DNA of 64,000 nt from Brevundimonas subvibrioides ATCC 15264 (lineage in GTDB: Bacteria > Pseudomonadota > Alphaproteobacteria > Caulobacterales > Caulobacteraceae), in assembly GCF_000144605.1 (NCBI RefSeq), contig NC_014375.1, positions 372,001 to 436,000 on the forward strand, written 5' to 3'. Below are positions 1 to 64,000 of this stretch, piece after piece. Every line of letters begins with the position of its first letter. Within the stretch, counting starts at the first letter, position 1. The translations under genes were made by a program, and so were the position numbers. The notes beneath the pieces are model-generated. The model ran no database searches and was not told the DNA's origin. It saw only the letters and a program-made list of their open reading frames with translations.

Positions 1-1
1 G

Positions 2-1732
<1,731 letters not shown>

Positions 1733-1739
1733 ACGCTAT

Positions 1740-1768
1740 GGTCCCTCCCCGTCATGCGGGGAGGGACC
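1740..1768 (+). terminator. Hairpin between dnaK and dnaJ
   Basis: A perfect 12-bp stem (GGTCCCTCCCCG pairing with CGGGGAGGGACC) with a five-base loop begins 8 bases after the dnaK stop. There is no long T tract, only GTGGCTTTC. It could act as a partial terminator or as a 3' stabiliser that lowers dnaJ expression relative to dnaK; this is inferred from structure alone. Confidence 0.7.
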
Positions 1769-1894
1769 GTGGCTTTCATGAAACTTGCATCGCCGAACCC
1801 GCCACCCATGTCTGTCATGGGTCGCCATTCCGCTTGCGCCTCCTGAAAAGAGACGTGATCGGAATGTCGGGGGTTGGCTTGAGGACATCTGCGC

Positions 1895-3070
1895 ATGGCG
1901 CGTGATTATTACGAGGTGCTGTCGGTCGAGCGGACCATCGACGCCGCCGGCCTGAAGTCGGCCTATCGCAAGCTGGCGATGGAGCACCATCCCGACCGGA
2001 ACGGTGGCTCGGAAGAGTCCATGGCCAGGTTCAAGGAGATCTCCGAGGCCTATACGGTCCTGTCCGACGACCAGAAGCGCGCCGCCTACGACCGGTTCGG
2101 CCATGCGGGCGTGAACGGCGGCGGTGGCGGGGGCCAGCAGGGCTTCCACGACGTCAACGACATCTTTTCCCAGGTCTTCGGCGACGCCTTCGGCGACGTC
2201 TTCGGCGGGCGCCGCCAGTCGAACGGACCGCGACGCGGCTCGGACCTGCGCTACGACCTCGAGATCACGCTCGAGCAGGCCTATCAGGGGGCCGAGGTCG
2301 AGATCGCCGTGCCCACGACCGCCACCTGCGAGACCTGCGAGGGCTCCGGGGCCAAGCCGGGCACCAAGCCCCGGACCTGCACCACCTGCGGCGGTGCGGG
2401 CCGCGTGCGACAGGCCAACGGCTTCTTCCAGGTCGAGCGAACCTGCCCGGGCTGCGGCGGATCCGGCCAGAACGTGGACCCTTGCGCCACCTGCCACGGC
2501 CACGGACAGGTCCGGAAGACCCGCAATCTTTCGCTGAAGGTGCCGGCCGGCGTCGACGACGGCTCGCGGATCCGCCTGTCGGGCGAGGGCGATGCCGGCA
2601 CGCGCGGCGGACCGCGCGGTGACCTGTACGTCTTCCTGTCGGTGACGCCCCACGATCTTTTCGAGCGGGACAATCTGGACCTTCTGGTCACCGTGCCCGT
2701 CCCGATGACGGTCGCCGCCCTCGGCGGCGAGATCGAGGCCCCCTGCCTGGTGTCCGAGGCCTGCGACGGCCAGTGCCGGGCCCCCGTCTCCGTTCCCGCC
2801 GGCGCCCAGACCGGCAAGACGGTCCGGATCCGGGGCAAGGGCATGCCGCACCTCAACGGTCGCCAGCGCGGCGATCTGGTGGTCGAGCTGTTCGTCGAGA
2901 CCCCGACCGATCTGACCCCGCGTCAGAAGGAATTGATGCAGGAATTGGCCGCCTCGTTCGGCGATAGCCAGAACCCCAGGAACTCGAGCTTCGCCGGCAA
3001 GGCCAAGCGCTTCTGGGCCGATATCCTGGGGGCGGAGGACGCCAAGGCGTCTCGCGAGAACGCCCAGTGA
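1895..3070 (+). CDS. dnaJ: Co-chaperone DnaJ (Hsp40)
   Basis: DnaJ stimulates DnaK ATP hydrolysis and delivers unfolded substrates. The 391-residue protein has the full type I layout. The J domain (residues 1-70) carries the HPD motif in MEHHPDRNGG. A Gly/Phe-rich linker follows (GVNGGGGGGQQGFHD). The zinc-binding region has four CxxCxGxG-type repeats (CETCEGSG, CTTCGGAG, CPGCGGSG, CATCHGHG), followed by the C-terminal substrate-binding domain. The ATG at 1895 is preceded by a GAGGA element. dapB starts 10 bases after its stop, so the two genes are probably co-transcribed. Confidence 0.97.
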   Translation: MARDYYEVLSVERTIDAAGLKSAYRKLAMEHHPDRNGGSEESMARFKEISEAYTVLSDDQKRAAYDRFGHAGVNGGGGGGQQGFHDVNDIFSQVFGDAFGDVFGGRRQSNGPRRGSDLRYDLEITLEQAYQGAEVEIAVPTTATCETCEGSGAKPGTKPRTCTTCGGAGRVRQANGFFQVERTCPGCGGSGQNVDPCATCHGHGQVRKTRNLSLKVPAGVDDGSRIRLSGEGDAGTRGGPRGDLYVFLSVTPHDLFERDNLDLLVTVPVPMTVAALGGEIEAPCLVSEACDGQCRAPVSVPAGAQTGKTVRIRGKGMPHLNGRQRGDLVVELFVETPTDLTPRQKELMQELAASFGDSQNPRNSSFAGKAKRFWADILGAEDAKASRENAQ

Positions 3071-3080
3071 GGGCGGTCGG

Positions 3081-3830
3081 TTGAGCGAGCTGTTTCACGT
3101 CGGGATCTCGGGTGCGCGCGGCAAGATGGGCCGCGCCGTCGACACGGTGCTGGATGCCCGCAGCGACGTCATGGTCGCGGCGCGGTTCGACTGGGGCGAG
3201 ACGCCGGACCTGTCGCGGTGCGACGTGGTCATCGACTTTTCCACCGCCGAGGCCTCCGTGGCCCTCGCCACGGCCTGCGCTGCCGCCGGGGGTCCGGCGC
3301 TGGTCATCGGATCGACCGGGTTCTCTCCGGAACAGGAGGCGGTCCTGGCCGGCGCGGCGGACACGATCGCCATCGTCCGCAGCGGCAATTTCTCGCTCGG
3401 CGTCAACATCCTGATCGGTCTGGTCGAGCATGCGGCCCTGAGGCTCGATGCCCGCGACTGGGACATCGAGATCACCGAGGCCCATCATCGCCGCAAGGTC
3501 GACTCGCCGTCCGGCACGGCCCTGATGCTGGGCGAGGCCGCCGCGAACGGCCGCGGTCATGACCTGACCGATCTGCGCAGCCCACCCTATGACGGGGTCG
3601 CCGAGCCGCGCGAGACCGGAAAGATCGGCTTCTCCTCGATCCGCGCGGGCGGCATCGTCGGCGAGCACACGGTGCTGTTCGCCTCGGAGGACGAGGTCCT
3701 GACGCTCAGCCATTCCGCCATCGACCGGTCCCTGTTCGCCAAGGGCGCGGTCGCCGCCGCCGCCTGGGTGCGGACGCGCCGGCCGGGGCTGTACGACATG
3801 CAGGACGTGCTGGGCTTCCGGCAGGCGTAG
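3081..3830 (+). CDS. dapB: 4-hydroxy-tetrahydrodipicolinate reductase
   Basis: DapB reduces the DapA product with NAD(P)H in the diaminopimelate/lysine pathway. The 249-residue protein has an N-terminal nucleotide-binding loop (GISGARGKMGRAV) and the family signature ITEAHHRRKVDSPSGTAL, containing the catalytic His pair and Lys. It ends with the usual DVLGF segment. The start is a TTG at 3081, downstream of a GAGGGCGG stretch. No ATG fits the N-terminal domain, so the TTG start is well supported. The gene sits directly behind dnaJ. Confidence 0.95.
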   Translation: MSELFHVGISGARGKMGRAVDTVLDARSDVMVAARFDWGETPDLSRCDVVIDFSTAEASVALATACAAAGGPALVIGSTGFSPEQEAVLAGAADTIAIVRSGNFSLGVNILIGLVEHAALRLDARDWDIEITEAHHRRKVDSPSGTALMLGEAAANGRGHDLTDLRSPPYDGVAEPRETGKIGFSSIRAGGIVGEHTVLFASEDEVLTLSHSAIDRSLFAKGAVAAAAWVRTRRPGLYDMQDVLGFRQA

Positions 3831-3837
3831 CATGGGG

Positions 3838-3880
3838 GCGCTACCGCTCGCGACGCGGTCGCCCGCTGCTTGAGCGTGGT
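3838..3880 (+). repeat. 43-bp interspersed hairpin repeat, copy 1
   Basis: First of two copies between dapB and trmB. The core is CTACCGCTC, then a hairpin (GCGAC-GCG-GTCGC), then CTGCTTGAGCGTGGT. Its hairpin arms differ from those of copy 2 but remain complementary. The outer CGCTC and GAGCG can also pair. Confidence 0.75.
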
Positions 3881-3895
3881 CGGCGATGGGCGCTG

Positions 3896-3938
3896 GCGCT
3901 AACGCTCGGCTCGCGGAGCCTCCCTGCTTGAGCGCGGT
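3896..3938 (+). repeat. 43-bp interspersed hairpin repeat, copy 2
   Basis: Same 43-bp layout as the copy 58 bases upstream, with hairpin GGCTC-GCG-GAGCC followed by CTGCTTGAGCGCGGT. It ends 11 bases before the trmB stop codon, on the far side of that gene's 3' end. Confidence 0.8.
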
Positions 3939-3948
3939 TCGTCGTGCC

Positions 3949-4668
3949 TCAGGCCTTTTCGAATTCCAGGAAGATCGGATCGGTGTCGCCGAGACGTTTT
4001 TCCTCGTAGCGGGTCACGACATGGTCGGCGGGGGCGTCGCGCCAGTCGGCCGCCGCATCGGCCCGCCACGTCAGGCCGGGCGTGGCCAGGAACCGCTCCA
4101 GCGCCCAGCCCGCATAGTCCTTCCAGTCGGTGACGAACCGAAGGCGTCCGCCGGGCTTCAGCACCCGTGCCAATTCATGTGCGAAGGCCGGCTGGATCAG
4201 GCGGCGCTTGTTGTGGCGCGCCTTGTGCCACGGGTCCGGGAACAGGATCATGACCCGGTCCAGGGAGGCGTCCGGCAGGGCCTCGACCACCGCGCGGGCG
4301 TCGTCGTCGTGCAGGCGGACGTTCTTCAGATCGCCCTCTTCCACATGACGCAGGGCGGAGGCCACCCCGTTGATGAAGGGCTCGCAGCCGATCATCAGGG
4401 CGTGCGGATGCGCCGCCGCCTGGGCGGCCAGGTGTTCGCCGCCGCCGAAGCCGATCTCGAGCCAGGCCTCGGTCGCCTCCGGCATCAGGTCGGCCACGTC
4501 GATGGGGCCGGCCGACGGGTCGGGCAGGCGGATCAGGGGCATCAGGGTGTCGAACAGGGCCGCCTGTCGCGGCTTGACCGCGCGCGACTTGATGCGCCCG
4601 AATGAGCGCAGGGGCGCATCGGGGCTTCGGGGGACGGACTGTTCAGATCGGGGGCGCGAGGCGGGCAT
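3949..4668 (-). CDS. trmB: tRNA (guanine-N7-)-methyltransferase TrmB
   Basis: TrmB methylates G46 in the tRNA variable loop using S-adenosylmethionine. The 239-residue protein has the SAM-binding motif LEIGFGGGEHLAAQAA. It also has the family motif LFPDPWHKARHNKRRL, and a C-terminal FVTDWKDYA...ATRYEEKRL-type region. Converging dapB lies downstream beyond the paired 43-bp repeats. The ATG at 4668 gives a basic N-terminal extension (RPRSEQSVPRS) that is common in alphaproteobacterial homologues; a shorter start is possible. Confidence 0.95.
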   Translation of the reverse strand: MPASRPRSEQSVPRSPDAPLRSFGRIKSRAVKPRQAALFDTLMPLIRLPDPSAGPIDVADLMPEATEAWLEIGFGGGEHLAAQAAAHPHALMIGCEPFINGVASALRHVEEGDLKNVRLHDDDARAVVEALPDASLDRVMILFPDPWHKARHNKRRLIQPAFAHELARVLKPGGRLRFVTDWKDYAGWALERFLATPGLTWRADAAADWRDAPADHVVTRYEEKRLGDTDPIFLEFEKA

Positions 4669-4708
4669 CGGGGCTGTCTAGAGCCTGATCGTGCCGGAAA
4701 GAAGAGCA

Positions 4709-4738
4709 ACCCGGCCCTGTCGCGCGACAGGACCGGGT
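4709..4738 (-). terminator. Intrinsic terminator of the small secreted-protein gene
   Basis: An imperfect 14-bp stem (ACCCGG-CCTGTCG pairing with CGACAGG-CCGGGT) lies 10 bases past the stop codon of the minus-strand gene at 4748-5107. Read on the minus strand it is followed by TGCTCTTCTTTCC, a T-rich tail that fits rho-independent termination. Confidence 0.75.
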
Positions 4739-4747
4739 CGTGGGGTA

Positions 4748-5107
4748 TCAGTAGGCGCGGATGCCGTCGTCATCCACGGCCACGCCGTCGATGCCGCAAT
4801 AGTTGAGGACGTCGGCGAACTCCGAACCGTCGGACAGGGTCACGGCGGTCGGATACTCGCACTCATCCTCGTTCGGGTTAAACGTCATATAGATTTCGTC
4901 GCCGGGCGCGATCACCTGGGTGGGGATCAAGTCTTCCGACCAGTCGTCATCGTACTGCGACACCAGTTTGAAGGTCAGAATCGTCGAGGACGAGTTGTTG
5001 TAGAGGGTGAAGGTGTAGTCGTCCTCGTCACCGTCCTGGGCCATGGCCGAGCCGCCGGCGGCGAGCATCATCAGGGCGCAGACAGCCGCGCCGATCATCT
5101 TTTTCAT
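4748..5107 (-). CDS. Small secreted acidic protein of unknown function
   Basis: A 119-residue protein with a clear Sec signal peptide (KKMIGAAVCALMMLAAGGSAMAQ, cleavage after AMA). The mature part is strongly acidic and of beta-type composition, starting DGDEDDYTFTLYNNSS. Two cysteines (CEYPT and NYCGIDG) could form a disulfide in the periplasm. I do not recognise a family with confidence. The gene stands alone with its own terminator between metK and trmB. The lack of overlapping partners and its normal codon use support a real gene. Confidence 0.8.
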   Translation of the reverse strand: MKKMIGAAVCALMMLAAGGSAMAQDGDEDDYTFTLYNNSSSTILTFKLVSQYDDDWSEDLIPTQVIAPGDEIYMTFNPNEDECEYPTAVTLSDGSEFADVLNYCGIDGVAVDDDGIRAY

Positions 5108-5284
5108 CGTCGAATTCCCCAGACCGAACGGAGATCGTCCGGATCAGCCGCACAAAGGCGCTGACAGCGACGTTCCGTCAAGCGTTCCGGCCCCATAGAT
5201 CCGCCCGTGTCAGGAACCGTCATCGCCCGGTGGGACGGGCTCCCGGCCCCGCGCGATCGCGCGCAGGGGCTGGGATCGCGAGCG

Positions 5285-6484
<1,200 letters not shown>

Positions 6485-6529
6485 GGCGATGCTCCGGGCA
6501 GCCCGCGACGGGCAGGGGTTGGCGGGAGA

Positions 6530-6551
6530 CATATAAAGATATGCTTATATG
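6530..6551. promoter_or_regulatory. Near-palindromic operator upstream of metK
   Basis: A 22-bp AT-rich near-palindrome with outer arms CATATAA and TTATATG and an ATAT centre; 18 of 22 positions are symmetric. It lies 45 bases upstream of the preferred metK start and is far more AT-rich than its surroundings. A closely related dyad sits at 52039-52060. The shape is like ArsR-family operators reported for SAM/SAH-responsive regulators in Proteobacteria; the regulator assignment is inference. Confidence 0.65.
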
Positions 6552-6579
6552 ATCAAGGGACGCGTTGCGCGACCGGCGT

Positions 6580-7347
6580 TCAGGGGGCAGACCGCAGCAG
6601 GAACCTCCGGTTCAGCGGCTGCAGCGGGCGGGTGTTACCGGGATGCAGACGGGCGAAGGCCTCGATCTGGGTGTCGGAGGCGGTGATCGGTTCGGCCAGG
6701 ATCGCCCAGTCGACGGTCTCGCTGCAGGGCGGGGTCGTGAGGGAGCCCTCGTAGCGGAAGAATTCGCGGCCCTGCGGCAGGAGGGCGGTCATGTCCAGAG
6801 TGGGTCGCGCTGCGTCCGGCGCGGCTTGGACGGATTCGAGGACGGACTGCAGAACCGGATTGGCGGCTCCGGGTTCGGCGAAGACGCCGACGACGGCCAG
6901 GGTCCCGTCCGGTGCCGTGTGCACGAAATGGATCTCCAGCGGATAGCGATGGCCGTTCAGCAGATGCTCGCTCGGCTGGTGGACGTGAAACTGCAACAGC
7001 GCATAGCCCCGCCCGCCCATGGTCAGGTTGGACCCCGGCGTGGCCTCGACCTGGATGGCGTGGCCGGTGTCGAAAACGCGGGCCGAAAGGGTCCGCCACT
7101 GCAGGTCCAGCACGCCCAGGTCTGCGCTGATCGCACCGGCCAGGTCGATCGGGCTTTCCTGCTGTCCGGTCGAACAGGTGGCATAGGCGGCGTCGATACG
7201 GCTCCAGTAGTCGGGCCCGCTCGGGCCGTCGTAGCTCCATGTCGGGCCATGGGCGGCCGGCGCTGACCCCTGTGGCCCGGCGTGCCCCTGCGCCGCGGCA
7301 TGACCGGATACGGCGAGCAAGCCCGCCAGCATGATGTGAAGCCGCAT
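6580..7347 (-). CDS. Alpha-class carbonic anhydrase, periplasmic
   Basis: Interconverts CO2 and bicarbonate in the periplasm. The 255-residue protein has a signal peptide (residues 1-19, ending HAAAQ). The fold carries the conserved QESPIDL motif. The first two zinc ligands are in LLQFHVHQPSEHLLNG and the third is in LEIHFVH. The substrate-pocket motif SLTTPPCSETVDW is present. An AGGGGAA ribosome-binding site precedes the ATG. It is the last core gene before the island junction at 7402. Confidence 0.95.
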   Translation of the reverse strand: MRLHIMLAGLLAVSGHAAAQGHAGPQGSAPAAHGPTWSYDGPSGPDYWSRIDAAYATCSTGQQESPIDLAGAISADLGVLDLQWRTLSARVFDTGHAIQVEATPGSNLTMGGRGYALLQFHVHQPSEHLLNGHRYPLEIHFVHTAPDGTLAVVGVFAEPGAANPVLQSVLESVQAAPDAARPTLDMTALLPQGREFFRYEGSLTTPPCSETVDWAILAEPITASDTQIEAFARLHPGNTRPLQPLNRRFLLRSAP

Positions 7348-7401
7348 GATGAGTTCCCCTGTTCGGAAGACCGTACAGGGCTGCGGCCGGTGTGGTGAGA
7401 T

Positions 7402-7450
7402 AGGTGGTGCCGCTTAGGTGAGGCGAATGCCTGACGCCCGCATCTACGAA
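7402..7450 (-). repeat. attachment-site duplicate of the tRNA-Thr 3' end
   Basis: Bases 7402-7421 are identical to 38361-38380, which hold the tRNA 3' flank, the encoded CCA and the acceptor stem. Similarity continues with a few mismatches through the T arm (CGAA, CCTGAC, CCCGCAT shared) to about 7450. Orientation matches the intact tRNA. It does not fold into a full tRNA and is read as the displaced 3' fragment left by integration. Confidence 0.8.
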
Positions 7451-7556
7451 ATCCGGCGAAGCCGACCGCCCAACCAAGCGCCGGCATGGGATTGCGGGGC
7501 ACGGATCGCTTTACGGATCGGAAAGCCCATCCTCCTCCCACACCCGCCGATGGGGC

Positions 7557-7816
7557 GTGACGAGCCAAGGCGTCGTTCTCGGCACGGCCAATCCTGCCAT
7601 TGCGACGGTAGCCCAGGCCTATACCCACACCTTCACGGCCAGGGGCGTGACGGCACAATACAGCTTCGCCGTGACCTCGAGTGCGCTGCTGCAGGGCTCA
7701 CCCTGTCATCGTCGGGAACGCTGTCGGGCACCCCGACCCAGGGTGGCATGTCCAGCGGCTTCACCGACGGCCAGAGCCTCCACGGCCTGCGCATCAGGAT
7801 GAGCAAGCCCTTCTGA
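7557..7816 (+). pseudogene. Remnant of an Ig-repeat autotransporter adhesin
   Basis: Two reading frames together match the large adhesin at 23080-27066. The first frame gives GVVLGTANPAIATV...YSFAVTSSAL, matching its third Ig-type repeat. A one-base deletion near 7692 shifts into a second frame with GLTLSSSGTLSGTPTQGG. This joins directly to GFTDGQSLHGLRIRMSKPF, the last beta strand of the adhesin. All other repeats and the barrel are missing. The homology continues past the stop into the terminator, so this is a deleted paralogue or recombination scar, not a functional gene. Confidence 0.85.
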
Positions 7817-7828
7817 GGCCGACCCGCC

Positions 7829-7860
7829 AACAGGGGTCGCGCCACGGCGCGGCCGCTGTT
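7829..7860 (+). terminator. Hairpin after the adhesin remnant
   Basis: An AACAGGGG...CGCTGTT stem with an inner GCGCC/GGCGC helix. It is almost the same sequence as the hairpin after the intact adhesin (27079-27110), showing that the duplication included the 3' flank. Confidence 0.7.
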
Positions 7861-8062
7861 CCACCCAATGGATCGCCGTCAGGCAACGAGCGCCGGAAAC
7901 CAGTCCCGGATGAGCCGCGTGCGACCCGGCAGATCTGACAGCCGCCCGCGTGCCTGCCTGTGAAAGGTGCGCCTGCGATCCCGTTTCGGTTCGCGAGCGG
8001 ACCGGCGTTTGCGCCGTGGGCCGTCCTCTGGAAGGCCCGCTCTTCCTGAGGCCGAGCGGCTT

Positions 8063-8075
8063 ACCCGAGTTGGGG
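8063..8075. promoter_or_regulatory. 13-bp dyad ACCCG-N3-TGGGG
   Basis: One of the island dyads of the form (A/C)CCC(A/G)-N3-TGGG(G/T). It ends 83 bp before the start of the small gene at 8159. Confidence 0.5.
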
Positions 8076-8158
8076 AGAACCATGGATTGAGGTGAATCAC
8101 GGGCTGCTGTCGAACGCCATCGACCTCCAACGGTCCTGCAATCACTGATCCAGAGCAC

Positions 8159-8413
8159 ATGGCCCGCGGCAAATTCTATGTCTTCAGGAACGGCTCCCGC
8201 TGGAAGATCCGGCACCTCGAAATGGACTACGACTACAGGACGCAGGCCATGGCCATGAAGCATGCAGTCGAGGCCGCCTACAGAACAGGCGAAACGGGTC
8301 ATGCCGCTCAGGTCTTGATCCAGGGTCATGACGGGCAGTGGCAAACCGATTGGACTTACGGCCACGACCGCTATCCCCGGAGGCACTCGGCCCATGCGCA
8401 CGGGCCTAAGTAA
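8159..8413 (+). CDS. Small protein resembling DUF2188
   Basis: An 84-residue basic protein with no signal peptide or membrane segment. The layout resembles DUF2188-type proteins: an N-terminal strand with FYVFRNGSRWKIRHLE, a central helix rich in Ala (TQAMAMKHAVEAAYRTGE), and a final AAQVLIQGHDGQWQTDW segment matching their acidic-Gly-Arg/Gln ending. Function is unknown. The start lacks a strong ribosome-binding site, but the protein-like pattern and the dyad 83 bp upstream favour a real gene. Confidence 0.6.
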   Translation: MARGKFYVFRNGSRWKIRHLEMDYDYRTQAMAMKHAVEAAYRTGETGHAAQVLIQGHDGQWQTDWTYGHDRYPRRHSAHAHGPK

Positions 8414-9353
8414 CGCGCGGGACCGGGAGACAAGACGGCAAATGCGATCCAGCCTTGCGCATTGGCCCGCCCGATCCGCGCCACTTTGACCGATATGCGA
8501 TACTCCGCGTTGCCGGTTCAAAGAGCTGACAGATTTAAGGGTGTCCGAACGCACCCGTCATTCGGCGGACCAAGTCGCAGGTTGGTTCAGAACAAAACAA
8601 ACGGGCCGTGGCGGGCGCGCCGTCGCACGCCAGCTCGTCTCCGCTTGGCCCATGTAGGTCCCGCGTCGATGGGAGACGAGGCGCTTGCGGCCGCTGATGA
8701 AGAACGGCGCGGTTTGTCGACAACAAGAAGATTCAGCCGTGAGAGTTCTCAATATCCGGGTGGCGACGAAATCCTTTTCGGCCTTCATCGCCACTGCATC
8801 AGCCTCCGCCGCATCCGCGCCGAGACCCCAACGGCTCGGGCAGCGGCAGCCGCCTGGATCTGCAGGCACGACGCCTGAAAGCTTATCGCGGTTGACCTGA
8901 CAGCATCGTTTCTGGCCACCGTCGCAAGGCGCGCGGGAGGCATGGCCGTCCTGTCTTGTGAGCCTTGGTTGTCTGGTTCTCCAGGCGGAAGCGCCGCGTC
9001 CATAGCGCCTGCGACCGAGGTCAAAGGGCACTGGCACGCCTGAGAGCTGACGCGGCCGTTCTCCCCAAACTGGGGCCTATCAAACGCCGTTGCTGATCCT
9101 GCCGCGCTACCGCTCTCGGGCTGACCCAATAGCTTCAGCGGCCTGGCGGCCTTTCCTCTGGTTCTCGAATCTCAGGGTGCCGGGCCCGATGGCTCCTGGT
9201 TTCCGCTGCGGCGCACTCGCGTGTCGTAACCGGGTCCGGCTCACTCCCGATTTCGGATCAGGGGACGGCCCCAGCCCCAAGTCCGGCTCGCAAGGGCATG
9301 GACGGGCCGGTCGGCGAGGCCGGCCGCCAATGACATGGATCAGGAGAAAAGCT
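8414..9353. other. Long stretch without a supportable gene
   Basis: Open frames here are short, overlap on both strands and have no recognisable domain or plausible start. The only structured element seen is the 13-bp dyad at 9063-9075. It may be decayed island DNA plus the leader of the receptor gene. Confidence 0.6.
9063..9075. promoter_or_regulatory. 13-bp dyad CCCCA-N3-TGGGG
   Basis: A perfect 5+3+5 inverted repeat upstream of the TonB-dependent receptor. It is 278 bp before the preferred start, farther than at the other island genes. Confidence 0.5.
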
Positions 9354-12326
9354 TTGAGTGACCCCCACCTTCGCCGGCGTCTGCTTGGCACCTCGATGTT
9401 CGCGGGTGCCGCGATCGTCGCCGCTACCGCGCTGATGGCCTCTCCGGTCTCGGCCCAGGACGCACAGGTCGAGGACGACAGCCAGGTTGATGACATCGTC
9501 GTCACCGGCTCGCGCATCACGCGCCAGGACTATCAGGCCACCAGCCCGATCGTGACCGTCAACCAGGAAGATTTCCAGGCGACGGGCTCCGTGACGATCG
9601 ACACCCTGGTCAACGACCTTCCGCAGTTCGTGCCCTCGGTCAATTCGACCTCGAACAATCCCTCGAACGGGGGCCAGGCCAACATCAACCTGCGCGGCCT
9701 GGGCACGCCCCGGACGCTGGTCCTGATGAACGGCCGTCGTGTTGTTCCCTCCAACTCGGACGGTACGGTCGACATCAACCTTCTTCCGACGCCGCTGATC
9801 CAGAACATCGAAGTGATTTCGGGTGGCGCGTCGGCTGCCTATGGCTCGGATGCCCTTGCCGGGGTGGCCAACTTTATCCTGAATGAGAACTTCGAGGGCG
9901 TTCAGTTCGACTCTCAGTATGGGGTGACCGACCGCAGCGACGGCGTGACCGAATCCTATGCCCTGACGCTGGGCGGGGAAATCGCCGAAGGCCGCGGCCA
10001 TCTGGTCCTGTCCCTGGGACATTCCAGCCGCGACCAGGTTTTCAACCGCGATCGCGAGTTCTCTGCGATCTCGGGCCCGTCGGGGACATCGCCGCTGGGC
10101 AGCACGACGTTCGACTCGAACAATCTGCCGAACCTCACTCTGGTCCGCACCTATTTCAACGACGCGACCCTGACCAACACCGGGCAGTTTGGCTTCAACA
10201 ACAATGGGTCGCTGTTCAGCTACGTCCGCACCCGGAATTTCCAGAGCCCGGGCGGCATTGACTACGATGGCTTCGCCAACCCGGGGGTCAGCGACTACGT
10301 CTATAACACCGGGCCGCTCAACCTGAACCAGCTGGGCCTTGACCGGTGGAACGCCTACGTCGGCGGTCGCTACGAAATCAACCGTGGTGCCGAAGTCTAC
10401 GCAAACCTGCTGTTCACCGAATACAACTCGGCCAACGAGCTGGCGGCCAGCCCGGCTGCCGGAAACGTGCCCGCCACGGGCTTCCGCGTGCCGGTCACCA
10501 ACCCTTTCATCACGGCTGACCTGCGCACCCTGCTGAACTCGCGCGCAAACCCGAACGGCTCGTTCCTTCTGAACAAGCGCTTCAATGCCCTCGGGGGTCG
10601 TCGCGCGTCCGAAAACTACAACGTCTATCAAAGCACCGTCGGCGTTCGCGGGGAGCTGGTGGGTCTTCGTGACTGGACCTACGATGTCTACGCCCAGTAT
10701 GGCCGGGTCCTGCGTACGACGCTTCAGAGCGGCAACGTCTCGCGTTCGGCGGTGCAGCGCCTGCTCGACGCGCCGGACGGCGGCAATTCGCTCTGCGCGG
10801 GGGGCTTTGACTGGTACGGCGAAACCGAGCTTTCGGCGGCGTGCGTCAATTTCATCGGACGCACGGCGCAAAACCTGACCGAGCAGGAGCAGTCGGTGGT
10901 CGAAGGCTCGCTGCAGGGCAGCCTGTTCGAACTGCCGGCCGGCGACCTCCGCTTCGCAGGCGGTATCCAGTATCGTGAAGACGTCTTCGAGTTCCGTCCG
11001 GACGCCTCGCTGGCCCAGATCAACCCGATCGTGGTCCGCGCTGACGGCGGTTCCACGGGCGGTTCGGAAATCGCGGGCTTCAACCCGGGACAGCGGCTGG
11101 TCGGCGATACGAACTCTGTCGAGTATTTCCTTGAACTGCTGGTTCCGGTCCTGTCGGACCTGCCGTTCGTCCAGCAGCTTGACCTGAACCTCGGCTACCG
11201 GATCTCGGACTACTCGACGGTCGGCAAAGTCAGCGCCTACAAGGCTGATCTGGACTGGCAGGTTGTCGACTTCCTGCGGATCCGCGGCGGCGTCCAGCGC
11301 GCAGTGCGGGCTCCGTCGGTCGGCGAGCTGTTCGCCCCGATCAACACGAGCTTCCCCAGCGTGGGTGCGGCTTCGGCGACGGGCATTTCCGGCGATCCTT
11401 GCGATACACGTTCAAGCTTCCGCCTCGGCGCAAACGCCGCTCAGGTCCGTGCGCTCTGCCTGACGCAGGGCATCTCCGCCTCGGCGATCGACGCCTATGT
11501 GTTCACCAACAACCAGGTGCCGGGCATTACCGGTGGCAATCCGGACTTGACCGAGGAAACTTCGGACTCGTTCAACGCCGGGCTGGTGATCCAGTCGCCT
11601 TTCGACAATCCCTGGCTCGCAGGCCTGTCGGCCTCGATCGACTACTACAACATCGAAATCCAGGACGTCATCGGCACGATCGGCGCCTCGGCCCAGCTCC
11701 AGGGCTGTTTCAATGCGCGGGGTGAGAACCCGACCTACGATCCGAACAACGGCTACTGCCAGCTGTTCGTCCGCGATGCACTGTCGGGCAACATCAGCCA
11801 GGCCCGCGAGGTCAACGGCAACCTCGCGACCCTGAAGACGTCCGGCATCGATGCCCAGTTCGACTGGAATTTCGGTCTCGCCGACATCGGCGCGCCCGAC
11901 TGGGGCGATCTGAACTTCAACCTCGTGCTGGGCTGGCTCGAGAACCGCGAACGTCAGGATGCTCCGGGAGGTCCGTTCACGAACCGGACCGGCACCATCG
12001 ACAGCGTGTTCGGCAACACCTTCCCTGAGTGGAAGTCGCTGAGCTCGGTCAACTGGGCCTACGGTGCGTTCGGCCTGGGTGCCCGCTGGCGTCACGTCGG
12101 CGAGCTGACCCAGTTCGGTACAGCGATCGAGTTGGGGTCGGCCGACTACTTCGACCTGAACGGCAGCTGGGACCTGACCGACACGGTCAGTCTTCGCTTC
12201 ACGGTGAACAACGTCACCGACGAGCAGCCGATCGTCTACTCTCCGGGCGTTCAGGCCAACACCGACCCGTCGACTTATGACACCCTTGGCCGCCGTTACT
12301 CGGTCGGCCTCACCGCACGCTTCTAG
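9354..12326 (+). CDS. TonB-dependent outer-membrane receptor
   Basis: An outer-membrane gated channel for high-affinity uptake driven by TonB. The signal peptide runs through AATALMASPVSAQ. A TonB-box-like DDIVVTGSRI follows. The plug domain contains INLRGLGTPRTLVLMNGRRV and GGASAAYGSDALAGVANF. The 22-strand barrel ends in YSVGLTARF with a terminal Phe. The substrate cannot be read from sequence. I prefer the TTG at 9354 because AGGAG lies 7 bases before it; an ATG at 9330 in the same frame is the alternative. Longer upstream extensions have no signal-peptide logic. A strong terminator follows. Confidence 0.93.
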   Translation: MSDPHLRRRLLGTSMFAGAAIVAATALMASPVSAQDAQVEDDSQVDDIVVTGSRITRQDYQATSPIVTVNQEDFQATGSVTIDTLVNDLPQFVPSVNSTSNNPSNGGQANINLRGLGTPRTLVLMNGRRVVPSNSDGTVDINLLPTPLIQNIEVISGGASAAYGSDALAGVANFILNENFEGVQFDSQYGVTDRSDGVTESYALTLGGEIAEGRGHLVLSLGHSSRDQVFNRDREFSAISGPSGTSPLGSTTFDSNNLPNLTLVRTYFNDATLTNTGQFGFNNNGSLFSYVRTRNFQSPGGIDYDGFANPGVSDYVYNTGPLNLNQLGLDRWNAYVGGRYEINRGAEVYANLLFTEYNSANELAASPAAGNVPATGFRVPVTNPFITADLRTLLNSRANPNGSFLLNKRFNALGGRRASENYNVYQSTVGVRGELVGLRDWTYDVYAQYGRVLRTTLQSGNVSRSAVQRLLDAPDGGNSLCAGGFDWYGETELSAACVNFIGRTAQNLTEQEQSVVEGSLQGSLFELPAGDLRFAGGIQYREDVFEFRPDASLAQINPIVVRADGGSTGGSEIAGFNPGQRLVGDTNSVEYFLELLVPVLSDLPFVQQLDLNLGYRISDYSTVGKVSAYKADLDWQVVDFLRIRGGVQRAVRAPSVGELFAPINTSFPSVGAASATGISGDPCDTRSSFRLGANAAQVRALCLTQGISASAIDAYVFTNNQVPGITGGNPDLTEETSDSFNAGLVIQSPFDNPWLAGLSASIDYYNIEIQDVIGTIGASAQLQGCFNARGENPTYDPNNGYCQLFVRDALSGNISQAREVNGNLATLKTSGIDAQFDWNFGLADIGAPDWGDLNFNLVLGWLENRERQDAPGGPFTNRTGTIDSVFGNTFPEWKSLSSVNWAYGAFGLGARWRHVGELTQFGTAIELGSADYFDLNGSWDLTDTVSLRFTVNNVTDEQPIVYSPGVQANTDPSTYDTLGRRYSVGLTARF

Positions 12327-12337
12327 GCGTGTCGGAG

Positions 12338-12369
12338 TTCGGCGGGCGCACGGTCGTGCGCCCGCCGAA
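12338..12369 (+). terminator. Strong hairpin after the TonB receptor
   Basis: A long GC-rich stem (TTCGGCGGGCGCAC with GTGCGCCCGCCGAA) begins 11 bases after the receptor stop and is followed by TGGTCCTTTC. It is a good candidate terminator. Confidence 0.8.
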
Positions 12370-12815
12370 TGGTCCTTTCACTGGACGCGACGAGGCGTTC
12401 GAGATCGGAGTCGCGCAGCGGCGTGTCGCTCCGGTAGCAGCCTCCATCACTCAGCGACCCTTGGCTCAGGCGCCGACGGATCCTTACGAAGGCCCGATGA
12501 TCCAGCGTGACCAGGTTCTCGCGGTGATGCTGGCTGGATTGAGGTCGAAGTTTTCGGTGCCACCCGTCCGGTCAGCGGCGGCGTGAGCAGATCCGCCCCA
12601 AGACGCGGAGTCCTGGGCGAGAGGGTCGGCTTGTCGAAGACTTGGAGTGGGCCCCGGCGGGCCGCGGTTCAGAGCAGCCGGCCCGGGCTGCCAGGTCCGT
12701 ACGAACGCCGAGCCGGCACGGCCACGGCACGGCTGCGGCTGAAGGTCTTTTGCGGCCCGAGGTCGTCGATGAGATCAGCCCGAGGACCAGGTCGTGCATG
12801 ATCGGCAATGCGTGC
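12370..12815. other. Gene-free interval between receptor and parA
   Basis: Several short frames exist on both strands but none has a domain, a signal peptide or a convincing start. I see no RNA gene or repeat here. Confidence 0.55.
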
Positions 12816-13490
12816 TCAGGGGCTCACAAACGCCATGCTGTCCGCTGCAGGCAGAACCGGTCTCAGGCCAATCTTGCTGTTGACCAAGGCAAACAGGCGC
12901 TCGAATTCCTGCGGGCATGAGCCGATACCCCAGCCCGATGCGAAGGTCCCCTTTTCCAACCCCTCCTGGTAGACGCGACGGGCGCACAGGACGCCGATCA
13001 GCGGCAAATGGGTGGCTTGCAGCGCTTTCTTCGCCTTTCGGACCTGCGGCGCATCCTCACCAAACCGTTGCGGAGGGGCCTGGTTCAGCACGATCGCGCC
13101 GGGGCGATCAATCTGGTTGAGATGGCCGATGGCCTGGGCGGCCGCCGCGAGGTCGAGGAACGTGGGCCGGGCCACGACGAGCACATAGTCCGAAATGGTC
13201 AAAGCCACGCTGACGTCGGCTTCGGGGTGAGCCGGCGTATCGACGACGAGGATGTCGTACCCCTCGCGCTCGGCGGCCGCCTTGGTGGTGAACAGCTTGC
13301 CCGAGACCGTCGTACGGACGTCGAGGCCCGGCTGCGTGCGAGAATGCAGGTACGCCCAGCTGGAGCGCTGCGGGTCGGAATCGAGAAGAAGAACCCGCTT
13401 CCCGGAGCGCTGCCACGTCAGCGCCAGGGCCACCGCCACGGTGGTTTTCCCGGACCCGCCCTTGCGCGCCATGGTGCAGATCGTTTTCAC
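12816..13490 (-). CDS. Orphan ParA-family ATPase
   Basis: A 224-residue Walker-type ATPase of the ParA/MinD superfamily. The deviant Walker A motif is KGGSGKTTVA at residues 11-20, the A' region is LLLDSDPQRS, and Walker B is DILVVDTPAH. There is no N-terminal DNA-binding extension, and no parB-like gene or centromere-like array nearby. It is therefore unlikely to be the chromosomal ParA. Such small ParAs partition plasmids, maintain integrated elements, or position surface and chemotaxis complexes. Being alone in a tRNA-associated island, it is best read as an element maintenance or positioning protein. Confidence 0.88.
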   Translation of the reverse strand: MKTICTMARKGGSGKTTVAVALALTWQRSGKRVLLLDSDPQRSSWAYLHSRTQPGLDVRTTVSGKLFTTKAAAEREGYDILVVDTPAHPEADVSVALTISDYVLVVARPTFLDLAAAAQAIGHLNQIDRPGAIVLNQAPPQRFGEDAPQVRKAKKALQATHLPLIGVLCARRVYQEGLEKGTFASGWGIGSCPQEFERLFALVNSKIGLRPVLPAADSMAFVSP

Positions 13491-13883
13491 TTGGATGGCC
13501 TCCCCTGAAGTCCACTTTGCCGCACGCGCCGTCGATGGCGATTTCGGAGGCGCACGCGGCGTACTGGTAATGAACTTTTCTGGGCACCGATCGCCAATAT
13601 CCCCATGTCGGGTAAAAAACGGTGTCGGTTTAATCTTGGCGAAACGAAACTATTCTCGTGCCAAAGCAGCCAAAGCAAAAATCAAGTGATCGCTATGAAC
13701 AATAAATGAGCGCATGCCACTTTGTTAACCATGTCTCGAGTGTTTAGGTATATATACCCGATTTGGGTATTCACTAACTTATTCCGGGTTTCGGTCATTC
13801 GACTGGTCCATTCAGTGCAATCCTGACGGTGAGTGTCCAGAATTGTGACACCCCAAGGTGAAGACCCAGAATGGATATACGCA
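13491..13883. other. AT-rich promoter region between parA and the CsgG-like operon
   Basis: No gene seen. Bases 13600-13800 are clearly richer in A and T than the rest of the window. The region contains the extended dyad at 13754-13770 and a variant dyad at 13864-13876. It probably holds divergent promoters. Confidence 0.6.
13754..13770. promoter_or_regulatory. Extended dyad ATACCC-N5-GGGTAT
   Basis: Contains the 13-bp form ACCCG-N3-TGGGT (13756-13768) with arms extended to six perfect bases each side. It ends 115 bp before the preferred CsgG-like start; a weaker copy (ACCCA-N3-TGGAT) lies at 13864-13876. Confidence 0.55.
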
Positions 13884-14729
13884 ATGTCTAGCCCCGCAGG
13901 ATCAGGCCGCGGCCTTCAGCAAAGGCTGGGTGGTCTGACCCTCATGGCCGCCCTGATGGCGGCACCCGGTGCCGCTGGTGGCCAGGCTGCGATGCAGCCC
14001 GGGGCCGTTGCGCCGCAGGCGATCGCTCCGGACACCGTCCGTTGCCTGCAGCAGACCGGTACAGGCACCGGTTCGCGTCCTCGCATCGCCGTTGGGAACA
14101 TCAGGGACTTGAGCGGCCGGGTGAGCCTCGAGTCCGGGGCCTTGCTGCCGCAGGGCGCATCGATGTTCGCGATCTCGGCCCTGCTGGAGATGGGCTATCC
14201 GGTCGTCGAGCGGTTCGACATGGCGATTGCCGAGATCGAGATAAACTACGCCCGCCAGCAGCTGCTGTCCGACACGCCGGAACTGGCAGGGCAGGTGCAG
14301 GACAACTATCGGCGTATCTATCCGGGTCAGATCGCCGGGTCGCGCTTCTATCTGACCGGTGCCCTGACCGAGCTGAATACCGGCGTGTCTTCGCTTTCCG
14401 GGGCGGCGTCCGCCACGGCGGTGTCGTCGGCGATCGCGTCGCTCTCGGCGAGCGGCGGCTATGAGCGGGCCAGCGTCGCCCTGGACCTGAGGCTCGTGGA
14501 CACACTGTCCCAGGAAGTCGTCGGTTCCGCCACGGTTCGGCGGTCTCTTTCCAGCGGCAACCTCTCTGTCGGAGCGATCGGAGCGACGGCCCCCGTGGTC
14601 TCGGGCCAGGTCGCCTATGCCCGGTCATCGGAGGTCCAGTATGCGGTGCGCGGGATGGTGGAGGAGGCCGTCCGGGTTCTGGTGGGCGTTCTGGAGTCCT
14701 GCCCGACCCAGGGGGCCATCACGCCATGA
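13884..14729 (+). CDS. CsgG-like secretion-pore protein 1
   Basis: CsgG-family proteins form an outer-membrane pore that exports curli-type fibre subunits; HfaB of the Caulobacter holdfast is a relative. The CsgG-like core starts at IAVGNIRDLSGRVSLESGAL. It continues through GASMFAISALLEMGYPVVERFD, the FYLTGALTELNTG strand and a Gly/Ser-rich transmembrane-hairpin-like stretch. It ends with the VEEAVRVLVGVLESC helix. The signal peptide has no lipobox Cys, unlike CsgG. I take the ATG at 13884; a GTG at 13833 would extend it by 17 residues. It overlaps the next gene by 4 bases (ATGA). Confidence 0.8.
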   Translation: MSSPAGSGRGLQQRLGGLTLMAALMAAPGAAGGQAAMQPGAVAPQAIAPDTVRCLQQTGTGTGSRPRIAVGNIRDLSGRVSLESGALLPQGASMFAISALLEMGYPVVERFDMAIAEIEINYARQQLLSDTPELAGQVQDNYRRIYPGQIAGSRFYLTGALTELNTGVSSLSGAASATAVSSAIASLSASGGYERASVALDLRLVDTLSQEVVGSATVRRSLSSGNLSVGAIGATAPVVSGQVAYARSSEVQYAVRGMVEEAVRVLVGVLESCPTQGAITP

Positions 14730-15760
14730 TACGCCCTGGATCAATGTCCGCGATCGGTCTGGTTGCCCTGCTGCTGGCAGGCTGCGCCACGTCGCCGTCG
14801 CTGACCACCTTCGAACGGGAATTCGCCCGGACCGGCAGGCAGACCGAAAGTCTGGCCCAGTGTCTCGCTGCATCGGCCGAGGCGACACGTCCGATCCTCG
14901 CCGTCGGATCGGTCGCAGACCTGACCGGACGCCAGACCTTCGCGACCGGGCGGGTCGTGACCCAGGGGGCCGGGCTGTTTCTGTCAGCCGATCTCGCCAC
15001 CTTCGGTATCCGCCTCGCAGAGCGGCAGGACACCTCGGTCCTCGACAGCGAGACGAGGCTGCTGGTGTCCGACACGACGCCCGGCGAGACGGGCCGTATC
15101 GCTGGCAGCCGGTACTATGTCTCCGGCGCGATCGTGACGGCTGATCCCGCTGATGCGGCCGGCCTGCAGGGCCAGGCCATCGGCGGGGCCGGCGTGACCC
15201 TGAGCAGCACGGAGATGCGGCGCCGGGTCGTCGTCTCGATCCGGATCATCGACAGCCGCTCGCTGCTCATCGCGGCGGTGGGGACATACGAACGTATCGC
15301 CGTGTCGACCGATCAGAGCCTTTCGATCTCGGATCCGTCGTCGCTGGATGTGCTGAGGTTCGACGCGCGCCGCAGCGAGAACGACGGCCTCGACCTCGCG
15401 ACGCGGCTGGCCATCCGGGAAGCCGCCCGGGATATTGCCGTCTGGCTGTCCGGGTCGGACGCCTGTGGCGGCTACAGTGCCGGCTTCCGGCCGGCCTCGC
15501 GGGAAGGGACACCTGTGACGCCCGTGGCGACGATCGCCGAACTCGTCCCGGCAGCGCCGTCGCCCACGGGGGATCCGGCCGAAAGGCTCGAGCAACTTGG
15601 GGCGGTTCCGGCACCCCGGCATTGGGAAGGACTGGGGGGGCGGACGCTGCGTCCCGGACCGTGGGTTCTGGAACGGCCGGCGACCCGGGCAGGCGCGCGC
15701 GTGCCCCGGATTGTGCTAGGCGCTGTCGGCGAGAATGCCGGAGCACCACGCGGCACCTGA
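14726..15760 (+). CDS. CsgG-like outer-membrane lipoprotein 2 (HfaB-like)
   Basis: A 344-residue lipoprotein with lipobox LLLAGC and the modified Cys at residue 20. Its middle is a second CsgG-type domain parallel to the preceding gene: ILAVGSVADLTGRQTFATG, VVTQGAGLFLSADLATFGIRLAERQD, and SRYYVSGAIVTADPADAAG. After the domain (near residue 250) comes a Pro/Ala-rich tail that CsgG lacks. Overlapping start and stop with the upstream gene imply translational coupling. Two non-identical CsgG-like subunits could build a hetero-oligomeric pore. The family call is from motif layout, not a search. Confidence 0.8.
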   Translation: MIRPGSMSAIGLVALLLAGCATSPSLTTFEREFARTGRQTESLAQCLAASAEATRPILAVGSVADLTGRQTFATGRVVTQGAGLFLSADLATFGIRLAERQDTSVLDSETRLLVSDTTPGETGRIAGSRYYVSGAIVTADPADAAGLQGQAIGGAGVTLSSTEMRRRVVVSIRIIDSRSLLIAAVGTYERIAVSTDQSLSISDPSSLDVLRFDARRSENDGLDLATRLAIREAARDIAVWLSGSDACGGYSAGFRPASREGTPVTPVATIAELVPAAPSPTGDPAERLEQLGAVPAPRHWEGLGGRTLRPGPWVLERPATRAGARVPRIVLGAVGENAGAPRGT

Positions 15761-15809
15761 TCGCCCCCGGCTCCGCAACTTCGGGCATCGACTCGGTCCG
15801 GAGCAGAAT

Positions 15810-15822
15810 GCCCATTTTGAGT
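15810..15822. promoter_or_regulatory. Variant 13-bp dyad GCCCA-N3-TGAGT
   Basis: An imperfect member of the island dyad set, ending 96 bp before the start of the low-complexity secreted protein. That spacing is nearly the same as at 18843 and 23080. Confidence 0.35.
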
Positions 15823-15918
15823 AATACAGATTCGTATGTCAGGGGAATTCCATTACAGCGCGCTGTCCGTCTAACTAGTCGAGAAGCTAGGCATCCCGCC
15901 TTCAAGGAACCCCTTCAC

Positions 15919-16473
15919 ATGCGTATGTATGCTGCTGCTCTGATTGCCGCTGTATCTGTCTCTACCCCGGCAATGGCTTCGCAATATCAGACCTCGCCGG
16001 CTCCGGCTCAGTATAACGGCGGATCAAACGTTTCTGTTTTCTCCAACAATCACTACGCCTCGCCCACTGCCGTTATCGCCGGCGCGACGCAGGTCGCGGT
16101 CGGTACGACCGTCCAGGCCCTGAACCAGGTTTCCGCCTCGGCGCTCAATAACGGCTCCGCCGCCGTCAACACCGGTTCGGTCGCCCTGGTCGCGCCGATC
16201 AACGCCCTGAACGGTTCGGTCAGCGCCCTCAACGGTTCGCTGTCGGCCACCACGGGTAATCTGGCCGTGACCACGGGCTCGATCGCCGCGGCTGTGTCGC
16301 CCACGCTCAACACGACGATCGCTCCGGTCATCTCGACCCAGGGCCTGGGGACTGCCGCCGGTGCCATCGGCGTGGTCGGCAACGGCGCCGTGGGTGGCAC
16401 CCTCGGGCTGCTCCGGAACCTGAACGTCAATGTCCTGAGCGGAAACCGCCCCGCCTCCGGCAAGAAGTACTAG
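15919..16473 (+). CDS. Low-complexity secreted protein, candidate fibre subunit
   Basis: A 184-residue protein with a signal peptide (ending STPAMAS) and an AAGGAAC ribosome-binding site. The mature part is nearly free of charged residues and rich in Ala, Asn, Gly, Ser, Thr and Val. It has short tandem units such as NGSVSALNGSLSATTGNLAV that repeat about every seven residues. No domain is recognised. Position after two CsgG-like genes, export signal and Asn/Gly/Ser-rich repeats make it a plausible exported amyloid or fibre subunit analogous to CsgA or HfaA, though no sequence identity is claimed. It has its own strong terminator. Confidence 0.8.
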   Translation: MRMYAAALIAAVSVSTPAMASQYQTSPAPAQYNGGSNVSVFSNNHYASPTAVIAGATQVAVGTTVQALNQVSASALNNGSAAVNTGSVALVAPINALNGSVSALNGSLSATTGNLAVTTGSIAAAVSPTLNTTIAPVISTQGLGTAAGAIGVVGNGAVGGTLGLLRNLNVNVLSGNRPASGKKY

Positions 16474-16481
16474 GCCCTTCC

Positions 16482-16517
16482 GTCTCCTGATCGCGAGGGA
16501 ACTTGCGATCAGGAGAC
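16482..16517 (+). terminator. Terminator of the CsgG-like cluster
   Basis: A perfect 13-bp stem (GTCTCCTGATCGC and GCGATCAGGAGAC) 8 bases after the stop of the low-complexity protein gene. Confidence 0.85.
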
Positions 16518-16626
16518 CCTGGCAGGGTCGCTACCCAATGGGCGCGCGACGCGCACCTTTTTCCAGAGAGCTCCCGTCCTGATCCGGCCAGGTGGCCGAT
16601 CGGGACGACAGGGCCCGGCCTCGATC

Positions 16627-17196
16627 TCAGGCCACGGGGTCGATCGCGGCCCGGACTTCGGGCTCGTTGGCACGGGGCTGGAGAAAACTTTCCCAGTTCC
16701 CACCTGCCGTATCGACCGATTTCTCGGCGATCGTCGTATGGATGCGCGTCGCCAGTTCCGCCATCTTCGGCGCGATGGATTTCACGCAGTCGCGAAGTCC
16801 CTCCCGCTTCATGGTTTCCGAGCTCACGAAGAACGAACGGGAGCCCTGCCGCTCCAGCAGCTTCTGCTCGACCAGTTCATGGACGTGACGGCGGACCGTT
16901 TCGTAGGGCAGGGCCAGATACTCGGAGATGCTGAGTACCGATACGGCACGCCTCAGGTCGTCCGGGAAGATGCCTCCTTCGGCTTCCGCTCGCAGCTGAT
17001 TGCGATGGTTCAGGTGGCCAACGCTCGATCGGGCGGCACCGTAGAAGACCATCATCCGCGTGACGTCGCCGCCGAACGGTGCGGCGCAGATGGGAATGAA
17101 GCGTAGCAGTGCGTCTATCGTCTGAGCGTACACGTAACTGTCAAGCTCGGTTCGATCTGCCGTATCGGGCTCTGCGGTTGGGGCAATCATCATCAT
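16627..17196 (-). CDS. Winged-helix transcriptional regulator
   Basis: A 189-residue cytosolic protein. Its central region has a winged helix-turn-helix: VSVLSISEYLALPYETVRRH (recognition helix), then VHELVEQKLLERQGSRSFFV (wing). This resembles MarR/GntR-type readers of promoter DNA. The flanking N-terminal helices (YAQTIDALLRFIPICAAPFG) may form a dimer or ligand domain of no family I recognise. It is divergent from the AbgT-type transporter with 36 bp between start codons, so control of that transporter is the simplest reading. Confidence 0.75.
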   Translation of the reverse strand: MMMIAPTAEPDTADRTELDSYVYAQTIDALLRFIPICAAPFGGDVTRMMVFYGAARSSVGHLNHRNQLRAEAEGGIFPDDLRRAVSVLSISEYLALPYETVRRHVHELVEQKLLERQGSRSFFVSSETMKREGLRDCVKSIAPKMAELATRIHTTIAEKSVDTAGGNWESFLQPRANEPEVRAAIDPVA

Positions 17197-17232
17197 CGAC
17201 GTTACGTATATCAGCGGTCTGGTAAACCTCTC

Positions 17233-18678
17233 GTGAAGGGCACGATCGGCATAGGCGCGGCCACGGTCGCCGTGGTCGCGGCCCTGTCCGTCGTGGGTGC
17301 ATCACAGGGCTGGACGTTCGGCAACGACAGCGCGGACGTTGTGCAGAGCCTGCTCGTCCCGGACTCCATCAGGGTTTTCCTGACGGAAGCCCCTTCAATC
17401 GCGATCGGCTATCCTCCGTTCGGGACCATCCTGCTCTGCAGCCTCGGCGCCGGGGTCATGGCGGCGTCCGGATTGCTTCACGCCATCGCTGATTTCGTCG
17501 CTCGAAAGGTGCCGGGCGTCCTGATCACACCCGCGGTCTTCCTGATGGGACTGATCTGTCATCAGGTCTCCGACGCCCTCTATGTCGTCTACCTGCCGCT
17601 ATGTGGCATGATCTTCCAGACCCGGGGACGCAATCCGGTGCTCGGGGTCATGCTGGGGTTCGCCGCCTTCTCCGGGGCGCTTTATGCCAGTCTTTTCCCG
17701 GGCCTGCAGGACATCGTCCTGCTGGGGATCACGGAACAGGCCGCGCGAGCGGCTGGCATTGCCGGGACCATTTCCCCCATGGCCAACATGTGGTTCTCAT
17801 CCGCCAACGCCGTGGCGCTTACTCTGGTCGCGTGGGCCCTGGTGGACCGCGTGGTCCCTCGCTTCGCCGGTGCCTCCGACGAGGCGACCGCAGCGCCGGC
17901 CACGACCCGGGCCTTCGGCGACGGAGGGCTGCCGGATTCCCGCGGGCTGCTTGCGGCGGGTGCGGCTAGCCTTCTGGTTCTCGCAGGGTTCGCCCTCCTC
18001 GCCCTTGTTCCGGACGTCAGCCCGTTGCGGACGGATACGGCCGCCGGCATGGCCCGCTTCGAGCCGCTTTATAAATCCGGGGCCGCCATCATCACGCTGA
18101 CCTCGGCCGCCGCCGGCACGGCGTACGGGTTCGCCTCCGGCCGCTGGCGTAAACTCCACCGCGTCGCCCAGGCGGTCGAAGCGTCGATGCGCGACCTCAC
18201 GCCGTTCCTCCTGATGGCCATCTTCATCGCCTTCGTGGTCAAGGCTATCGATGTCTCCAACCTCGGGCGCCTCGCCGCGCACCATCTGGCGGAACTGGTC
18301 AGGGCCAGCGACTGGCATGAGAGCGCCATCGCTGCCTTGCTGATGGCCGTCACGGCCCTGGCGGATTTCCTGATGTTCTCCGCATCGGCCAAATGGACGG
18401 TCATCGCGCCGACCGTCCTGCCCGCCCTGGATCAGTCGGGGGTTTCTCCTGCCGTCGCGACCGCCGCCTTCCGCGTCGGCGATGCCGTCGTCAACGTCGT
18501 CAACCCGCTCCAGCCAGCCGCCGTTTATGCTCTGATCAGCGCCACCGCCTGGGACCGATCCCTGTCCATGGCCCGTCTGATGGGTCGAATGGCCGCCTTC
18601 GCCGCGTCATTCTTTGTAGTCGGATTGACGATGCTCATGATCTGGTCCGCGCTTGGTCTGCCCTTCGGACCGGGTTGA
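17233..18678 (+). CDS. AbgT-family transporter
   Basis: An inner-membrane protein of 481 residues with about 11-13 hydrophobic segments. The AbgT-family signature is near the C-terminus: FLMFSASAKWTVIAPTVLP followed by AFRVGDAVVNVVNPL, matching the SASAKW and RxGDSxTN motifs of AbgT and MtrF. Known members import p-aminobenzoyl-glutamate or export antimetabolites such as sulfonamides. Which applies here is unknown. The start is GTG. An upstream divergent winged-helix regulator probably controls it. Confidence 0.88.
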   Translation: MKGTIGIGAATVAVVAALSVVGASQGWTFGNDSADVVQSLLVPDSIRVFLTEAPSIAIGYPPFGTILLCSLGAGVMAASGLLHAIADFVARKVPGVLITPAVFLMGLICHQVSDALYVVYLPLCGMIFQTRGRNPVLGVMLGFAAFSGALYASLFPGLQDIVLLGITEQAARAAGIAGTISPMANMWFSSANAVALTLVAWALVDRVVPRFAGASDEATAAPATTRAFGDGGLPDSRGLLAAGAASLLVLAGFALLALVPDVSPLRTDTAAGMARFEPLYKSGAAIITLTSAAAGTAYGFASGRWRKLHRVAQAVEASMRDLTPFLLMAIFIAFVVKAIDVSNLGRLAAHHLAELVRASDWHESAIAALLMAVTALADFLMFSASAKWTVIAPTVLPALDQSGVSPAVATAAFRVGDAVVNVVNPLQPAAVYALISATAWDRSLSMARLMGRMAAFAASFFVVGLTMLMIWSALGLPFGPG

Positions 18679-18735
18679 TAGGTAGGTACTTTTAAGTATC
18701 CAGCGCCGGTTATTGGCCGGTCTCTTTATCCATCT

Positions 18736-18748
18736 CCCCAAAATGGGT
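18736..18748. promoter_or_regulatory. 13-bp dyad CCCCA-N3-TGGGT
   Basis: Member of the island dyad family, ending 94 bp before the first gene of the TadE/TadG operon. Confidence 0.5.
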
Positions 18749-18842
18749 AAATTGAACCGAGCATAAAGCAACGCGAGCCCCTGGATTCACGTGTCGTCAA
18801 TGGCCCCTTGAGAAACCAGGGTATCGCCAGTCGACTGCGGAT

Positions 18843-19154
18843 GTGCCTGTGCTCTCGTCTTTAGAAAAGATCCTTTTTCATGCCGACCACCTCCTCGCGG
18901 AGGCTCGAGCCGCCGGCGCTGGACCGGACGAAATCGACGACATGCTGGGTGAGATTACCCATCTGGAACGTCAGGCCCTCCGCTGCCGGATCACCAATCC
19001 CGCAGGCGCGGCGGCCAAGCTGAGGATTCTGTCGCGCCACCTTGCCGGCGACTGTGATCCGGTGGTCAGGGAGGCGGTCTTCGATCTCGCCCTCTGGGCC
19101 ACCGGCACGGAAACGGACTCGACCGACGACGATTATCTGGACGTGGCGGCGTGA
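18843..19154 (+). CDS. Hypothetical helical protein, first gene of the TadE/TadG operon
   Basis: A 103-residue acidic protein with no signal peptide, predicted mostly helical (LEKILFHADHLLAEARAAG; IDDMLGEITHLERQALRC). No family recognised. It starts at GTG and its stop overlaps the GTG start of the TadE-like gene, so the proteins are translationally coupled. A cytosolic accessory role for the pilus-like proteins is possible. Confidence 0.65.
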   Translation: MPVLSSLEKILFHADHLLAEARAAGAGPDEIDDMLGEITHLERQALRCRITNPAGAAAKLRILSRHLAGDCDPVVREAVFDLALWATGTETDSTDDDYLDVAA

Positions 19155-19588
19155 CCGGGACCGGGATCTTCCCGGGCCTTTGCGGTGCCCGTGGCCCGTC
19201 GCCGAGAGAGGGCTCGGCTGCCGTCGAGTTCGCCCTGGTCGCGCCGGTCTTCATCGCGCTGCTGATGGGCGTTGCGGTATACGGCGGCTGGTTCTGGCTC
19301 GCCAACAGCGCGCAATCGCTGGCGACCGAAGCCGCCAGAGCCGCTATCGGGGGTCTGGACACCCCGGAGCGTGTGGCCTTGGCCAGCGAGTTCACCGCGG
19401 CCAACACGGCGGGTCTCGGTTTCGACCCCAAGACCGTGTCGACGGCCGTCGAGGCCACCGACACCCAGATCAACGTGACGATCTCGGTCGATATCCGGAC
19501 TCATCCGCTGATGGCCCTGCGGGGCTTTCTGCCGGCACCGCCCGTCACCATCACGCGCACCGCCGTGGTCCGCACGGGGGGCTTCTGA
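19151..19588 (+). CDS. TadE-like pseudopilin
   Basis: TadE-type proteins are minor pseudopilins of the Flp/Tad type IVc pilus machinery, anchored in the inner membrane. The protein has the hallmark N-terminal sequence REGSAAVEFALVAPVFIALL, in which the Glu of AAVEFALV is the conserved +5-like residue. A long hydrophobic helix and a short beta-type periplasmic part (NVTISVDIRTHPLMAL) follow. It sits between a coupled hypothetical gene and a TadG-like gene, overlapping both. No Tad motor or secretin genes are in the window. Confidence 0.88.
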   Translation: MTGTGIFPGLCGARGPSPREGSAAVEFALVAPVFIALLMGVAVYGGWFWLANSAQSLATEAARAAIGGLDTPERVALASEFTAANTAGLGFDPKTVSTAVEATDTQINVTISVDIRTHPLMALRGFLPAPPVTITRTAVVRTGGF

Positions 19589-21219
19589 TGTTGCGCCCGT
19601 CGGGTTTCCGTCAAGACACACGGGGCGGCATCGCCGTGATGGCGGCCGCGGCCGGTAGCCTGATCTGCGCGCTGGCGGCCATCAGCATCGACGTCGCTTC
19701 TGTAGCCCTGTCCGGTCGCACGCTTCAGGGGGTCGCGGACCTCGCCGCCATGTCGGCGGCGGCGAATCTCGACGTGGCGGACCAGGCCGCGCAAGCGACT
19801 GTGTCGGCCAATCTGCGCGCCGCCACCGTAAAGACCGAACTCGGCGCCTATGTCGCCGACCCGGACATCGCGCCGTCCGGCCGCTTCAGCGTCCAGGCGG
19901 ACTCCGCCAACGCCGCGCGGGTCACGGTCACCGCCACCGCACCGCTTTTCTTCGGCAAGATCGTTATCGGCAAGGATGAGGTCGTCCAGGTGCGCTCGGC
20001 GGTGGCTGCGGCCCGGATCGAACCGCCGCGGGCCATGTTCTCGATCGGGTCGCGTCTCGCAGCGGTCGATGGCGGGGTGGCGAACGCCGTCATCGGCGGG
20101 CTGACGGGCAGTTCCGTGTCGCTGACCGTGATGGACTACGACGCCCTGGCCTCCGCGCGCATCAACCTGCTCGGATTCTTCGACGCCCTGGCCACCGAGA
20201 CGGGGGTCACGGTCGGCGACTACGAGACCCTTGTAAACACCACCGTCGATGCCGGGAGGATCGTGAAGGTTCTGGAGAGCTTGAGTACCGGCCAGGATGC
20301 GGCGGCGCTCAGGAAACTCCGGACGCCCGCCGCCAATGTCCGCGTCCGGATTGGTGACGTCATCGGGATCGAGGCCGATGCCGGGCGCGGTCTGGCGGAG
20401 GGGCTGGATGCCTCGGTCACCGCGCTTGATCTCGTCATGGCCACGCTCGAGACCGGGGGCAGTCGACAGGTGAAACTGGACCTCGCGGCCAACGCCCAGC
20501 TGGCCGGCGCGCAGGTCTTCCTGGCCATCGGCGAACGCCCCAATCGATCGCCCTGGCTGTCGGTGACGAAGACCGGCCAGCCGATCATCCGGACGGCGCA
20601 AGCCAGGGTGTTCATCAGGGCCAGAACAGCGAAAGCCCTGTCGGGCCTGGCCCAGGTCGATGTGCCGATCCTGCTCGAGCTGGCACCGGGCGAAGCCTAT
20701 CTCCAGGCCATCGATTGCAAGACAGGGTCGGTCGATCTGGCCGTCAAGCCCGGCTTGCTGACCGCTCAGATCGGCGAAGTGGACGAACGCGATCTGAATG
20801 ACTTCAAGACCGCCCTGAAACCGCGGGAGGCCACGCTGGTGTCGGCGCTGGGGCTGCTGTCGGTCAAGGCCAGTGGCAAGGTCCAGGCCACAGATGTCCG
20901 TCATCAGACAACCCGCTTTTCGGAGGCCGACATCGCGGCGGCGAGAAAACGAACGGTGACGTCCAGCAGTCTGGTCCAGGGCGCCATCAGCAGTCTTCTC
21001 GGCAGCGCCAGCCTGAACATCGAGGCGCTGGGTCTGGGTCTCAATGTCTCGAGACTCACCAGCGCCCTCAACCTGCTGCTGACGCCCATCGGCCCTCTAC
21101 TCGACAGCACCCTGAACACCGTGCTCGGCGTTGCGGGCCTCAAGCTGGGCCAGGCCGACGTCACGGTTCACGGTCTGACCTGCCCCTCATCCGCGACACG
21201 CCCCGTGCTGGTCCGCTGA
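19588..21219 (+). CDS. TadG-like membrane-anchored protein
   Basis: A 543-residue protein starting with an ATG that overlaps the TadE stop (TGATG). The TadG-type N-terminus is DTRGGIAVMAAAAGSLICAL, with RGG before the hydrophobic helix, followed by SIDVASVALSGRTLQGVADLAA. A long extracytoplasmic region (FSVQADSANAARVTVTATAPLFF and beyond) lacks a recognisable von Willebrand domain and metal-binding DxSxS motif. It could tether or shape pili or another envelope structure. Open frame upstream of 19588 is not coding. Confidence 0.85.
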   Translation: MLRPSGFRQDTRGGIAVMAAAAGSLICALAAISIDVASVALSGRTLQGVADLAAMSAAANLDVADQAAQATVSANLRAATVKTELGAYVADPDIAPSGRFSVQADSANAARVTVTATAPLFFGKIVIGKDEVVQVRSAVAAARIEPPRAMFSIGSRLAAVDGGVANAVIGGLTGSSVSLTVMDYDALASARINLLGFFDALATETGVTVGDYETLVNTTVDAGRIVKVLESLSTGQDAAALRKLRTPAANVRVRIGDVIGIEADAGRGLAEGLDASVTALDLVMATLETGGSRQVKLDLAANAQLAGAQVFLAIGERPNRSPWLSVTKTGQPIIRTAQARVFIRARTAKALSGLAQVDVPILLELAPGEAYLQAIDCKTGSVDLAVKPGLLTAQIGEVDERDLNDFKTALKPREATLVSALGLLSVKASGKVQATDVRHQTTRFSEADIAAARKRTVTSSSLVQGAISSLLGSASLNIEALGLGLNVSRLTSALNLLLTPIGPLLDSTLNTVLGVAGLKLGQADVTVHGLTCPSSATRPVLVR

Positions 21220-21572
21220 CCCGGCCGGGGCGATCTACCCAGAACGAGCATGAGCCCCGCCACGCAAGGGCCGGGCTGCGGTAAACCGTGCCCGCTGCCC
21301 ACCAGCGCTGACGATCCGGCGGCCATCCATGCGGGACCCAACCCCCGCGCGCCGCCGGGTCGTCACACCGGAACGCCAGATCCGGTTTCTTCGGGGCGAT
21401 CCCGTCTGGACGCGTCCGGATCTGCCCGGGCCGGTATCCGGAACACCGTCTTCGTTTCGGGGTCGGCCCGCTTGCCTTTTTCCTCGATCAGGATCCACCC
21501 TCGTCGCCCTTTCGGCCATGTGAGGGGTTGTCACGCGCGGTCTGGAGCAAGATACCCGGGTGGGGGAAACGA
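21220..21572. other. Gene-free interval before the HTH-TPR gene
   Basis: No domain-bearing frame is visible. The end of the interval holds GATACCCGGGTGGGGG, which partly resembles the island dyad and doubles as the ribosome-binding region of the next gene. Confidence 0.5.
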
Positions 21573-22928
21573 ATGAGCGACGGTCGGTTGAAGGGCTGGA
21601 AGCAGATCGCCGAGCATCTCGGCGTTTCTCCCGGCACGGCGATGCGCTGGTCCCGTCGACCCGGCTTCCCGGTTATTCGCGCGGGCGAGCACGGGTCTGT
21701 CTATGCGTTGCCGCAAGCGCTGGAGGCGTGGCTGGCCAATGCCGACGAGCGGCCTGACGATCCGGATCTCAATCCCGATGCCGAGGCTCCGGATGTTGCC
21801 GACAGGCCCGGGATCGAAGACCGGACCTGGCTGAGCGGACCGCTGCGGGCCGTCCGGGCCCGGCCGCGCGCTGTTCTGGGCGTGGCCGCGGGGCTTGCGA
21901 TGGTGGCGATCCTCGCTGTGGCCGTGTCGCGGATCGAGACCGGGGGCCCCGCGCGCCCGGTCGCAGACGCGGCCCTGACCGCCAGCTATCTCGAGGCCCG
22001 GGCGGACTGGGCCGAGCGCAGCCCCGCCAGCCTCGCCCGCGCGACCGAGAAATTCCGGCTCATGATCAGCCAGCATCCGGACTACCATCCGGCCTTCACC
22101 GGCCTGGCCGACGCCTACATCCTGTCGTGCGAGTTCGACGACGCGGACCGCGACGCCGCCTTCGCCGCCGCACGGGCGGCCGTCACGACCGCGCTCGCGC
22201 TCGCACCGGGCGATGCGGACGCCAACCGGGTGGCCGGCTTTCTCGAATACTGGACCCACCGCGACCTCGCCCGCGCGCGGCCCTATTTCGAGCGCGCCGC
22301 CCGCGCGCGGCCCGACGACTATCTGATCCATCTCTGGTACGGCAACGCGCTGATCGATGGCGGCCGGGTCAGCGAGGGCGCCGAACATCTGCGGCGCGCC
22401 GTGATCCTCGCGCCCGACTCCCCGGCCGTCCTGACCGACTATGCGATCGCCCTGTGGCAGGCCGGGGATCGACCGGCGGCGCTGCAACGTCTGGCGGCCG
22501 TCGAGCGCCGCTTTCCCACCCATTCCGCTGCGCCCGGCGCGGCCGCGCTGTTCCACCTGCAGGCGGGCGACGTCGCCGCCTATCTCGCCGCATCGCGCCG
22601 CTGGGCGTCGCTGATCCGGGCGACGCCGCAGCTCGAACGCCTTGATCGCGAACAGGCGGCCTACGACGCCGGAGGCGCGCCGGCGGCCCTGAAGCTGATG
22701 AGCACAGCCCCGGCTCTGGAGACGTCTTTCTGGCACGGCGGCAACCTGCCGGCCGCGATCGCGGCCGCGAGGCTGGGCGATCGGAGCGCCCTTCTGGAGC
22801 GGCTCAGGGATGTGTCCGTCCGCCGGGAGAACTGGCGCGATCTCGACTTCCCGGCGGGGGCATTCGAGCCGTGGCGCGACGATCCCGAACTCAAGCCGCT
22901 GCTGGACGCGGTGTTCGGCCGGGCCTGA
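21573..22928 (+). CDS. Membrane-bound HTH-TPR protein, candidate regulator
   Basis: A 451-residue protein with three parts. Residues 5-60 form an excisionase/MerR-like helix-turn-helix (WKQIAEHLGVSPGTAMRWSR, then VYALPQALEAWL). Residues 90-112 are one membrane helix (VLGVAAGLAMVAILAVAVS). The rest is a periplasmic tetratricopeptide-repeat domain (HPAFTGLADAYILSC, RAVILAPDSPAVLTDYAIAL). The layout resembles CadC-type one-component sensors that bind DNA while anchored in the membrane. I start at 21573, where GGGGGAAAC precedes the ATG. It lies just upstream of the autotransporter adhesin and may control it. Confidence 0.82.
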   Translation: MSDGRLKGWKQIAEHLGVSPGTAMRWSRRPGFPVIRAGEHGSVYALPQALEAWLANADERPDDPDLNPDAEAPDVADRPGIEDRTWLSGPLRAVRARPRAVLGVAAGLAMVAILAVAVSRIETGGPARPVADAALTASYLEARADWAERSPASLARATEKFRLMISQHPDYHPAFTGLADAYILSCEFDDADRDAAFAAARAAVTTALALAPGDADANRVAGFLEYWTHRDLARARPYFERAARARPDDYLIHLWYGNALIDGGRVSEGAEHLRRAVILAPDSPAVLTDYAIALWQAGDRPAALQRLAAVERRFPTHSAAPGAAALFHLQAGDVAAYLAASRRWASLIRATPQLERLDREQAAYDAGGAPAALKLMSTAPALETSFWHGGNLPAAIAAARLGDRSALLERLRDVSVRRENWRDLDFPAGAFEPWRDDPELKPLLDAVFGRA

Positions 22929-22932
22929 CGCC

Positions 22933-22972
22933 CTCTCAAATCCTATCAAATGCTATCATCTGCGATCAAAAC
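22933..22972 (+). repeat. Four tandem 10-bp repeats upstream of the adhesin
   Basis: Consecutive units CTCTCAAATC, CTATCAAATG, CTATCATCTG and CGATCAAAAC share TCA at the same phase and lie immediately before the CCCCA-N3-TGGGG dyad. The 10-bp period puts all four on one face of the DNA helix, as expected for a row of protein-binding sites. Confidence 0.65.
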
Positions 22973-22984
22973 CCCAGAATGGGG
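22972..22984. promoter_or_regulatory. 13-bp dyad CCCCA-N3-TGGGG
   Basis: A perfect 5+3+5 inverted repeat ending 95 bp before the adhesin start codon and abutting the four 10-bp repeats. Confidence 0.6.
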
Positions 22985-23079
22985 AGTTTGTTCATTGATC
23001 GCATCCCCCTCCGTCACGCAACGGCACGGCCGATTATGGGCCGACGCACAGGGCGTCGTTCCCCGCCGGAAATGCCGCC

Positions 23080-26000
23080 ATGCGTCTTGTTCGTTCTGCT
23101 CTGTCTGGTCTCTGGCGCGCCACGTGCGTGGGCGGTTTGAATGCCGTTGTCGCTGCAGTCGGCTTGTCGATCCTTGTGGGCTTCGCAGCCGCACCTGCGG
23201 CGGCGCAGACAACGAACCTCAGCGGGACGTCGCGGTCTACGTTCGACAACAACGGCAGCGTCTACGGTGATGGAGACGGCTTTATCCAATGGGGCACCCA
23301 GGCGGGGTTCGGTTTTCGGGGTGTGATCACATTCAACGTGCCGGCGGGAAGTCCGTCGATCACCGCAGCCGAGGTAAGAGTACCGGGAAGCAGCAACGTC
23401 GCCAACAGCCCCGCAACCGAACTCCGCAATGTATCCACTCCGTTCACCTACGCAGCCGTAGGTAGCGGCGCATTGATCGGCGGGCCCACGGCCGTCATCC
23501 GCACCTCCACTACCCCAATCCAGCTCAATGCAGCCGGCGTGTCCGCGCTGAATGCACTCGCCGCTGCCGGTGGCGGCACGTTGAACATCGGTTTCAAGAT
23601 CGGGACCGAGAACCTTTCCAGAGAAGAAGTCTACTACACGGGTTTGTCAGCATCCTCGTTCAGCTTGGTCATCACAAGACCGACGCTGACGATTTCGCCG
23701 ACGTCCCTGCCGTCGGCCCGCGTGGGAGAAGCCTTTAGTCAGTCCATCTCTGCCTCCGGTGGGACCGCCCCCTACAGCTTTGCCGTCACCACGGGCGCGC
23801 TTCCGGCTGGCATGACCCTGTCGTCGTCCGGGACCCTGTCGGGCACGCCGACGGCCGGAGGATCGTTCAACTTCACCGTCCAGGCGACGGACGGCCAGAG
23901 CGTCACCGGGTCGCGAAGCTACAGCCTGACGGTCCAGTCGCCGACGATCAGCCTGCCGTTCCAGGCGGATCCCTTCAAGGCCGTGGTCAACCAGCCGTTC
24001 CGCGCGTCGATCCCGACGCCGACCGGCGGTACCGCACCCTACAGCTACGCGCTGCTCAGCGGCACCCTGCCAGCAGGGATCACCCTGTCGGCCGCGGGTG
24101 TCCTTTCCGGCACGCCCACGACAGTCGGCTTCACCAACCTGACCATCCAGGCCTTCGACAGCTCGACGGGCACGGGACCCTACAACGCCATCCAGAGCTA
24201 CAGCCTCCTGGTGGATCCAGGCGTCGTTCTCGGCACGGCCGAGCCTTCCTTTGCGACGGCGGGCCAGACCTATTCGCACACCTTCACCGTCACCGGCGGA
24301 ACGGCACCCTACAGCTTCGCCGTGACGGCCGGGTCCCTGCCGGCGGGTGTGATGCTGTCGTCGTCGGGAGCCCTGTCGGGGACGCCCACCGCCACGGGGT
24401 CGTTCAGCTTCACCGTCACCGCGACGGACGGCCAGAACATGATGGGATCGCGAGCCTACAGCCTGTCCGTCCGGGGCCCTTCGATCGCCCTGCCCGGGAC
24501 CGAGCCCTTCATGGCCGTGGTCAACCAGCCGTTCCGCGCCTCGATCCCGGCGGCGAGCGGCGGCACCGCACCCTATAGCTACGCGCTGACCAGCGGCACC
24601 CTGCCGGACGGGGTCACCCTGTCTTCCGACGGTGTCCTGTCGGGTACGCCCACGACGGCCGGGAGTTTCGACGTGGTCATCCAGGCGACCGACAGCACCA
24701 CGGGCACGGGGCCCTTCAACTCCGCCGGCCAGGAATACGCCTTCGTGGTGGACCCGGGCGTGCCTGTGGCGGAGGCCTCGTCGGTGTCGCTGCCGTTCGG
24801 CACGGCGTCGATGACGGTTCCCCTGACCCTGTCGGGTGGCGCGGCGACGTCGGTGTCGATCACGACCCCGCCGACGCGCGGCACGGCCACGGTCAGCGGC
24901 ACCTCGATCACCTATCAGTTCACCGAGGCCGGCTATGTCGGGTCGGACAGCTTCGCCTACACCGCCAGCAATGCGAACGGGACGTCCGAGCCGACCACGG
25001 TGACGGTCACCCGGGCGGCCCCGACGGTCGTCCTGGCGGGCGGCGCCCAGCCCGAAGCCCGGGTGGGCGTGGCCTACAGCCAGACCCTGTCGGCCACGGG
25101 CGGCACGGCGCCCTATACCTATGCGGTCACGGGCGGCGCCCTGCCGGCCGGGGTGACCCTGTCGTCCGCCGGCCTGCTCTCGGGGACGCCGACGGCGGGG
25201 GGCGCCTTCAGCTTCACGGTCACCGCGACCGACAGCTCGACCGGGACCGGCCCCTTCCGTGTCGCCGCCGCCCACAGCCTGACGGTCGCCGGCGCGTCGG
25301 TGACGGTGTCCGGCGCCGCCCTGCCGGCGGGAAGCCGCGGCACGCCCTACAGCCAGGCCGTCACGGCGTCCGGCGGGGTCGCGCCCTATAGCTATGCCGT
25401 CTCGTCCGGCACCCTGCCGGCTGGCCTGACCCTGTCGAGCAGCGGCCAGATCAGCGGAACGCCGACCGCGGTCGGGACCTTCGCCTTCCAGGTCCGCGCC
25501 ACCGACAGCGCCACGGGCGAGGGACCGTATTCGGGAACGGCCAACCTGAGCGTGACGATCAACGCGGCCACCGTGACGGTGACCCCGGCGGTCCTGGCCG
25601 ATGCCCTGGAAGGGGTGGCCTTCAGCCAGCAGTTCCAGGCGTCCGGCGGGCAGGGGAGCTACAGCTTCGCGGTCACCGCCGGCAGCCTGCCGGCCGGACT
25701 GATCCTGAGCCCGGGCGGCCTGCTGCGCGGTACGCCGACCACGGCGGGGACCTTCGCCTTCACGGTCACGGCCACGGACGGCTTCGGCAACACCGGCGCC
25801 GCGGCGATCCGGGTGACGGTCACCAGTCGTCCCGACCCGGCTGCGGATCCGGACGTGCGCGGGCTCAACACGGCCCAGGCCGAGGCCACGCGGCGACTGG
25901 TCGGCACCCAGCTGCAGACCTTCGGCCGCCGCCTCGAGCAGCTGCACCGCGGCGGCGAGGCCCAGGCGCGCACGAGCCTGAACCTGACCCTGGACGGCAG

Positions 26001-27066
26001 CGCCTTCGCGCCGCCGGACGCCGGCCGCCGGACCATGGGCGAGCTGTCGCAGTTCCTCGACCTCCAGGAGGGCCGCGATCGCCAGACGGCGGAGCGTGAC
26101 GCCCTGACCCGGATGGTCTGGGGCGACCGGGCCCAGGCCGGCAACGGAACGGGCAACGGAACCGGCAACGCGGCCGGGACGGCGGACGCCCGCCGCACCG
26201 CCGCCGACACCGGAACCGGCGGCGCGGACGCGGTCTCGGGCCCGCGGGTCTGGGTCGGAGGCTCGATCAGCCTGGGCGAGCGTGATGCGACGACCCGGAC
26301 GGCCGAGCTGTCGATCACCACCTCGGGGATCAGCGCCGGTGTCGACGTGAGCCTGTCCGACGTCCTCGATCTGGGGGTCGGGGTCGGCTACGGCCGGGAG
26401 GACACGGATGTGGGATCCGACAGCTCGCGCATGGAATCCTACACCCGTCTGGCGGTGGCCTACGGCAGCTGGCGGCCGATGGCGGATGTGTTCGTCGACG
26501 GCACGCTCGGCTACGCCCAGCTGGACTTCACCACCCGGCGCCGGACCCCCGTGGACCGGAGCCTGGTGTCCGGCGAGCGCGACGGTTCGGCGCGGTTCGG
26601 TTCGCTGTCGGCGGGCCTGGACCGGGTCGCGGGGGCGGCGCGCTGGATCGGCTATGGCCGGGTCGAGGTGATGAACGCCGACCTCGATGCCTATGTCGAA
26701 GCCGGCTCGCCGCTCTGGGCGCTCCGCTACGAGGCGCGCGACCTGGAGTCGCTGCAGGGGGCCGTGGGTCTGCGCTACGAGCGCGAGATCCTGCGCGGCG
26801 AGGACGTCTGGACCCCCGGGGTGCGGGTGGAGTGGGCGCGTGAGTTCGGCGACGCCGGACCCCAGGCCCTGCGCTACGCCGACTTCCTGACCGGGCCCGG
26901 CTTCCTGATCGGTCAGGAGGGCTGGGAGCGCTCGAGCCTGAACCTCGGGCTCACCCTCGGCTGGCGCTCGGGCGGCGGCTGGTCGCTGTCCGCCGACTAC
27001 GACGGCGCCTTCAGCGACGGCCAGAGCCTCCACGGCCTGCGCGCCAGGATGAGCAAGGCCTTCTGA
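23080..27066 (+). CDS. Ig-repeat autotransporter adhesin
   Basis: A 1328-residue surface protein of type V secretion style. The signal peptide (about residues 1-42, ending PAAAQ) precedes an N-terminal domain of about 150 residues of unknown fold. Residues about 200-917 hold eight Ig-like units. Seven are of putative-Ig (He_PIG) type, each with GTAPYSFAV, LPAGxTLSSxGxLSGTPT and FxVTATD motifs. One (fifth) is of the VGSDSFAYTASNANG cadherin/tandem-Ig type. A helical linker (LNTAQAEATRRLVGTQLQT) leads to a C-terminal autotransporter beta-barrel from about residue 1050, ending LRARMSKAF with terminal Phe. It probably mediates attachment. A broken paralogue lies at 7557-7816. Confidence 0.9.
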   Translation: MRLVRSALSGLWRATCVGGLNAVVAAVGLSILVGFAAAPAAAQTTNLSGTSRSTFDNNGSVYGDGDGFIQWGTQAGFGFRGVITFNVPAGSPSITAAEVRVPGSSNVANSPATELRNVSTPFTYAAVGSGALIGGPTAVIRTSTTPIQLNAAGVSALNALAAAGGGTLNIGFKIGTENLSREEVYYTGLSASSFSLVITRPTLTISPTSLPSARVGEAFSQSISASGGTAPYSFAVTTGALPAGMTLSSSGTLSGTPTAGGSFNFTVQATDGQSVTGSRSYSLTVQSPTISLPFQADPFKAVVNQPFRASIPTPTGGTAPYSYALLSGTLPAGITLSAAGVLSGTPTTVGFTNLTIQAFDSSTGTGPYNAIQSYSLLVDPGVVLGTAEPSFATAGQTYSHTFTVTGGTAPYSFAVTAGSLPAGVMLSSSGALSGTPTATGSFSFTVTATDGQNMMGSRAYSLSVRGPSIALPGTEPFMAVVNQPFRASIPAASGGTAPYSYALTSGTLPDGVTLSSDGVLSGTPTTAGSFDVVIQATDSTTGTGPFNSAGQEYAFVVDPGVPVAEASSVSLPFGTASMTVPLTLSGGAATSVSITTPPTRGTATVSGTSITYQFTEAGYVGSDSFAYTASNANGTSEPTTVTVTRAAPTVVLAGGAQPEARVGVAYSQTLSATGGTAPYTYAVTGGALPAGVTLSSAGLLSGTPTAGGAFSFTVTATDSSTGTGPFRVAAAHSLTVAGASVTVSGAALPAGSRGTPYSQAVTASGGVAPYSYAVSSGTLPAGLTLSSSGQISGTPTAVGTFAFQVRATDSATGEGPYSGTANLSVTINAATVTVTPAVLADALEGVAFSQQFQASGGQGSYSFAVTAGSLPAGLILSPGGLLRGTPTTAGTFAFTVTATDGFGNTGAAAIRVTVTSRPDPAADPDVRGLNTAQAEATRRLVGTQLQTFGRRLEQLHRGGEAQARTSLNLTLDGSAFAPPDAGRRTMGELSQFLDLQEGRDRQTAERDALTRMVWGDRAQAGNGTGNGTGNAAGTADARRTAADTGTGGADAVSGPRVWVGGSISLGERDATTRTAELSITTSGISAGVDVSLSDVLDLGVGVGYGREDTDVGSDSSRMESYTRLAVAYGSWRPMADVFVDGTLGYAQLDFTTRRRTPVDRSLVSGERDGSARFGSLSAGLDRVAGAARWIGYGRVEVMNADLDAYVEAGSPLWALRYEARDLESLQGAVGLRYEREILRGEDVWTPGVRVEWAREFGDAGPQALRYADFLTGPGFLIGQEGWERSSLNLGLTLGWRSGGGWSLSADYDGAFSDGQSLHGLRARMSKAF

Positions 27067-27078
27067 GGCCAACCCGGC

Positions 27079-27110
27079 AACAGGGGTCGCGCCACCGCGC
27101 GGCCCCTGTT
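27079..27110 (+). terminator. Hairpin after the autotransporter gene
   Basis: AACAGGGG and CCCCTGTT arms enclose a GC-rich inner segment, 12 bases after the stop. The pseudogene remnant has a near-identical copy. Confidence 0.75.
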
Positions 27111-27180
27111 CCACCCTTCGCTCAACCGTCGGGCGCGCCTTTACCCGAACCCGATCATCCAGGCTGAACAGGCTGCCGAC

Positions 27181-27594
27181 ATGGACCGTGTCACGAAGGG
27201 GTTCGGAGCATTCCACAGGCTACGTCTGACGCGGTTCATCCTGGCCGCGGCGGCCGTCTGGGTCTCGGTGTGGGTGGGCATCTGGGCCTGTGCGAGCCAT
27301 CGCACGGCCGTCATCGATCGATCGATCTCTGCGGAGCGCACGTCAGCGCTGACGCTGATCTCGAGCCTCGCGCCACCGACGATCGACCCGCTGAACGCGT
27401 CCAAGAGAGTGCGTCTGACGACCATCGGCAACCGCATCGACCGCGACCTGGTCCGGCGCGACGCCACGCACCGCTGGGCGGACCGTGCGCAAGGGTGGGG
27501 TCCCCTCGGGCTGGCGCTGATCCTGTCCCTGATCCTTCCGGCGGTGTGGCTCCGCGGCCGTTCCGGACGACGCGAGTGGTTTCGACATCCCTAG
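27181..27594 (+). CDS. Small two-helix membrane protein
   Basis: A 137-residue protein with hydrophobic helices near residues 19-37 (FILAAAAVWVSVWVGIWAC) and 106-122 (GPLGLALILSLILPAVW), separated by a soluble loop of about 65 residues. No family recognised. It lies between the autotransporter terminator and the TPS operon, reading in the same direction. The membrane pattern supports it, but there is no clear ribosome-binding site. Confidence 0.5.
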   Translation: MDRVTKGFGAFHRLRLTRFILAAAAVWVSVWVGIWACASHRTAVIDRSISAERTSALTLISSLAPPTIDPLNASKRVRLTTIGNRIDRDLVRRDATHRWADRAQGWGPLGLALILSLILPAVWLRGRSGRREWFRHP

Positions 27595-27935
27595 GCTGGA
27601 GCGCCTTTCAGAGGGCGAGACCACCCGCTTCCACGCCGATGTCGATCACGACCGAGCGGCGACCGCTTCCTGGACAGCGGCAGGATAGGGGACCTGGCGA
27701 CCCGGACCGATGGCCTGGCCGGTACCGGCCATCCCGTGGCGTTGTTAACGCACGGTTTTTCGCGCATCCGGTGTTTCCCGGCTGCACGACGGGATTGCGG
27801 CGTTATGTGACTTGTCCGGGCCTCCTTCAGGCGGCTAGGCTTAACCACGATACGGCCGAAGGGGGGGACCCGGCGGCCACTGCGTCCTGTAACCCATATG
27901 CCGTGACGTCGTCGTCGGCTTGCTGGAGCCGTCGG
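27595..27935 (+). other. Leader region of the TPS operon
   Basis: No gene seen. The frame of the TPS exoprotein is open through here by chance of GC content but has no signal peptide upstream of 27936. No copy of the 13-bp dyad was found in this leader. Confidence 0.5.
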
Positions 27936-30900
27936 ATGTCTCGATCTCTCACCTCGCGTGCTCAACTCGCAACGTCGGCCGAAGGGCTGGCGGCTCGAGG
28001 GGGGCGCCTGGGGCGGAGCCTTCGGACCTCCCTGCTCGCCAGCGCGGCCGTGTTTCTTGCCGGTCAGGCGTACGCTCAGGATGTCGCGCCGGTCGCCCCG
28101 CCTGCGGGCCGGGAGCTTCCGGTTGTGGCCGGGGTCGTGCACGGCGGCGTCTCATTTGATCGCAGCGCGCCGAACCAGCTTCTGATCACCCAGTCGACCG
28201 ACCGGGCGATCGTCAACTTCCAGAGCTTCGACATCGCGGCCGGTGCCGGGGTTCGGATCGATCAACCCGGATCGCTGTCGGCGCTTCTGGGTCGCGTGAC
28301 GGGCCAGGACGCCTCGATCATCGCCGGGTCGCTGAGCGCCAACGGCCAGTTCCTGCTGGTCAATCCCAACGGCATCGCCATCACCAATGGCGCGACCATC
28401 GACACGGGGGCCTTCGTGGCCTCGACACTGGACATCGCCGACGCCGACTTCCTGTCCGGCAACCTGACTTTCCGCCGGACAGGCCGGGCTGCGACCGTCG
28501 TCAATCAGGGGACCATCGCCGCCTCCCAGGGCGTCGCCCTGATCGGGTCGGGCGTGGTCAACGAGGGCGTGGTCGAGGCCCGTCTGGGCCAGATCGGCTA
28601 CGGGGCCGGTGACCTCGTGACGGTGGATTTCTCGGGTGACCGGTTCCTGCAGGTGGCGATCCCCGTCTCGGACGCCGCGGGTCTGACCGACGCGCTGGGA
28701 CGGCCGTTGAGCGCGCTGGTCCAGGCGGGTGGCACGACCCGGGCCGAGGGCGGTCGCATCTATATCTCGGCCCAGGGCGCGCGCGACCTGATGCTGGGCG
28801 CGGTCAAGGTGGATGGATCGCTGATCGCCACGACGGTGCGCGAGGGCGCCAACGGCCGGGTCCATCTGGGCAATGTCGCCATCGATGGCGGCACGACCGG
28901 TCTGGTCCAGGTCACGGGCCGCATCGACGCCTCGGGCGGCACGGGCCTGAACGGCGGCGCGGTCGAGGTCTCGGGCGGCTTTCTCGGCATGGGCGGAACG
29001 GTCGACGCCTCGGGCGGCGTGAACGGCGGGTCGGTGACGCTGCGGGCCGGGCGCGCGCTCAGCCTGGCGGACCAGATCGCCGCGGTCGGACGGACCGGTG
29101 TCGGCGGTCAGCTGACCTATACCTCGGGCGGCTCGGTCACAGAGATTCAGGGCTCGGTCAACAACGCGTCTGGCGGCCTGCACGGCGGCGTCATCAGCGT
29201 CGCGGCGAGCGGCGACCTGGCGACCTCGGGCGTCTATCTGGCCTCGGGCCTGCTGGGTTATGGCGGGCGGGTCGATCTGACGGGGGGATCGGTGCGCCTG
29301 CTGTCGACGCAGATCGACGCCTCGGGCGGCGCCCTGGGCGGGCTGGTCCGCGTGGGCGGAGCCTTCCAGGGCGGCGCGGCCGATCGCGTGGACCGGATCG
29401 ACTATGCGGCGCACGAGGGCCGGTTCGGCCCCCTGCCGACCCTGGCCAATGCCCGGACCACCTTCGTCAACGACGGGGTCGGCATCAATGTCGCCTCGGC
29501 GCGAGGGCAGGGCGGGTCGGCCGTGATCTGGTCCGACGACCTGACGACCATGCTGGGCTTGGTGCTGGCCACCGGTCGTCGCGGCGGCGGCTGGGTCGAG
29601 GTCTCGGGCAAGGAGACGCTGCGCTATGTCGATCTGACGCGCATCGACACCGGCGCGGGCGGCGGCCTGCTACTGGACCCCAAGGACATCGTCATCGGCG
29701 ACTTCGCCCAGGCCCAGGCCTGGCAGTATGCCGGGATCATCGGGACGGGGTTGGGCACATCGGATCGGGACGTGGGTACGACTCTCGAGGCCTTCGACCA
29801 GTTCGGAAGCTCCGTATCGTTGAACGCGGCGGGCGACCGGCTGGCGGTCGGGTCGGCGGGCGACGACGGCTTCGGCACTGTGGCTTTCGATTCCGGCAGG
29901 GTGCGTCTGTTCACCTTCACCGACACCAGCTTCGGCGGCGGCGCACTCGCGGCCACGATCGGCCGAGGCTATACTGGCGGCAACAACGTCGACCTCGGCA
30001 CCGCCCTGGAGACCAACGACGCCTTCGGCTATTCCGTCTCTCTGAACGCGGCCGGGGACCGGCTGGCGGTCGGGGCGACCCAGGACGACGGCTTCGGCAA
30101 TCTTGTTCCCAACTCCGGCTCGGTGCGGCTGTTCACGTTCGCCGACACCAGCTTCGGGGGCGGTGCGCTCGCGGCGACTATCGGCCGGGGCTATACCGGT
30201 GCGAACAACCTCGATCCCGGGGCCATCATAATCAACAGCGAAGCGTTCGGCGCCTCCGTTTCGCTGAACGCGGCCGGGGACCGGCTGGCGGTCGGGGCGC
30301 TCAACGACGCCGGTGTCGGCAATGTGGCCAACGCTTCCGGCTCGGTGTCGCTGTTCACCTTCAGCAACACCAGCTTCGGGGGCGGCGCGCTCGCGGCCAC
30401 CATCGGCCGGGGCTATACCGGCGGCAGCAACCTCGACCTCGGAACCGCTCTGGAGTCCGGCGACCGGTTCGGCCAATCCGTTTCGCTGAACGCCGCCGGG
30501 GACCGGCTGGCGGTCGGGGCGTACACCGACGACGGCTTCGGCAATGTAGCTAGCATTTCCGGCTCTGTGCGGCTGTTCACCTTCAGCAACACCAGCTTCG
30601 CCGGCGGCGCGCTCGCGGCCACGATCGGCCGGGGCTATACGGGTGGAAACAATCTCGACCTCGGAACCTCCTTGGAGGACTTCGACCTGTTCGGCACCTC
30701 CGTCTCGCTGAATGCGGCCGGAGACAGGCTGGCGGTCGGGGCGCAAGGCGACAGCGGCCTCGGCAATGTCGCCAGCAGTTCCGGCTCGGTGCGACTGTTC
30801 ACCTTCAGCAACACCAGCTTCGGGGGCGGCGCGCTCGCGGCCACCATCGGCCGGGGCTATACCGGCGGCAACAACATCGACCTCGGAGTCGCCCTGGAGG

Positions 30901-33900
30901 ACGGCGACGCGTTCGGCACTTCCGTCTCGCTGAACGCGGCCGGGGACCGGCTGGCGGTCGGGACGCCCCAGGATGACGGCTTCGGCAATGCGTTCGCCGA
31001 CTCCGGCTCGGTCCGGCTGTACACCTTCACCAACACCAGCTTCGCCGGCGGCGCGCTCGCGGCGACCCTGGGCCGGGGCTATAACGGTGGAAGCAATGTC
31101 GACCTCGGCACCGCCCTGGAGGACAGCGACAACTTCGGCGCCGCCGTCTCTCTGAACGCGGCCGGAGATCGGCTGGCGGTCGGGGCGACCGGTGACGACG
31201 GCTTCGGCAACGTCGCGAGCCTGTCCGGCGCGGTGCGGCTGTTCACCTTCACCGACACCCGCTTCGGCGGCGGCGTGCTCGCGGCGACGATCGGCCGGGG
31301 CTACACGGGCGGAAACAATCTGGACCTCGGGACCGCGCTGACGGCCGGCGACGGCTTCGGCTACTCCGTCTCCCTGAACGCGACCGGGGACCGGCTGGCG
31401 GTCGGGGCGGTCGGTGACGACGGCTTCGGCGATGGGTTCAGCAGTTCCGGTTCGGTGCGGCTGTTCACCTTTGCGGACACCAGTTTCGCCGGCGGCGCAC
31501 TCGCGGCCACCATCGGCCGGGGCTACACGGGCGTGAACGACCTGGACCTCGGAACCACCCTGGAGGCCAATGATTTTCTCGGCTACGCCGTCTCGCTGAA
31601 CGCGGCCGGGGACCGGCTGGCGGTCGGGGCGATCGGTGACGACGGCTCGGGCAACGCCTTCAGCAACTCCGGTTCGGTGCGGCTGTTCACCTTCAGCAAC
31701 AACAGCTTCGCTGGCGGTGCCCTCTCGGCCACGATCGGCCGGGGATACACGGGCGGAAACAATCGCGATCTCGGAGCCGCGCTGGATATCAACGACGTCT
31801 TCGGCGTCTCCGTCTCGCTGAACGCGGCCGGGGACCGGCTGGCAGTCGGAGCCAACCAGGATCGGGGCGCTGCAAATTCGTTCAACGGTATCGGCGCGGT
31901 GCGGCTGTTCACCTTTACGGACACCAGTTTCGCCGGCGGCGCGCTCGCGGCCACCATCGGCCGGGGCTATACGGGCGGGAACAATCTCGATCTCGGCACC
32001 TCGCTCGAGGCCTTTGATTTCTTCGGCATCTCCGTCGCGCTGAACGCGGCCGGGGACCGGCTGGCGGTGGGGGCGAGCGGTGATTGGGGAGCAGCCAACT
32101 CGGTCACCAACGCCGGCTCGGTGCGCTTGTTCACCTTCGCCGACACCAGCTTCACCGGCGGTGCGCTCGCGGCCACCATCGGCCGAGGCTACACAGGGGG
32201 GAACAACCTCGACCTCGGTACAGCGCTCAAGTTCAACGACCGGTTCGGCCAGTCCGTCTCGCTGAACGCGGCCGGGGACCGGCTGGCGGTGGGAGCGTAC
32301 CAGGACGACGGCTTCCTTGCTTCGTTCGTTGATTCCGGCTCGGTGCGGCTGTTCACCTTCAGCAACACCGACTTCGCCGGCGGCACGCTCGCGGCGAGGA
32401 TCGGCCGGGGCTATCCAGGCGGCGACGATCTCGATCTCGGAGCCGCTCTGGAGAGCAACGACGTCTTCGGCGTCTCCGTCTCGCTGAACGCGGCCGGCGA
32501 CAGGCTCGCGGTGGGGGCTTACGGCGACGACGGCTTCGGTAATCTCTGGAGCAACACCGGTTCGGTGCGGCTCTTCACCTTCGCCGACACCGGCTTTGGC
32601 GGCGGGACGCTCGCGGCCACAATCGGGCGGGGCTATACGGGCGGAAACAATCTCGACCTCGGGTCTGCCCTGGAGGCCAACGATCAGTTCGGCTGGTCCG
32701 TTTCGTTGAATGCGGCGGGCGATCGCCTCGCGGTCGGGGCGCGCATCGACGGCGGCTTCGGGAATGCGGCCGGAGCCTCCGGCTCGGTACGGCTGTTCAC
32801 CTTCACCGACACCAGTTTCGCCGGCGGCGCGCTCGCGGCGACCATCGGCCGAGGCTACACGGGCGGAAACAACCTCGACCTCGGGACCGCGCTGACGGCC
32901 GGCGACCTGTTCGGCCAGTCCGTCTCGCTGAACGCGGCCGGGGACCGGCTGGCCGTCGGGGCTTTTAGCGACGACGGCTTCGGCGATATGGCCCCCGATG
33001 CCGGCTCGGTGCGGCTGTTCACCTTCGCTGACACCAGCTTCGGAGGGGGTGCGCTCGCCGCCACGCTTGGCCGCGGCTACTCCGGCGCGAACGATATCGA
33101 CCTCGGAGCCGCCCTGGAGTCCAGCGACGCTTTCGGCTGGTCGGTTTCGCTGAACGCGGCCGGCGACCGGCTGGCGGTCGGGGCGGCCTACGATGGCGGC
33201 TTCGGCAATGTCGCGAGCCTGGCCGGCTCGGTCCGGCTGTTCACCTTCACCGACACCAGTTTCGCCGGCGGCGCCCTCGCCGCGACCATCGGCCGAGGCT
33301 ACACCGGCGCGAACAATATCGACCTCGGAACCGCCCTGGACGACCTCGATTTCCTGGGCGATTCCGTCTCGCTCAACGCGGTCGGTGACCGGCTGGCGAT
33401 CGGGGCCAGCGGCGACGACGGCCAGGGCAACGCGTTCTCTGGTTTCGGCGCTGTGCGCCTGTTCACCTTCACAGGGACCGGTTTCGCGGGCGGCGCGCTC
33501 TCGGCCACCCTCGGTGCTGGCTATGCCGGAACGGGTGACCTGGACCTCAGAGCCGCCGGATTGGCCCCGGGGTTCGGCAGCGCGGTGGCCTTCGACGCGT
33601 CGGGCGACCGGCTGGCGCTCGGCACACCGGGTTTCGGAGCCAGTGCGGGGGCGGTGCATCTGTTCACGTCCAGCACGACGCCGGTGACCAGCCTGGCCTT
33701 CGCCGACAACGCCACGGGAACCAGCAACATCTCCGCTGCGGGGCTCGCCGCGGCCCTTGCGGGCGGGACCGCGATTTCGCTGGAAGCCTCCAACGACATC
33801 ACGGTGGCCAGCGCCGTCAACGTGACCGGAGCGACCGGCGGGGCGCTGAGCCTGACGGCGGGGCGGTCGATCCTGCTGAACGCCTCGATCACCACGGCCA

Positions 33901-36131
33901 ACGGCAATCTGAACCTGACCGCCAACTCCGGCGGCTCGGACCTGACCACCGTCAACGCCAACCGTCAGGCGGGCGCGGCCGTCATCACCATGGGCACCGG
34001 CGCAACCATCAATGCCGGAACCGGGGCGGTGAACATCGCGCTCGCCTCCGGCACCGGCCTCACCACCCCGACCAGCGGATCGATCACGCTGAACTCCGTC
34101 ACGGGTCGAACGATCACGGTCTCAAACTCTGGCCCGACAGCGGGCAGCAACATCGTGCTCAACACCGGCGCGGTCCTGACCGCATCGGGCACGGGCCGCG
34201 CTATCGACCTTCAGGCCCGCACCGGCACCTTCACCAACAATGCCGGGACGGGTGTCTTCAGCCTGACGGGCGGCGGCACCTACGGCGTCTTCTCCGACAA
34301 CCCCGACAACACGCTCGAGGGGGTGACCGGCTTCACGCGCCGCTACAACATCGCCGATGCGACCGCCTTCGCCGGCTTCGCGCCCGCCGGGGCCAATGTG
34401 ATCGCCTACCGGATCGCGCCGGTCCTGACCGTGACCGCCGATACGCTCAGTCGCTTCTACGGCAACGCCAACCCGACCCTGACCTATGGGCTGACCGGCT
34501 TCCTGACCGGCGACACTGCCGCCAACAGCACGACCGGCGCGGCCAGCCTCAGCACCACGGCGACCGGCACGACCGGCGTAGGGTCGGTGCCGATCGTCGC
34601 GGCCCTCGGCACACTGGCGTCGGATCTCGGCTACCAGTTTACCTTCGTCAACGGCGCACTGGGCATCACGGCCCGGCCCCTGACCATCACGGCCGATGCC
34701 CTGTCGCGGATCTACGGCAACGCCAATCCCGTCCTGACCTATGCTGTCGGGGGACAGGGTCTGGTCAATGGCGACACCCTGACCGGAGCGCTGGCCACCA
34801 CGGCCACGACCACCACCGGCATCGGCACCTCGGCCATCACACAGGGGACCCTGGCCGCCAGCGCCAACTATGACGTCACCTACGTCGGCTCCAACCTGAC
34901 CATCACCCCGCGACCGGTCACCATCACGGCCGATGCCCTCAGCCGGATCTACGGCAACGCCAACCCGGCCCTGACCTATGCGGTCGGCGGCTCTGGCCTC
35001 GTCAACGGCGACACCCTGACCGGGGCTCTGGCCACCACCGCCACCACCACGACCGGCATCGGCACCTCGGCCATCACACAGGGGACCCTGGCCGCCAGCG
35101 CCAACTACGACGTCACCTATGTCGGATCAAACCTGACCATCACCCCGCGACCGGTCACCATCACCGCCGATGCCCTCAGCCGGATCTACGGCAACGCCAA
35201 CCCGGCCCTGACCTATGCGGTCGGGGGACAGGGTCTCGTCAATGGGGACACCCTGTCGGGGGCACTGGCCACCACGGCTACGACCACCACCGGCATCGGC
35301 ACCTCGGCCATCACCCGGGGCACGCTTGCCGCCGGTGCCAACTACGACGTCACCTACGTCGGCTCCAACCTGACCATCACCCCGCGACCGGTCACCATCA
35401 CGGCCGATGCCCTCAGCCGCATCTACGGCAACGCCAATCCCGCCCTGACCTATGCGGTCGGGGGACAGGGTCTCGTCAATGGGGACACCCTGTCGGGGGC
35501 GCTGGCCACCACCGCGGTCCAGACGAGCGGCGTCGGGTCGTTCGCCGTCACCCGGGGGTCGCTGACGGCCGGTGTCAACTACGAGGTCACCTTCGTCAAC
35601 GGCACCCTGACCATCACGCCGCGGCCGATCACGATCACGGCCGATGCCCTTTCGCGTCTGGTGGGCCAGACCGACCCGGCCCTGACCTACCGGGTCACGA
35701 CAGGAGCCCTGCAGTTCAACGACACGCTGGCCGGCAGCCTGACGCGCACGCCCGGGGAAGCCGCCGGTGCCTACCCCATCCTGATCGGGACCGTCGCCAA
35801 TCCGAACTACCAGATCAGCTATGTCGGCAACGTGCTGACGATCAACGCCCCGCCGCCCCCGCCGCCGCCGCCGCCGCCGGTCCCGGTGCCTGAGCCCACG
35901 CCCCTCCTAGCACCAGCGGTCATCCCTCCCAGCCAGTTGGCGACGACCGCTCCCCTGGGCCAGCCCAACTCCACCGACGGGGCCCCATCGACCACGACCC
36001 GGACCGTGTCCACATCGACCGTTGTCGACATCGGCGCGGATCTGGCGACTTCGTCGGATGATGGTGAAACCGGCGTCGCGGCTGGAACCTGCGCCGTTTC
36101 CGCCGCCGGCGTCTGTCTGCCCAGCCAATAG
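27936..36131 (+). CDS. Two-partner-secretion exoprotein (TpsA adhesin)
   Basis: A 2731-residue filamentous-haemagglutinin-type surface protein exported by the adjacent TpsB. A long signal peptide (1-47, ending GQAYA) precedes the TPS domain with the NPNGIAITNGATIDTGAF motif near residue 143. Residues about 612-1910 hold 18 repeats of 74 residues with core FGxSVSLNAAGDRLAVGA and RLFTFTDTSFGGGALAATIG, resembling FG-GAP beta-propeller blades. Residues about 2164-2638 are six MBG-type domains (ADALSRIYGNANPALTYAVG). A Pro tract and a short tail ending CLPSQ follow. The start at 27936 is the first Met before a signal peptide. Confidence 0.92.
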   Translation: MSRSLTSRAQLATSAEGLAARGGRLGRSLRTSLLASAAVFLAGQAYAQDVAPVAPPAGRELPVVAGVVHGGVSFDRSAPNQLLITQSTDRAIVNFQSFDIAAGAGVRIDQPGSLSALLGRVTGQDASIIAGSLSANGQFLLVNPNGIAITNGATIDTGAFVASTLDIADADFLSGNLTFRRTGRAATVVNQGTIAASQGVALIGSGVVNEGVVEARLGQIGYGAGDLVTVDFSGDRFLQVAIPVSDAAGLTDALGRPLSALVQAGGTTRAEGGRIYISAQGARDLMLGAVKVDGSLIATTVREGANGRVHLGNVAIDGGTTGLVQVTGRIDASGGTGLNGGAVEVSGGFLGMGGTVDASGGVNGGSVTLRAGRALSLADQIAAVGRTGVGGQLTYTSGGSVTEIQGSVNNASGGLHGGVISVAASGDLATSGVYLASGLLGYGGRVDLTGGSVRLLSTQIDASGGALGGLVRVGGAFQGGAADRVDRIDYAAHEGRFGPLPTLANARTTFVNDGVGINVASARGQGGSAVIWSDDLTTMLGLVLATGRRGGGWVEVSGKETLRYVDLTRIDTGAGGGLLLDPKDIVIGDFAQAQAWQYAGIIGTGLGTSDRDVGTTLEAFDQFGSSVSLNAAGDRLAVGSAGDDGFGTVAFDSGRVRLFTFTDTSFGGGALAATIGRGYTGGNNVDLGTALETNDAFGYSVSLNAAGDRLAVGATQDDGFGNLVPNSGSVRLFTFADTSFGGGALAATIGRGYTGANNLDPGAIIINSEAFGASVSLNAAGDRLAVGALNDAGVGNVANASGSVSLFTFSNTSFGGGALAATIGRGYTGGSNLDLGTALESGDRFGQSVSLNAAGDRLAVGAYTDDGFGNVASISGSVRLFTFSNTSFAGGALAATIGRGYTGGNNLDLGTSLEDFDLFGTSVSLNAAGDRLAVGAQGDSGLGNVASSSGSVRLFTFSNTSFGGGALAATIGRGYTGGNNIDLGVALEDGDAFGTSVSLNAAGDRLAVGTPQDDGFGNAFADSGSVRLYTFTNTSFAGGALAATLGRGYNGGSNVDLGTALEDSDNFGAAVSLNAAGDRLAVGATGDDGFGNVASLSGAVRLFTFTDTRFGGGVLAATIGRGYTGGNNLDLGTALTAGDGFGYSVSLNATGDRLAVGAVGDDGFGDGFSSSGSVRLFTFADTSFAGGALAATIGRGYTGVNDLDLGTTLEANDFLGYAVSLNAAGDRLAVGAIGDDGSGNAFSNSGSVRLFTFSNNSFAGGALSATIGRGYTGGNNRDLGAALDINDVFGVSVSLNAAGDRLAVGANQDRGAANSFNGIGAVRLFTFTDTSFAGGALAATIGRGYTGGNNLDLGTSLEAFDFFGISVALNAAGDRLAVGASGDWGAANSVTNAGSVRLFTFADTSFTGGALAATIGRGYTGGNNLDLGTALKFNDRFGQSVSLNAAGDRLAVGAYQDDGFLASFVDSGSVRLFTFSNTDFAGGTLAARIGRGYPGGDDLDLGAALESNDVFGVSVSLNAAGDRLAVGAYGDDGFGNLWSNTGSVRLFTFADTGFGGGTLAATIGRGYTGGNNLDLGSALEANDQFGWSVSLNAAGDRLAVGARIDGGFGNAAGASGSVRLFTFTDTSFAGGALAATIGRGYTGGNNLDLGTALTAGDLFGQSVSLNAAGDRLAVGAFSDDGFGDMAPDAGSVRLFTFADTSFGGGALAATLGRGYSGANDIDLGAALESSDAFGWSVSLNAAGDRLAVGAAYDGGFGNVASLAGSVRLFTFTDTSFAGGALAATIGRGYTGANNIDLGTALDDLDFLGDSVSLNAVGDRLAIGASGDDGQGNAFSGFGAVRLFTFTGTGFAGGALSATLGAGYAGTGDLDLRAAGLAPGFGSAVAFDASGDRLALGTPGFGASAGAVHLFTSSTTPVTSLAFADNATGTSNISAAGLAAALAGGTAISLEASNDITVASAVNVTGATGGALSLTAGRSILLNASITTANGNLNLTANSGGSDLTTVNANRQAGAAVITMGTGATINAGTGAVNIALASGTGLTTPTSGSITLNSVTGRTITVSNSGPTAGSNIVLNTGAVLTASGTGRAIDLQARTGTFTNNAGTGVFSLTGGGTYGVFSDNPDNTLEGVTGFTRRYNIADATAFAGFAPAGANVIAYRIAPVLTVTADTLSRFYGNANPTLTYGLTGFLTGDTAANSTTGAASLSTTATGTTGVGSVPIVAALGTLASDLGYQFTFVNGALGITARPLTITADALSRIYGNANPVLTYAVGGQGLVNGDTLTGALATTATTTTGIGTSAITQGTLAASANYDVTYVGSNLTITPRPVTITADALSRIYGNANPALTYAVGGSGLVNGDTLTGALATTATTTTGIGTSAITQGTLAASANYDVTYVGSNLTITPRPVTITADALSRIYGNANPALTYAVGGQGLVNGDTLSGALATTATTTTGIGTSAITRGTLAAGANYDVTYVGSNLTITPRPVTITADALSRIYGNANPALTYAVGGQGLVNGDTLSGALATTAVQTSGVGSFAVTRGSLTAGVNYEVTFVNGTLTITPRPITITADALSRLVGQTDPALTYRVTTGALQFNDTLAGSLTRTPGEAAGAYPILIGTVANPNYQISYVGNVLTINAPPPPPPPPPPVPVPEPTPLLAPAVIPPSQLATTAPLGQPNSTDGAPSTTTRTVSTSTVVDIGADLATSSDDGETGVAAGTCAVSAAGVCLPSQ
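29776..33665 (+). repeat. Eighteen tandem 222-bp coding repeats in tpsA
   Basis: The SVSLNAAGDRLAVG motif recurs every 222 bp, with an exact 16 x 222 bp distance from 29811 to 33363. An eighteenth, diverged unit follows. The exact phase means units have been gained or lost only as whole 74-residue modules. Unit sequences differ most in the loop after AVGA. Confidence 0.9.
34683..35630 (+). repeat. Tandem 237-bp MBG-domain repeats in tpsA
   Basis: Four 237-bp units start at 34683, 34920, 35157 and 35394, each beginning ACCATCAC(G/C)GCCGATGCC. They are nearly identical over long stretches, unlike the older 222-bp repeats, which points to recent duplication or ongoing homogenisation. Confidence 0.88.
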
Positions 36132-36141
36132 GGATATAACC

Positions 36142-37860
36142 ATGACGTCTTCCCTGCTCAGGGCAGCCGCGCCCTTCGCGCTGGCTGTCGGGACCGCCCT
36201 GGCCCTGGCCGGGCCGGCCCTCGCCCAGACCCAGTCGCCCAGCCAGGTCCCGCCCGGACAGACGCTCGAGCGCCGGTCGCCCTCGACCAGCTTCCGCTTT
36301 CCCGCCGCCCAGGGCCTGACCGCGCCCGAGGGGGCCGCGGCCATCCGCTTCGCCCTGCGCGACCTGCAGGTAGAAGGTGGACTGGCGCCTCTGGAAGCCC
36401 GGACGCAGGCCCTCAAGCCGGCCGTCGGCGCCGAGGTCTCGGTCGCAGAGGTCTACGACTACGCCGCCGCGTTGCAGGCCGCCTATCTCGATGCCGGCTA
36501 TCCCCTCGTCCGGGTCGTCGTCCCCGCCCAGGATCTCGAGCGTGAGACCGGCATCGTCCGGGTCCTCGTCGTGTCCGGGTTCGTGGAGCGCATCGACGTC
36601 GAAGGCTTGCCGCGCGCCGTTCGCGGCCGGGTCCAGAGCGTGCTCGCGCCGCTCCTCGATCGCCGGCCGCTGCGCGCTGCCGAGTTCGAACGCCGCCTGC
36701 TGCTCGCCGGCGAGACGGCCGGCGTGGCGCTGGAATCCGCCCTCAGTCCCGGCACCCGAACCGGCGGCACGGTCCTGATCATCGGGGGCGAACACCGGCC
36801 GGTACAGGTCGCGCTCGCCCTCGACAACGGCCTGAGCGAAGACCTCGGGCGCGAACAGGCGACGGGGTCCGTCGCCCTCAACAGCCTGCTGGGTCTGGGC
36901 GAGCGCATCATCCTGACGGGGGCGGTGTCACCGGACGACGTCTCCTGGTCGGACGACACGCTGCGCCGCTACGCCTCGATCTACGCCGAACTCCCGATCG
37001 GCCGCGACGGCCTGAGCCTGGGGGGGGAGTACGCCTACAGCGCGTCGTCCCCGCAAGGGAGCAGCGCGCCGCTTCTGCTGCAGAGCGACTTCACCCGGGC
37101 CGGTGCCTTCGTCAGTCTGGCGACCGTGCGCTCGCGGGTGCGATCGCAGACGGTCAGGCTGACCTTCGATGCTTCCGAAGAGGAGCAGACGACGGGCCTG
37201 CTGGGGTTCCCGCTCGCCCTGTTCACGGATCGGACCCGCGTGGCCCGGCTCGGCATCGACGGCTCCGAACCCATCATCCTGGACGGACGCCTGGGCTACG
37301 AACTGGAGGTCTCGCAAGGCTTCGACGGGCTCGGCGCACGATCCATCGACGAAGCGACGCCCCTGCGGCCCCTGTCGCGGTTCGGGGCCGATGCCGCGTT
37401 CACCCGGCTCCAGGGCGGCCTGAGCGTCCTCATGCCGCTGGGCGGTGCCTTCTCCGCCCAGAGCATCCTGCGCGGCCAGACCGGGTTCGGCGATCCGCTG
37501 CTGCGCTCGGAACAGGGCAATATCGCCTCCGGCGATCTCGTCTCCGGCCCGCCGGCCGGCTCCCTCGTGGGTGACGACACCTTCGCCGGCCGCATCGAGG
37601 TGCGCCGCAGCGTGAGCCTCGGCCGCGCCGCGCTCCTGCCCTATGTCTTCAGCGCCGCGGGTCGGACATGGCTGAAAACCCCGCTGGTCGGCGAACGCGA
37701 GCAGACCGACACCGGCGCGATCGGGGCCGGGGTGCGGTTCGAGGCCGCGACCGCCGGCAGGGCGTCGGTGTTCGGCCGTCTGGAATGGTCGCACGTCGAA
37801 AGCGAACAGACGTTCGCAGACAGGAACTGGGTCTCGGTTTCGCTGACCTTGAGGTACTAG
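36142..37860 (+). CDS. TpsB outer-membrane transporter (FhaC/ShlB family)
   Basis: A 572-residue partner that exports the TpsA protein across the outer membrane. The signal peptide ends PALAQ. A POTRA_2-type domain is visible around FALRDLQVEGG through VEVYDYAAALQAAYLDAGYPLVRVVVPAQ, followed by a second POTRA (VERIDVEGLPRAVRGRVQ). A 16-strand barrel ends in SVSLTLRY with terminal Tyr. The ATG at 36142 lies 10 bases after the tpsA stop; the frame upstream of it is inside tpsA. The order tpsA-tpsB is unusual only in that tpsB often comes first. Confidence 0.92.
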   Translation: MTSSLLRAAAPFALAVGTALALAGPALAQTQSPSQVPPGQTLERRSPSTSFRFPAAQGLTAPEGAAAIRFALRDLQVEGGLAPLEARTQALKPAVGAEVSVAEVYDYAAALQAAYLDAGYPLVRVVVPAQDLERETGIVRVLVVSGFVERIDVEGLPRAVRGRVQSVLAPLLDRRPLRAAEFERRLLLAGETAGVALESALSPGTRTGGTVLIIGGEHRPVQVALALDNGLSEDLGREQATGSVALNSLLGLGERIILTGAVSPDDVSWSDDTLRRYASIYAELPIGRDGLSLGGEYAYSASSPQGSSAPLLLQSDFTRAGAFVSLATVRSRVRSQTVRLTFDASEEEQTTGLLGFPLALFTDRTRVARLGIDGSEPIILDGRLGYELEVSQGFDGLGARSIDEATPLRPLSRFGADAAFTRLQGGLSVLMPLGGAFSAQSILRGQTGFGDPLLRSEQGNIASGDLVSGPPAGSLVGDDTFAGRIEVRRSVSLGRAALLPYVFSAAGRTWLKTPLVGEREQTDTGAIGAGVRFEAATAGRASVFGRLEWSHVESEQTFADRNWVSVSLTLRY

Positions 37861-38363
37861 CGTCCGGCTCATGCGACGGGCGGCATGATGTCTGACAGAG
37901 GCCGCTCATCCGACGCGTATGCGAGCGCGGGGCCCGACCGCCGGCTTTCAATGCGGCTGCCGAAGGCAGGCCACGAGCGCCTAGTTCGGCTGGAACGCCC
38001 TGCCACGATTGCCCATCAGCACCCAGCCAGCGTTCGTCGGCTGGTAGCCGCCCTTGGACCTGGCGACGGCCAACCCCAGCACCGCCAGCTCTGACCCTCG
38101 ACCGGGTGACGTCGCACGGGCGGGGTCGACCATATCGAGCAGAGCCTCAACGCGCTCGGGGTCGGTCATCATCGGATGTCTCTGCTTTGGGCTGGAAGGT
38201 GTGGCCGAGCGATACCACAGCGATCGAGGCCAAGCTTGGTCCTCATTTCAGGCTGGCGGCAGTTGGCCGGGATCTGGCGGACGGCATCCCACGTCGGACC
38301 CCCGACCGCCCCCGCCGGAAGGCACGTCCGCCTCGGGCGATGTGGATATCCTACGGGAAGAGG
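37861..38363. other. Interval between tpsB and tRNA-Thr
   Basis: About 500 bases at the right end of the island. One short minus-strand frame (37981-38172) is possible. The remainder shows no domain, repeat or integrase remnant that I can recognise. Confidence 0.5.
37981..38172 (-). CDS. Possible small protein of 63 residues
   Basis: Reads DPERVEALLDMVDPARATSP, then LAVLGLAVARSKGGYQPTNA, then GWVLMGNRGRAFQPN. The first part looks like an amphipathic helix and the second could be the end of a winged-helix fold. No family is recognised. Coding status is uncertain, but the composition is more protein-like than in the shadow frames around it. Confidence 0.35.
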   Translation of the reverse strand: MMTDPERVEALLDMVDPARATSPGRGSELAVLGLAVARSKGGYQPTNAGWVLMGNRGRAFQPN

Positions 38364-38439
38364 TGGTGCCGCTTAGGTGACTCGAACACCTGACCCCCGC
38401 ATTACGAATGCGATGCTCTACCAGCTGAGCTAAAGCGGC
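38364..38439 (-). tRNA. tRNA-Thr(CGU)
   Basis: The minus strand folds as a complete 76-nt tRNA. The acceptor stem is GCCGCTT pairing with AAGCGGC, the D arm includes AGCTCAGCTGGTAGAGC, and the anticodon loop holds CGT in CATTCGTAATG. The T arm is AGGTG-TTCGAGT-CACCT with discriminator A, and CCA is encoded. It lies 39 bases downstream of hemD, same direction. Its 3' end is duplicated at 7402-7450, marking the island boundary. Confidence 0.95.
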
Positions 38440-38478
38440 TTGCGGCGAGGGCCATGGGCCTCGCGCGAGAGCGGCTGT

Positions 38479-39159
38479 TTATACGCCGGCGCGGGGATTG
38501 CCAAGGGCCGCCAGAAGCGCCGCCTCGGTCGGGGCCGCGGCGATCCGGATCTCGGCGAATCCGGCGTCGGCCAGCGGTTCGGCGGCGGCGGCGGAGATGG
38601 CGAGCGCGAGCCGGAGGGTCGGCCGGTCCCCCAGCGCGATCGCCAGGGCGCGACCGGCACGCGGTGAATGGATCAGGACGGTGTCCCAGTCGCCGGGGGG
38701 GGCGGCCCCGGTTTCCTGTGCGCCATAGACGGCGATGGACCGTACCCGGGCGGCGTCGCCGACGGCGGCGGCCAGATCGCCCGCGGGCTCCAGCGCGCCG
38801 GGATGCAGGACCGACTGCCCCGGGGCCGCGCTCCGGACGAGGGCGGCCAGGGCCTGAAGGTCTCCATCCGCCGACCGGACCGAGGCGAATCCCGCCTCGC
38901 GGGCGGCGCGGGCGGTGGCGTCGCCGACCGCGAGGACCGGCAGGGCGCGTTCGGTGGACAGGGCCGCGAAGGCGGCGACGCCGTTGAGGCTGGTGAAGGC
39001 GAGGGCCTGGACGCCGTCGAGGTCGAGCGCGACGTCGAGCGGACGGATGGCCAGGAGCGGCACGACCAGCGGCGTGTGGCCCAAGGTGGTCAGGCGTTCG
39101 GCCGTGCGGTCCGCCCCGGGTCGGGCGCGGGTGACCCAGACGCGGCGGCGATCGGCCAA
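38479..39159 (-). CDS. hemD: Uroporphyrinogen-III synthase
   Basis: HemD cyclises hydroxymethylbilane with inversion of ring D, giving the precursor of haem and corrinoids. The 226-residue protein follows the low-identity family pattern: VWVTRARPGADRTAERL, LAFTSLNGVAAFAAL, LPVLAVGDATARAAREAG, and VLIHSPRAGRALA. Immediately behind hemC (3-base gap) it forms a hemCD operon. It is the first core gene right of the island. Confidence 0.92.
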   Translation of the reverse strand: MADRRRVWVTRARPGADRTAERLTTLGHTPLVVPLLAIRPLDVALDLDGVQALAFTSLNGVAAFAALSTERALPVLAVGDATARAAREAGFASVRSADGDLQALAALVRSAAPGQSVLHPGALEPAGDLAAAVGDAARVRSIAVYGAQETGAAPPGDWDTVLIHSPRAGRALAIALGDRPTLRLALAISAAAAEPLADAGFAEIRIAAAPTEAALLAALGNPRAGV

Positions 39160-39162
39160 GCG

Positions 39163-40110
39163 CTAGACCGGGACGCTCTGGTCGCCCGCCGCCGCATGGA
39201 CCTCATGGCCCAGACGGAGCCCCAGGTCGCGGGCGTTGTCCATGGCGCGGCCGGGCGCGTCGGGGGCGGTGATCAGGGTGATCTCGCCCGCGCGCCGCCA
39301 GCGGGCCGTGCCGTCGGGGGCCAGCATCTCGGTGGTCAGGGTCAGGCGGTCGCCGTCGATGTGGGCATGGGCCCCGACGGCGGTGCGGCAGGAGCCTTCC
39401 AGCGCCACCATGGCGCCGCGCTCGGCGGCGACGCAGAGGGCGGTCGGGCCGTGGTTCATGGCCTGGACCCAGGCGTGGTCGGTGTCGCCCTCGCGCGTCT
39501 GCAGGGCCAGGGCCCCCTGACCGGGCGCGGGCAGGAAGGCATCGACCGACAGGAAACCGCGCACGGCGTCGGAGCGCCCCAGACGGTTCAGGCCGGAGGC
39601 GGCCAGCAGGATGGCGTCGAAATCCCCCTCGGCCGCGCGGCGCAGCCGGGTGTCGATGTTGCCGCGCAGCATCTCGATCTGCAGGTCGGGACGGAGCGCC
39701 AGCGCCTGGGCCTGACGGCGCAGCGAGGCGGTGCCGAGGCGACCGCCGTGGGGCAGATGCTCCAGCTCGTCGAAATCGCGGCTGATGAAGGCGTCGCGGG
39801 CGTCCTCGCGCTCGGGGATGGCGGCGATGGTCAGGCCGGGGGGTTGTTCGGCGGGCACGTCCTTCATCGAATGGACGGCGATGTCGACGCGGCCGTCCAG
39901 CAGGGCCTCCTCGATCTCCTTGGTGAACAGGGCCTTGCCGCCCACCTCCATCAGGCGTCGGTCCTGGATCTGGTCGCCGGTGGTGACGATCTCGACCAGC
40001 ACCACCTCCTCGATCGGCAGCTGCATGGCGGCGGCGATGGCCCGTTGCATCATCCCGGACTGGGCCAGCGCCAGGGCGCTGCGTCGGGTGCCTATACGTA
40101 TCGTGGCCAT
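39163..40110 (-). CDS. hemC: Porphobilinogen deaminase (hydroxymethylbilane synthase)
   Basis: HemC joins four porphobilinogens into hydroxymethylbilane. The 315-residue protein has RIGTRRSALALAQ at the N-terminus, FTKEIEEALLDGRVDIAVHS, and RGNIDTRLRRAAEGDFDAIL. The dipyrromethane-cofactor Cys lies in VALEGSCRTAVGAHAH. It is divergent from tsaD, and a reverse copy of the 43-bp repeat lies between them. Confidence 0.96.
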   Translation of the reverse strand: MATIRIGTRRSALALAQSGMMQRAIAAAMQLPIEEVVLVEIVTTGDQIQDRRLMEVGGKALFTKEIEEALLDGRVDIAVHSMKDVPAEQPPGLTIAAIPEREDARDAFISRDFDELEHLPHGGRLGTASLRRQAQALALRPDLQIEMLRGNIDTRLRRAAEGDFDAILLAASGLNRLGRSDAVRGFLSVDAFLPAPGQGALALQTREGDTDHAWVQAMNHGPTALCVAAERGAMVALEGSCRTAVGAHAHIDGDRLTLTTEMLAPDGTARWRRAGEITLITAPDAPGRAMDNARDLGLRLGHEVHAAAGDQSVPV

Positions 40111-40208
40111 GCGTGTCCGTTGCGTGTGGTGTCCGGGGTCGCTACCTGAACCCGGTGGAAATCGAGGCCGACCCTATCACCGAAATCACAGCCGAAAAGC
40201 CGGTTTCC

Positions 40209-40232
40209 ACGCGCGCTCAAGCAGGGAGCGAC
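40209..40232 (-). repeat. Partial 43-bp interspersed repeat, minus orientation
   Basis: On the minus strand it reads GCGGTCGCTCCCTGCTTGAG followed by CGCG, matching the right part of copy 1 at 3838-3880. The left arm of the hairpin is lost. It sits in the hemC-tsaD intergenic or leader region. Confidence 0.6.
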
Positions 40233-40289
40233 CGCACAGTTTATCCTCGGGCCGATCAGAGATCGGACCCGGGGGCGAGCGGTAGCGCG

Positions 40290-41363
40290 CTGACCATCCT
40301 GGGCCTCGAGACCAGCTGTGACGAAACGGCGGCGTCCGTGGTGCGGCTGACGCCCGACGGCGAGGCGACCGTGCTGTCGTCCGTCGTCCATTCCCAGATC
40401 GACGATCATGCGGCCTTCGGCGGGGTGGTGCCCGAGATCGCGGCCCGCAGCCATGTGGAGATGATCGACGGCGTCGTGCGCCGGGCGATGGTTGGGGCCG
40501 GCATCGGTTATGACGGACTGGACGGCGTGGCGGCGACCGCCGGGCCGGGGCTGGTCGGCGGGGTCATGGTGGGGCTGGGCTTCGGCAAGGCCGTGGCCCT
40601 GGCGCGCGGACTGCCGCTGATCGCGGTCAATCATCTGGAAGGCCATGCGGTGTCGGCGCGGCTGGGGGCCCGGGTCGCCTATCCGTTCCTGCTGCTGCTG
40701 GTCTCGGGCGGGCACTGCCAGCTGCTGGAGGTGCGCGGGATCGGCGACATGAGCCGGCTTGGCACCACGATCGACGACGCCGCCGGCGAGGCGTTCGACA
40801 AGATCGCCAAGGCCATGGGGCTCGGCTACCCCGGCGGCCCCGCGCTGGAGAAGACCGCAGAGGGCGGCGACGGATCGCGCTTCGACCTGCCGAGGGCGCT
40901 GCTGGGGCGCAAGGACTGCGATTTCTCCTTCTCGGGGCTGAAGACGGCGGCGTCGCGTCTCGCCCAGACCTGCGAAACGGATCAGGACCGGGCCGATCTG
41001 GCCGACGCGGTCCAGAGCGCCATCGCGCGCCAGCTGTCGGAACGCTCCGACCGGGCGATGGCCGACTATGCCGAAAAGCACGATCACCGGCTTTTCGTGG
41101 TGGCCGGCGGCGTGGCGGCGAACAGGACCGTGCGGCGGGTGCTGGAGGCGACGGCGGACGCGCGCGGGTTCGCTTTTCTCGCGCCGCCCATGGCCTATTG
41201 CACCGACAATGCGGCGATGATCGCCCTGGCGGGGGCGGAACGGCTTCAGCTGGGGCTGGTTTCGGATATCGATGCGCCCGCCCGTCCGCGATGGCCGCTG
41301 GACGAGGCGCGCGCCCTGGCCGATCCTGTCCATCCGACCGGGCGCAAGGGCGCGAAGGCCTGA
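40290..41363 (+). CDS. tsaD: tRNA N6-adenosine threonylcarbamoyltransferase TsaD
   Basis: TsaD transfers threonylcarbamoyl to A37 of ANN-reading tRNAs. Recognisable motifs are [16 protein letters not shown], the metal ligands in [12 protein letters not shown], and [19 protein letters not shown]-terminal [14 protein letters not shown] is also present. Homologues begin right before [10 protein letters not shown], but no ATG, GTG or TTG occurs there in this frame. The nearest choices are CTG at 40290 (used here) or in-frame GTGs at 40155 and 40113, which would add about 45-59 residues running through the partial repeat. gpsA follows 22 bases later. Confidence 0.94.
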
Positions 41364-41385
41364 GGCCTGCTTTGAAGGACCAGTC

Positions 41386-42384
41386 ATGAGCTATCGCACC
41401 GCAGGGGTCATCGGCGCGGGGGCGTGGGGCACGGCCCTGGCCCTGGTCTGCGCCCGCGCCGGCCTGAACGTCGTCCTGCAGGCGCGCGAGCCCGAGGTGG
41501 TCGAGAGCATCACGGCGCGCCGCATCAACGAGGCCTTCCTGCCGGGCGTGGTGCTGGATGACGCGATCTCGGTGACGGCGGACCTGTCGGGCCTGTCGGA
41601 CTGCGATCTCGTGCTGGCCGTGCCCCCGGCCCAGTTCATGCGCGCGACGCTGGCCGCCTATGCGCCGCATCACAAGGCGAGCGCGCCCATCGTCCTGTGC
41701 TCCAAGGGCATCGAGCGCGGATCCCTGAAGCTGATGACCGAGGTGCTGGCGGAGACCCTGCCCGATGCGCCCGCCGCCGTCCTGTCGGGACCGAGCTTCG
41801 CCGCCGACGTGTCCAGGGGCCTGCCGACGGCCGTGACCCTGGCCTGCGCCGATGCCGCCCTCGGCGAGGCCCTGATGGAGACCCTGTCGGGCCCCGGGTT
41901 CCGGCCCTATCTGGCGACCGACCTGGTCGGGGCCGAGGTCGGGGGGGCGGTCAAGAACGTCCTGGCCATCGCCTGCGGGCTTTCGGAGGGACGGCGTCTG
42001 GGCCGGTCGGCGCATGCGGCCCTGATCACGCGCGGGTTCGCCGAGATGACCCGGCTGGGGGTCGCCCTGGGGGCCGAGGCCGCGACGGTCGCGGGGCTCT
42101 GCGGCCTGGGCGACCTCGTCCTGACCTGCTCCAGCCCCCAGTCCAGGAACATGAGCCTGGGTCTCGCCCTGGGCGAAGGCCAGTCGATCGAACAGGCCCT
42201 GGCCGGCAAGCGGTCGGTGGCCGAGGGCTATGAGAGCGCGCCGGCGGTGCGCGAACTGGCCCGGCGGCTGGGGGTGGAGATGCCGATCTGCGAGGCTATC
42301 GCGGGCCTGCTGGCCGGCGAGACCACGGTCGACGCCCTGATCGAGGCCCTGCTGTCGCGTCCGCTCAAGGCCGAGCGGGAATGA
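41386..42384 (+). CDS. gpsA: Glycerol-3-phosphate dehydrogenase [NAD(P)+]
   Basis: GpsA reduces dihydroxyacetone phosphate to sn-glycerol 3-phosphate for phospholipid synthesis. The 332-residue protein has the nucleotide-binding [48 protein letters not shown], the catalytic Lys region [15 protein letters not shown], and [16 protein letters not shown]. The ATG at 41386 follows TTGAAGGACCAG. It overlaps the Rieske gene by 4 bases. Confidence 0.96.
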
Positions 42385-42758
42385 GCGAGACGGCGACGAC
42401 CGAACGAAAGCGCGTCTGGACGACACCGGCCGGCGTCGCCCTGTGCGCGCTGGACGATATCGCCGAGCCGGGGTCGCGCGGCTTCGTGCTGCAGATCGGC
42501 GAGGCCTGGTTTCACGGCTTTGTCGTTCGCAAGGCGGGCGAGATCGCCGGCTGGGTCGACCGCTGCCCTCACCAGGGCTTTCCGATCGCGATCGAGATGG
42601 ACCGCTACCTCACGCCGGACGGGTCGCTCATCCTGTGCGGCTGGCACGGCGCGGTGTTCGAACCGCTGTCCGGGGCCTGCGTCGGCGGGCCCTGCGCGGG
42701 CGGGAAGCTGACGCCCTGGCCGGTCCGGATCGACGGAGCCGTCATCCGGACCGGGTGA
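42381..42758 (+). CDS. Rieske [2Fe-2S] domain protein
   Basis: A 125-residue single-domain Rieske protein. The cluster ligands are in CPHQGFPI and [20 protein letters not shown] (Cys-X-His and Cys-X2-His). No catalytic oxygenase domain or membrane segment is present, so it is probably a soluble electron carrier or assembly factor. ATGA overlap with gpsA implies coupled translation. The electron partner is unknown. Confidence 0.9.
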
Positions 42759-42764
42759 GCGAGA

Positions 42765-42917
42765 TCAGCCCTTTTCGTCGCCGCCGAAGGCTTCGTCGAC
42801 CTCGTCTTCCGTGATGCGCTTGGATGGATCGAAGGGCTGGTTGAGGTTCTGTTCCTCGGTCCCGTCGCCCAGCATGCCGGGGTGTTTTTCGTTCTCTTGG
42901 GTCTTGGGGTCGGCCAT
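42765..42917 (-). CDS. Small acidic conserved-looking protein, 50 residues
   Basis: Starts at ADPKTQENEKHPGMLGD and ends with DEVDEAFGGDEKG. An AAGGAA ribosome-binding site is 8 bases upstream of the ATG at 42917, better than the in-frame ATG at 42950. It is highly polar and probably disordered, with no signal peptide. Function unknown. Confidence 0.65.
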   Translation of the reverse strand: MADPKTQENEKHPGMLGDGTEEQNLNQPFDPSKRITEDEVDEAFGGDEKG

Positions 42918-42972
42918 GGTCGTCGTTCCTTGCGGATGACGACGGTTCAACGCCCCGCAAGCGTGGCCGTTC

Positions 42973-43491
42973 CTACCGTTTCAGCCGCTTGGCGTTCGCC
43001 ACGGCCGCCGAATGAATGGGCCGGAGCGCGTCGGCCTGGGCCTTCAGCAGTTCGGTGTTCAGCGTCAGCATCTGACCCGCCGCGCGGCCCCACCAGGCGA
43101 CGGCATAGGTGTAGTGGGCGGTCGCGGCGGCCTGGGGCGAGGCGGCCCCCGCGATCTGCGACGCGGCGCGCTGGGCGTGGGCGACCTCGTCCATCGCGGA
43201 CTTCGACACGCGGGCGGCCAGATCGCCCAGATTGCCGGCCAGGGCCCCGGCCGAGGCGGTCATGGCCTCGACCTTCTCGGAGCTCATCAGCGACATCTCG
43301 GCCATGTCGGCCTTCATCGGATTGGCCAGGCCCTCGGCCATGATGGTCAGGCGGGCGGCGATGACGTCCGAGGCCGCGCGCAGCATCTCGCCGCCGTGGA
43401 CCGCGTTGTCGCCGGCCGAGCGGGCATTGCCGGCCGCGCGCCTGCCGTCGTGGCCCAGTCTGTTCACGGTCGTCTTGTCGAGCATCGTCAT
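42973..43491 (-). CDS. Phasin-family protein
   Basis: A 172-residue, Ala-rich, fully helical protein. The amphipathic helices are ARSAGDNAVHGGEMLRAASD, MKADMAEMSLMSSEKVEAMT, and TAHYTYAVAWWGRAAGQMLT. This is typical of phasin-domain proteins that coat polyhydroxyalkanoate granules. No depolymerase or synthase gene is nearby. It lies 23 bases after the creatininase-family gene in the same direction, so co-transcription is likely. Confidence 0.78.
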   Translation of the reverse strand: MTMLDKTTVNRLGHDGRRAAGNARSAGDNAVHGGEMLRAASDVIAARLTIMAEGLANPMKADMAEMSLMSSEKVEAMTASAGALAGNLGDLAARVSKSAMDEVAHAQRAASQIAGAASPQAAATAHYTYAVAWWGRAAGQMLTLNTELLKAQADALRPIHSAAVANAKRLKR

Positions 43492-43514
43492 GACAGGGGC
43501 TTGGGCCGCTTTCG

Positions 43515-44267
43515 TCAGGTCGGCAAGGGTTCATTGGCGAAGGCGGCGACGTCCTTCAGCAGGGCCGGGATGGCCGCATCGATGATGCGCCGGCCTTTTT
43601 CGGGGCTGGCCTGGCCGGGATCCGACCCGATCCGGCCGTCGGGGAACCGGGCACGGTAGTCGGCCGCGTCGCGGATCGGGCCGGACGGCGCGATCTTCGG
43701 CGCATAGTCGGCCGTCTTGATCCGATCCGGATACGCCGCCTGGGTCACAGCGATCTCCGACGGGGTCGCATGCATGCCGTGGCCGGTCGGAAACAGGGTG
43801 TTGCAGACCCCCATGACGCCGGGCAGGTCCCACCAGTTCCGCAGCTTCAGGACATAGGGGCAGGGCTCGTCCATGAACGACCATTCGGCGTAGAGCTCCG
43901 AGAAGGTGGCCTCTATGGTGGCGACATTGCCGCCGTGTCCGTTCAGGAAATAGATCCGTTCGAAGCCGTGGCGGTGGAGCGACGACACCCAGTCGGTGAT
44001 GGCGGCCATGAAGGTCGAGGGCCGCAGGGAGATCGTGCCCGCGAAGGCCAGATGGTGCTGGGCCATGCCGATGTTGAACGTCGGCGCGACGACCAGGCCG
44101 TCGTCGGTCTTCTCGGCGGCGTGGGCGATGATCTCCGGACACATCCAGTCGGTGCCCAGCAGGCCGGTCGGGCCGTGCTGCTCGTTGGATCCGATGGGGA
44201 TGACGACGGTCTTCGCGGACTTGAGACGGGCCTCGATCTCGGGCCAGGCGGAAAAGGCGATCAGCAT
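43515..44267 (-). CDS. Creatininase-family amidohydrolase
   Basis: A 250-residue metal-dependent hydrolase of the creatininase fold. Metal-ligand motifs are VVIPIGSNEQHGPTGLLGTD near the N-terminus, FNIGMAQHHLAFAGTISLRP, and IYFLNGHGGNVATIEATFSE. A late MHATPSEIAVTQA region carries the catalytic Glu. Family members include creatinine amidohydrolase and the archaeal riboflavin and F420 pathway formamide hydrolase; the substrate here is unknown. The ATG at 44267 has AAGGA upstream. A 43-bp repeat copy lies just before the gene. Confidence 0.9.
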   Translation of the reverse strand: MLIAFSAWPEIEARLKSAKTVVIPIGSNEQHGPTGLLGTDWMCPEIIAHAAEKTDDGLVVAPTFNIGMAQHHLAFAGTISLRPSTFMAAITDWVSSLHRHGFERIYFLNGHGGNVATIEATFSELYAEWSFMDEPCPYVLKLRNWWDLPGVMGVCNTLFPTGHGMHATPSEIAVTQAAYPDRIKTADYAPKIAPSGPIRDAADYRARFPDGRIGSDPGQASPEKGRRIIDAAIPALLKDVAAFANEPLPT

Positions 44268-44286
44268 GGGCGGGCATCCTTTCAGG

Positions 44287-44329
44287 GCGCTCTCGCTCGC
44301 GCCGCGGGCGCTCACTGCCTGAGCGCAGC
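44287..44329 (+). repeat. 43-bp interspersed hairpin repeat, copy with GCGCC arms
   Basis: Shares the CGCTC...CTGC(C)TGAGCG frame of the family, but its hairpin is GCGCC-GCG-GGCGC, again self-complementary although changed on both arms. Located between the tetR 3' end and the creatininase-family start. Confidence 0.7.
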
Positions 44330-44371
44330 GTGCCGGCGGTCTCTCTAGCGCGCCGCCCGGTTGGCGAAAAG

Positions 44372-44968
44372 CTAGACCGCGAACGCCCGCAGGAAGCGCT
44401 GCGCCGTCTCGCGGGCGCGGGCGGGGATGTCGATGGCGCGGGGCTCATCGACGCCCAGGATGCCGCGCAGATGGCCGTGCCCCATGGTCATGCCGCTGAA
44501 CATCTCGGCCGCCAGCTCGGGGTCGGGCACGCGGATCAGGCCGGCCCGGTCCTGCTCGGCCAGCCACAGCGCCAGGCGCCGCAGGCTCTCGCCCGGTCCG
44601 GCGTGATAGACGGCGTCGGCCAGATCCGGCGCGTGGGGCGACATCAGGGCGACCCCGCGCATCGAACTGCGCCCGTCGGCGGTGCACAGTTTCGTCAGCA
44701 TGGCTTCGGCGAGGGCCGTCAGCACGGTCACGGGCTCGCCGCCGGCCCGGAGAGGCGCGGTGATCAGGTCGGAGCGCCGCTCGGCCAGGGCCCGCCCGAT
44801 CTCCACCTTGGAGCCATAGCGGTTGTAGAGCGTCTGTTTCGACACGCCCGCGCGCCGGGCGATCTCGTCCATGGAGGCGGCGGCCCCTTTTTCGGCGAAC
44901 AGGTCCGAGGCGGCGTCCAGGATGGCCTCGGACTTCCGCTCGTCGATCTGGCCGGCGACGCGGGCCAT
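44372..44968 (-). CDS. TetR-family repressor of the emrAB-type operon
   Basis: A 198-residue repressor. The N-terminal helix-turn-helix is in KSEAILDAASDLFAEKGAAA, then MDEIARRAGVSKQTLYNRYG. The C-terminal ligand domain resembles the TetR_C AefR-like group. Its ATG overlaps the TGA of the MFS gene by one base, making an emrA-emrB-tetR transcription unit. The dyad at 47754-47769 before emrA is its likely operator, giving autoregulation. Confidence 0.92.
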   Translation of the reverse strand: MARVAGQIDERKSEAILDAASDLFAEKGAAASMDEIARRAGVSKQTLYNRYGSKVEIGRALAERRSDLITAPLRAGGEPVTVLTALAEAMLTKLCTADGRSSMRGVALMSPHAPDLADAVYHAGPGESLRRLALWLAEQDRAGLIRVPDPELAAEMFSGMTMGHGHLRGILGVDEPRAIDIPARARETAQRFLRAFAV

Positions 44969-46575
44969 CAGTGGACGTCCGCGGGCGGGGCGGTGGTGCC
45001 CGGCTTGACCGGCTGGGCCAGAAGGGTGACGCAGGCGGCGAAGGCGCAACCGATGGCCAGCATGGCGAAGGCGTCGCCGAACGCCAGCGTCGTCGCCTGC
45101 CGGTTCAGGATTCCGTACATCGCCTTCATCGCCGCGCCGTCGGGGTCGATCGAGCCGCTCATGCGGGCCGAAATGCCGGCCAGCATCTCCTGCATCCGGG
45201 TGTCGCTGATGCTGATGCGGCTGGTCAACTCCCCCATGTGGATGGCGGTGTTGGTGGTCAGGGAGGTGTTCAGGAAGGCCAGCCCGAAGGCCCCGCCGAC
45301 ATTGCGGAACAGGTTCACCAGCCCGGAGGCGTTCTTGACCATATGCGGCGGCATGGTCGACATCGTGACCTGCTGGGCCGCCAGCATGGCCAGCATGATG
45401 CCGGATCCGCGCAGGGCCTGGACGCCCGCGAACTCCCAGAAGCCCCACTCCGTGGTCACGGCATGGGCGTCCCACATCCCCCAGGACGCCATGACGAACC
45501 CGCCGAACATCAGGATGCGCAGGTCGAGGATCCGCACCAGCCGGCCCGCGATCGGGGCCGTCGCAAACATGGCCAGGCCCGAGACGACCAGGGTCGTGCC
45601 GACCTCGGCCGGCGAATAGTCCCGCACCCGCGACAGGAACAGCGGCAGCAGGAAACTGCCGCCGAACAGGGCCGCGCCGACCGTGAAGGTCATCACGATG
45701 CCGACCAGGAAGTTCCGGTTGTTGAAAGCCCGCAGCTCGACCACAGGATTCCAGTACACCAGCGAGCGCCAGACGAAGGCCGGGCCGGTGATGGCCGCTA
45801 CCGTGGCGAGCAGCAGGATCAGGTCGTCGGCGAACCAGTCGTTCTTGGACCCTTCCTCAAGCACGAACTGCAGGCTCATCAGGAAGGTGGCCATCAGGGC
45901 CAGACCCCACCAGTCGAATCCTTTCGACAGGCCGGGATCGCCCTTGTCGAAGTCGGCGTAGCGCCAGACCAGAAAGAACGACAGCAGGCCGAACGGGACA
46001 TTGATGAAGAACAGCCAGTGCCAGCTGAGCGCTTCTGTCAGGTGCCCGCCCAGGGTCGGGCCGATGGTCGGGGCCAGGGTCACGATCAGGCCGATGAAGA
46101 CCGAGGCGGTGACGCGCTTGGAGGCCGGAAACGCCGTGAAGGCCACGGCGAAGACGGTCGGGATCATCGCCCCGCCGACGAAGCCCTGGATGGCCCGGAA
46201 GACGATCATCACCTCGACCGACGAGGACAGGCCCACGGCCACGCTCATGATGACGAACCCGGCGCAGCTCATCAGGAACACCTTCTGGGTGCCCCACAGG
46301 CGCGACAGATATCCCGACAGCGGGATCATCACGACCTCGGGGATCAGATAGGCGGTCTGGATCCAGCTGATCTGGTCGGCGGAGGCCCCGACTCCCGACT
46401 GGATCTGGGGCAGGGACGAGGCGACGATCTGGATGTCCAGGATGGCCATGAACTGACCGATCACCATCCCGGCGAATCCCAGGATCAGGAAGGTCCAGTT
46501 GACCTTCGGCTCGGCCGCCGCGGGCGCCTGAGCCGGACCCCGGGCCGGGACGCCGTCGAGGGTGGCGACGGTCAC
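44968..46575 (-). CDS. emrB: EmrB/QacA-type multidrug MFS transporter (DHA2)
   Basis: An inner-membrane drug/proton antiporter with 14 predicted helices over 535 residues. DHA2 features include FMAILDIQIVASSLPQIQSG in helix 1, ISWIQTAYLIPEVVMIPLSG, and the antiporter motif C region GPTLGGHLTEALSWHWLFFI. It partners the adjacent EmrA-type adaptor, with a 4-base overlap, and probably a TolC-like channel encoded elsewhere. Substrates are unknown, typically hydrophobic toxins. Confidence 0.94.
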   Translation of the reverse strand: MTVATLDGVPARGPAQAPAAAEPKVNWTFLILGFAGMVIGQFMAILDIQIVASSLPQIQSGVGASADQISWIQTAYLIPEVVMIPLSGYLSRLWGTQKVFLMSCAGFVIMSVAVGLSSSVEVMIVFRAIQGFVGGAMIPTVFAVAFTAFPASKRVTASVFIGLIVTLAPTIGPTLGGHLTEALSWHWLFFINVPFGLLSFFLVWRYADFDKGDPGLSKGFDWWGLALMATFLMSLQFVLEEGSKNDWFADDLILLLATVAAITGPAFVWRSLVYWNPVVELRAFNNRNFLVGIVMTFTVGAALFGGSFLLPLFLSRVRDYSPAEVGTTLVVSGLAMFATAPIAGRLVRILDLRILMFGGFVMASWGMWDAHAVTTEWGFWEFAGVQALRGSGIMLAMLAAQQVTMSTMPPHMVKNASGLVNLFRNVGGAFGLAFLNTSLTTNTAIHMGELTSRISISDTRMQEMLAGISARMSGSIDPDGAAMKAMYGILNRQATTLAFGDAFAMLAIGCAFAACVTLLAQPVKPGTTAPPADVH

Positions 46576-47684
46576 TGCTGGCTCGCAGTGCCCGCGTCGG
46601 CCAGACTGGTCGGGCCGACGGCGGCCTCGGCGAAGCTGGCTCCGCCGGCGCTCTTCACATCGACCTTGACCTCGACCGACAGGCCGGGACGCAGGGCCGC
46701 GCCGCCGCTGGCCCGCGACACCAGGATGCGGACCGGGACGCGCTGGGTGATCTTGGTGAAGTTGCCGGTGGCGTTCTCGACCGGGATCAGGGCGAACTCG
46801 GCCCCCGTGGCCGGGGCGAAGCTCTCGATGCGGCCGGTCAGGTCCTGATCGGGGAAGGCGTCGGCCGAGATGTGGACGGTCTGGCCCAGACGCAGGCGGC
46901 CCAGCTGGGTCTCCTTGAAGTTGGCCACGACATAGGTGTCACCCAGCGGGACCAGGGACAGCATCTGTCCGCCGGGACGCACATATTGACCGGCGCGGAC
47001 GCCGCGGGCCCCCACGACTCCGGCGACGGGCGCGCGGATGACGGTGCGGTCCAGATTGGTTTGGGCCAGCTCGACCTGGGCCCGGGCCTGTTCGACGGCG
47101 GCCAGGCTCTGGCTGCGCGACGAGCCGAGCACGCCGGCGGTGCGCTGTTCGGCGACCAGGGCGGCCTGGGCCTCGGCCACGGAGGCCGCGGCGGTCTGGG
47201 CCCCGGCCTGTTCGGTCTCGATGCGCTGCTGCGAGACCCAGCCCTCACGCTGCAGGGTGGAGTATCGCTGGACCTGGGCCTGGGCCAGATCCGCCTGGGC
47301 GCGGGCCTGGGCCACGCCGGCGGCGCGGGCGGCGATCATCGCCTGTTCCTGGGCCGCGCGGGCGTCGACATTGTCCACGGCCGCCAGCAGGGCCGCCAGA
47401 TTGGCCTCGGCCTGCGCCAGTTCCGCCCTGGCATCCGCATCGTCCAGACGCACCAGGATCTGGCCCTGTTCGACGCGCTGGTTGTCGCTGACCAGGACCT
47501 CGGCGACATAGCCGTCGATCTGGGGGCTCACCAGGGTGGTGTCCGCCTGGACGAAGGCGTTGTCCGTCGATTCCCACCGCTGCTTGTTGGTCCACCACAG
47601 GCCGCCTCCGACGATCAGCCCGAGGACCACCACCGCGCCGAGGATCAGCGGCAGGCGTTTCTTGACGGCGGGAGCGAGAGCCAT
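46572..47684 (-). CDS. emrA: EmrA/HlyD-type periplasmic adaptor
   Basis: Membrane-fusion protein linking the MFS pump to an outer-membrane channel. One N-terminal helix (PLILGAVVVLGLIVGGGLWW) precedes the lipoyl/barrel-sandwich motif VSPQIDGYVAEVLVSDNQRV and a long coiled-coil hairpin rich in Ala, Gln and Glu. The second half-motif is TVIRAPVAGVVGARGVRAGQ and the beta-barrel follows. I start at the ATG 47684 (MALAPAVKKRLPL), because the longer frame would read through the promoter and operator. Confidence 0.93.
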   Translation of the reverse strand: MALAPAVKKRLPLILGAVVVLGLIVGGGLWWTNKQRWESTDNAFVQADTTLVSPQIDGYVAEVLVSDNQRVEQGQILVRLDDADARAELAQAEANLAALLAAVDNVDARAAQEQAMIAARAAGVAQARAQADLAQAQVQRYSTLQREGWVSQQRIETEQAGAQTAAASVAEAQAALVAEQRTAGVLGSSRSQSLAAVEQARAQVELAQTNLDRTVIRAPVAGVVGARGVRAGQYVRPGGQMLSLVPLGDTYVVANFKETQLGRLRLGQTVHISADAFPDQDLTGRIESFAPATGAEFALIPVENATGNFTKITQRVPVRILVSRASGGAALRPGLSVEVKVDVKSAGGASFAEAAVGPTSLADAGTASQQ

Positions 47685-47753
47685 GGGGGGAAATCTCTGA
47701 ACAGCGGGGACGTCGGGCGTCGGACGGACATCCGGGGAGGACGGCGCGTAAAA

Positions 47754-47769
47754 TGGACTGTATCGTCCA
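47754..47769. promoter_or_regulatory. Candidate TetR operator
   Basis: The 16-bp inverted repeat TGGAC-N6-GTCCA lies between divergent emrA and the amine oxidase gene, 69 bases upstream of the emrA start. Position and symmetry fit autorepression by the TetR protein of the operon. Confidence 0.65.
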
Positions 47770-47830
47770 AAAATCAATAACCGGTTGTCGCGGGGCGTGA
47801 ACACGTCATGTTTCCGGGCATTCCAGCCAC

Positions 47831-49117
47831 ATGAGGTCCTCCATCCGCCTGCCCTCCTCCATCGATGTCGCCGTGATCGGAGCCGGCGCGGCCGGTCTGT
47901 CGGCAGCCCGCCGTCTGACCGCCGCCGGCGTGGCCTGCGTCGTGCTGGAGGCGCGCGACCGGACCGGCGGGCGCGCCCACACGATCCGGCGCGAGGGCCA
48001 CGGCCTGGACCTCGGCTGCGGCTGGCTGCATTCGGCGGACCGCAACGTGCTGGCGGAAAAGGGCCGCGCCGCGGGGTTCACCATCGACGAGACGCCGCCG
48101 CCCTGGCGGCAGCAGGCCTTCAACCTGGGTCTGAGCGCGGCCGAGCAGCAGCAGTTCGGAGAGGCCTATGCCGCCTTCGACGATCGGGTGGCGCGCGCGG
48201 CCGAGGGGGGCCAGGACCGCCCGGCCTCCGACCTGTTCATCCCCGGCGAGCGCTGGAACGCGCGGATGGACGCGATTTCCGGCGCCCTGAACGGGGCGAA
48301 ATTCGCCGAGGTCTCGACGCTGGACTACGACGCCTATGAGGACACCGGGGTGAACTGGCGCGTGGCCGAGGGCTACGGCACGCTGGTCGAGGCGCTGGGG
48401 CGGGATGTGCCGGTGGTGCTGAACTGCCCGGTCGACCGCGTCGACCGCTCGGGACCGGTGCTGAAGATCGACACGGCGCGCGGCCGGATCGAGGCGAAGG
48501 CCGTCATCCTGACCCTGCCGACCTCGGTGATCGCCTCGGAGGCCGTGCGGTTCGATCCGCCCCTGCCCGATCTGATCGAGGCGGCGGCGGGCGCGCCCCT
48601 GGGGCTGGCGTCCAAGCTGCACATGGCGGTCGAGGGCGCCGACGACTTTCCCCCCGACAGCCAGCTGTGGGGCAGCACCGACACGTCCCAGACCGGTGGC
48701 TATCACCTGCGCCCCTTCGGCCGGCCGATGATCGAGGGCTATTTCGGTGGCGACCTGGCCTGGGGGCTGGAGGCGGGCGGCGAGGCGGCCTTCTTCGACT
48801 TCGCCGCCAGCGAGCTGGTCGATCTTCTGGGCTCCAGCTTCCGGCGGCGGCTGACCCCGCTGGCGACCTCGATGTGGGGGGCCGAGCCCTTCTCCATGGG
48901 GGCCTATTCCCACGTCCTGCCCGGACAGGGCGATCCCGACACCGGCGCGCGGGCCCGCCTGGCCCGCCCGGTCGAGGACCGGATCTTCGTCGCGGGCGAG
49001 GCGACGTCGAAGGGCTTCTACGGCACCGCCCACGGGGCCTGGGAAGAGGGCGAGCGGGCCGCCATCGAGGCGATCGCGGCAATGGGCATCGATCCGCGGG
49101 CCTCGTCGATCGACTGA
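47831..49117 (+). CDS. FAD-dependent amine oxidase
   Basis: A 428-residue flavoprotein of the flavin-containing amine oxidase (monoamine/polyamine oxidase) superfamily. The Rossmann motif is VAVIGAGAAGLSAARRL and is followed by VVLEARDRTGGRAHT. The C-terminal FAD-contact motif is RIFVAGEATSKGFYGTAHGA. The substrate is not determinable. The enzyme would oxidise a primary or polyamine to an aldehyde with H2O2. It is divergent from emrA and shares its promoter region. Confidence 0.92.
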   Translation: MRSSIRLPSSIDVAVIGAGAAGLSAARRLTAAGVACVVLEARDRTGGRAHTIRREGHGLDLGCGWLHSADRNVLAEKGRAAGFTIDETPPPWRQQAFNLGLSAAEQQQFGEAYAAFDDRVARAAEGGQDRPASDLFIPGERWNARMDAISGALNGAKFAEVSTLDYDAYEDTGVNWRVAEGYGTLVEALGRDVPVVLNCPVDRVDRSGPVLKIDTARGRIEAKAVILTLPTSVIASEAVRFDPPLPDLIEAAAGAPLGLASKLHMAVEGADDFPPDSQLWGSTDTSQTGGYHLRPFGRPMIEGYFGGDLAWGLEAGGEAAFFDFAASELVDLLGSSFRRRLTPLATSMWGAEPFSMGAYSHVLPGQGDPDTGARARLARPVEDRIFVAGEATSKGFYGTAHGAWEEGERAAIEAIAAMGIDPRASSID

Positions 49118-49201
49118 GGGTCGTCGAAAGAACCCACCTGCGACCGAATCTGACGCAGCGCTGGCCTAGAGTGGGCCCGAATGACAGGTTCGGCCCGAAC
49201 A

Positions 49202-49228
49202 GGTCGGACGGGTCGGACGGGTCGGACG
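49202..49228 (+). repeat. Three perfect 9-bp tandem repeats
   Basis: Unit GGTCGGACG is repeated three times without error, followed closely by a run of seven T. Located upstream of nth and downstream of the amine oxidase gene. Short perfect tandem arrays can vary in copy number by slippage. Confidence 0.8.
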
Positions 49229-49280
49229 GTGTTTTTTTCGTCGTCCAGTCGGTAGGCGGGGCGAACTGGAATGACGGGGG

Positions 49281-50021
49281 ATGGGGTTGGCGAAGTCGAT
49301 CAAGGTCAAAGCCAGGGCCGCGCCCGTCCGCAAGCCCGGCGGCATCATGACCGGCGCGCCGATCCCGATCTTCGCCTGGCCCCCGGACGAGGACCGCGTC
49401 GAGGCCATCTTCACCCGCCTGTCGACCGTCATGCCCGAGCCGAAGACCGAGCTGACGTTCCAGGATCCCTTCACCCTCGTGGTCGCCGTCGCCCTGTCGG
49501 CCCAGGCCACGGACGTCGCGGTCAACAAGGCCACCGAAAAGCTGTTCGCCGTCGCCGACACGCCCGCGAAGATGCTGGCCCTGGGGGAGGAGGGGCTGGT
49601 CCCCTACATCGCCTCGATCGGTCTCTATCGCGGCAAGGCCAGGAACGTCATCGCCCTGTCCCGCATCATCCTGGAGCAGCACGGCGGGGTGACGCCGCTG
49701 AACCGCGCGGACCTGCAGGCCCTGCCCGGCGTGGGGCGCAAGACGGCCAGCGTGGTGCTCAACGAACTGGGCATCGAGCCGGCGATCGCGGTGGACACCC
49801 ACGTTTATCGCGTCTCGCATCGCCTGGGCCTCGCCAACGCGGGGACCGCCGACAAGGTCGAGGACCAGCTGCACACGGTCGTGCCCGAGGCCTTCCTGCC
49901 CAAGGCCCATCACTGGCTGATCCTGCACGGCCGCTACACCTGCACGGCCAGGAAGCCCAACTGTCCGGGCTGCGTGATCTCCGACCTGTGCCCCTCGCGC
50001 GGGCTGATGGCCGGGACCTAG
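49281..50021 (+). CDS. nth: Endonuclease III
   Basis: A bifunctional DNA glycosylase/AP lyase that removes oxidised pyrimidines. The helix-hairpin-helix with catalytic Lys is LPGVGRKTASVVLNEL. The catalytic Asp is in AIAVDTHVYRVSHRLGL, and the [4Fe-4S] ligands are spaced C-X6-C-X2-C-X5-C in CTARKPNCPGCVISDLC. The 246-residue length includes an N-terminal basic extension; a start near 49347 (TGAPIPIF) is also possible. It converges on the next gene, and the two stop codons overlap. Confidence 0.95.
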   Translation: MGLAKSIKVKARAAPVRKPGGIMTGAPIPIFAWPPDEDRVEAIFTRLSTVMPEPKTELTFQDPFTLVVAVALSAQATDVAVNKATEKLFAVADTPAKMLALGEEGLVPYIASIGLYRGKARNVIALSRIILEQHGGVTPLNRADLQALPGVGRKTASVVLNELGIEPAIAVDTHVYRVSHRLGLANAGTADKVEDQLHTVVPEAFLPKAHHWLILHGRYTCTARKPNCPGCVISDLCPSRGLMAGT

Positions 50022-51073
50022 GCCCCGCGTTCGGCCGCAGGGATCAGGCCGTCGGCCAGCAGGGCATGCAGCCGCTGGACATGGCCGTCCCGCTGTTCGA
50101 CGGGCGACGGGTCCGAGGTCATCACCACGGTCAGGTTCAGGCCCGGCACCACGAACACCATCTGCCCGCCGTAGCCCCAGGCATAGAAGACGTCGTGCCC
50201 GCCCGCCCGACGGATCCACCAGCCGTAGCCGTGACCGTCGCCGGTGTAGCGCGAGGTGCCGCGCGGCTCCCACGAGGTCTGGACCCAGCCCTCGGGCAGG
50301 ACGCGCCGGCCCTCGTGCAGGCCGTCGTTGCGATACAGCTCCCCGAAGGCCAGCAGGGCCCGGGGCGACAGACGCATGTCGTTGCCGCCGAAATAGATGC
50401 CCTGCGGATCGGCGGGCCAGCTCGGCACCGTGATGCCCAGCGGTTCGCCCAGGGCGTCGCGGGTCAGCGCCAGCGTCGAGCGTCCCGAAGCCTTGGTCAG
50501 CACGGCCGAGGTCAGGTGGGAGGTGCCGGTGGAATAGATCAGGGTTCCGCCGGGATCGCTCTCGAACGGCCGGGCCAGCGCATGGCGGACCCAGTCGGGG
50601 CTCGAGACCCAGGCCCCGTAGTTGGCCCCGGACGTCGAGCCGAGGCCCGCGCGCATCGACAGCAGATGGCCGAGCGTCAGGGACGCCAGCCTCGGGTCGG
50701 GATTGGCCGGGAAACGGTCGGACAGGAAGGGGGCGACGGACTGGTCGACGCTGGACAGGATGCCTTGCCAGATGGCCACCCCCGCCACGGCGGTCAGGAC
50801 GGATTTGGAGGCGGACTTGATGTTGACGGGGACCTCCAGCCCCGGCCCCCGAAACACCCGGTCGGCCAGGGCCTGTCCGTCGCGGGCGACGATCAGGGCG
50901 TGGAGGCGGGGCAGAGCGCCGGCCTGCTCCAGGGCTGCGGCCAGCAGGGCCGGGTCCAGGCCCTGGGTCGGGGGCGTCCGGAGGGCCGGGGCGGCCGACT
51001 GACCACAGGCCGCCAGGGGGCCGCCGGCGACGGCGAGGCCGACACCGCCGGCGAGGAAATGTCTGCGTTTCAT
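50018..51073 (-). CDS. Beta-lactamase-fold serine hydrolase, lipoprotein
   Basis: A 351-residue member of the class C beta-lactamase/EstB/penicillin-binding-like family. The N-terminus combines a KRRHFLAGG Tat-like start with lipobox PLAAC, so it is probably a lipid-anchored periplasmic protein. The nucleophile motif SxxK is SASK in VPVNIKSASKSVLTAV, and the Tyr motif is in LIYSTGTSHLTSAVL. A GYGWWIRR and YAWGYGGQMVFVVPGLN region fits the KTG position variant. It could be an esterase or peptidase rather than a resistance enzyme. Confidence 0.88.
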   Translation of the reverse strand: MKRRHFLAGGVGLAVAGGPLAACGQSAAPALRTPPTQGLDPALLAAALEQAGALPRLHALIVARDGQALADRVFRGPGLEVPVNIKSASKSVLTAVAGVAIWQGILSSVDQSVAPFLSDRFPANPDPRLASLTLGHLLSMRAGLGSTSGANYGAWVSSPDWVRHALARPFESDPGGTLIYSTGTSHLTSAVLTKASGRSTLALTRDALGEPLGITVPSWPADPQGIYFGGNDMRLSPRALLAFGELYRNDGLHEGRRVLPEGWVQTSWEPRGTSRYTGDGHGYGWWIRRAGGHDVFYAWGYGGQMVFVVPGLNLTVVMTSDPSPVEQRDGHVQRLHALLADGLIPAAERGA

Positions 51074-51145
51074 CCGGATCGAACCGTCTGCCACCGCTGC
51101 GGTTGCGACCGGCGGCGTCACGCCGCAGGCCGGCCGGACGGCGGA

Positions 51146-52024
51146 TCAGCCTCCGGCGGCGAGCCGGGCCCGGACCGCGTCGGCGAACATCCGGCCGCGA
51201 TCGGGGGCCTCGCCGAGATAGAAGTCCGGCTCGATCAGTTCGGCCTCCATCAGCAGCCACCGGCCCTCGTGCTCGACGACGTCGATGCGGGCGTAGAGCA
51301 GGTCTTCCTCGATCGTCGCCAGCACCTGTTCGGCCAAGGCCAGGGCCCCGGCGGGCGGATGGGCCACGGCTTCGTAGCGGCCGCCGAACTGGGACTGGAT
51401 GCGGAAATCGCCGGGGGCGGCCCGCTTGAGGACCGCGTGGCTGAGCCGCCCGCCGAAGAACAGCATCGACAGCTCGCCCGCCGTGGCCAGGTCGGGCAGG
51501 AAGGGCTGGATCATGGCCGCGCCCGCCGGCGCATCGACCAGGGCCTCGCCCCGCGCGATCTTCAGGGTTTTCCAGGCCCCGCCGGAGACGGTCGGCTTGA
51601 CGATCAGGGTGTCGGTCCCGAACCGGTCGAAGGCCGCGTCCACGTCCCGGTCCGTGACCCCGTCGGCCCAGAGGGTCGCGGGGACGGCGACGCCCGCGGC
51701 GTCCAGTCTGCGCAGATAGGTCTTGTCGGAATTCCAGGTCAGGACGCCGGCCGGGTTGGCGAGACGGACACCGGCCCCGGCCCAGGTGCCGGTCGCCTCC
51801 AGCCACAGGGCGTGGCGTTGGTGATAGCCCCACGCCAGCAGCGGCAGGACCAGCGGGAAGCCGGTCAGCGTCGAGGCGTCCCGTGCATGGTCCGGCCAGG
51901 CCATCGGACGCGTGGAGACGCCCGTCAGGGCGAGGGCTTCGGACAGCCGTTCCAGCACCACCGGCCAGTGCGGGCCATAGGTGCCGTCGTCGGCGGCGGG
52001 GGTCAGGACGGCGATTTCGGTCAT
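51146..52024 (-). CDS. ATP-grasp family ligase
   Basis: A 292-residue ATP-grasp enzyme of the glutathione-synthetase-like type, with IVKPTVSGGAWKTLKI (ATP-binding), MIQPFLPDLATAGELSMLFF, and the metal-binding VEHEGRWLLMEAELIEPDFY. Substrates are unknown. The ATG at 52024 is preferred because GAGGG precedes it; a longer frame would pass through the palindrome at 52039-52060. It is divergent from adenosine kinase and shares that operator region. Confidence 0.88.
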   Translation of the reverse strand: MTEIAVLTPAADDGTYGPHWPVVLERLSEALALTGVSTRPMAWPDHARDASTLTGFPLVLPLLAWGYHQRHALWLEATGTWAGAGVRLANPAGVLTWNSDKTYLRRLDAAGVAVPATLWADGVTDRDVDAAFDRFGTDTLIVKPTVSGGAWKTLKIARGEALVDAPAGAAMIQPFLPDLATAGELSMLFFGGRLSHAVLKRAAPGDFRIQSQFGGRYEAVAHPPAGALALAEQVLATIEEDLLYARIDVVEHEGRWLLMEAELIEPDFYLGEAPDRGRMFADAVRARLAAGG

Positions 52025-52038
52025 CGAAACCCTCGAAA

Positions 52039-52060
52039 CATATAAGGACATCCTTATATT
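52039..52060. promoter_or_regulatory. Palindromic operator between ATP-grasp gene and adenosine kinase
   Basis: The inner 20 bp are a perfect inverted repeat, ATATAAGGA-N2-TCCTTATAT, only 15 bases from the ATP-grasp start and 62 bases from the adenosine kinase start. The arm sequence matches the metK dyad at 6530-6551 (ATATAA and TTATAT). It may be a SAM/SAH-responsive ArsR-type site. Confidence 0.7.
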
Positions 52061-52122
52061 TTTTGGCATCGGGGGTTAAAGCGGACTGGTACGCCCCTGT
52101 CACGCCCGCTAACAGGCCCCCC

Positions 52123-53130
52123 ATGACCCAGAACACCGCCACCTATGACGTCTGCGCCGTCGGCAATGCCATCGTCGACGTCCTGTCGCCCTGCGACGAC
52201 GCCTTCCTGACCGCCCAGTCCCTGACGCCCGGCTCGATGCAGCTGGTCGACGAGGCCCAGAGCGCGGCCCTGTACGATGCGATGGCGGCGGGCGTGGAGG
52301 CCTCGGGCGGCTCGGCCGGCAACACGGTCGCGGGCGTCGGCAGCTTCGGCGGGCGTGCGGCCTATGTCGGCAAGGTCGCGCCGGACACCCTGGGTCAGGT
52401 CTTCAGCCACGACATCCGTGCGGTGGGCGTCCACTTCGACACCCCGGTGCTGGAGGGCGGGGCCGGAACCGGCCGCTGCCTGATCAACGTCACGCCGGAC
52501 GGCCAGCGCACCATGTGCACCTTCCTCGGGGCGGCGAACCAGCTCGGCACGGCCGACATCGATGCCGACCTGATCGGCTCCAGCGCCATCGTCTATCTGG
52601 AAGGCTATCTGTTCGACCCGGCCCCGGCCCGCGCCGCCTTCGAGGCCGCCGCTGCCGCCGCCCACGCCGCGGGCCGCAAGGTCGCCATCACCCTGTCGGA
52701 CACCTTCGTCGTCGCCCGCTGGCGCGCCGAGTTGCTGGCCTTCATCGAGGCCTCGGCCGACATCGTCCTGGCCAACGAGGGCGAACTGGCCGCCCTGTTC
52801 GAGACGGACGACTTCGACGCCGCCGCCGCGAAGCTGGCTTCGATGGTCGAGGTCGCCGCCATCACACGGGGCGAGCACGGCTCGGTCATCGTTTCGGGCG
52901 ATGAGCGGGTCTCGGTCTCGGCCTATCCGGTCGACAGGGTCATCGACACGACGGGCGCGGGCGACCAGTACGCGGCCGGCTTCCTTCTGGGCGTCGCGCG
53001 CGGCCTGACGCTGGAACAGTCCGGCAAGCTGGGGTCGCTGGCGGCGTCCGAAGTCATCGCCCACTGGGGTCCGCGCCCGATGGTGGTGCTGTCGGCCCTG
53101 GCGGCCGAGCATGGCCTCGCGCTGAACTAG
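52123..53130 (+). CDS. Adenosine kinase (PfkB family)
   Basis: A 335-residue PfkB-fold kinase that phosphorylates adenosine to AMP, removing the adenosine released when S-adenosylhomocysteine is hydrolysed. Motifs are GNAIVDVLSPCDDAF, EASGGSAGNTVAGVGSFGG, and the anion-hole/catalytic DTTGAGDQYAAGFLLGVA near the C-terminus. The start ATG at 52123 gives the usual family N-terminus; the longer frame from 51883 is not real. The shared operator-like dyad with metK fits a role in the methyl cycle. The family call to adenosine rather than a sugar is by pattern. Confidence 0.9.
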   Translation: MTQNTATYDVCAVGNAIVDVLSPCDDAFLTAQSLTPGSMQLVDEAQSAALYDAMAAGVEASGGSAGNTVAGVGSFGGRAAYVGKVAPDTLGQVFSHDIRAVGVHFDTPVLEGGAGTGRCLINVTPDGQRTMCTFLGAANQLGTADIDADLIGSSAIVYLEGYLFDPAPARAAFEAAAAAAHAAGRKVAITLSDTFVVARWRAELLAFIEASADIVLANEGELAALFETDDFDAAAAKLASMVEVAAITRGEHGSVIVSGDERVSVSAYPVDRVIDTTGAGDQYAAGFLLGVARGLTLEQSGKLGSLAASEVIAHWGPRPMVVLSALAAEHGLALN

Positions 53131-53741
53131 CGCTTCTTCAGCGTCACATAGATCGCCCCGTCGCCGCCGTGGCGACGGTGGGCCGTGGCGAAGCCGGAGA
53201 CCGTGCCGCGCAGGGCGTGACCCTGCAGCCATTCGTGGATCGACGCGCGGATGATGCCGCCACCCCGACGGCCCTGCCCGGTGACCACCAGCACGGCGCG
53301 CAGGCCTCGCGACTGGGACGACACCAGAAAGGCCCGCAACTGATCCTCGGCCTCGAACCGGCCAAAGCCGTGCAGGTCGATGGAGGCCTCTATCGGATCG
53401 CGCTCGCGCGACAGGCGGCGCTGACGGCGGGGTTCCAGCTCTTCGGGCACGGCGCGCGGAGTCTCCTTGCCTGAGGGAGCTACCGCTCGGCTCGCGGAGC
53501 CTCGCTGCTTGAGCGCGGTGGTTGGTTCGGCGGTTCTCATTTTCGTCGAGACCTTTGCCTTCATCGGGCCCGGGGTTCTCGGGGTCTTGATCGTCTCGGG
53601 CTTGAGAGGCTCGTCCGGCTGGATCGCGCCCGGCGTCACCCGCGCGGCTTTCCGGATCTTCGGCGGCGTCACGGAGCCCGCGACCCGGGCCCAGATCCGG
53701 CGGTCCTCGGGGGTCAGGTCCGGGGGCGGTCGGCGCGCCAC
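53127..53741 (-). CDS. Smr-domain protein with in-frame repeat insertion
   Basis: A 204-residue protein. The C-terminal Smr (MutS2-type) domain has SIDLHGFGRFEAEDQLRAFL, VLVVTGQGRRGGGIIRASIH, and GAIYVTLKKR. Smr domains are nucleases or RNA/DNA-binding modules. The N-terminal half is a Pro/Lys-rich linker, in which a 43-bp interspersed repeat (53477-53519) encodes TTALKQRGSASRAVA in frame. The GTG start at 53741 follows the xre stop by 4 bases, so it is third in a DUF2975-xre-smr unit. It overlaps the convergent adenosine kinase stop. Confidence 0.9.
   Translation of the reverse strand: MARRPPPDLTPEDRRIWARVAGSVTPPKIRKAARVTPGAIQPDEPLKPETIKTPRTPGPMKAKVSTKMRTAEPTTALKQRGSASRAVAPSGKETPRAVPEELEPRRQRRLSRERDPIEASIDLHGFGRFEAEDQLRAFLVSSQSRGLRAVLVVTGQGRRGGGIIRASIHEWLQGHALRGTVSGFATAHRRHGGDGAIYVTLKKR
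53477..53519 (+). repeat. 43-bp interspersed hairpin repeat inside smr
   Basis: Hairpin GGCTC-GCG-GAGCC and right arm CTGCTTGAGCGCGGT match copy 2 at 3896 with few differences. On the opposite strand it is read as protein without a stop in the linker of the Smr protein. Confidence 0.8.
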
Positions 53742-53745
53742 GGGA

Positions 53746-53985
53746 TCAGGCGTCTTCGCGGTCTGCGTCCGCCTCGGGCGGGCCGGGCTCGTAGACCAGA
53801 AGGTCGCCCGGCTGGCAGTCCAGTTCGCGGCACAGCGCATAGAGGGTCGAGAACCGCACGGCCCGGGCCTTGCCGGTCTTCAGGATCGACAGATTGGCCA
53901 GGGTCACGCCGACCCGATCGGCGAGTTCCGTCAGCGACATGCGTCGCTCGACCAGGATTTTGTCCAGCTGAACGCGAATGGCCAT
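53746..53985 (-). CDS. Xre-family DNA-binding protein
   Basis: A 79-residue helix-turn-helix protein: RVQLDKILVERRMSLTELAD, then RVGVTLANLSILKTGKARAV, with LYALCRELDCQPGDLL after it. This YozG/Cro-like type is usually encoded next to a DUF2975 membrane protein, as here (2-base gap). It may regulate that operon or be regulated through the membrane partner. Confidence 0.9.
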   Translation of the reverse strand: MAIRVQLDKILVERRMSLTELADRVGVTLANLSILKTGKARAVRFSTLYALCRELDCQPGDLLVYEPGPPEADADREDA

Positions 53986-53987
53986 GG

Positions 53988-54608
53988 TCAGATCGTCAGT
54001 TCGGATTCACGGCGCAGGCGCGCGCCTTCACGGAAGACCTCGGCCAGGACGAACACGACCAGCACCGAGAAGATGGGCGTCAGGAGCTCGCCGAGCCCCT
54101 GCGAATCCATCACCCCGGGGGCCAGGCGGGCGGCGACCATGCCCTGGGCTAGCCAGACGCCGGCCGTGACGACCGCCAGGATCAACCCGACCTGACGCAG
54201 GCGCCGGACGTTCTCCGGCTGGAAGGGGTCGCCCATCGTCAGGGTGCGAAAGATCATCCGCAGGTTTCGCAGGATCAGCAGGAAGCCGCCGAAATAGGCC
54301 GAAAACGCGCCGACGCCGAACAGCACCAGGGCGCGGGTCAGGGGCTGCTGGGTCCCGCCGTCGTCGTTGGTGAAGGTGATGTTGTACTGGCTGACCGGGA
54401 TGAACAGGGCCGCGACGAACAACAGCAGCAGCACGGCTGTGATCAGCATCAGCAGCACATAGGCCACGTCCAGCGCGATCTTCAGCAGGCTGGAAACGGA
54501 CCCGGGGCCCAGGGTCTTGAAAGGTGTCTTGAAGGGGGTCCTGAACGGCAGGCGAATCGCCGGAGTGGGCAGCTTCGGCAGGCGTCGGTCGGGCTGCTCA
54601 GCAGGCAT
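53988..54608 (-). CDS. DUF2975 membrane protein
   Basis: A 206-residue inner-membrane protein with four hydrophobic helices: AYVLLMLITAVLLLLFVAAL, ALVLFGVGAFSAYFGGFLLI, VGLILAVVTAGVWLAQGMVA, and PIFSVLVVFVLAEVF. The motif GDPFQPENVRRLRQVG between helices is typical of DUF2975. Function unknown. It is first gene of the unit with xre and smr. Confidence 0.88.
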   Translation of the reverse strand: MPAEQPDRRLPKLPTPAIRLPFRTPFKTPFKTLGPGSVSSLLKIALDVAYVLLMLITAVLLLLFVAALFIPVSQYNITFTNDDGGTQQPLTRALVLFGVGAFSAYFGGFLLILRNLRMIFRTLTMGDPFQPENVRRLRQVGLILAVVTAGVWLAQGMVAARLAPGVMDSQGLGELLTPIFSVLVVFVLAEVFREGARLRRESELTI

Positions 54609-54727
54609 GGAGACACTCGGCCGGAAGGATCAGGGCGCGATGGCCGCGCGGGGTCCGGCGAACCCCGGCGCGGTTCTCTTCATCGCGTTCTTCATCACTG
54701 GCGTCAAAGCTCTCTTTTTTAAGAGCG

Positions 54728-54770
54728 TCGCTCACGCGCGGCTCGGGGAGCCTCGCTGCTTGAACGACGT
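54728..54770 (+). repeat. 43-bp interspersed hairpin repeat, copy near DUF2975
   Basis: Hairpin GGCTC-GGG-GAGCC followed by CTGCTTGAACGACGT. The arms are the same as in copies 3896 and 53477, with a changed loop. Located between DUF2975 and the 38-residue membrane peptide gene. Confidence 0.75.
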
Positions 54771-54843
54771 AGGGTCTTGGCGTCTTTGCGGAAATCGTCG
54801 CCCGGCTAGGGAGCGACCGCGTCGAGCGTGATATCCAGCCTTC

Positions 54844-54960
54844 TCAGAAGGCCTGGATCAGGATGGCGACCATGGCGGTCGGCAGGGCGGCGAGGAGAGC
54901 GGCGTTCACCAGGAGGGTGCCGACCTTGTCCATCATCAGCGAGGCGTTCATCGTGTTCAT
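54844..54960 (-). CDS. 38-residue hydrophobic membrane peptide
   Basis: Reads NTMNASLMMDKVGTLL, then VNAALLAALPTAMVAILIQAF, ending in TGA. One predicted membrane helix fills its second half, with a short polar N-terminus. An AAAGAA element lies near the ATG at 54960, and the promoter side is AT-rich. Size and pattern fit small inner-membrane proteins or type I toxin peptides; no antisense RNA could be shown. It is too short for standard gene calls. Confidence 0.55.
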   Translation of the reverse strand: MNTMNASLMMDKVGTLLVNAALLAALPTAMVAILIQAF

Positions 54961-55169
54961 CGTACTATTCTTTCGATCCTGAAGCGGGTCATTTATTGCC
55001 CGCATTCTTTAACCACAGGCTTCGATTTGCTCGTTTGGATCAAACCGGGGAACGTCGTGGCTGCCGTTCTTGAGATCATAGATAGGACGTGCAGGGCGTC
55101 CAGTCACGTTACATATCGTTTAACGATATTAAACTTAGGCAATGAATTGTTTCAGTCCGCGGAGCGTCG
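54961..55169. other. AT-rich intergenic region with divergent promoters
   Basis: Between the small membrane peptide and rdgB. It contains a GCGGG...CCCGC hairpin (54984-55003) in the leader of the minus-strand peptide and the 17-bp palindrome at 55113-55129. No further gene seen. Confidence 0.6.
55113..55129. promoter_or_regulatory. Perfect palindrome upstream of rdgB
   Basis: ATATCGTT-T-AACGATAT, 40 bases before the rdgB start, in a locally AT-rich region. It is a likely operator; the regulator is unknown. It differs from the metK/adenosine kinase dyad. Confidence 0.6.
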
Positions 55170-55772
55170 ATGAAGCTTAGACTTATCAAGGGGATGCGGC
55201 TGGTCGCGGCGACCCATAACGCGGGCAAGGCGCGCGAAATCCATGCGCTTCTGGACGGACATTACACGGTGGTCACCGCAACCGAGGTGAATCTGCCCGA
55301 ACCGGCCGAAACCGAGACCACTTTTGTCGGCAACGCCATGTTGAAGGCCCGTCATGCCGCCGCCTTCTGCGGTGAAGTCTGCCTCGCGGACGATTCCGGC
55401 CTGTCGGTCACGGCCCTGGACGGGGCACCGGGGATCTTTTCGGCGCGGTGGGGCGGGCCGCAGCGGGATTTCAACGTGGCCATGGACAAGATCGAGACGC
55501 GGCTGGAGGAGTTGGGCGCGCACGACCGGACGGCCTGGTTCACCTCCGCCCTCGCCGTGGCCTGGCCCGACGGTCCGTGCGTCGTGGTCGAGGGGCGGGT
55601 GGACGGCGTGGTGACCTTCCCCCGGCGCGGCGATCGCGGCTTCGGCTATGACCCCATCTTCATCCCCGATGGCCATACGCTGACGTTCGGCGAGATGAAG
55701 CCGGCGCTGAAGGACAGTCTGAGCCACCGGACCCGGGCGTTCGAGATGCTGAAGGCCGCGCTCATTGACTGA
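55170..55772 (+). CDS. rdgB: XTP/dITP pyrophosphatase RdgB
   Basis: A house-cleaning enzyme that hydrolyses ITP, XTP and dITP to monophosphates. The 200-residue HAM1-fold protein has VAATHNAGKAREIHALL, ETTFVGNAMLKARHAA, CLADDSGLSVTALDGAPG, and FGYDPIFIPDGHTLTFGEM. A GGAG element is 5 bases before the ATG at 55170; ATG 55194 is an alternative. Its stop overlaps the hemW start by 8 bases. Confidence 0.95.
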   Translation: MKLRLIKGMRLVAATHNAGKAREIHALLDGHYTVVTATEVNLPEPAETETTFVGNAMLKARHAAAFCGEVCLADDSGLSVTALDGAPGIFSARWGGPQRDFNVAMDKIETRLEELGAHDRTAWFTSALAVAWPDGPCVVVEGRVDGVVTFPRRGDRGFGYDPIFIPDGHTLTFGEMKPALKDSLSHRTRAFEMLKAALID

Positions 55773-56916
55773 GGTCCCCGGCCCGGTCGCGGTCTACGTC
55801 CACTGGCCCTATTGCGCGCGCATCTGCCCCTACTGCGATTTCAACGTGGTGCGCGACCGGGGCTGGCGCGACGAGCAGGCGGTGCTGGTCGAGGCGATCC
55901 TGACGGACCTGTCCGCCCAGGCCGCTCTCGTCGGCGCGCGACCGCTGGCCTCGATCTTCTTCGGGGGCGGGACGCCGTCGCTGATGCGGCCGGACGACGT
56001 GGCCCGCGTCGTGGAGCGGGCGCGCGCCCTCTTTCCGTCCGGGGAGCCCGTCGAGATCACGCTGGAGGCCAATCCGACCGATGCGGAAGCCGCCCATTTC
56101 GCGGCGCTGCGGGACGCGGGCGTCGATCGGCTGTCGCTGGGGGTCCAGTCGCTGGACGATGCGGCCCTCGCCTTCCTCGGCCGCAACCATTCGGCGGCGG
56201 AGGCCCGGCGGGCGATCGAGACGGCCGGCGCGACGTTCGACCGGCTGTCGATCGACCTCATCTATGCCCTGCCCGGCCAGACCGTCCACGCCTGGTCGGA
56301 CGCCCTGACGGAGGCGGTCGCCATGGGGTTCGAGCACGTCTCGCCCTATCATCTGACCATCGAGGCGGCGACCGCGTTCGGACGGGCCTACGAGCGCGGC
56401 ACCCTCGTTCCCCCGGACGAGGACCGGGCGGCCGACCTCTACGAGGCGACGCAGGCCGTTCTGGGGGCCGCCGGCTTCGAGGCCTATGAGGTGTCGAACC
56501 ACGCGCGGGGCGTGGCCGCCCGGTCCGCCCACAATCTGCATGTCTGGCGGGGCCACGACTACATCGGGGTCGGGCCGGGCGCGCACGGGCGGCTGACGCT
56601 GGACGGGGTCCGGACGGCGACTGTCGCCGAACGCAGGATCGGGCCCTATGTCGAGGGGGTCGCCTCGGGCGCGCCCTGGTCGGAGACCGCTCGCCTCGAC
56701 GCGCGCGAGACCGCCGAGGAGCGGGTGCTGCTGGGTCTGCGGACCGTCGAGGGCGTGGCGCTCGGCGATCTGTCCGGGCTCGGCCTGCCGGTGGCGGCCG
56801 GGCCGGTGGCCGCGCTGATCGAGGATGGCTTCGTCGCGATCGAGGAGGGACGCCTGGCGGCGACCGCGCGCGGCCGGCCGGTGCTGGACGCCGTGCTGAA
56901 GGCCCTGCTGACGTGA
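55765..56916 (+). CDS. hemW: Radical SAM haem chaperone HemW
   Basis: A 383-residue radical-SAM protein formerly annotated as an oxygen-independent coproporphyrinogen oxidase-like protein; characterised HemW proteins insert haem into respiratory enzymes. The [4Fe-4S] motif is CARICPYCDFN (C-X3-C-X2-C), followed by SIFFGGGTPSLM and GVQSLDDAALAFLGRNHSA. TTG start, translationally coupled to rdgB. Confidence 0.93.
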   Translation: MTEVPGPVAVYVHWPYCARICPYCDFNVVRDRGWRDEQAVLVEAILTDLSAQAALVGARPLASIFFGGGTPSLMRPDDVARVVERARALFPSGEPVEITLEANPTDAEAAHFAALRDAGVDRLSLGVQSLDDAALAFLGRNHSAAEARRAIETAGATFDRLSIDLIYALPGQTVHAWSDALTEAVAMGFEHVSPYHLTIEAATAFGRAYERGTLVPPDEDRAADLYEATQAVLGAAGFEAYEVSNHARGVAARSAHNLHVWRGHDYIGVGPGAHGRLTLDGVRTATVAERRIGPYVEGVASGAPWSETARLDARETAEERVLLGLRTVEGVALGDLSGLGLPVAAGPVAALIEDGFVAIEEGRLAATARGRPVLDAVLKALLT

Positions 56917-56959
56917 GGCGGCCATTGTCCGCGACCGCGCCGGCTGTCACGGTCGCGCG

Positions 56960-57835
56960 ATGACCGAGCCCAGCCCCTTTCCGCCGACCGCCCCGCCGCC
57001 CCGGCCGGTCTCGCCGGGCCTGTATCTGGTCTCGACCCCGATCGGGAACCTGCGGGACATGACGCTGAGGGCGCTGGACGTACTGGCCGCGGCCGATCTG
57101 GTCCTGGCCGAGGACACGCGGGTCTCGGCCAAGCTGCTCTCCGCCTACGGCCTGAAGGCCAGGCTCGAGCGGTGCGACGACCATGCCTCGGCCCATGCCG
57201 CCGAACTGGCGATCCAGAGGATCGGCGAGGGGGCCGTGGTGGCGCTCGTGTCCGATGCGGGGACGCCGGTGGTGTCCGATCCCGGCTTCGTCGTGGCGCG
57301 GGCCGTGATCGCGGCGGGCCTGCCGGTGCATCCGATCCCCGGCGCGTCCAGCCTTCTGGCGGCCCTGGTGCTGTCCGGCTTGCCGGCGGACCGGGTGCTG
57401 TTCGCGGGATTCCTGCCGCCGAAATCGGCCGGCCGCCAGGCGATGCTGGCCGAGCTGAAGGGCGCGCGCCAGACCCTGGTCTTCTTCGAGAGCGGGCCCC
57501 GGCTGCGGGCCAGCCTGACCGACATGGCCGCCGTGCTGGGCCCGCGCCCGGCGGCGGTGTGTCGCGAGCTGACCAAGATGTTCGAGACCTGCGTGCGCGG
57601 ACCGCTGGACGCCCTGGCGGCCGACCCGGCTCTGGACGGACCCAAGGGCGAGATCGTCGTGGTGGTCGGTCCGGGCGAGACCGAGACCGCCAGCGCCGCC
57701 GATGCCGACGCGGCCCTGACCGAGGCCATGGCGCGGCTGGCCCCCGGCGAGGCGGCCTCGGAGGTGTCGCGCGCGCTCGACCTGCCCCGGAAGGCCCTCT
57801 ATCGCCGGGCCCTGGAGCTTCAGGGGCGCGGATGA
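56960..57835 (+). CDS. rsmI: 16S rRNA (cytidine1402-2'-O)-methyltransferase
   Basis: RsmI methylates the ribose of C1402 in the decoding centre. The 291-residue tetrapyrrole-methylase fold has LYLVSTPIGNLRDMTLRALD, DLVLAEDTRVSAKLL, ALVSDAGTPVVSDPGF, and VCRELTKMFETCVRG. It overlaps yraN by ATGA, a conserved pairing. Confidence 0.95.
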   Translation: MTEPSPFPPTAPPPRPVSPGLYLVSTPIGNLRDMTLRALDVLAAADLVLAEDTRVSAKLLSAYGLKARLERCDDHASAHAAELAIQRIGEGAVVALVSDAGTPVVSDPGFVVARAVIAAGLPVHPIPGASSLLAALVLSGLPADRVLFAGFLPPKSAGRQAMLAELKGARQTLVFFESGPRLRASLTDMAAVLGPRPAAVCRELTKMFETCVRGPLDALAADPALDGPKGEIVVVVGPGETETASAADADAALTEAMARLAPGEAASEVSRALDLPRKALYRRALELQGRG

Positions 57836-58242
57836 AACCCGGGCGGGTCCGACGCCCGGCCCCGCCGCCGGTCCGGCCGCCCTCCGACCACCGTCGGGCC
57901 AGGGGTGGTCGCGCCTTCGTCGAGGGCCACGGCGCGGAGTGGATCGCCGCCCTCTGGCTGATGCTGAAGGGCTATCAGATCCTGGGCTTCCGGCTGAAAA
58001 CGAAAGGTGCCGAGATCGACATCCTGGCGCGGAAGGGCGGCGTTCTGGCCGTGGTGGAGGTCAAGCGCCGTGCCACGCTTGAGGCGGCCCTGACGGCGCT
58101 GAAGCCGGCCCAGCTGGAGCGTCTGCGGGCTGCGGGTGAGGCAGTGTTGCGCCAAAGACCCGGTCTTAAGGGCTTGATACTGCGGATAGATACTGTGGCG
58201 CTGGCGTCCGGCCGGTTTCCGCGTCATCGTCGTGGGCTGTAG
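57832..58242 (+). CDS. YraN/UPF0102 nuclease-like protein
   Basis: A 136-residue protein of the YraN family with an endonuclease-like core: GHGAEWIAALWLMLKGYQIL, then KTKGAEIDILARKGGVLAVV, then EVKRR. The E-(x)n-D-(x)n-EVK pattern matches the restriction-endonuclease fold. The basic Pro-rich N-terminus may be disordered. The start ATG at 57832 overlaps the rsmI stop; the longer open frame upstream is within rsmI. Confidence 0.9.
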   Translation: MKPGRVRRPAPPPVRPPSDHRRARGGRAFVEGHGAEWIAALWLMLKGYQILGFRLKTKGAEIDILARKGGVLAVVEVKRRATLEAALTALKPAQLERLRAAGEAVLRQRPGLKGLILRIDTVALASGRFPRHRRGL

Positions 58243-58280
58243 TTCCAGCGTCCTGGAACGCGCCGTCGGGGGACGTCGCC

Positions 58281-59096
58281 ATGACACGCGAGGAAGCGGA
58301 GGACGTGCTGGCCGAGGCCGGCCGGGCCGCGGACGAAACCTTCCCTTTGCTGGAGGCGGCGATCGCCTGCGCGATCCACGACTATCCGTTTCGCGACCCC
58401 GAGCCGGCCCGGCGACTCGCCCAGGCCGCGTATGAACGACTGGCGGAGCGGATCGGCGGCGAAAGCCCGGACGATGCCCTGGCCGAGACCATGGCCGCCG
58501 ATCTGCGCCTGAACGGCGATCTGCTCCACTACGACGACGCGGCGAACACCGATGTCATCGCCGTGGCGGAGCGCCGCCGCGGCCTGTCGGCGGCCCTGGC
58601 GGTCTTCTATCTGGACGCCGCGCGCCGTGCCGGACTGAAGGCCTATGGCGTGGACTTTCCGAACCATTTCCTGCTGCGGGTCGAGACCCCCGCCGGGCCG
58701 GTGGCCCTGGATCCCTTCAGCGAGGGCCGTATCGTGATGCCGTCGGAACTGACGCGCCGGGCCCTGCGCGCCGGCCTGACGCCGCATGTCGCCGACCGGC
58801 TGGACCTGCTCATGGCCCCCGTGACGGACCGGGAGGCCCTGATCCGGCTGCAGAACGTCCTCTTCAGCCGCGCCATCCGGTGCGAGGACTATCTCTGTGC
58901 CGAGCGGTCGGCTGTGCGGCGCGCCCTGCTCGATCCCGACGATCACCGGCCCTGGCTGGATGTCGCCGCCGCACGCGAGAAACAGGGGGCTCTCGCCGGC
59001 GCGCTCGAGGCCCTCGCCCGGGCCCGCGCCGTGTCGGGTCAGGACGAACAGGTGCACCGCGCCAGCATGGACCGGTTGCGGCTCAGGCTGAACTGA
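58281..59096 (+). CDS. SirB1/transglutaminase-like TPR protein
   Basis: A 271-residue cytosolic protein. The transglutaminase-like core has AERRRGLSAALAVFYLDAAR, then GLKAYGVDFPNHFLLRVETP and VALDPFSEGRIV, matching the SirB1 pattern. A C-terminal TPR (DDHRPWLDVAAAREKQGALAGA) follows. The catalytic Cys of true transglutaminases is not evident at the usual GxC position, so an enzymatic role is doubtful. Placement behind rsmI-yraN is conserved in many alphaproteobacteria. Confidence 0.85.
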   Translation: MTREEAEDVLAEAGRAADETFPLLEAAIACAIHDYPFRDPEPARRLAQAAYERLAERIGGESPDDALAETMAADLRLNGDLLHYDDAANTDVIAVAERRRGLSAALAVFYLDAARRAGLKAYGVDFPNHFLLRVETPAGPVALDPFSEGRIVMPSELTRRALRAGLTPHVADRLDLLMAPVTDREALIRLQNVLFSRAIRCEDYLCAERSAVRRALLDPDDHRPWLDVAAAREKQGALAGALEALARARAVSGQDEQVHRASMDRLRLRLN

Positions 59097-59102
59097 AGAC
59101 CG

Positions 59103-59471
59103 TCAGCGGCCGCTGGCGCGGACCCAGGCCTCACGCGCCGCCAGCAGGCGCGACGGCACCAGACCCCGCACGCTCGCGCCCTGACCCAGTTTCAGCCCGG
59201 CCTCGATCCCCTTCTGCCAGGCGAGCGTGGCGTCGAACGCCTGGGCCTTTCCGACGTCGACGAGCGTGACCGTTCGGGTCAGGCCGGCGGCGCGGTCCAG
59301 CCGCAGCCTCACGCCCCCGTCGGAATGGTCGGTGATCAGGCAGCCGACCTCGCGACCGTCGACGATGACGACACCCCGATCATTGGCCGGCTGGCGTGTC
59401 TGAACGCGACGATCGTGGGGACTGGACAGGGACACATCACAGGAACGCGCGGAGGCCCGACATGGCCTCAA
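59103..59471 (-). CDS. PilZ-domain protein
   Basis: A 122-residue protein with one PilZ domain, a possible cyclic-di-GMP receptor. The start RRVQTRQPANDRGVVI has the basic RxxxR-like element. The (D/N)xSxxG motif is DHSDGGVRLRLD. It lies downstream of the ferredoxin and sdh genes in the same direction. Whether it binds cyclic-di-GMP is not shown; the first Arg pair is less regular than the consensus. Confidence 0.8.
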   Translation of the reverse strand: MRPCRASARSCDVSLSSPHDRRVQTRQPANDRGVVIVDGREVGCLITDHSDGGVRLRLDRAAGLTRTVTLVDVGKAQAFDATLAWQKGIEAGLKLGQGASVRGLVPSRLLAAREAWVRASGR

Positions 59472-59484
59472 CAGGGGGGTCGGC

Positions 59485-60604
<1,120 letters not shown>

Positions 60605-60611
60605 CGGTTCC

Positions 60612-62396
60612 TCAGTAAACCCGCGCCTTGGGTTTGATATAATCGATGTCCGAAGACATCGTGTATTCGTGGACCGGGCGGTAGTCGATGACGACGCCTT
60701 CGCCGGGCTTCTTCCAGGCCAGGGTGTGCTTCATCCACTCCTCGTCGTGGCGATCGGGGAAGTCCTCGCGGGCGTGAGCCCCACGGCTTTCCTTGCGGTT
60801 TGCGGCGCTCTCGATCGTGACCAGGGCCTGGTCGATCAGGTTGTCGTATTCCAGAGTCTCGACCAGGTCGGTGTTCCAGATCATGCCGCGATCGGTGGTC
60901 TGGATATCGGCCCCGCGCGCATGGATGTCGCGCAGCTTGGCGACGCCCTCGGCCAGGGTCTCGCCGGTGCGGAACACGGCCGCGTCGGACTGCATGGCCC
61001 GCTGCATCTCGCCGCGCAGCTTCGCCGTCGGGGTCGAACCCGAGGCATGGCGGAAGCGATCGAGACGGGCCAGGTGGCTGTCGGTGTGGGCGGCGGTGGC
61101 GACCGGAACGGCCGACGCCTTGTCCACGACCTCGCCGGCGCGCAGGCCCGCGGCCCGGCCGAAGACGACCAGGTCGGTCAGGGAGTTGGAGCCCAGACGG
61201 TTGGCGCCGTGAACCGAAACGCAGGCCGCCTCGCCGACGGCCATCAGGCCGGGCACGACGGTGTCGGCGTTGCCGCCCACCTTGGTCAGGACCTCGCCGT
61301 GATAGTTCGTGGGGATGCCGCCCATGTTGTAGTGGACGGTCGGGATGACCGGGATCGGCTCCTTGGTCACATCCACGCCGGCGAAGATCTTGGCCGATTC
61401 ACTGATGCCCGGCAGGCGTTCGTGCAGCACGGCCGGGTCGAGGTGATCCAGGTGCAGGTTGATGTGGTCCTTGTTCGGACCGACGCCGCGACCCTCGCGG
61501 ATCTCCATGGTCATGGAGCGGCTGACGACGTCGCGGCTGGCCAGATCCTTGGCCGACGGGGCGTAGCGTTCCATGAACCGCTCGCCTTCGGAGTTGGTCA
61601 GATAGCCGCCCTCGCCGCGGGCGCCTTCGGTGATCAGGCAGCCGGCGCCGTAGATGCCGGTCGGGTGAAACTGGACGAACTCCATGTCCTGCAGCGGCAG
61701 GCCCGCGCGCAGCACCATGGCATTGCCGTCGCCGGTGCAGGTGTGGGCCGAGGTGGCGCTGAAATAGGCGCGGCCGTATCCGCCGGTGGCCAGGATCACG
61801 AGCTTGGCGTTGAACCGGTGCAGGGTGCCGTCGTCCAGCTTCCACGCCGTTACGCCGGTGCAGGCCCCGTTGTCCATGATCAGGTCGAGCGCGAAATACT
61901 CGATGAAGAACTCGACCTCGCGGCGCACGGACTGGCCGTACAGGGTGTGCAGGATGGCGTGGCCGGTGCGGTCGGCGGCGGCGCAGGTCCGCTGGACCGG
62001 GCCTTCGCCGTAATTCTTGGTCATGCCGCCGAAGGCGCGCTGGTAGATCTTGCCGTCGTCGGTGCGGCTGAAGGGCACGCCCCAGTGCTCCAGTTCGTAG
62101 ACGGCCTTGGGGGCCTCGCGGACCAGATATTCGATGGCGTCCTGGTCGCCCAGCCAGTCCGACCCCTTGACGGTGTCGTACATGTGCCATTTCCACGAGT
62201 CCTCGCCCATGTTGCCGAGCGCGGCCGAGATGCCGCCCTGGGCCGCCACGGTGTGGGAGCGGGTCGGGAAGACCTTGGTGACGCAGGCGACCTTCAGGCC
62301 CTGCTGGGCGGCGCCCAGCGCAGCGCGCAGGCCCGAGCCCCCGGCCCCCACGACGACGACGTCGTAGGCGTGATCGACGAATTCATAAGCAGCCAT
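60612..62396 (-). CDS. sdhA: Succinate dehydrogenase flavoprotein subunit
   Basis: Oxidises succinate to fumarate with covalently bound FAD. The 594-residue protein has [20 protein letters not shown], the FAD-attachment His region [29 protein letters not shown] residues in [13 protein letters not shown], and [20 protein letters not shown]. Third gene of the sdhC-sdhD-sdhA-sdhB unit. Confidence 0.98.
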
Positions 62397-62402
62397 CAGT
62401 CG

Positions 62403-62807
62403 TCAGATCCCGAAACCGGCCGGCAGCGGCGCCGACCCCAGCGCCAGCCGCACGATGAAGAAAACGCTCGCCGCCGCCGCTGCGAGACAGATCAGGTTCA
62501 CCAGGCCGATCAACAAGGCCTTGGTGCCTGCGACATGGATGTAGTCCTCGATGATCACCTTCCACGCCAGGCTGGCGAAACCGAAGAGGATCAGCGCCGT
62601 CGCGGCCAGCAGCGCGGCGTTCACCGGGCTGGCGAACCACTGCAGGACAATGTCATAGCCCTGACCCGACAGGGTGAAGGCGGTCGAGGCGACCCACAGG
62701 CCCAGCGGCATCAGGGCCGCGAGCAGGATCTTCTCCAGCGTCCACTCGCCGGCCCCGTGACGTTCCGAGACGCGGACGCCGTTCCGGTATTGGGCGGGAT
62801 GGCTCAC
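62403..62807 (-). CDS. sdhD: Succinate dehydrogenase membrane anchor subunit
   Basis: A 134-residue anchor with three helices (MPLGLWVASTAFTLSG, NAALLAATALILFGFASLAW, LLIGLVNLICLAAAAASVFF) and the haem/quinone-site IIEDYIHV, close to the D-Y quinone-binding motif. The GTG start at 62807 overlaps the sdhC stop (GTGA), which is why longer open frames here should be ignored. Confidence 0.92.
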   Translation of the reverse strand: MSHPAQYRNGVRVSERHGAGEWTLEKILLAALMPLGLWVASTAFTLSGQGYDIVLQWFASPVNAALLAATALILFGFASLAWKVIIEDYIHVAGTKALLIGLVNLICLAAAAASVFFIVRLALGSAPLPAGFGI

Positions 62808-63238
62808 AGCGAAATCCTTCCCGAGGCGAACAGGGCGATGAAGAACAGGACGGCCAGGGGCACGGGGCCGTAGACGGCGATGTTCGACAGCAGGTCGGCC
62901 GACTTGATCGTCAGCCCGCGTCCGGTGTCGTTGATCAGGTGGCGACCGCCGTTCAGCAGCAGCGAGAACAGCACGACGGTCAGTCCGAAACCGACGATCA
63001 GGCCGAACCACGATCCCGCCAGGCCCAGCGCCGACGCATAGGCCGCCGGGCCGAAGGCGACGGCCGCGAGCCAGGCGACCCCGATCAGGGCCCCGACGCT
63101 GATCGCGCCGATGGTGAACCGGAACAGGATCGAGGCGGTCATGGTGATGTGCCACCGCCAGGTCTGAAGGTGCGGCGACAGGGGACGGGGGCGGCCGTTG
63201 GGCTGGATCACGATCCGATCCGGCGGGGCGTTCGACAT
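62804..63238 (-). CDS. sdhC: Succinate dehydrogenase cytochrome b556 subunit
   Basis: A 144-residue anchor with the family start RPRPLSPHLQTWRWHITMTA, then SILFRFTIGA, where the Ser-x-x-x-Arg motif is at the quinone site. Three helices follow, and NGGRHLINDTGRGL contains the haem-ligand His. The ATG at 63238 gives the standard N-terminus; the 36-residue longer frame is not supported. Confidence 0.94.
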   Translation of the reverse strand: MSNAPPDRIVIQPNGRPRPLSPHLQTWRWHITMTASILFRFTIGAISVGALIGVAWLAAVAFGPAAYASALGLAGSWFGLIVGFGLTVVLFSLLLNGGRHLINDTGRGLTIKSADLLSNIAVYGPVPLAVLFFIALFASGRISL

Positions 63239-63443
63239 GCGAATGGTTCTCGAAACCAGAAAAGTCGGGCGAAGGCCCGGTGCGCATGGCTTTAAGGACC
63301 GCCGCGGGGGGGTGTCAACGCGATGCTGCGCTGCAAACGGCCGCACGCCCGGCGCGTGGCTCTGCGTCGGGGGAACCGATCACGATTTCGCGTGTTCGCC
63401 GTAAGCACTAGCCATGCGCCACGACAGGCGACAGTCTGTTGAC

Positions 63444-64000
63444 ATGCTGGTGATTGCCCTGATTTCCCTCGGTCTTTCCTCCGCTCAAGACGCGGCCGTC
63501 GCCTACGGCGCGCGCCTGTACGAGCCGCCCGTGGTGCGACCGTTCGAACCGCCGTCCAACTTCGGGCGCGTCACGGAAGAGGGGGACGGCGGCGGCGATC
63601 CGAGACGCCGCCCGATCACCCGCCCGGTCGCGGTCGAGGCCTACAGCGGCAGCTACGAATACCCTCCGTCCACGGCCGACGAGGCCTACACCCGGGGCGT
63701 CACCCAGGCGGAACGCACGATGGACGCGCGCATGGGGCCGCTCGACGGGATCTGGCGCGTGCAGGACGCTTCGGGCGCCACGGTCCTGTCGCTGGCCCTG
63801 ATGGACGCGGGCGCCGCCAAGCCGATTGAGGGGGCCTGGCGAAAGGACGGCGGGATCGCGTCACTGGGCGTCATCGAGCGGTCGGAACGGTCCGAGGCCT
63901 CGGTGAGCCTGGCCTGGGCCGGGGGCGAGCTGACCGTGCGGCCCGACGGCCCGGGCTGGACCGGCGAACTCCTGCAGGACGGCCGCGCGGTGCCGGTGAC
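63444..64000 (+). CDS. Secreted protein of unknown function, 3' partial
   Basis: An open frame from 63444 runs off the window without a stop (at least 185 residues). It begins with a signal peptide (LVIALISLGLSSAQ). A Pro/Arg-rich region (YEPPVVRPFEPPSNFGRV) and a domain starting near MGPLDGIWRVQDASGATVL follow, the latter continuing with repeated AxxPIEGAWRKDGGIAS-type strands. An in-frame ATG at 63414 would extend the signal peptide. No family recognised. It is divergent from the sdh operon. Confidence 0.75.
   Translation, partial: MLVIALISLGLSSAQDAAVAYGARLYEPPVVRPFEPPSNFGRVTEEGDGGGDPRRRPITRPVAVEAYSGSYEYPPSTADEAYTRGVTQAERTMDARMGPLDGIWRVQDASGATVLSLALMDAGAAKPIEGAWRKDGGIASLGVIERSERSEASVSLAWAGGELTVRPDGPGWTGELLQDGRAVPV

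Follow-up and report, generated by a model that had tools for sequence, protein, structure and literature searches.

Do the adhesion genes of an island in Brevundimonas subvibrioides ATCC 15264 share an operator, and which of the proteins encoded among them would read it? The question arose from a first-pass annotation of a 64,000-nucleotide window (positions 372001-436000 of the 3,445,263 bp genome; coordinates below are those of the window unless a contig or locus is named), in which a 13-bp dyad had been seen upstream of several genes, at an equal distance from three of them. A private regulon had been proposed, with a winged-helix protein and an HTH-TPR membrane protein as its island-encoded candidate regulators. 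According to the analysis presented here, the dyad is likely to serve as operator for the winged-helix protein (16627-17196, minus strand; 189 amino acids), a regulator with a predicted MarR-like fold which resembles RtrC of Caulobacter.

The dyad, written as MCCCRNNNTGGGK, was present at 8063, 9063, 13756, 18736 and 22972, as first placed, and two further exact matches which had not been listed were found at 11354, within the gene of a TonB-dependent receptor, and at 13601 on the minus strand. The window thus contains MCCCRNNNTGGGK at seven places (11 strand matches; shuffled sequences gave a mean of 2.7 and at most 8), six of which are intergenic in the gene table of the window. The nearly equal gaps between the end of the dyad and the start codon were confirmed, being 96 bp (15810 to 15919), 94 bp (18736 to 18843) and 95 bp (22972 to 23080); another possible start follows in frame 6 bp after the GTG at 18843. 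Equal spacing is not a rule, however, as the remaining intergenic sites end 278 bp (9063), 115 bp (13756), 110 bp (13601) and 83 bp (8063) before a start, and fixed spacing was dropped as a defining feature for this reason.

A scan of the whole genome with the literal consensus gave 62 strand matches (57 places), compared with 87 for the reversed control, and the consensus was discarded as a genome-wide motif since it had fewer matches than its control. For the 50 places that fall outside the window, genes were predicted with a home-made gene caller in the surrounding 2 kb, which put 43 places inside genes and seven between them. Thus, the consensus is background-like in number, yet its intergenic copies cluster in the window. 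The form first written down is too loose, and T-N-C-Y-C-A-NNN-T-G-R-G-N-A is nearer to the actual one. The pattern CYCAWWWTGRG occurs at three places in the whole genome (its reversed control at one), and two of these, 15811 and 18737, correspond to the dyads at 15810 and 18736, with the winged-helix gene between them. The third place (G000:C1:83443) is inside a gene which, judged from its translation, resembles a phage terminase.

Homologues of the winged-helix protein were collected with a profile of five members (A3), including the window protein. The search of the order resulted in 57 matches in 33 of 398 genomes, 32 of these in the same family as B. subvibrioides. The homologue set consisted of 54 distinct open frames from genomes other than its own, taken from 30 loci of the search and from further stretches, L125, L126 and L132 among them; the matches G169, G206:C83 and G346:C1:238 kb were left out. 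With a matrix built from six window sites, 19 of the 54 homologues had a site of at least 12 bits in the 450 bp that precede the matched stretch, whereas tail probabilities predict this for about 1-3 per cent of stretches. The other 35 of the 54 stretches have no site of this strength, which counts against the proposed reading. Among the sites found in the 19 are CCCCAAAATGGGG and TACCCAAACTGGGCA, located 70-89 bp before the likely starts.

The same dyad was also obtained de novo, from 46 non-redundant 300-bp upstream stretches from which the own genome was excluded, although orthologous upstream stretches among the homologues are not independent. When palindromes of all 256 tetramers at 13 gap lengths were counted, CCCA-N3-TGGG had the largest excess, being present in 10 of 46 stretches (0.34 expected); this ranking is by excess over expectation, and by raw count some dyad came to at least 10 in 18 of 300 shuffles. 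Palindromic EM on the same stretches gave TTgCCCAaatTGGGcAA as the best motif, in about 16 of 46, with a near-tie between its likelihood of 78.3 and that of a GC-rich, coding-like motif present in 45 of the 46 (76.2). The proposal of an island-encoded regulator is therefore upheld as far as the winged-helix protein is concerned, since the dyad is found upstream of its homologues, and not for the HTH-TPR protein, for which there was no such link. Nor is the operator private to the island, as it turns up along with a regulator family elsewhere in the bacterial family.

The EM motif TTgCCCAaatTGGGcAA provided a matrix independent of the window sites. Its five best sites in the window were those at 15810, 18736, 13756, 9063 and 22972, all of them on the initial list, and the sixth-best, at 59184, scored 9.3 bits. 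Four of the five best end 94-115 bp before start codons. The dyad at 15810-15822, previously regarded as a weaker variant, was the best site of the window with 23.1 bits, followed by that at 18736-18748 with 21.9 bits. Sites of at least 21.9 bits are expected 0.04-0.31 times in the whole genome, depending on the background GC, so that only these two are beyond chance singly; a small operator set is real at least at 15810 and 18736. The dyads at 13756-13768 (14.3 bits), 9063-9075 (11.9 bits) and 22972-22984 (10.5 bits) are not beyond chance alone, as 0.2-0.9, 0.8-2.9 and 1.6-5.3 equally good sites, respectively, are expected by chance in 64 kb.

Several of the other members listed at first are weak. 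The variant at 13864-13876, directly before the CsgG start, scored 8.4 bits, and the dyad at 8063-8075, upstream of a DUF2188-like ORF (8159-8413), 6.5 bits. The two added matches are also weak: the dyad at 13601-13613 (minus strand), upstream of a ParA-like ATPase gene, is exact to the written consensus and scored 7.1 bits, and that at 11354 in the interior of the TonB receptor gene 5.1 bits. The ORF 8159-8413 codes for 84 amino acids, fewer than the 100 required in the ORF list, and its DUF2188 match is exactly at the Pfam cut-off (22.0 bits). Elsewhere in the genome of B. subvibrioides, the independent matrix found sites of 14.3 bits (L087) and 13.6 bits (L091), which count against the proposed reading. 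In 424 kb of other fetched loci, a background inflated by own-genome stretches picked because they match, there were ten matches of at least 12 bits, one of at least 16 bits and none of at least 18 bits.

The occurrence of the dyad in the family followed that of the regulator in part. The pattern TNCYCAWWWTGRGNA was found on average 1.59 times per genome in the family genomes with a homologue (n = 32) and 0.39 times in those without (n = 61; p 1.6e-5), while its reversed control gave 0.16 in both groups. The contrast was also seen outside the own genus (p 0.022) and within g25 (p 0.024, 9 vs 7 genomes), and was not significant within the own genus (4 vs 42, p 0.32) or g24 (18 vs 3, p 0.36). 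Among the 398 genomes of the order, 211 match TNCYCAWWWTGRGNA, some outside the family up to nine times. Genomes without a homologue thus have the pattern too, and the contrast may partly reflect phylogeny.

Winged-helix homologues are found in two members of the same genus, G012 and G041, and in a Caulobacter MAG (L132). In G012 a dyad of 20.4 bits (window matrix; L125:8663) lies upstream of a response-regulator gene, 81 bp from its ATG; the winged-helix homologue comes next in the same operon. On the other side of this dyad a second response-regulator gene starts in the opposite direction, with two Tad-like (TadE/G-like) genes behind it, one above and one just below the Pfam cut-off. The strong site of G041 (L126:256; window matrix, 18.0 bits) is found before an amidohydrolase gene, some 8 kb away from the homologue, which counts against the proposed reading. 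In the MAG, sites of 12.6 and 10.7 bits are present in the intergenic stretch roughly 0.5 kb before the start of the homologue. The weaker homologues in G033 and G008 (L129, L130) had no site of at least 11 bits with the window matrix; EM placed the site TTTCTCAAAATGAGATG before the G008 homologue gene (L144).

The genes behind dyads in relatives were inspected in 20 stretches, 17 chosen by a strict pattern match and three as homologue loci, with a Pfam search of ten of their proteins. They included clear MCP genes (L202, L204, L206), an MCP gene cut by the contig end and below the cut-off (L211), XRE genes (L201, L212) and a SpoIIE-phosphatase gene about 425 bp behind the dyad, followed by a DUF6272 gene (L213). 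Others, e.g. GTP cyclohydrolase (L207) and pentapeptide repeats (L215), have no adhesion theme. In some double-domain homologues of about 334-380 codons (L151, L159, L162, L176, L178), a strong dyad is found not upstream but at the stop codon or shortly behind it. The genome G269 has seven winged-helix matches, among them neighbouring copies, three within 1.7 kb in C29 (L166) and two in C21 (L163).

The winged-helix protein of the window had no Pfam hit above cut-off, and its NCBIfam hits were all far below cut-off. The predicted fold is MarR/MepR-like, with MepR (3ECO) among the closest structures. The protein differs from the MarR/MepR family in its MarR_2 score (Pfam), 15.6 bits compared with the curated cut-off of 27, and in its best Foldseek E-value, 0.0099, there being no Foldseek match at 0.001 or better. 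The half-sites TTRCYCA / TGRGYAA would each take up one recognition helix (around LPYETVRRHV) of the protein, a putative dimer, and once bound to the dyad, presumably in response to a signal, it would switch the island adhesion genes together. With short leaders the sites would be upstream of -35, where RtrC is reported to activate (PMC9648850), and by this analogy the winged-helix protein would more likely be an activator that acts from beyond the promoter on its upstream side. No dyad of at least 9 bits was found within 450 bp upstream of its own gene. This counts against the proposed reading, and the protein is for the same reason called RtrC-like here and not an RtrC orthologue.

RtrC (CCNA_00551) is a 146-amino-acid regulator of surface attachment in Caulobacter crescentus. 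In its description (McLaughlin et al. 2022, PMC9648850), it is reported to have no recognised domain family, a predicted MarR-like fold with MepR (3ECO) as the closest structure, and relatives largely limited to Caulobacterales and Rhodospirillales. The same paper (PMC9648850) reports 113 ChIP peaks, pseudo-palindromic sites, binding of RtrC to its own promoter and chemoreceptor genes among its targets. The window protein is similar in lacking a Pfam or NCBIfam family and in its predicted MarR-like fold with MepR (3ECO) near the top. Further likenesses are the dyads before 19 of its 54 homologues, which correspond to the binding of RtrC to its own promoter, and the chemoreceptor genes behind dyads in relatives (L202, L204 and L206). 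The pseudo-palindrome that is linked computationally to its family is a putative likeness, judged from the description of the RtrC motif and not from its letters. Compared with RtrC, the window protein is longer (189 vs 146 amino acids), has its clear sites in one island and not at 113 peaks, is without a dyad at its own gene, and has TadE/G-like, fibre-like and CsgG-like genes as neighbours. A protein of a relative with the length of RtrC (146 amino acids; L154:1459-1899) is a homologue of the window protein (29 %, E 3e-14; 98.3 % in hhalign with A3), and proteins related to it are named 'hypothetical protein [Caulobacter sp.]'. Among the titles listed from the open-licence PMC literature, none was on RtrC outside Caulobacter.

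The XRE gene beside metK, which we take to be cdxA from its place beside metK, offered a further comparison. In G250 a 21.1-bit dyad precedes the matched stretch of the XRE gene before metK by 250 bp. The overall result was mixed: at the XRE gene beside metK, the EM matrix gave a site of at least 9 bits in 3 of 21 genomes and the window matrix in 7 of 21, and a site was present at one (L242) of nine other XRE loci, which lack metK. The gene cdxA is an XRE-family gene reported to be activated by RtrC (PMC10688885); the XRE/metK counts neither prove nor exclude that the RtrC motif is the dyad.

Another RtrC-like protein encoded in the genome, such as the paralogue at G000:C1:696974 (an open frame of 334 amino acids, with 29 % identity over 73 residues), could be the reader of the dyad, the island protein then having other targets. 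A paralogue is indeed present in the own genome, and several subfamilies elsewhere accompany near-identical dyads. However, the two best dyad sites flank the island winged-helix gene itself, and the paralogue (L182) has no site of at least 9 bits in 450 bp upstream of the matched stretch, making this reading unlikely.

It is very improbable that the dyad reader is the HTH-TPR membrane protein (21573-22928, plus strand; TPR hits), even though it is encoded in the island, adjoins the site at 22972 and has a weak N-terminal match to HTH_17 (21.5 bits, cut-off 27). The loci of its nearest homologues, G002 (55 % identity) and G058 (37 %), have no good dyad, the best scoring 10.0 and 9.4 bits, respectively, and beside its gene there is a different candidate site, consisting of the 10-bp-spaced repeats CTATCAAATG, CTATCATCTG and CGATCAAAAC at 22943-22972, between the HTH-TPR gene and that of the autotransporter. 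These repeats are a candidate site for the HTH-TPR protein. The stretches downstream of its homologues in G002 (L111) and G058 (L003) were compared, and CTATCAAATGC recurs at the equivalent place in G002, where it is followed by a long open frame whose start resembles a signal peptide. The sequence CTATCAAACG also follows a dyad, at 9077.

The least credible explanation is that chance matches in GC-rich DNA, or pieces of other elements, account for the dyads, since the background frequency of the literal consensus in the genome, the weak members at 8063, 13601 and 11354, which fit chance, and the three moderate sites, which are not above chance one by one, have to be set against the independent matrix, the genomic rarity of 15810 and 18736, and the placement of these two on either side of the regulator gene.

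With the winged-helix protein as the likely reader of the dyad, its most likely and best-supported targets are the two neighbours that flank its gene, namely the fibre gene and the TadE/G operon. The fibre-like protein gene (15919-16473, plus strand), behind the dyad at 15810, has no Pfam family. The operon behind the dyad at 18736 (18843-21219, plus strand; Pfam TadE, Tad_C) consists of three genes, 18843-19154, TadE (19151-19588) and Tad_C (19588-21219). The first of these had matches in 2 of 150 genomes, its own and one weak (E 7e-4). The operon of two CsgG-family genes (13884-15760, plus strand; Pfam CsgG) is probably also a target, with the dyad at 13756 upstream of its ATG at 13884. Near the CsgG orthologues of 12 congeners (L032-L043) no exact match to the dyad was found, the best site having 11.7 bits.

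Possible targets are the autotransporter with Ig-like repeats (23080-27066, plus strand; Pfam Autotransporter and He_PIG), which has an ATG start and the dyad at 22972, and the TonB-dependent receptor (9354-12326, plus strand; identified with Pfam), with the dyad at 9063. What remains of a second autotransporter gene was found at 7568-7866, where 112 bp are 92 % identical to the 3' end of the gene 23080-27066 and 173 bp are 78 % identical to one of its repeats. Beside the island, 27270-36131 codes for a large exported protein of 2953 amino acids with a TPS secretion domain, FG-GAP and MBG repeats.

For the clustered fibre-like, TadE/G-like, CsgG-like and autotransporter genes, the analysis thus spells out an operator in full and names a candidate regulator. 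It also suggests that RtrC, described only recently, belongs to a larger family whose operator is conserved, in which case such regulons could be predictable from sequence across the group. More tentatively, and with somewhat less than even probability, an RtrC-like superfamily, with single- and double-domain members and up to seven matches per genome, may read one near-invariant dyad across the family, the adhesion island carrying its own copy of the regulator together with operators. If so, the adhesins of the island would either plug into the attachment network of the host or be insulated from it.
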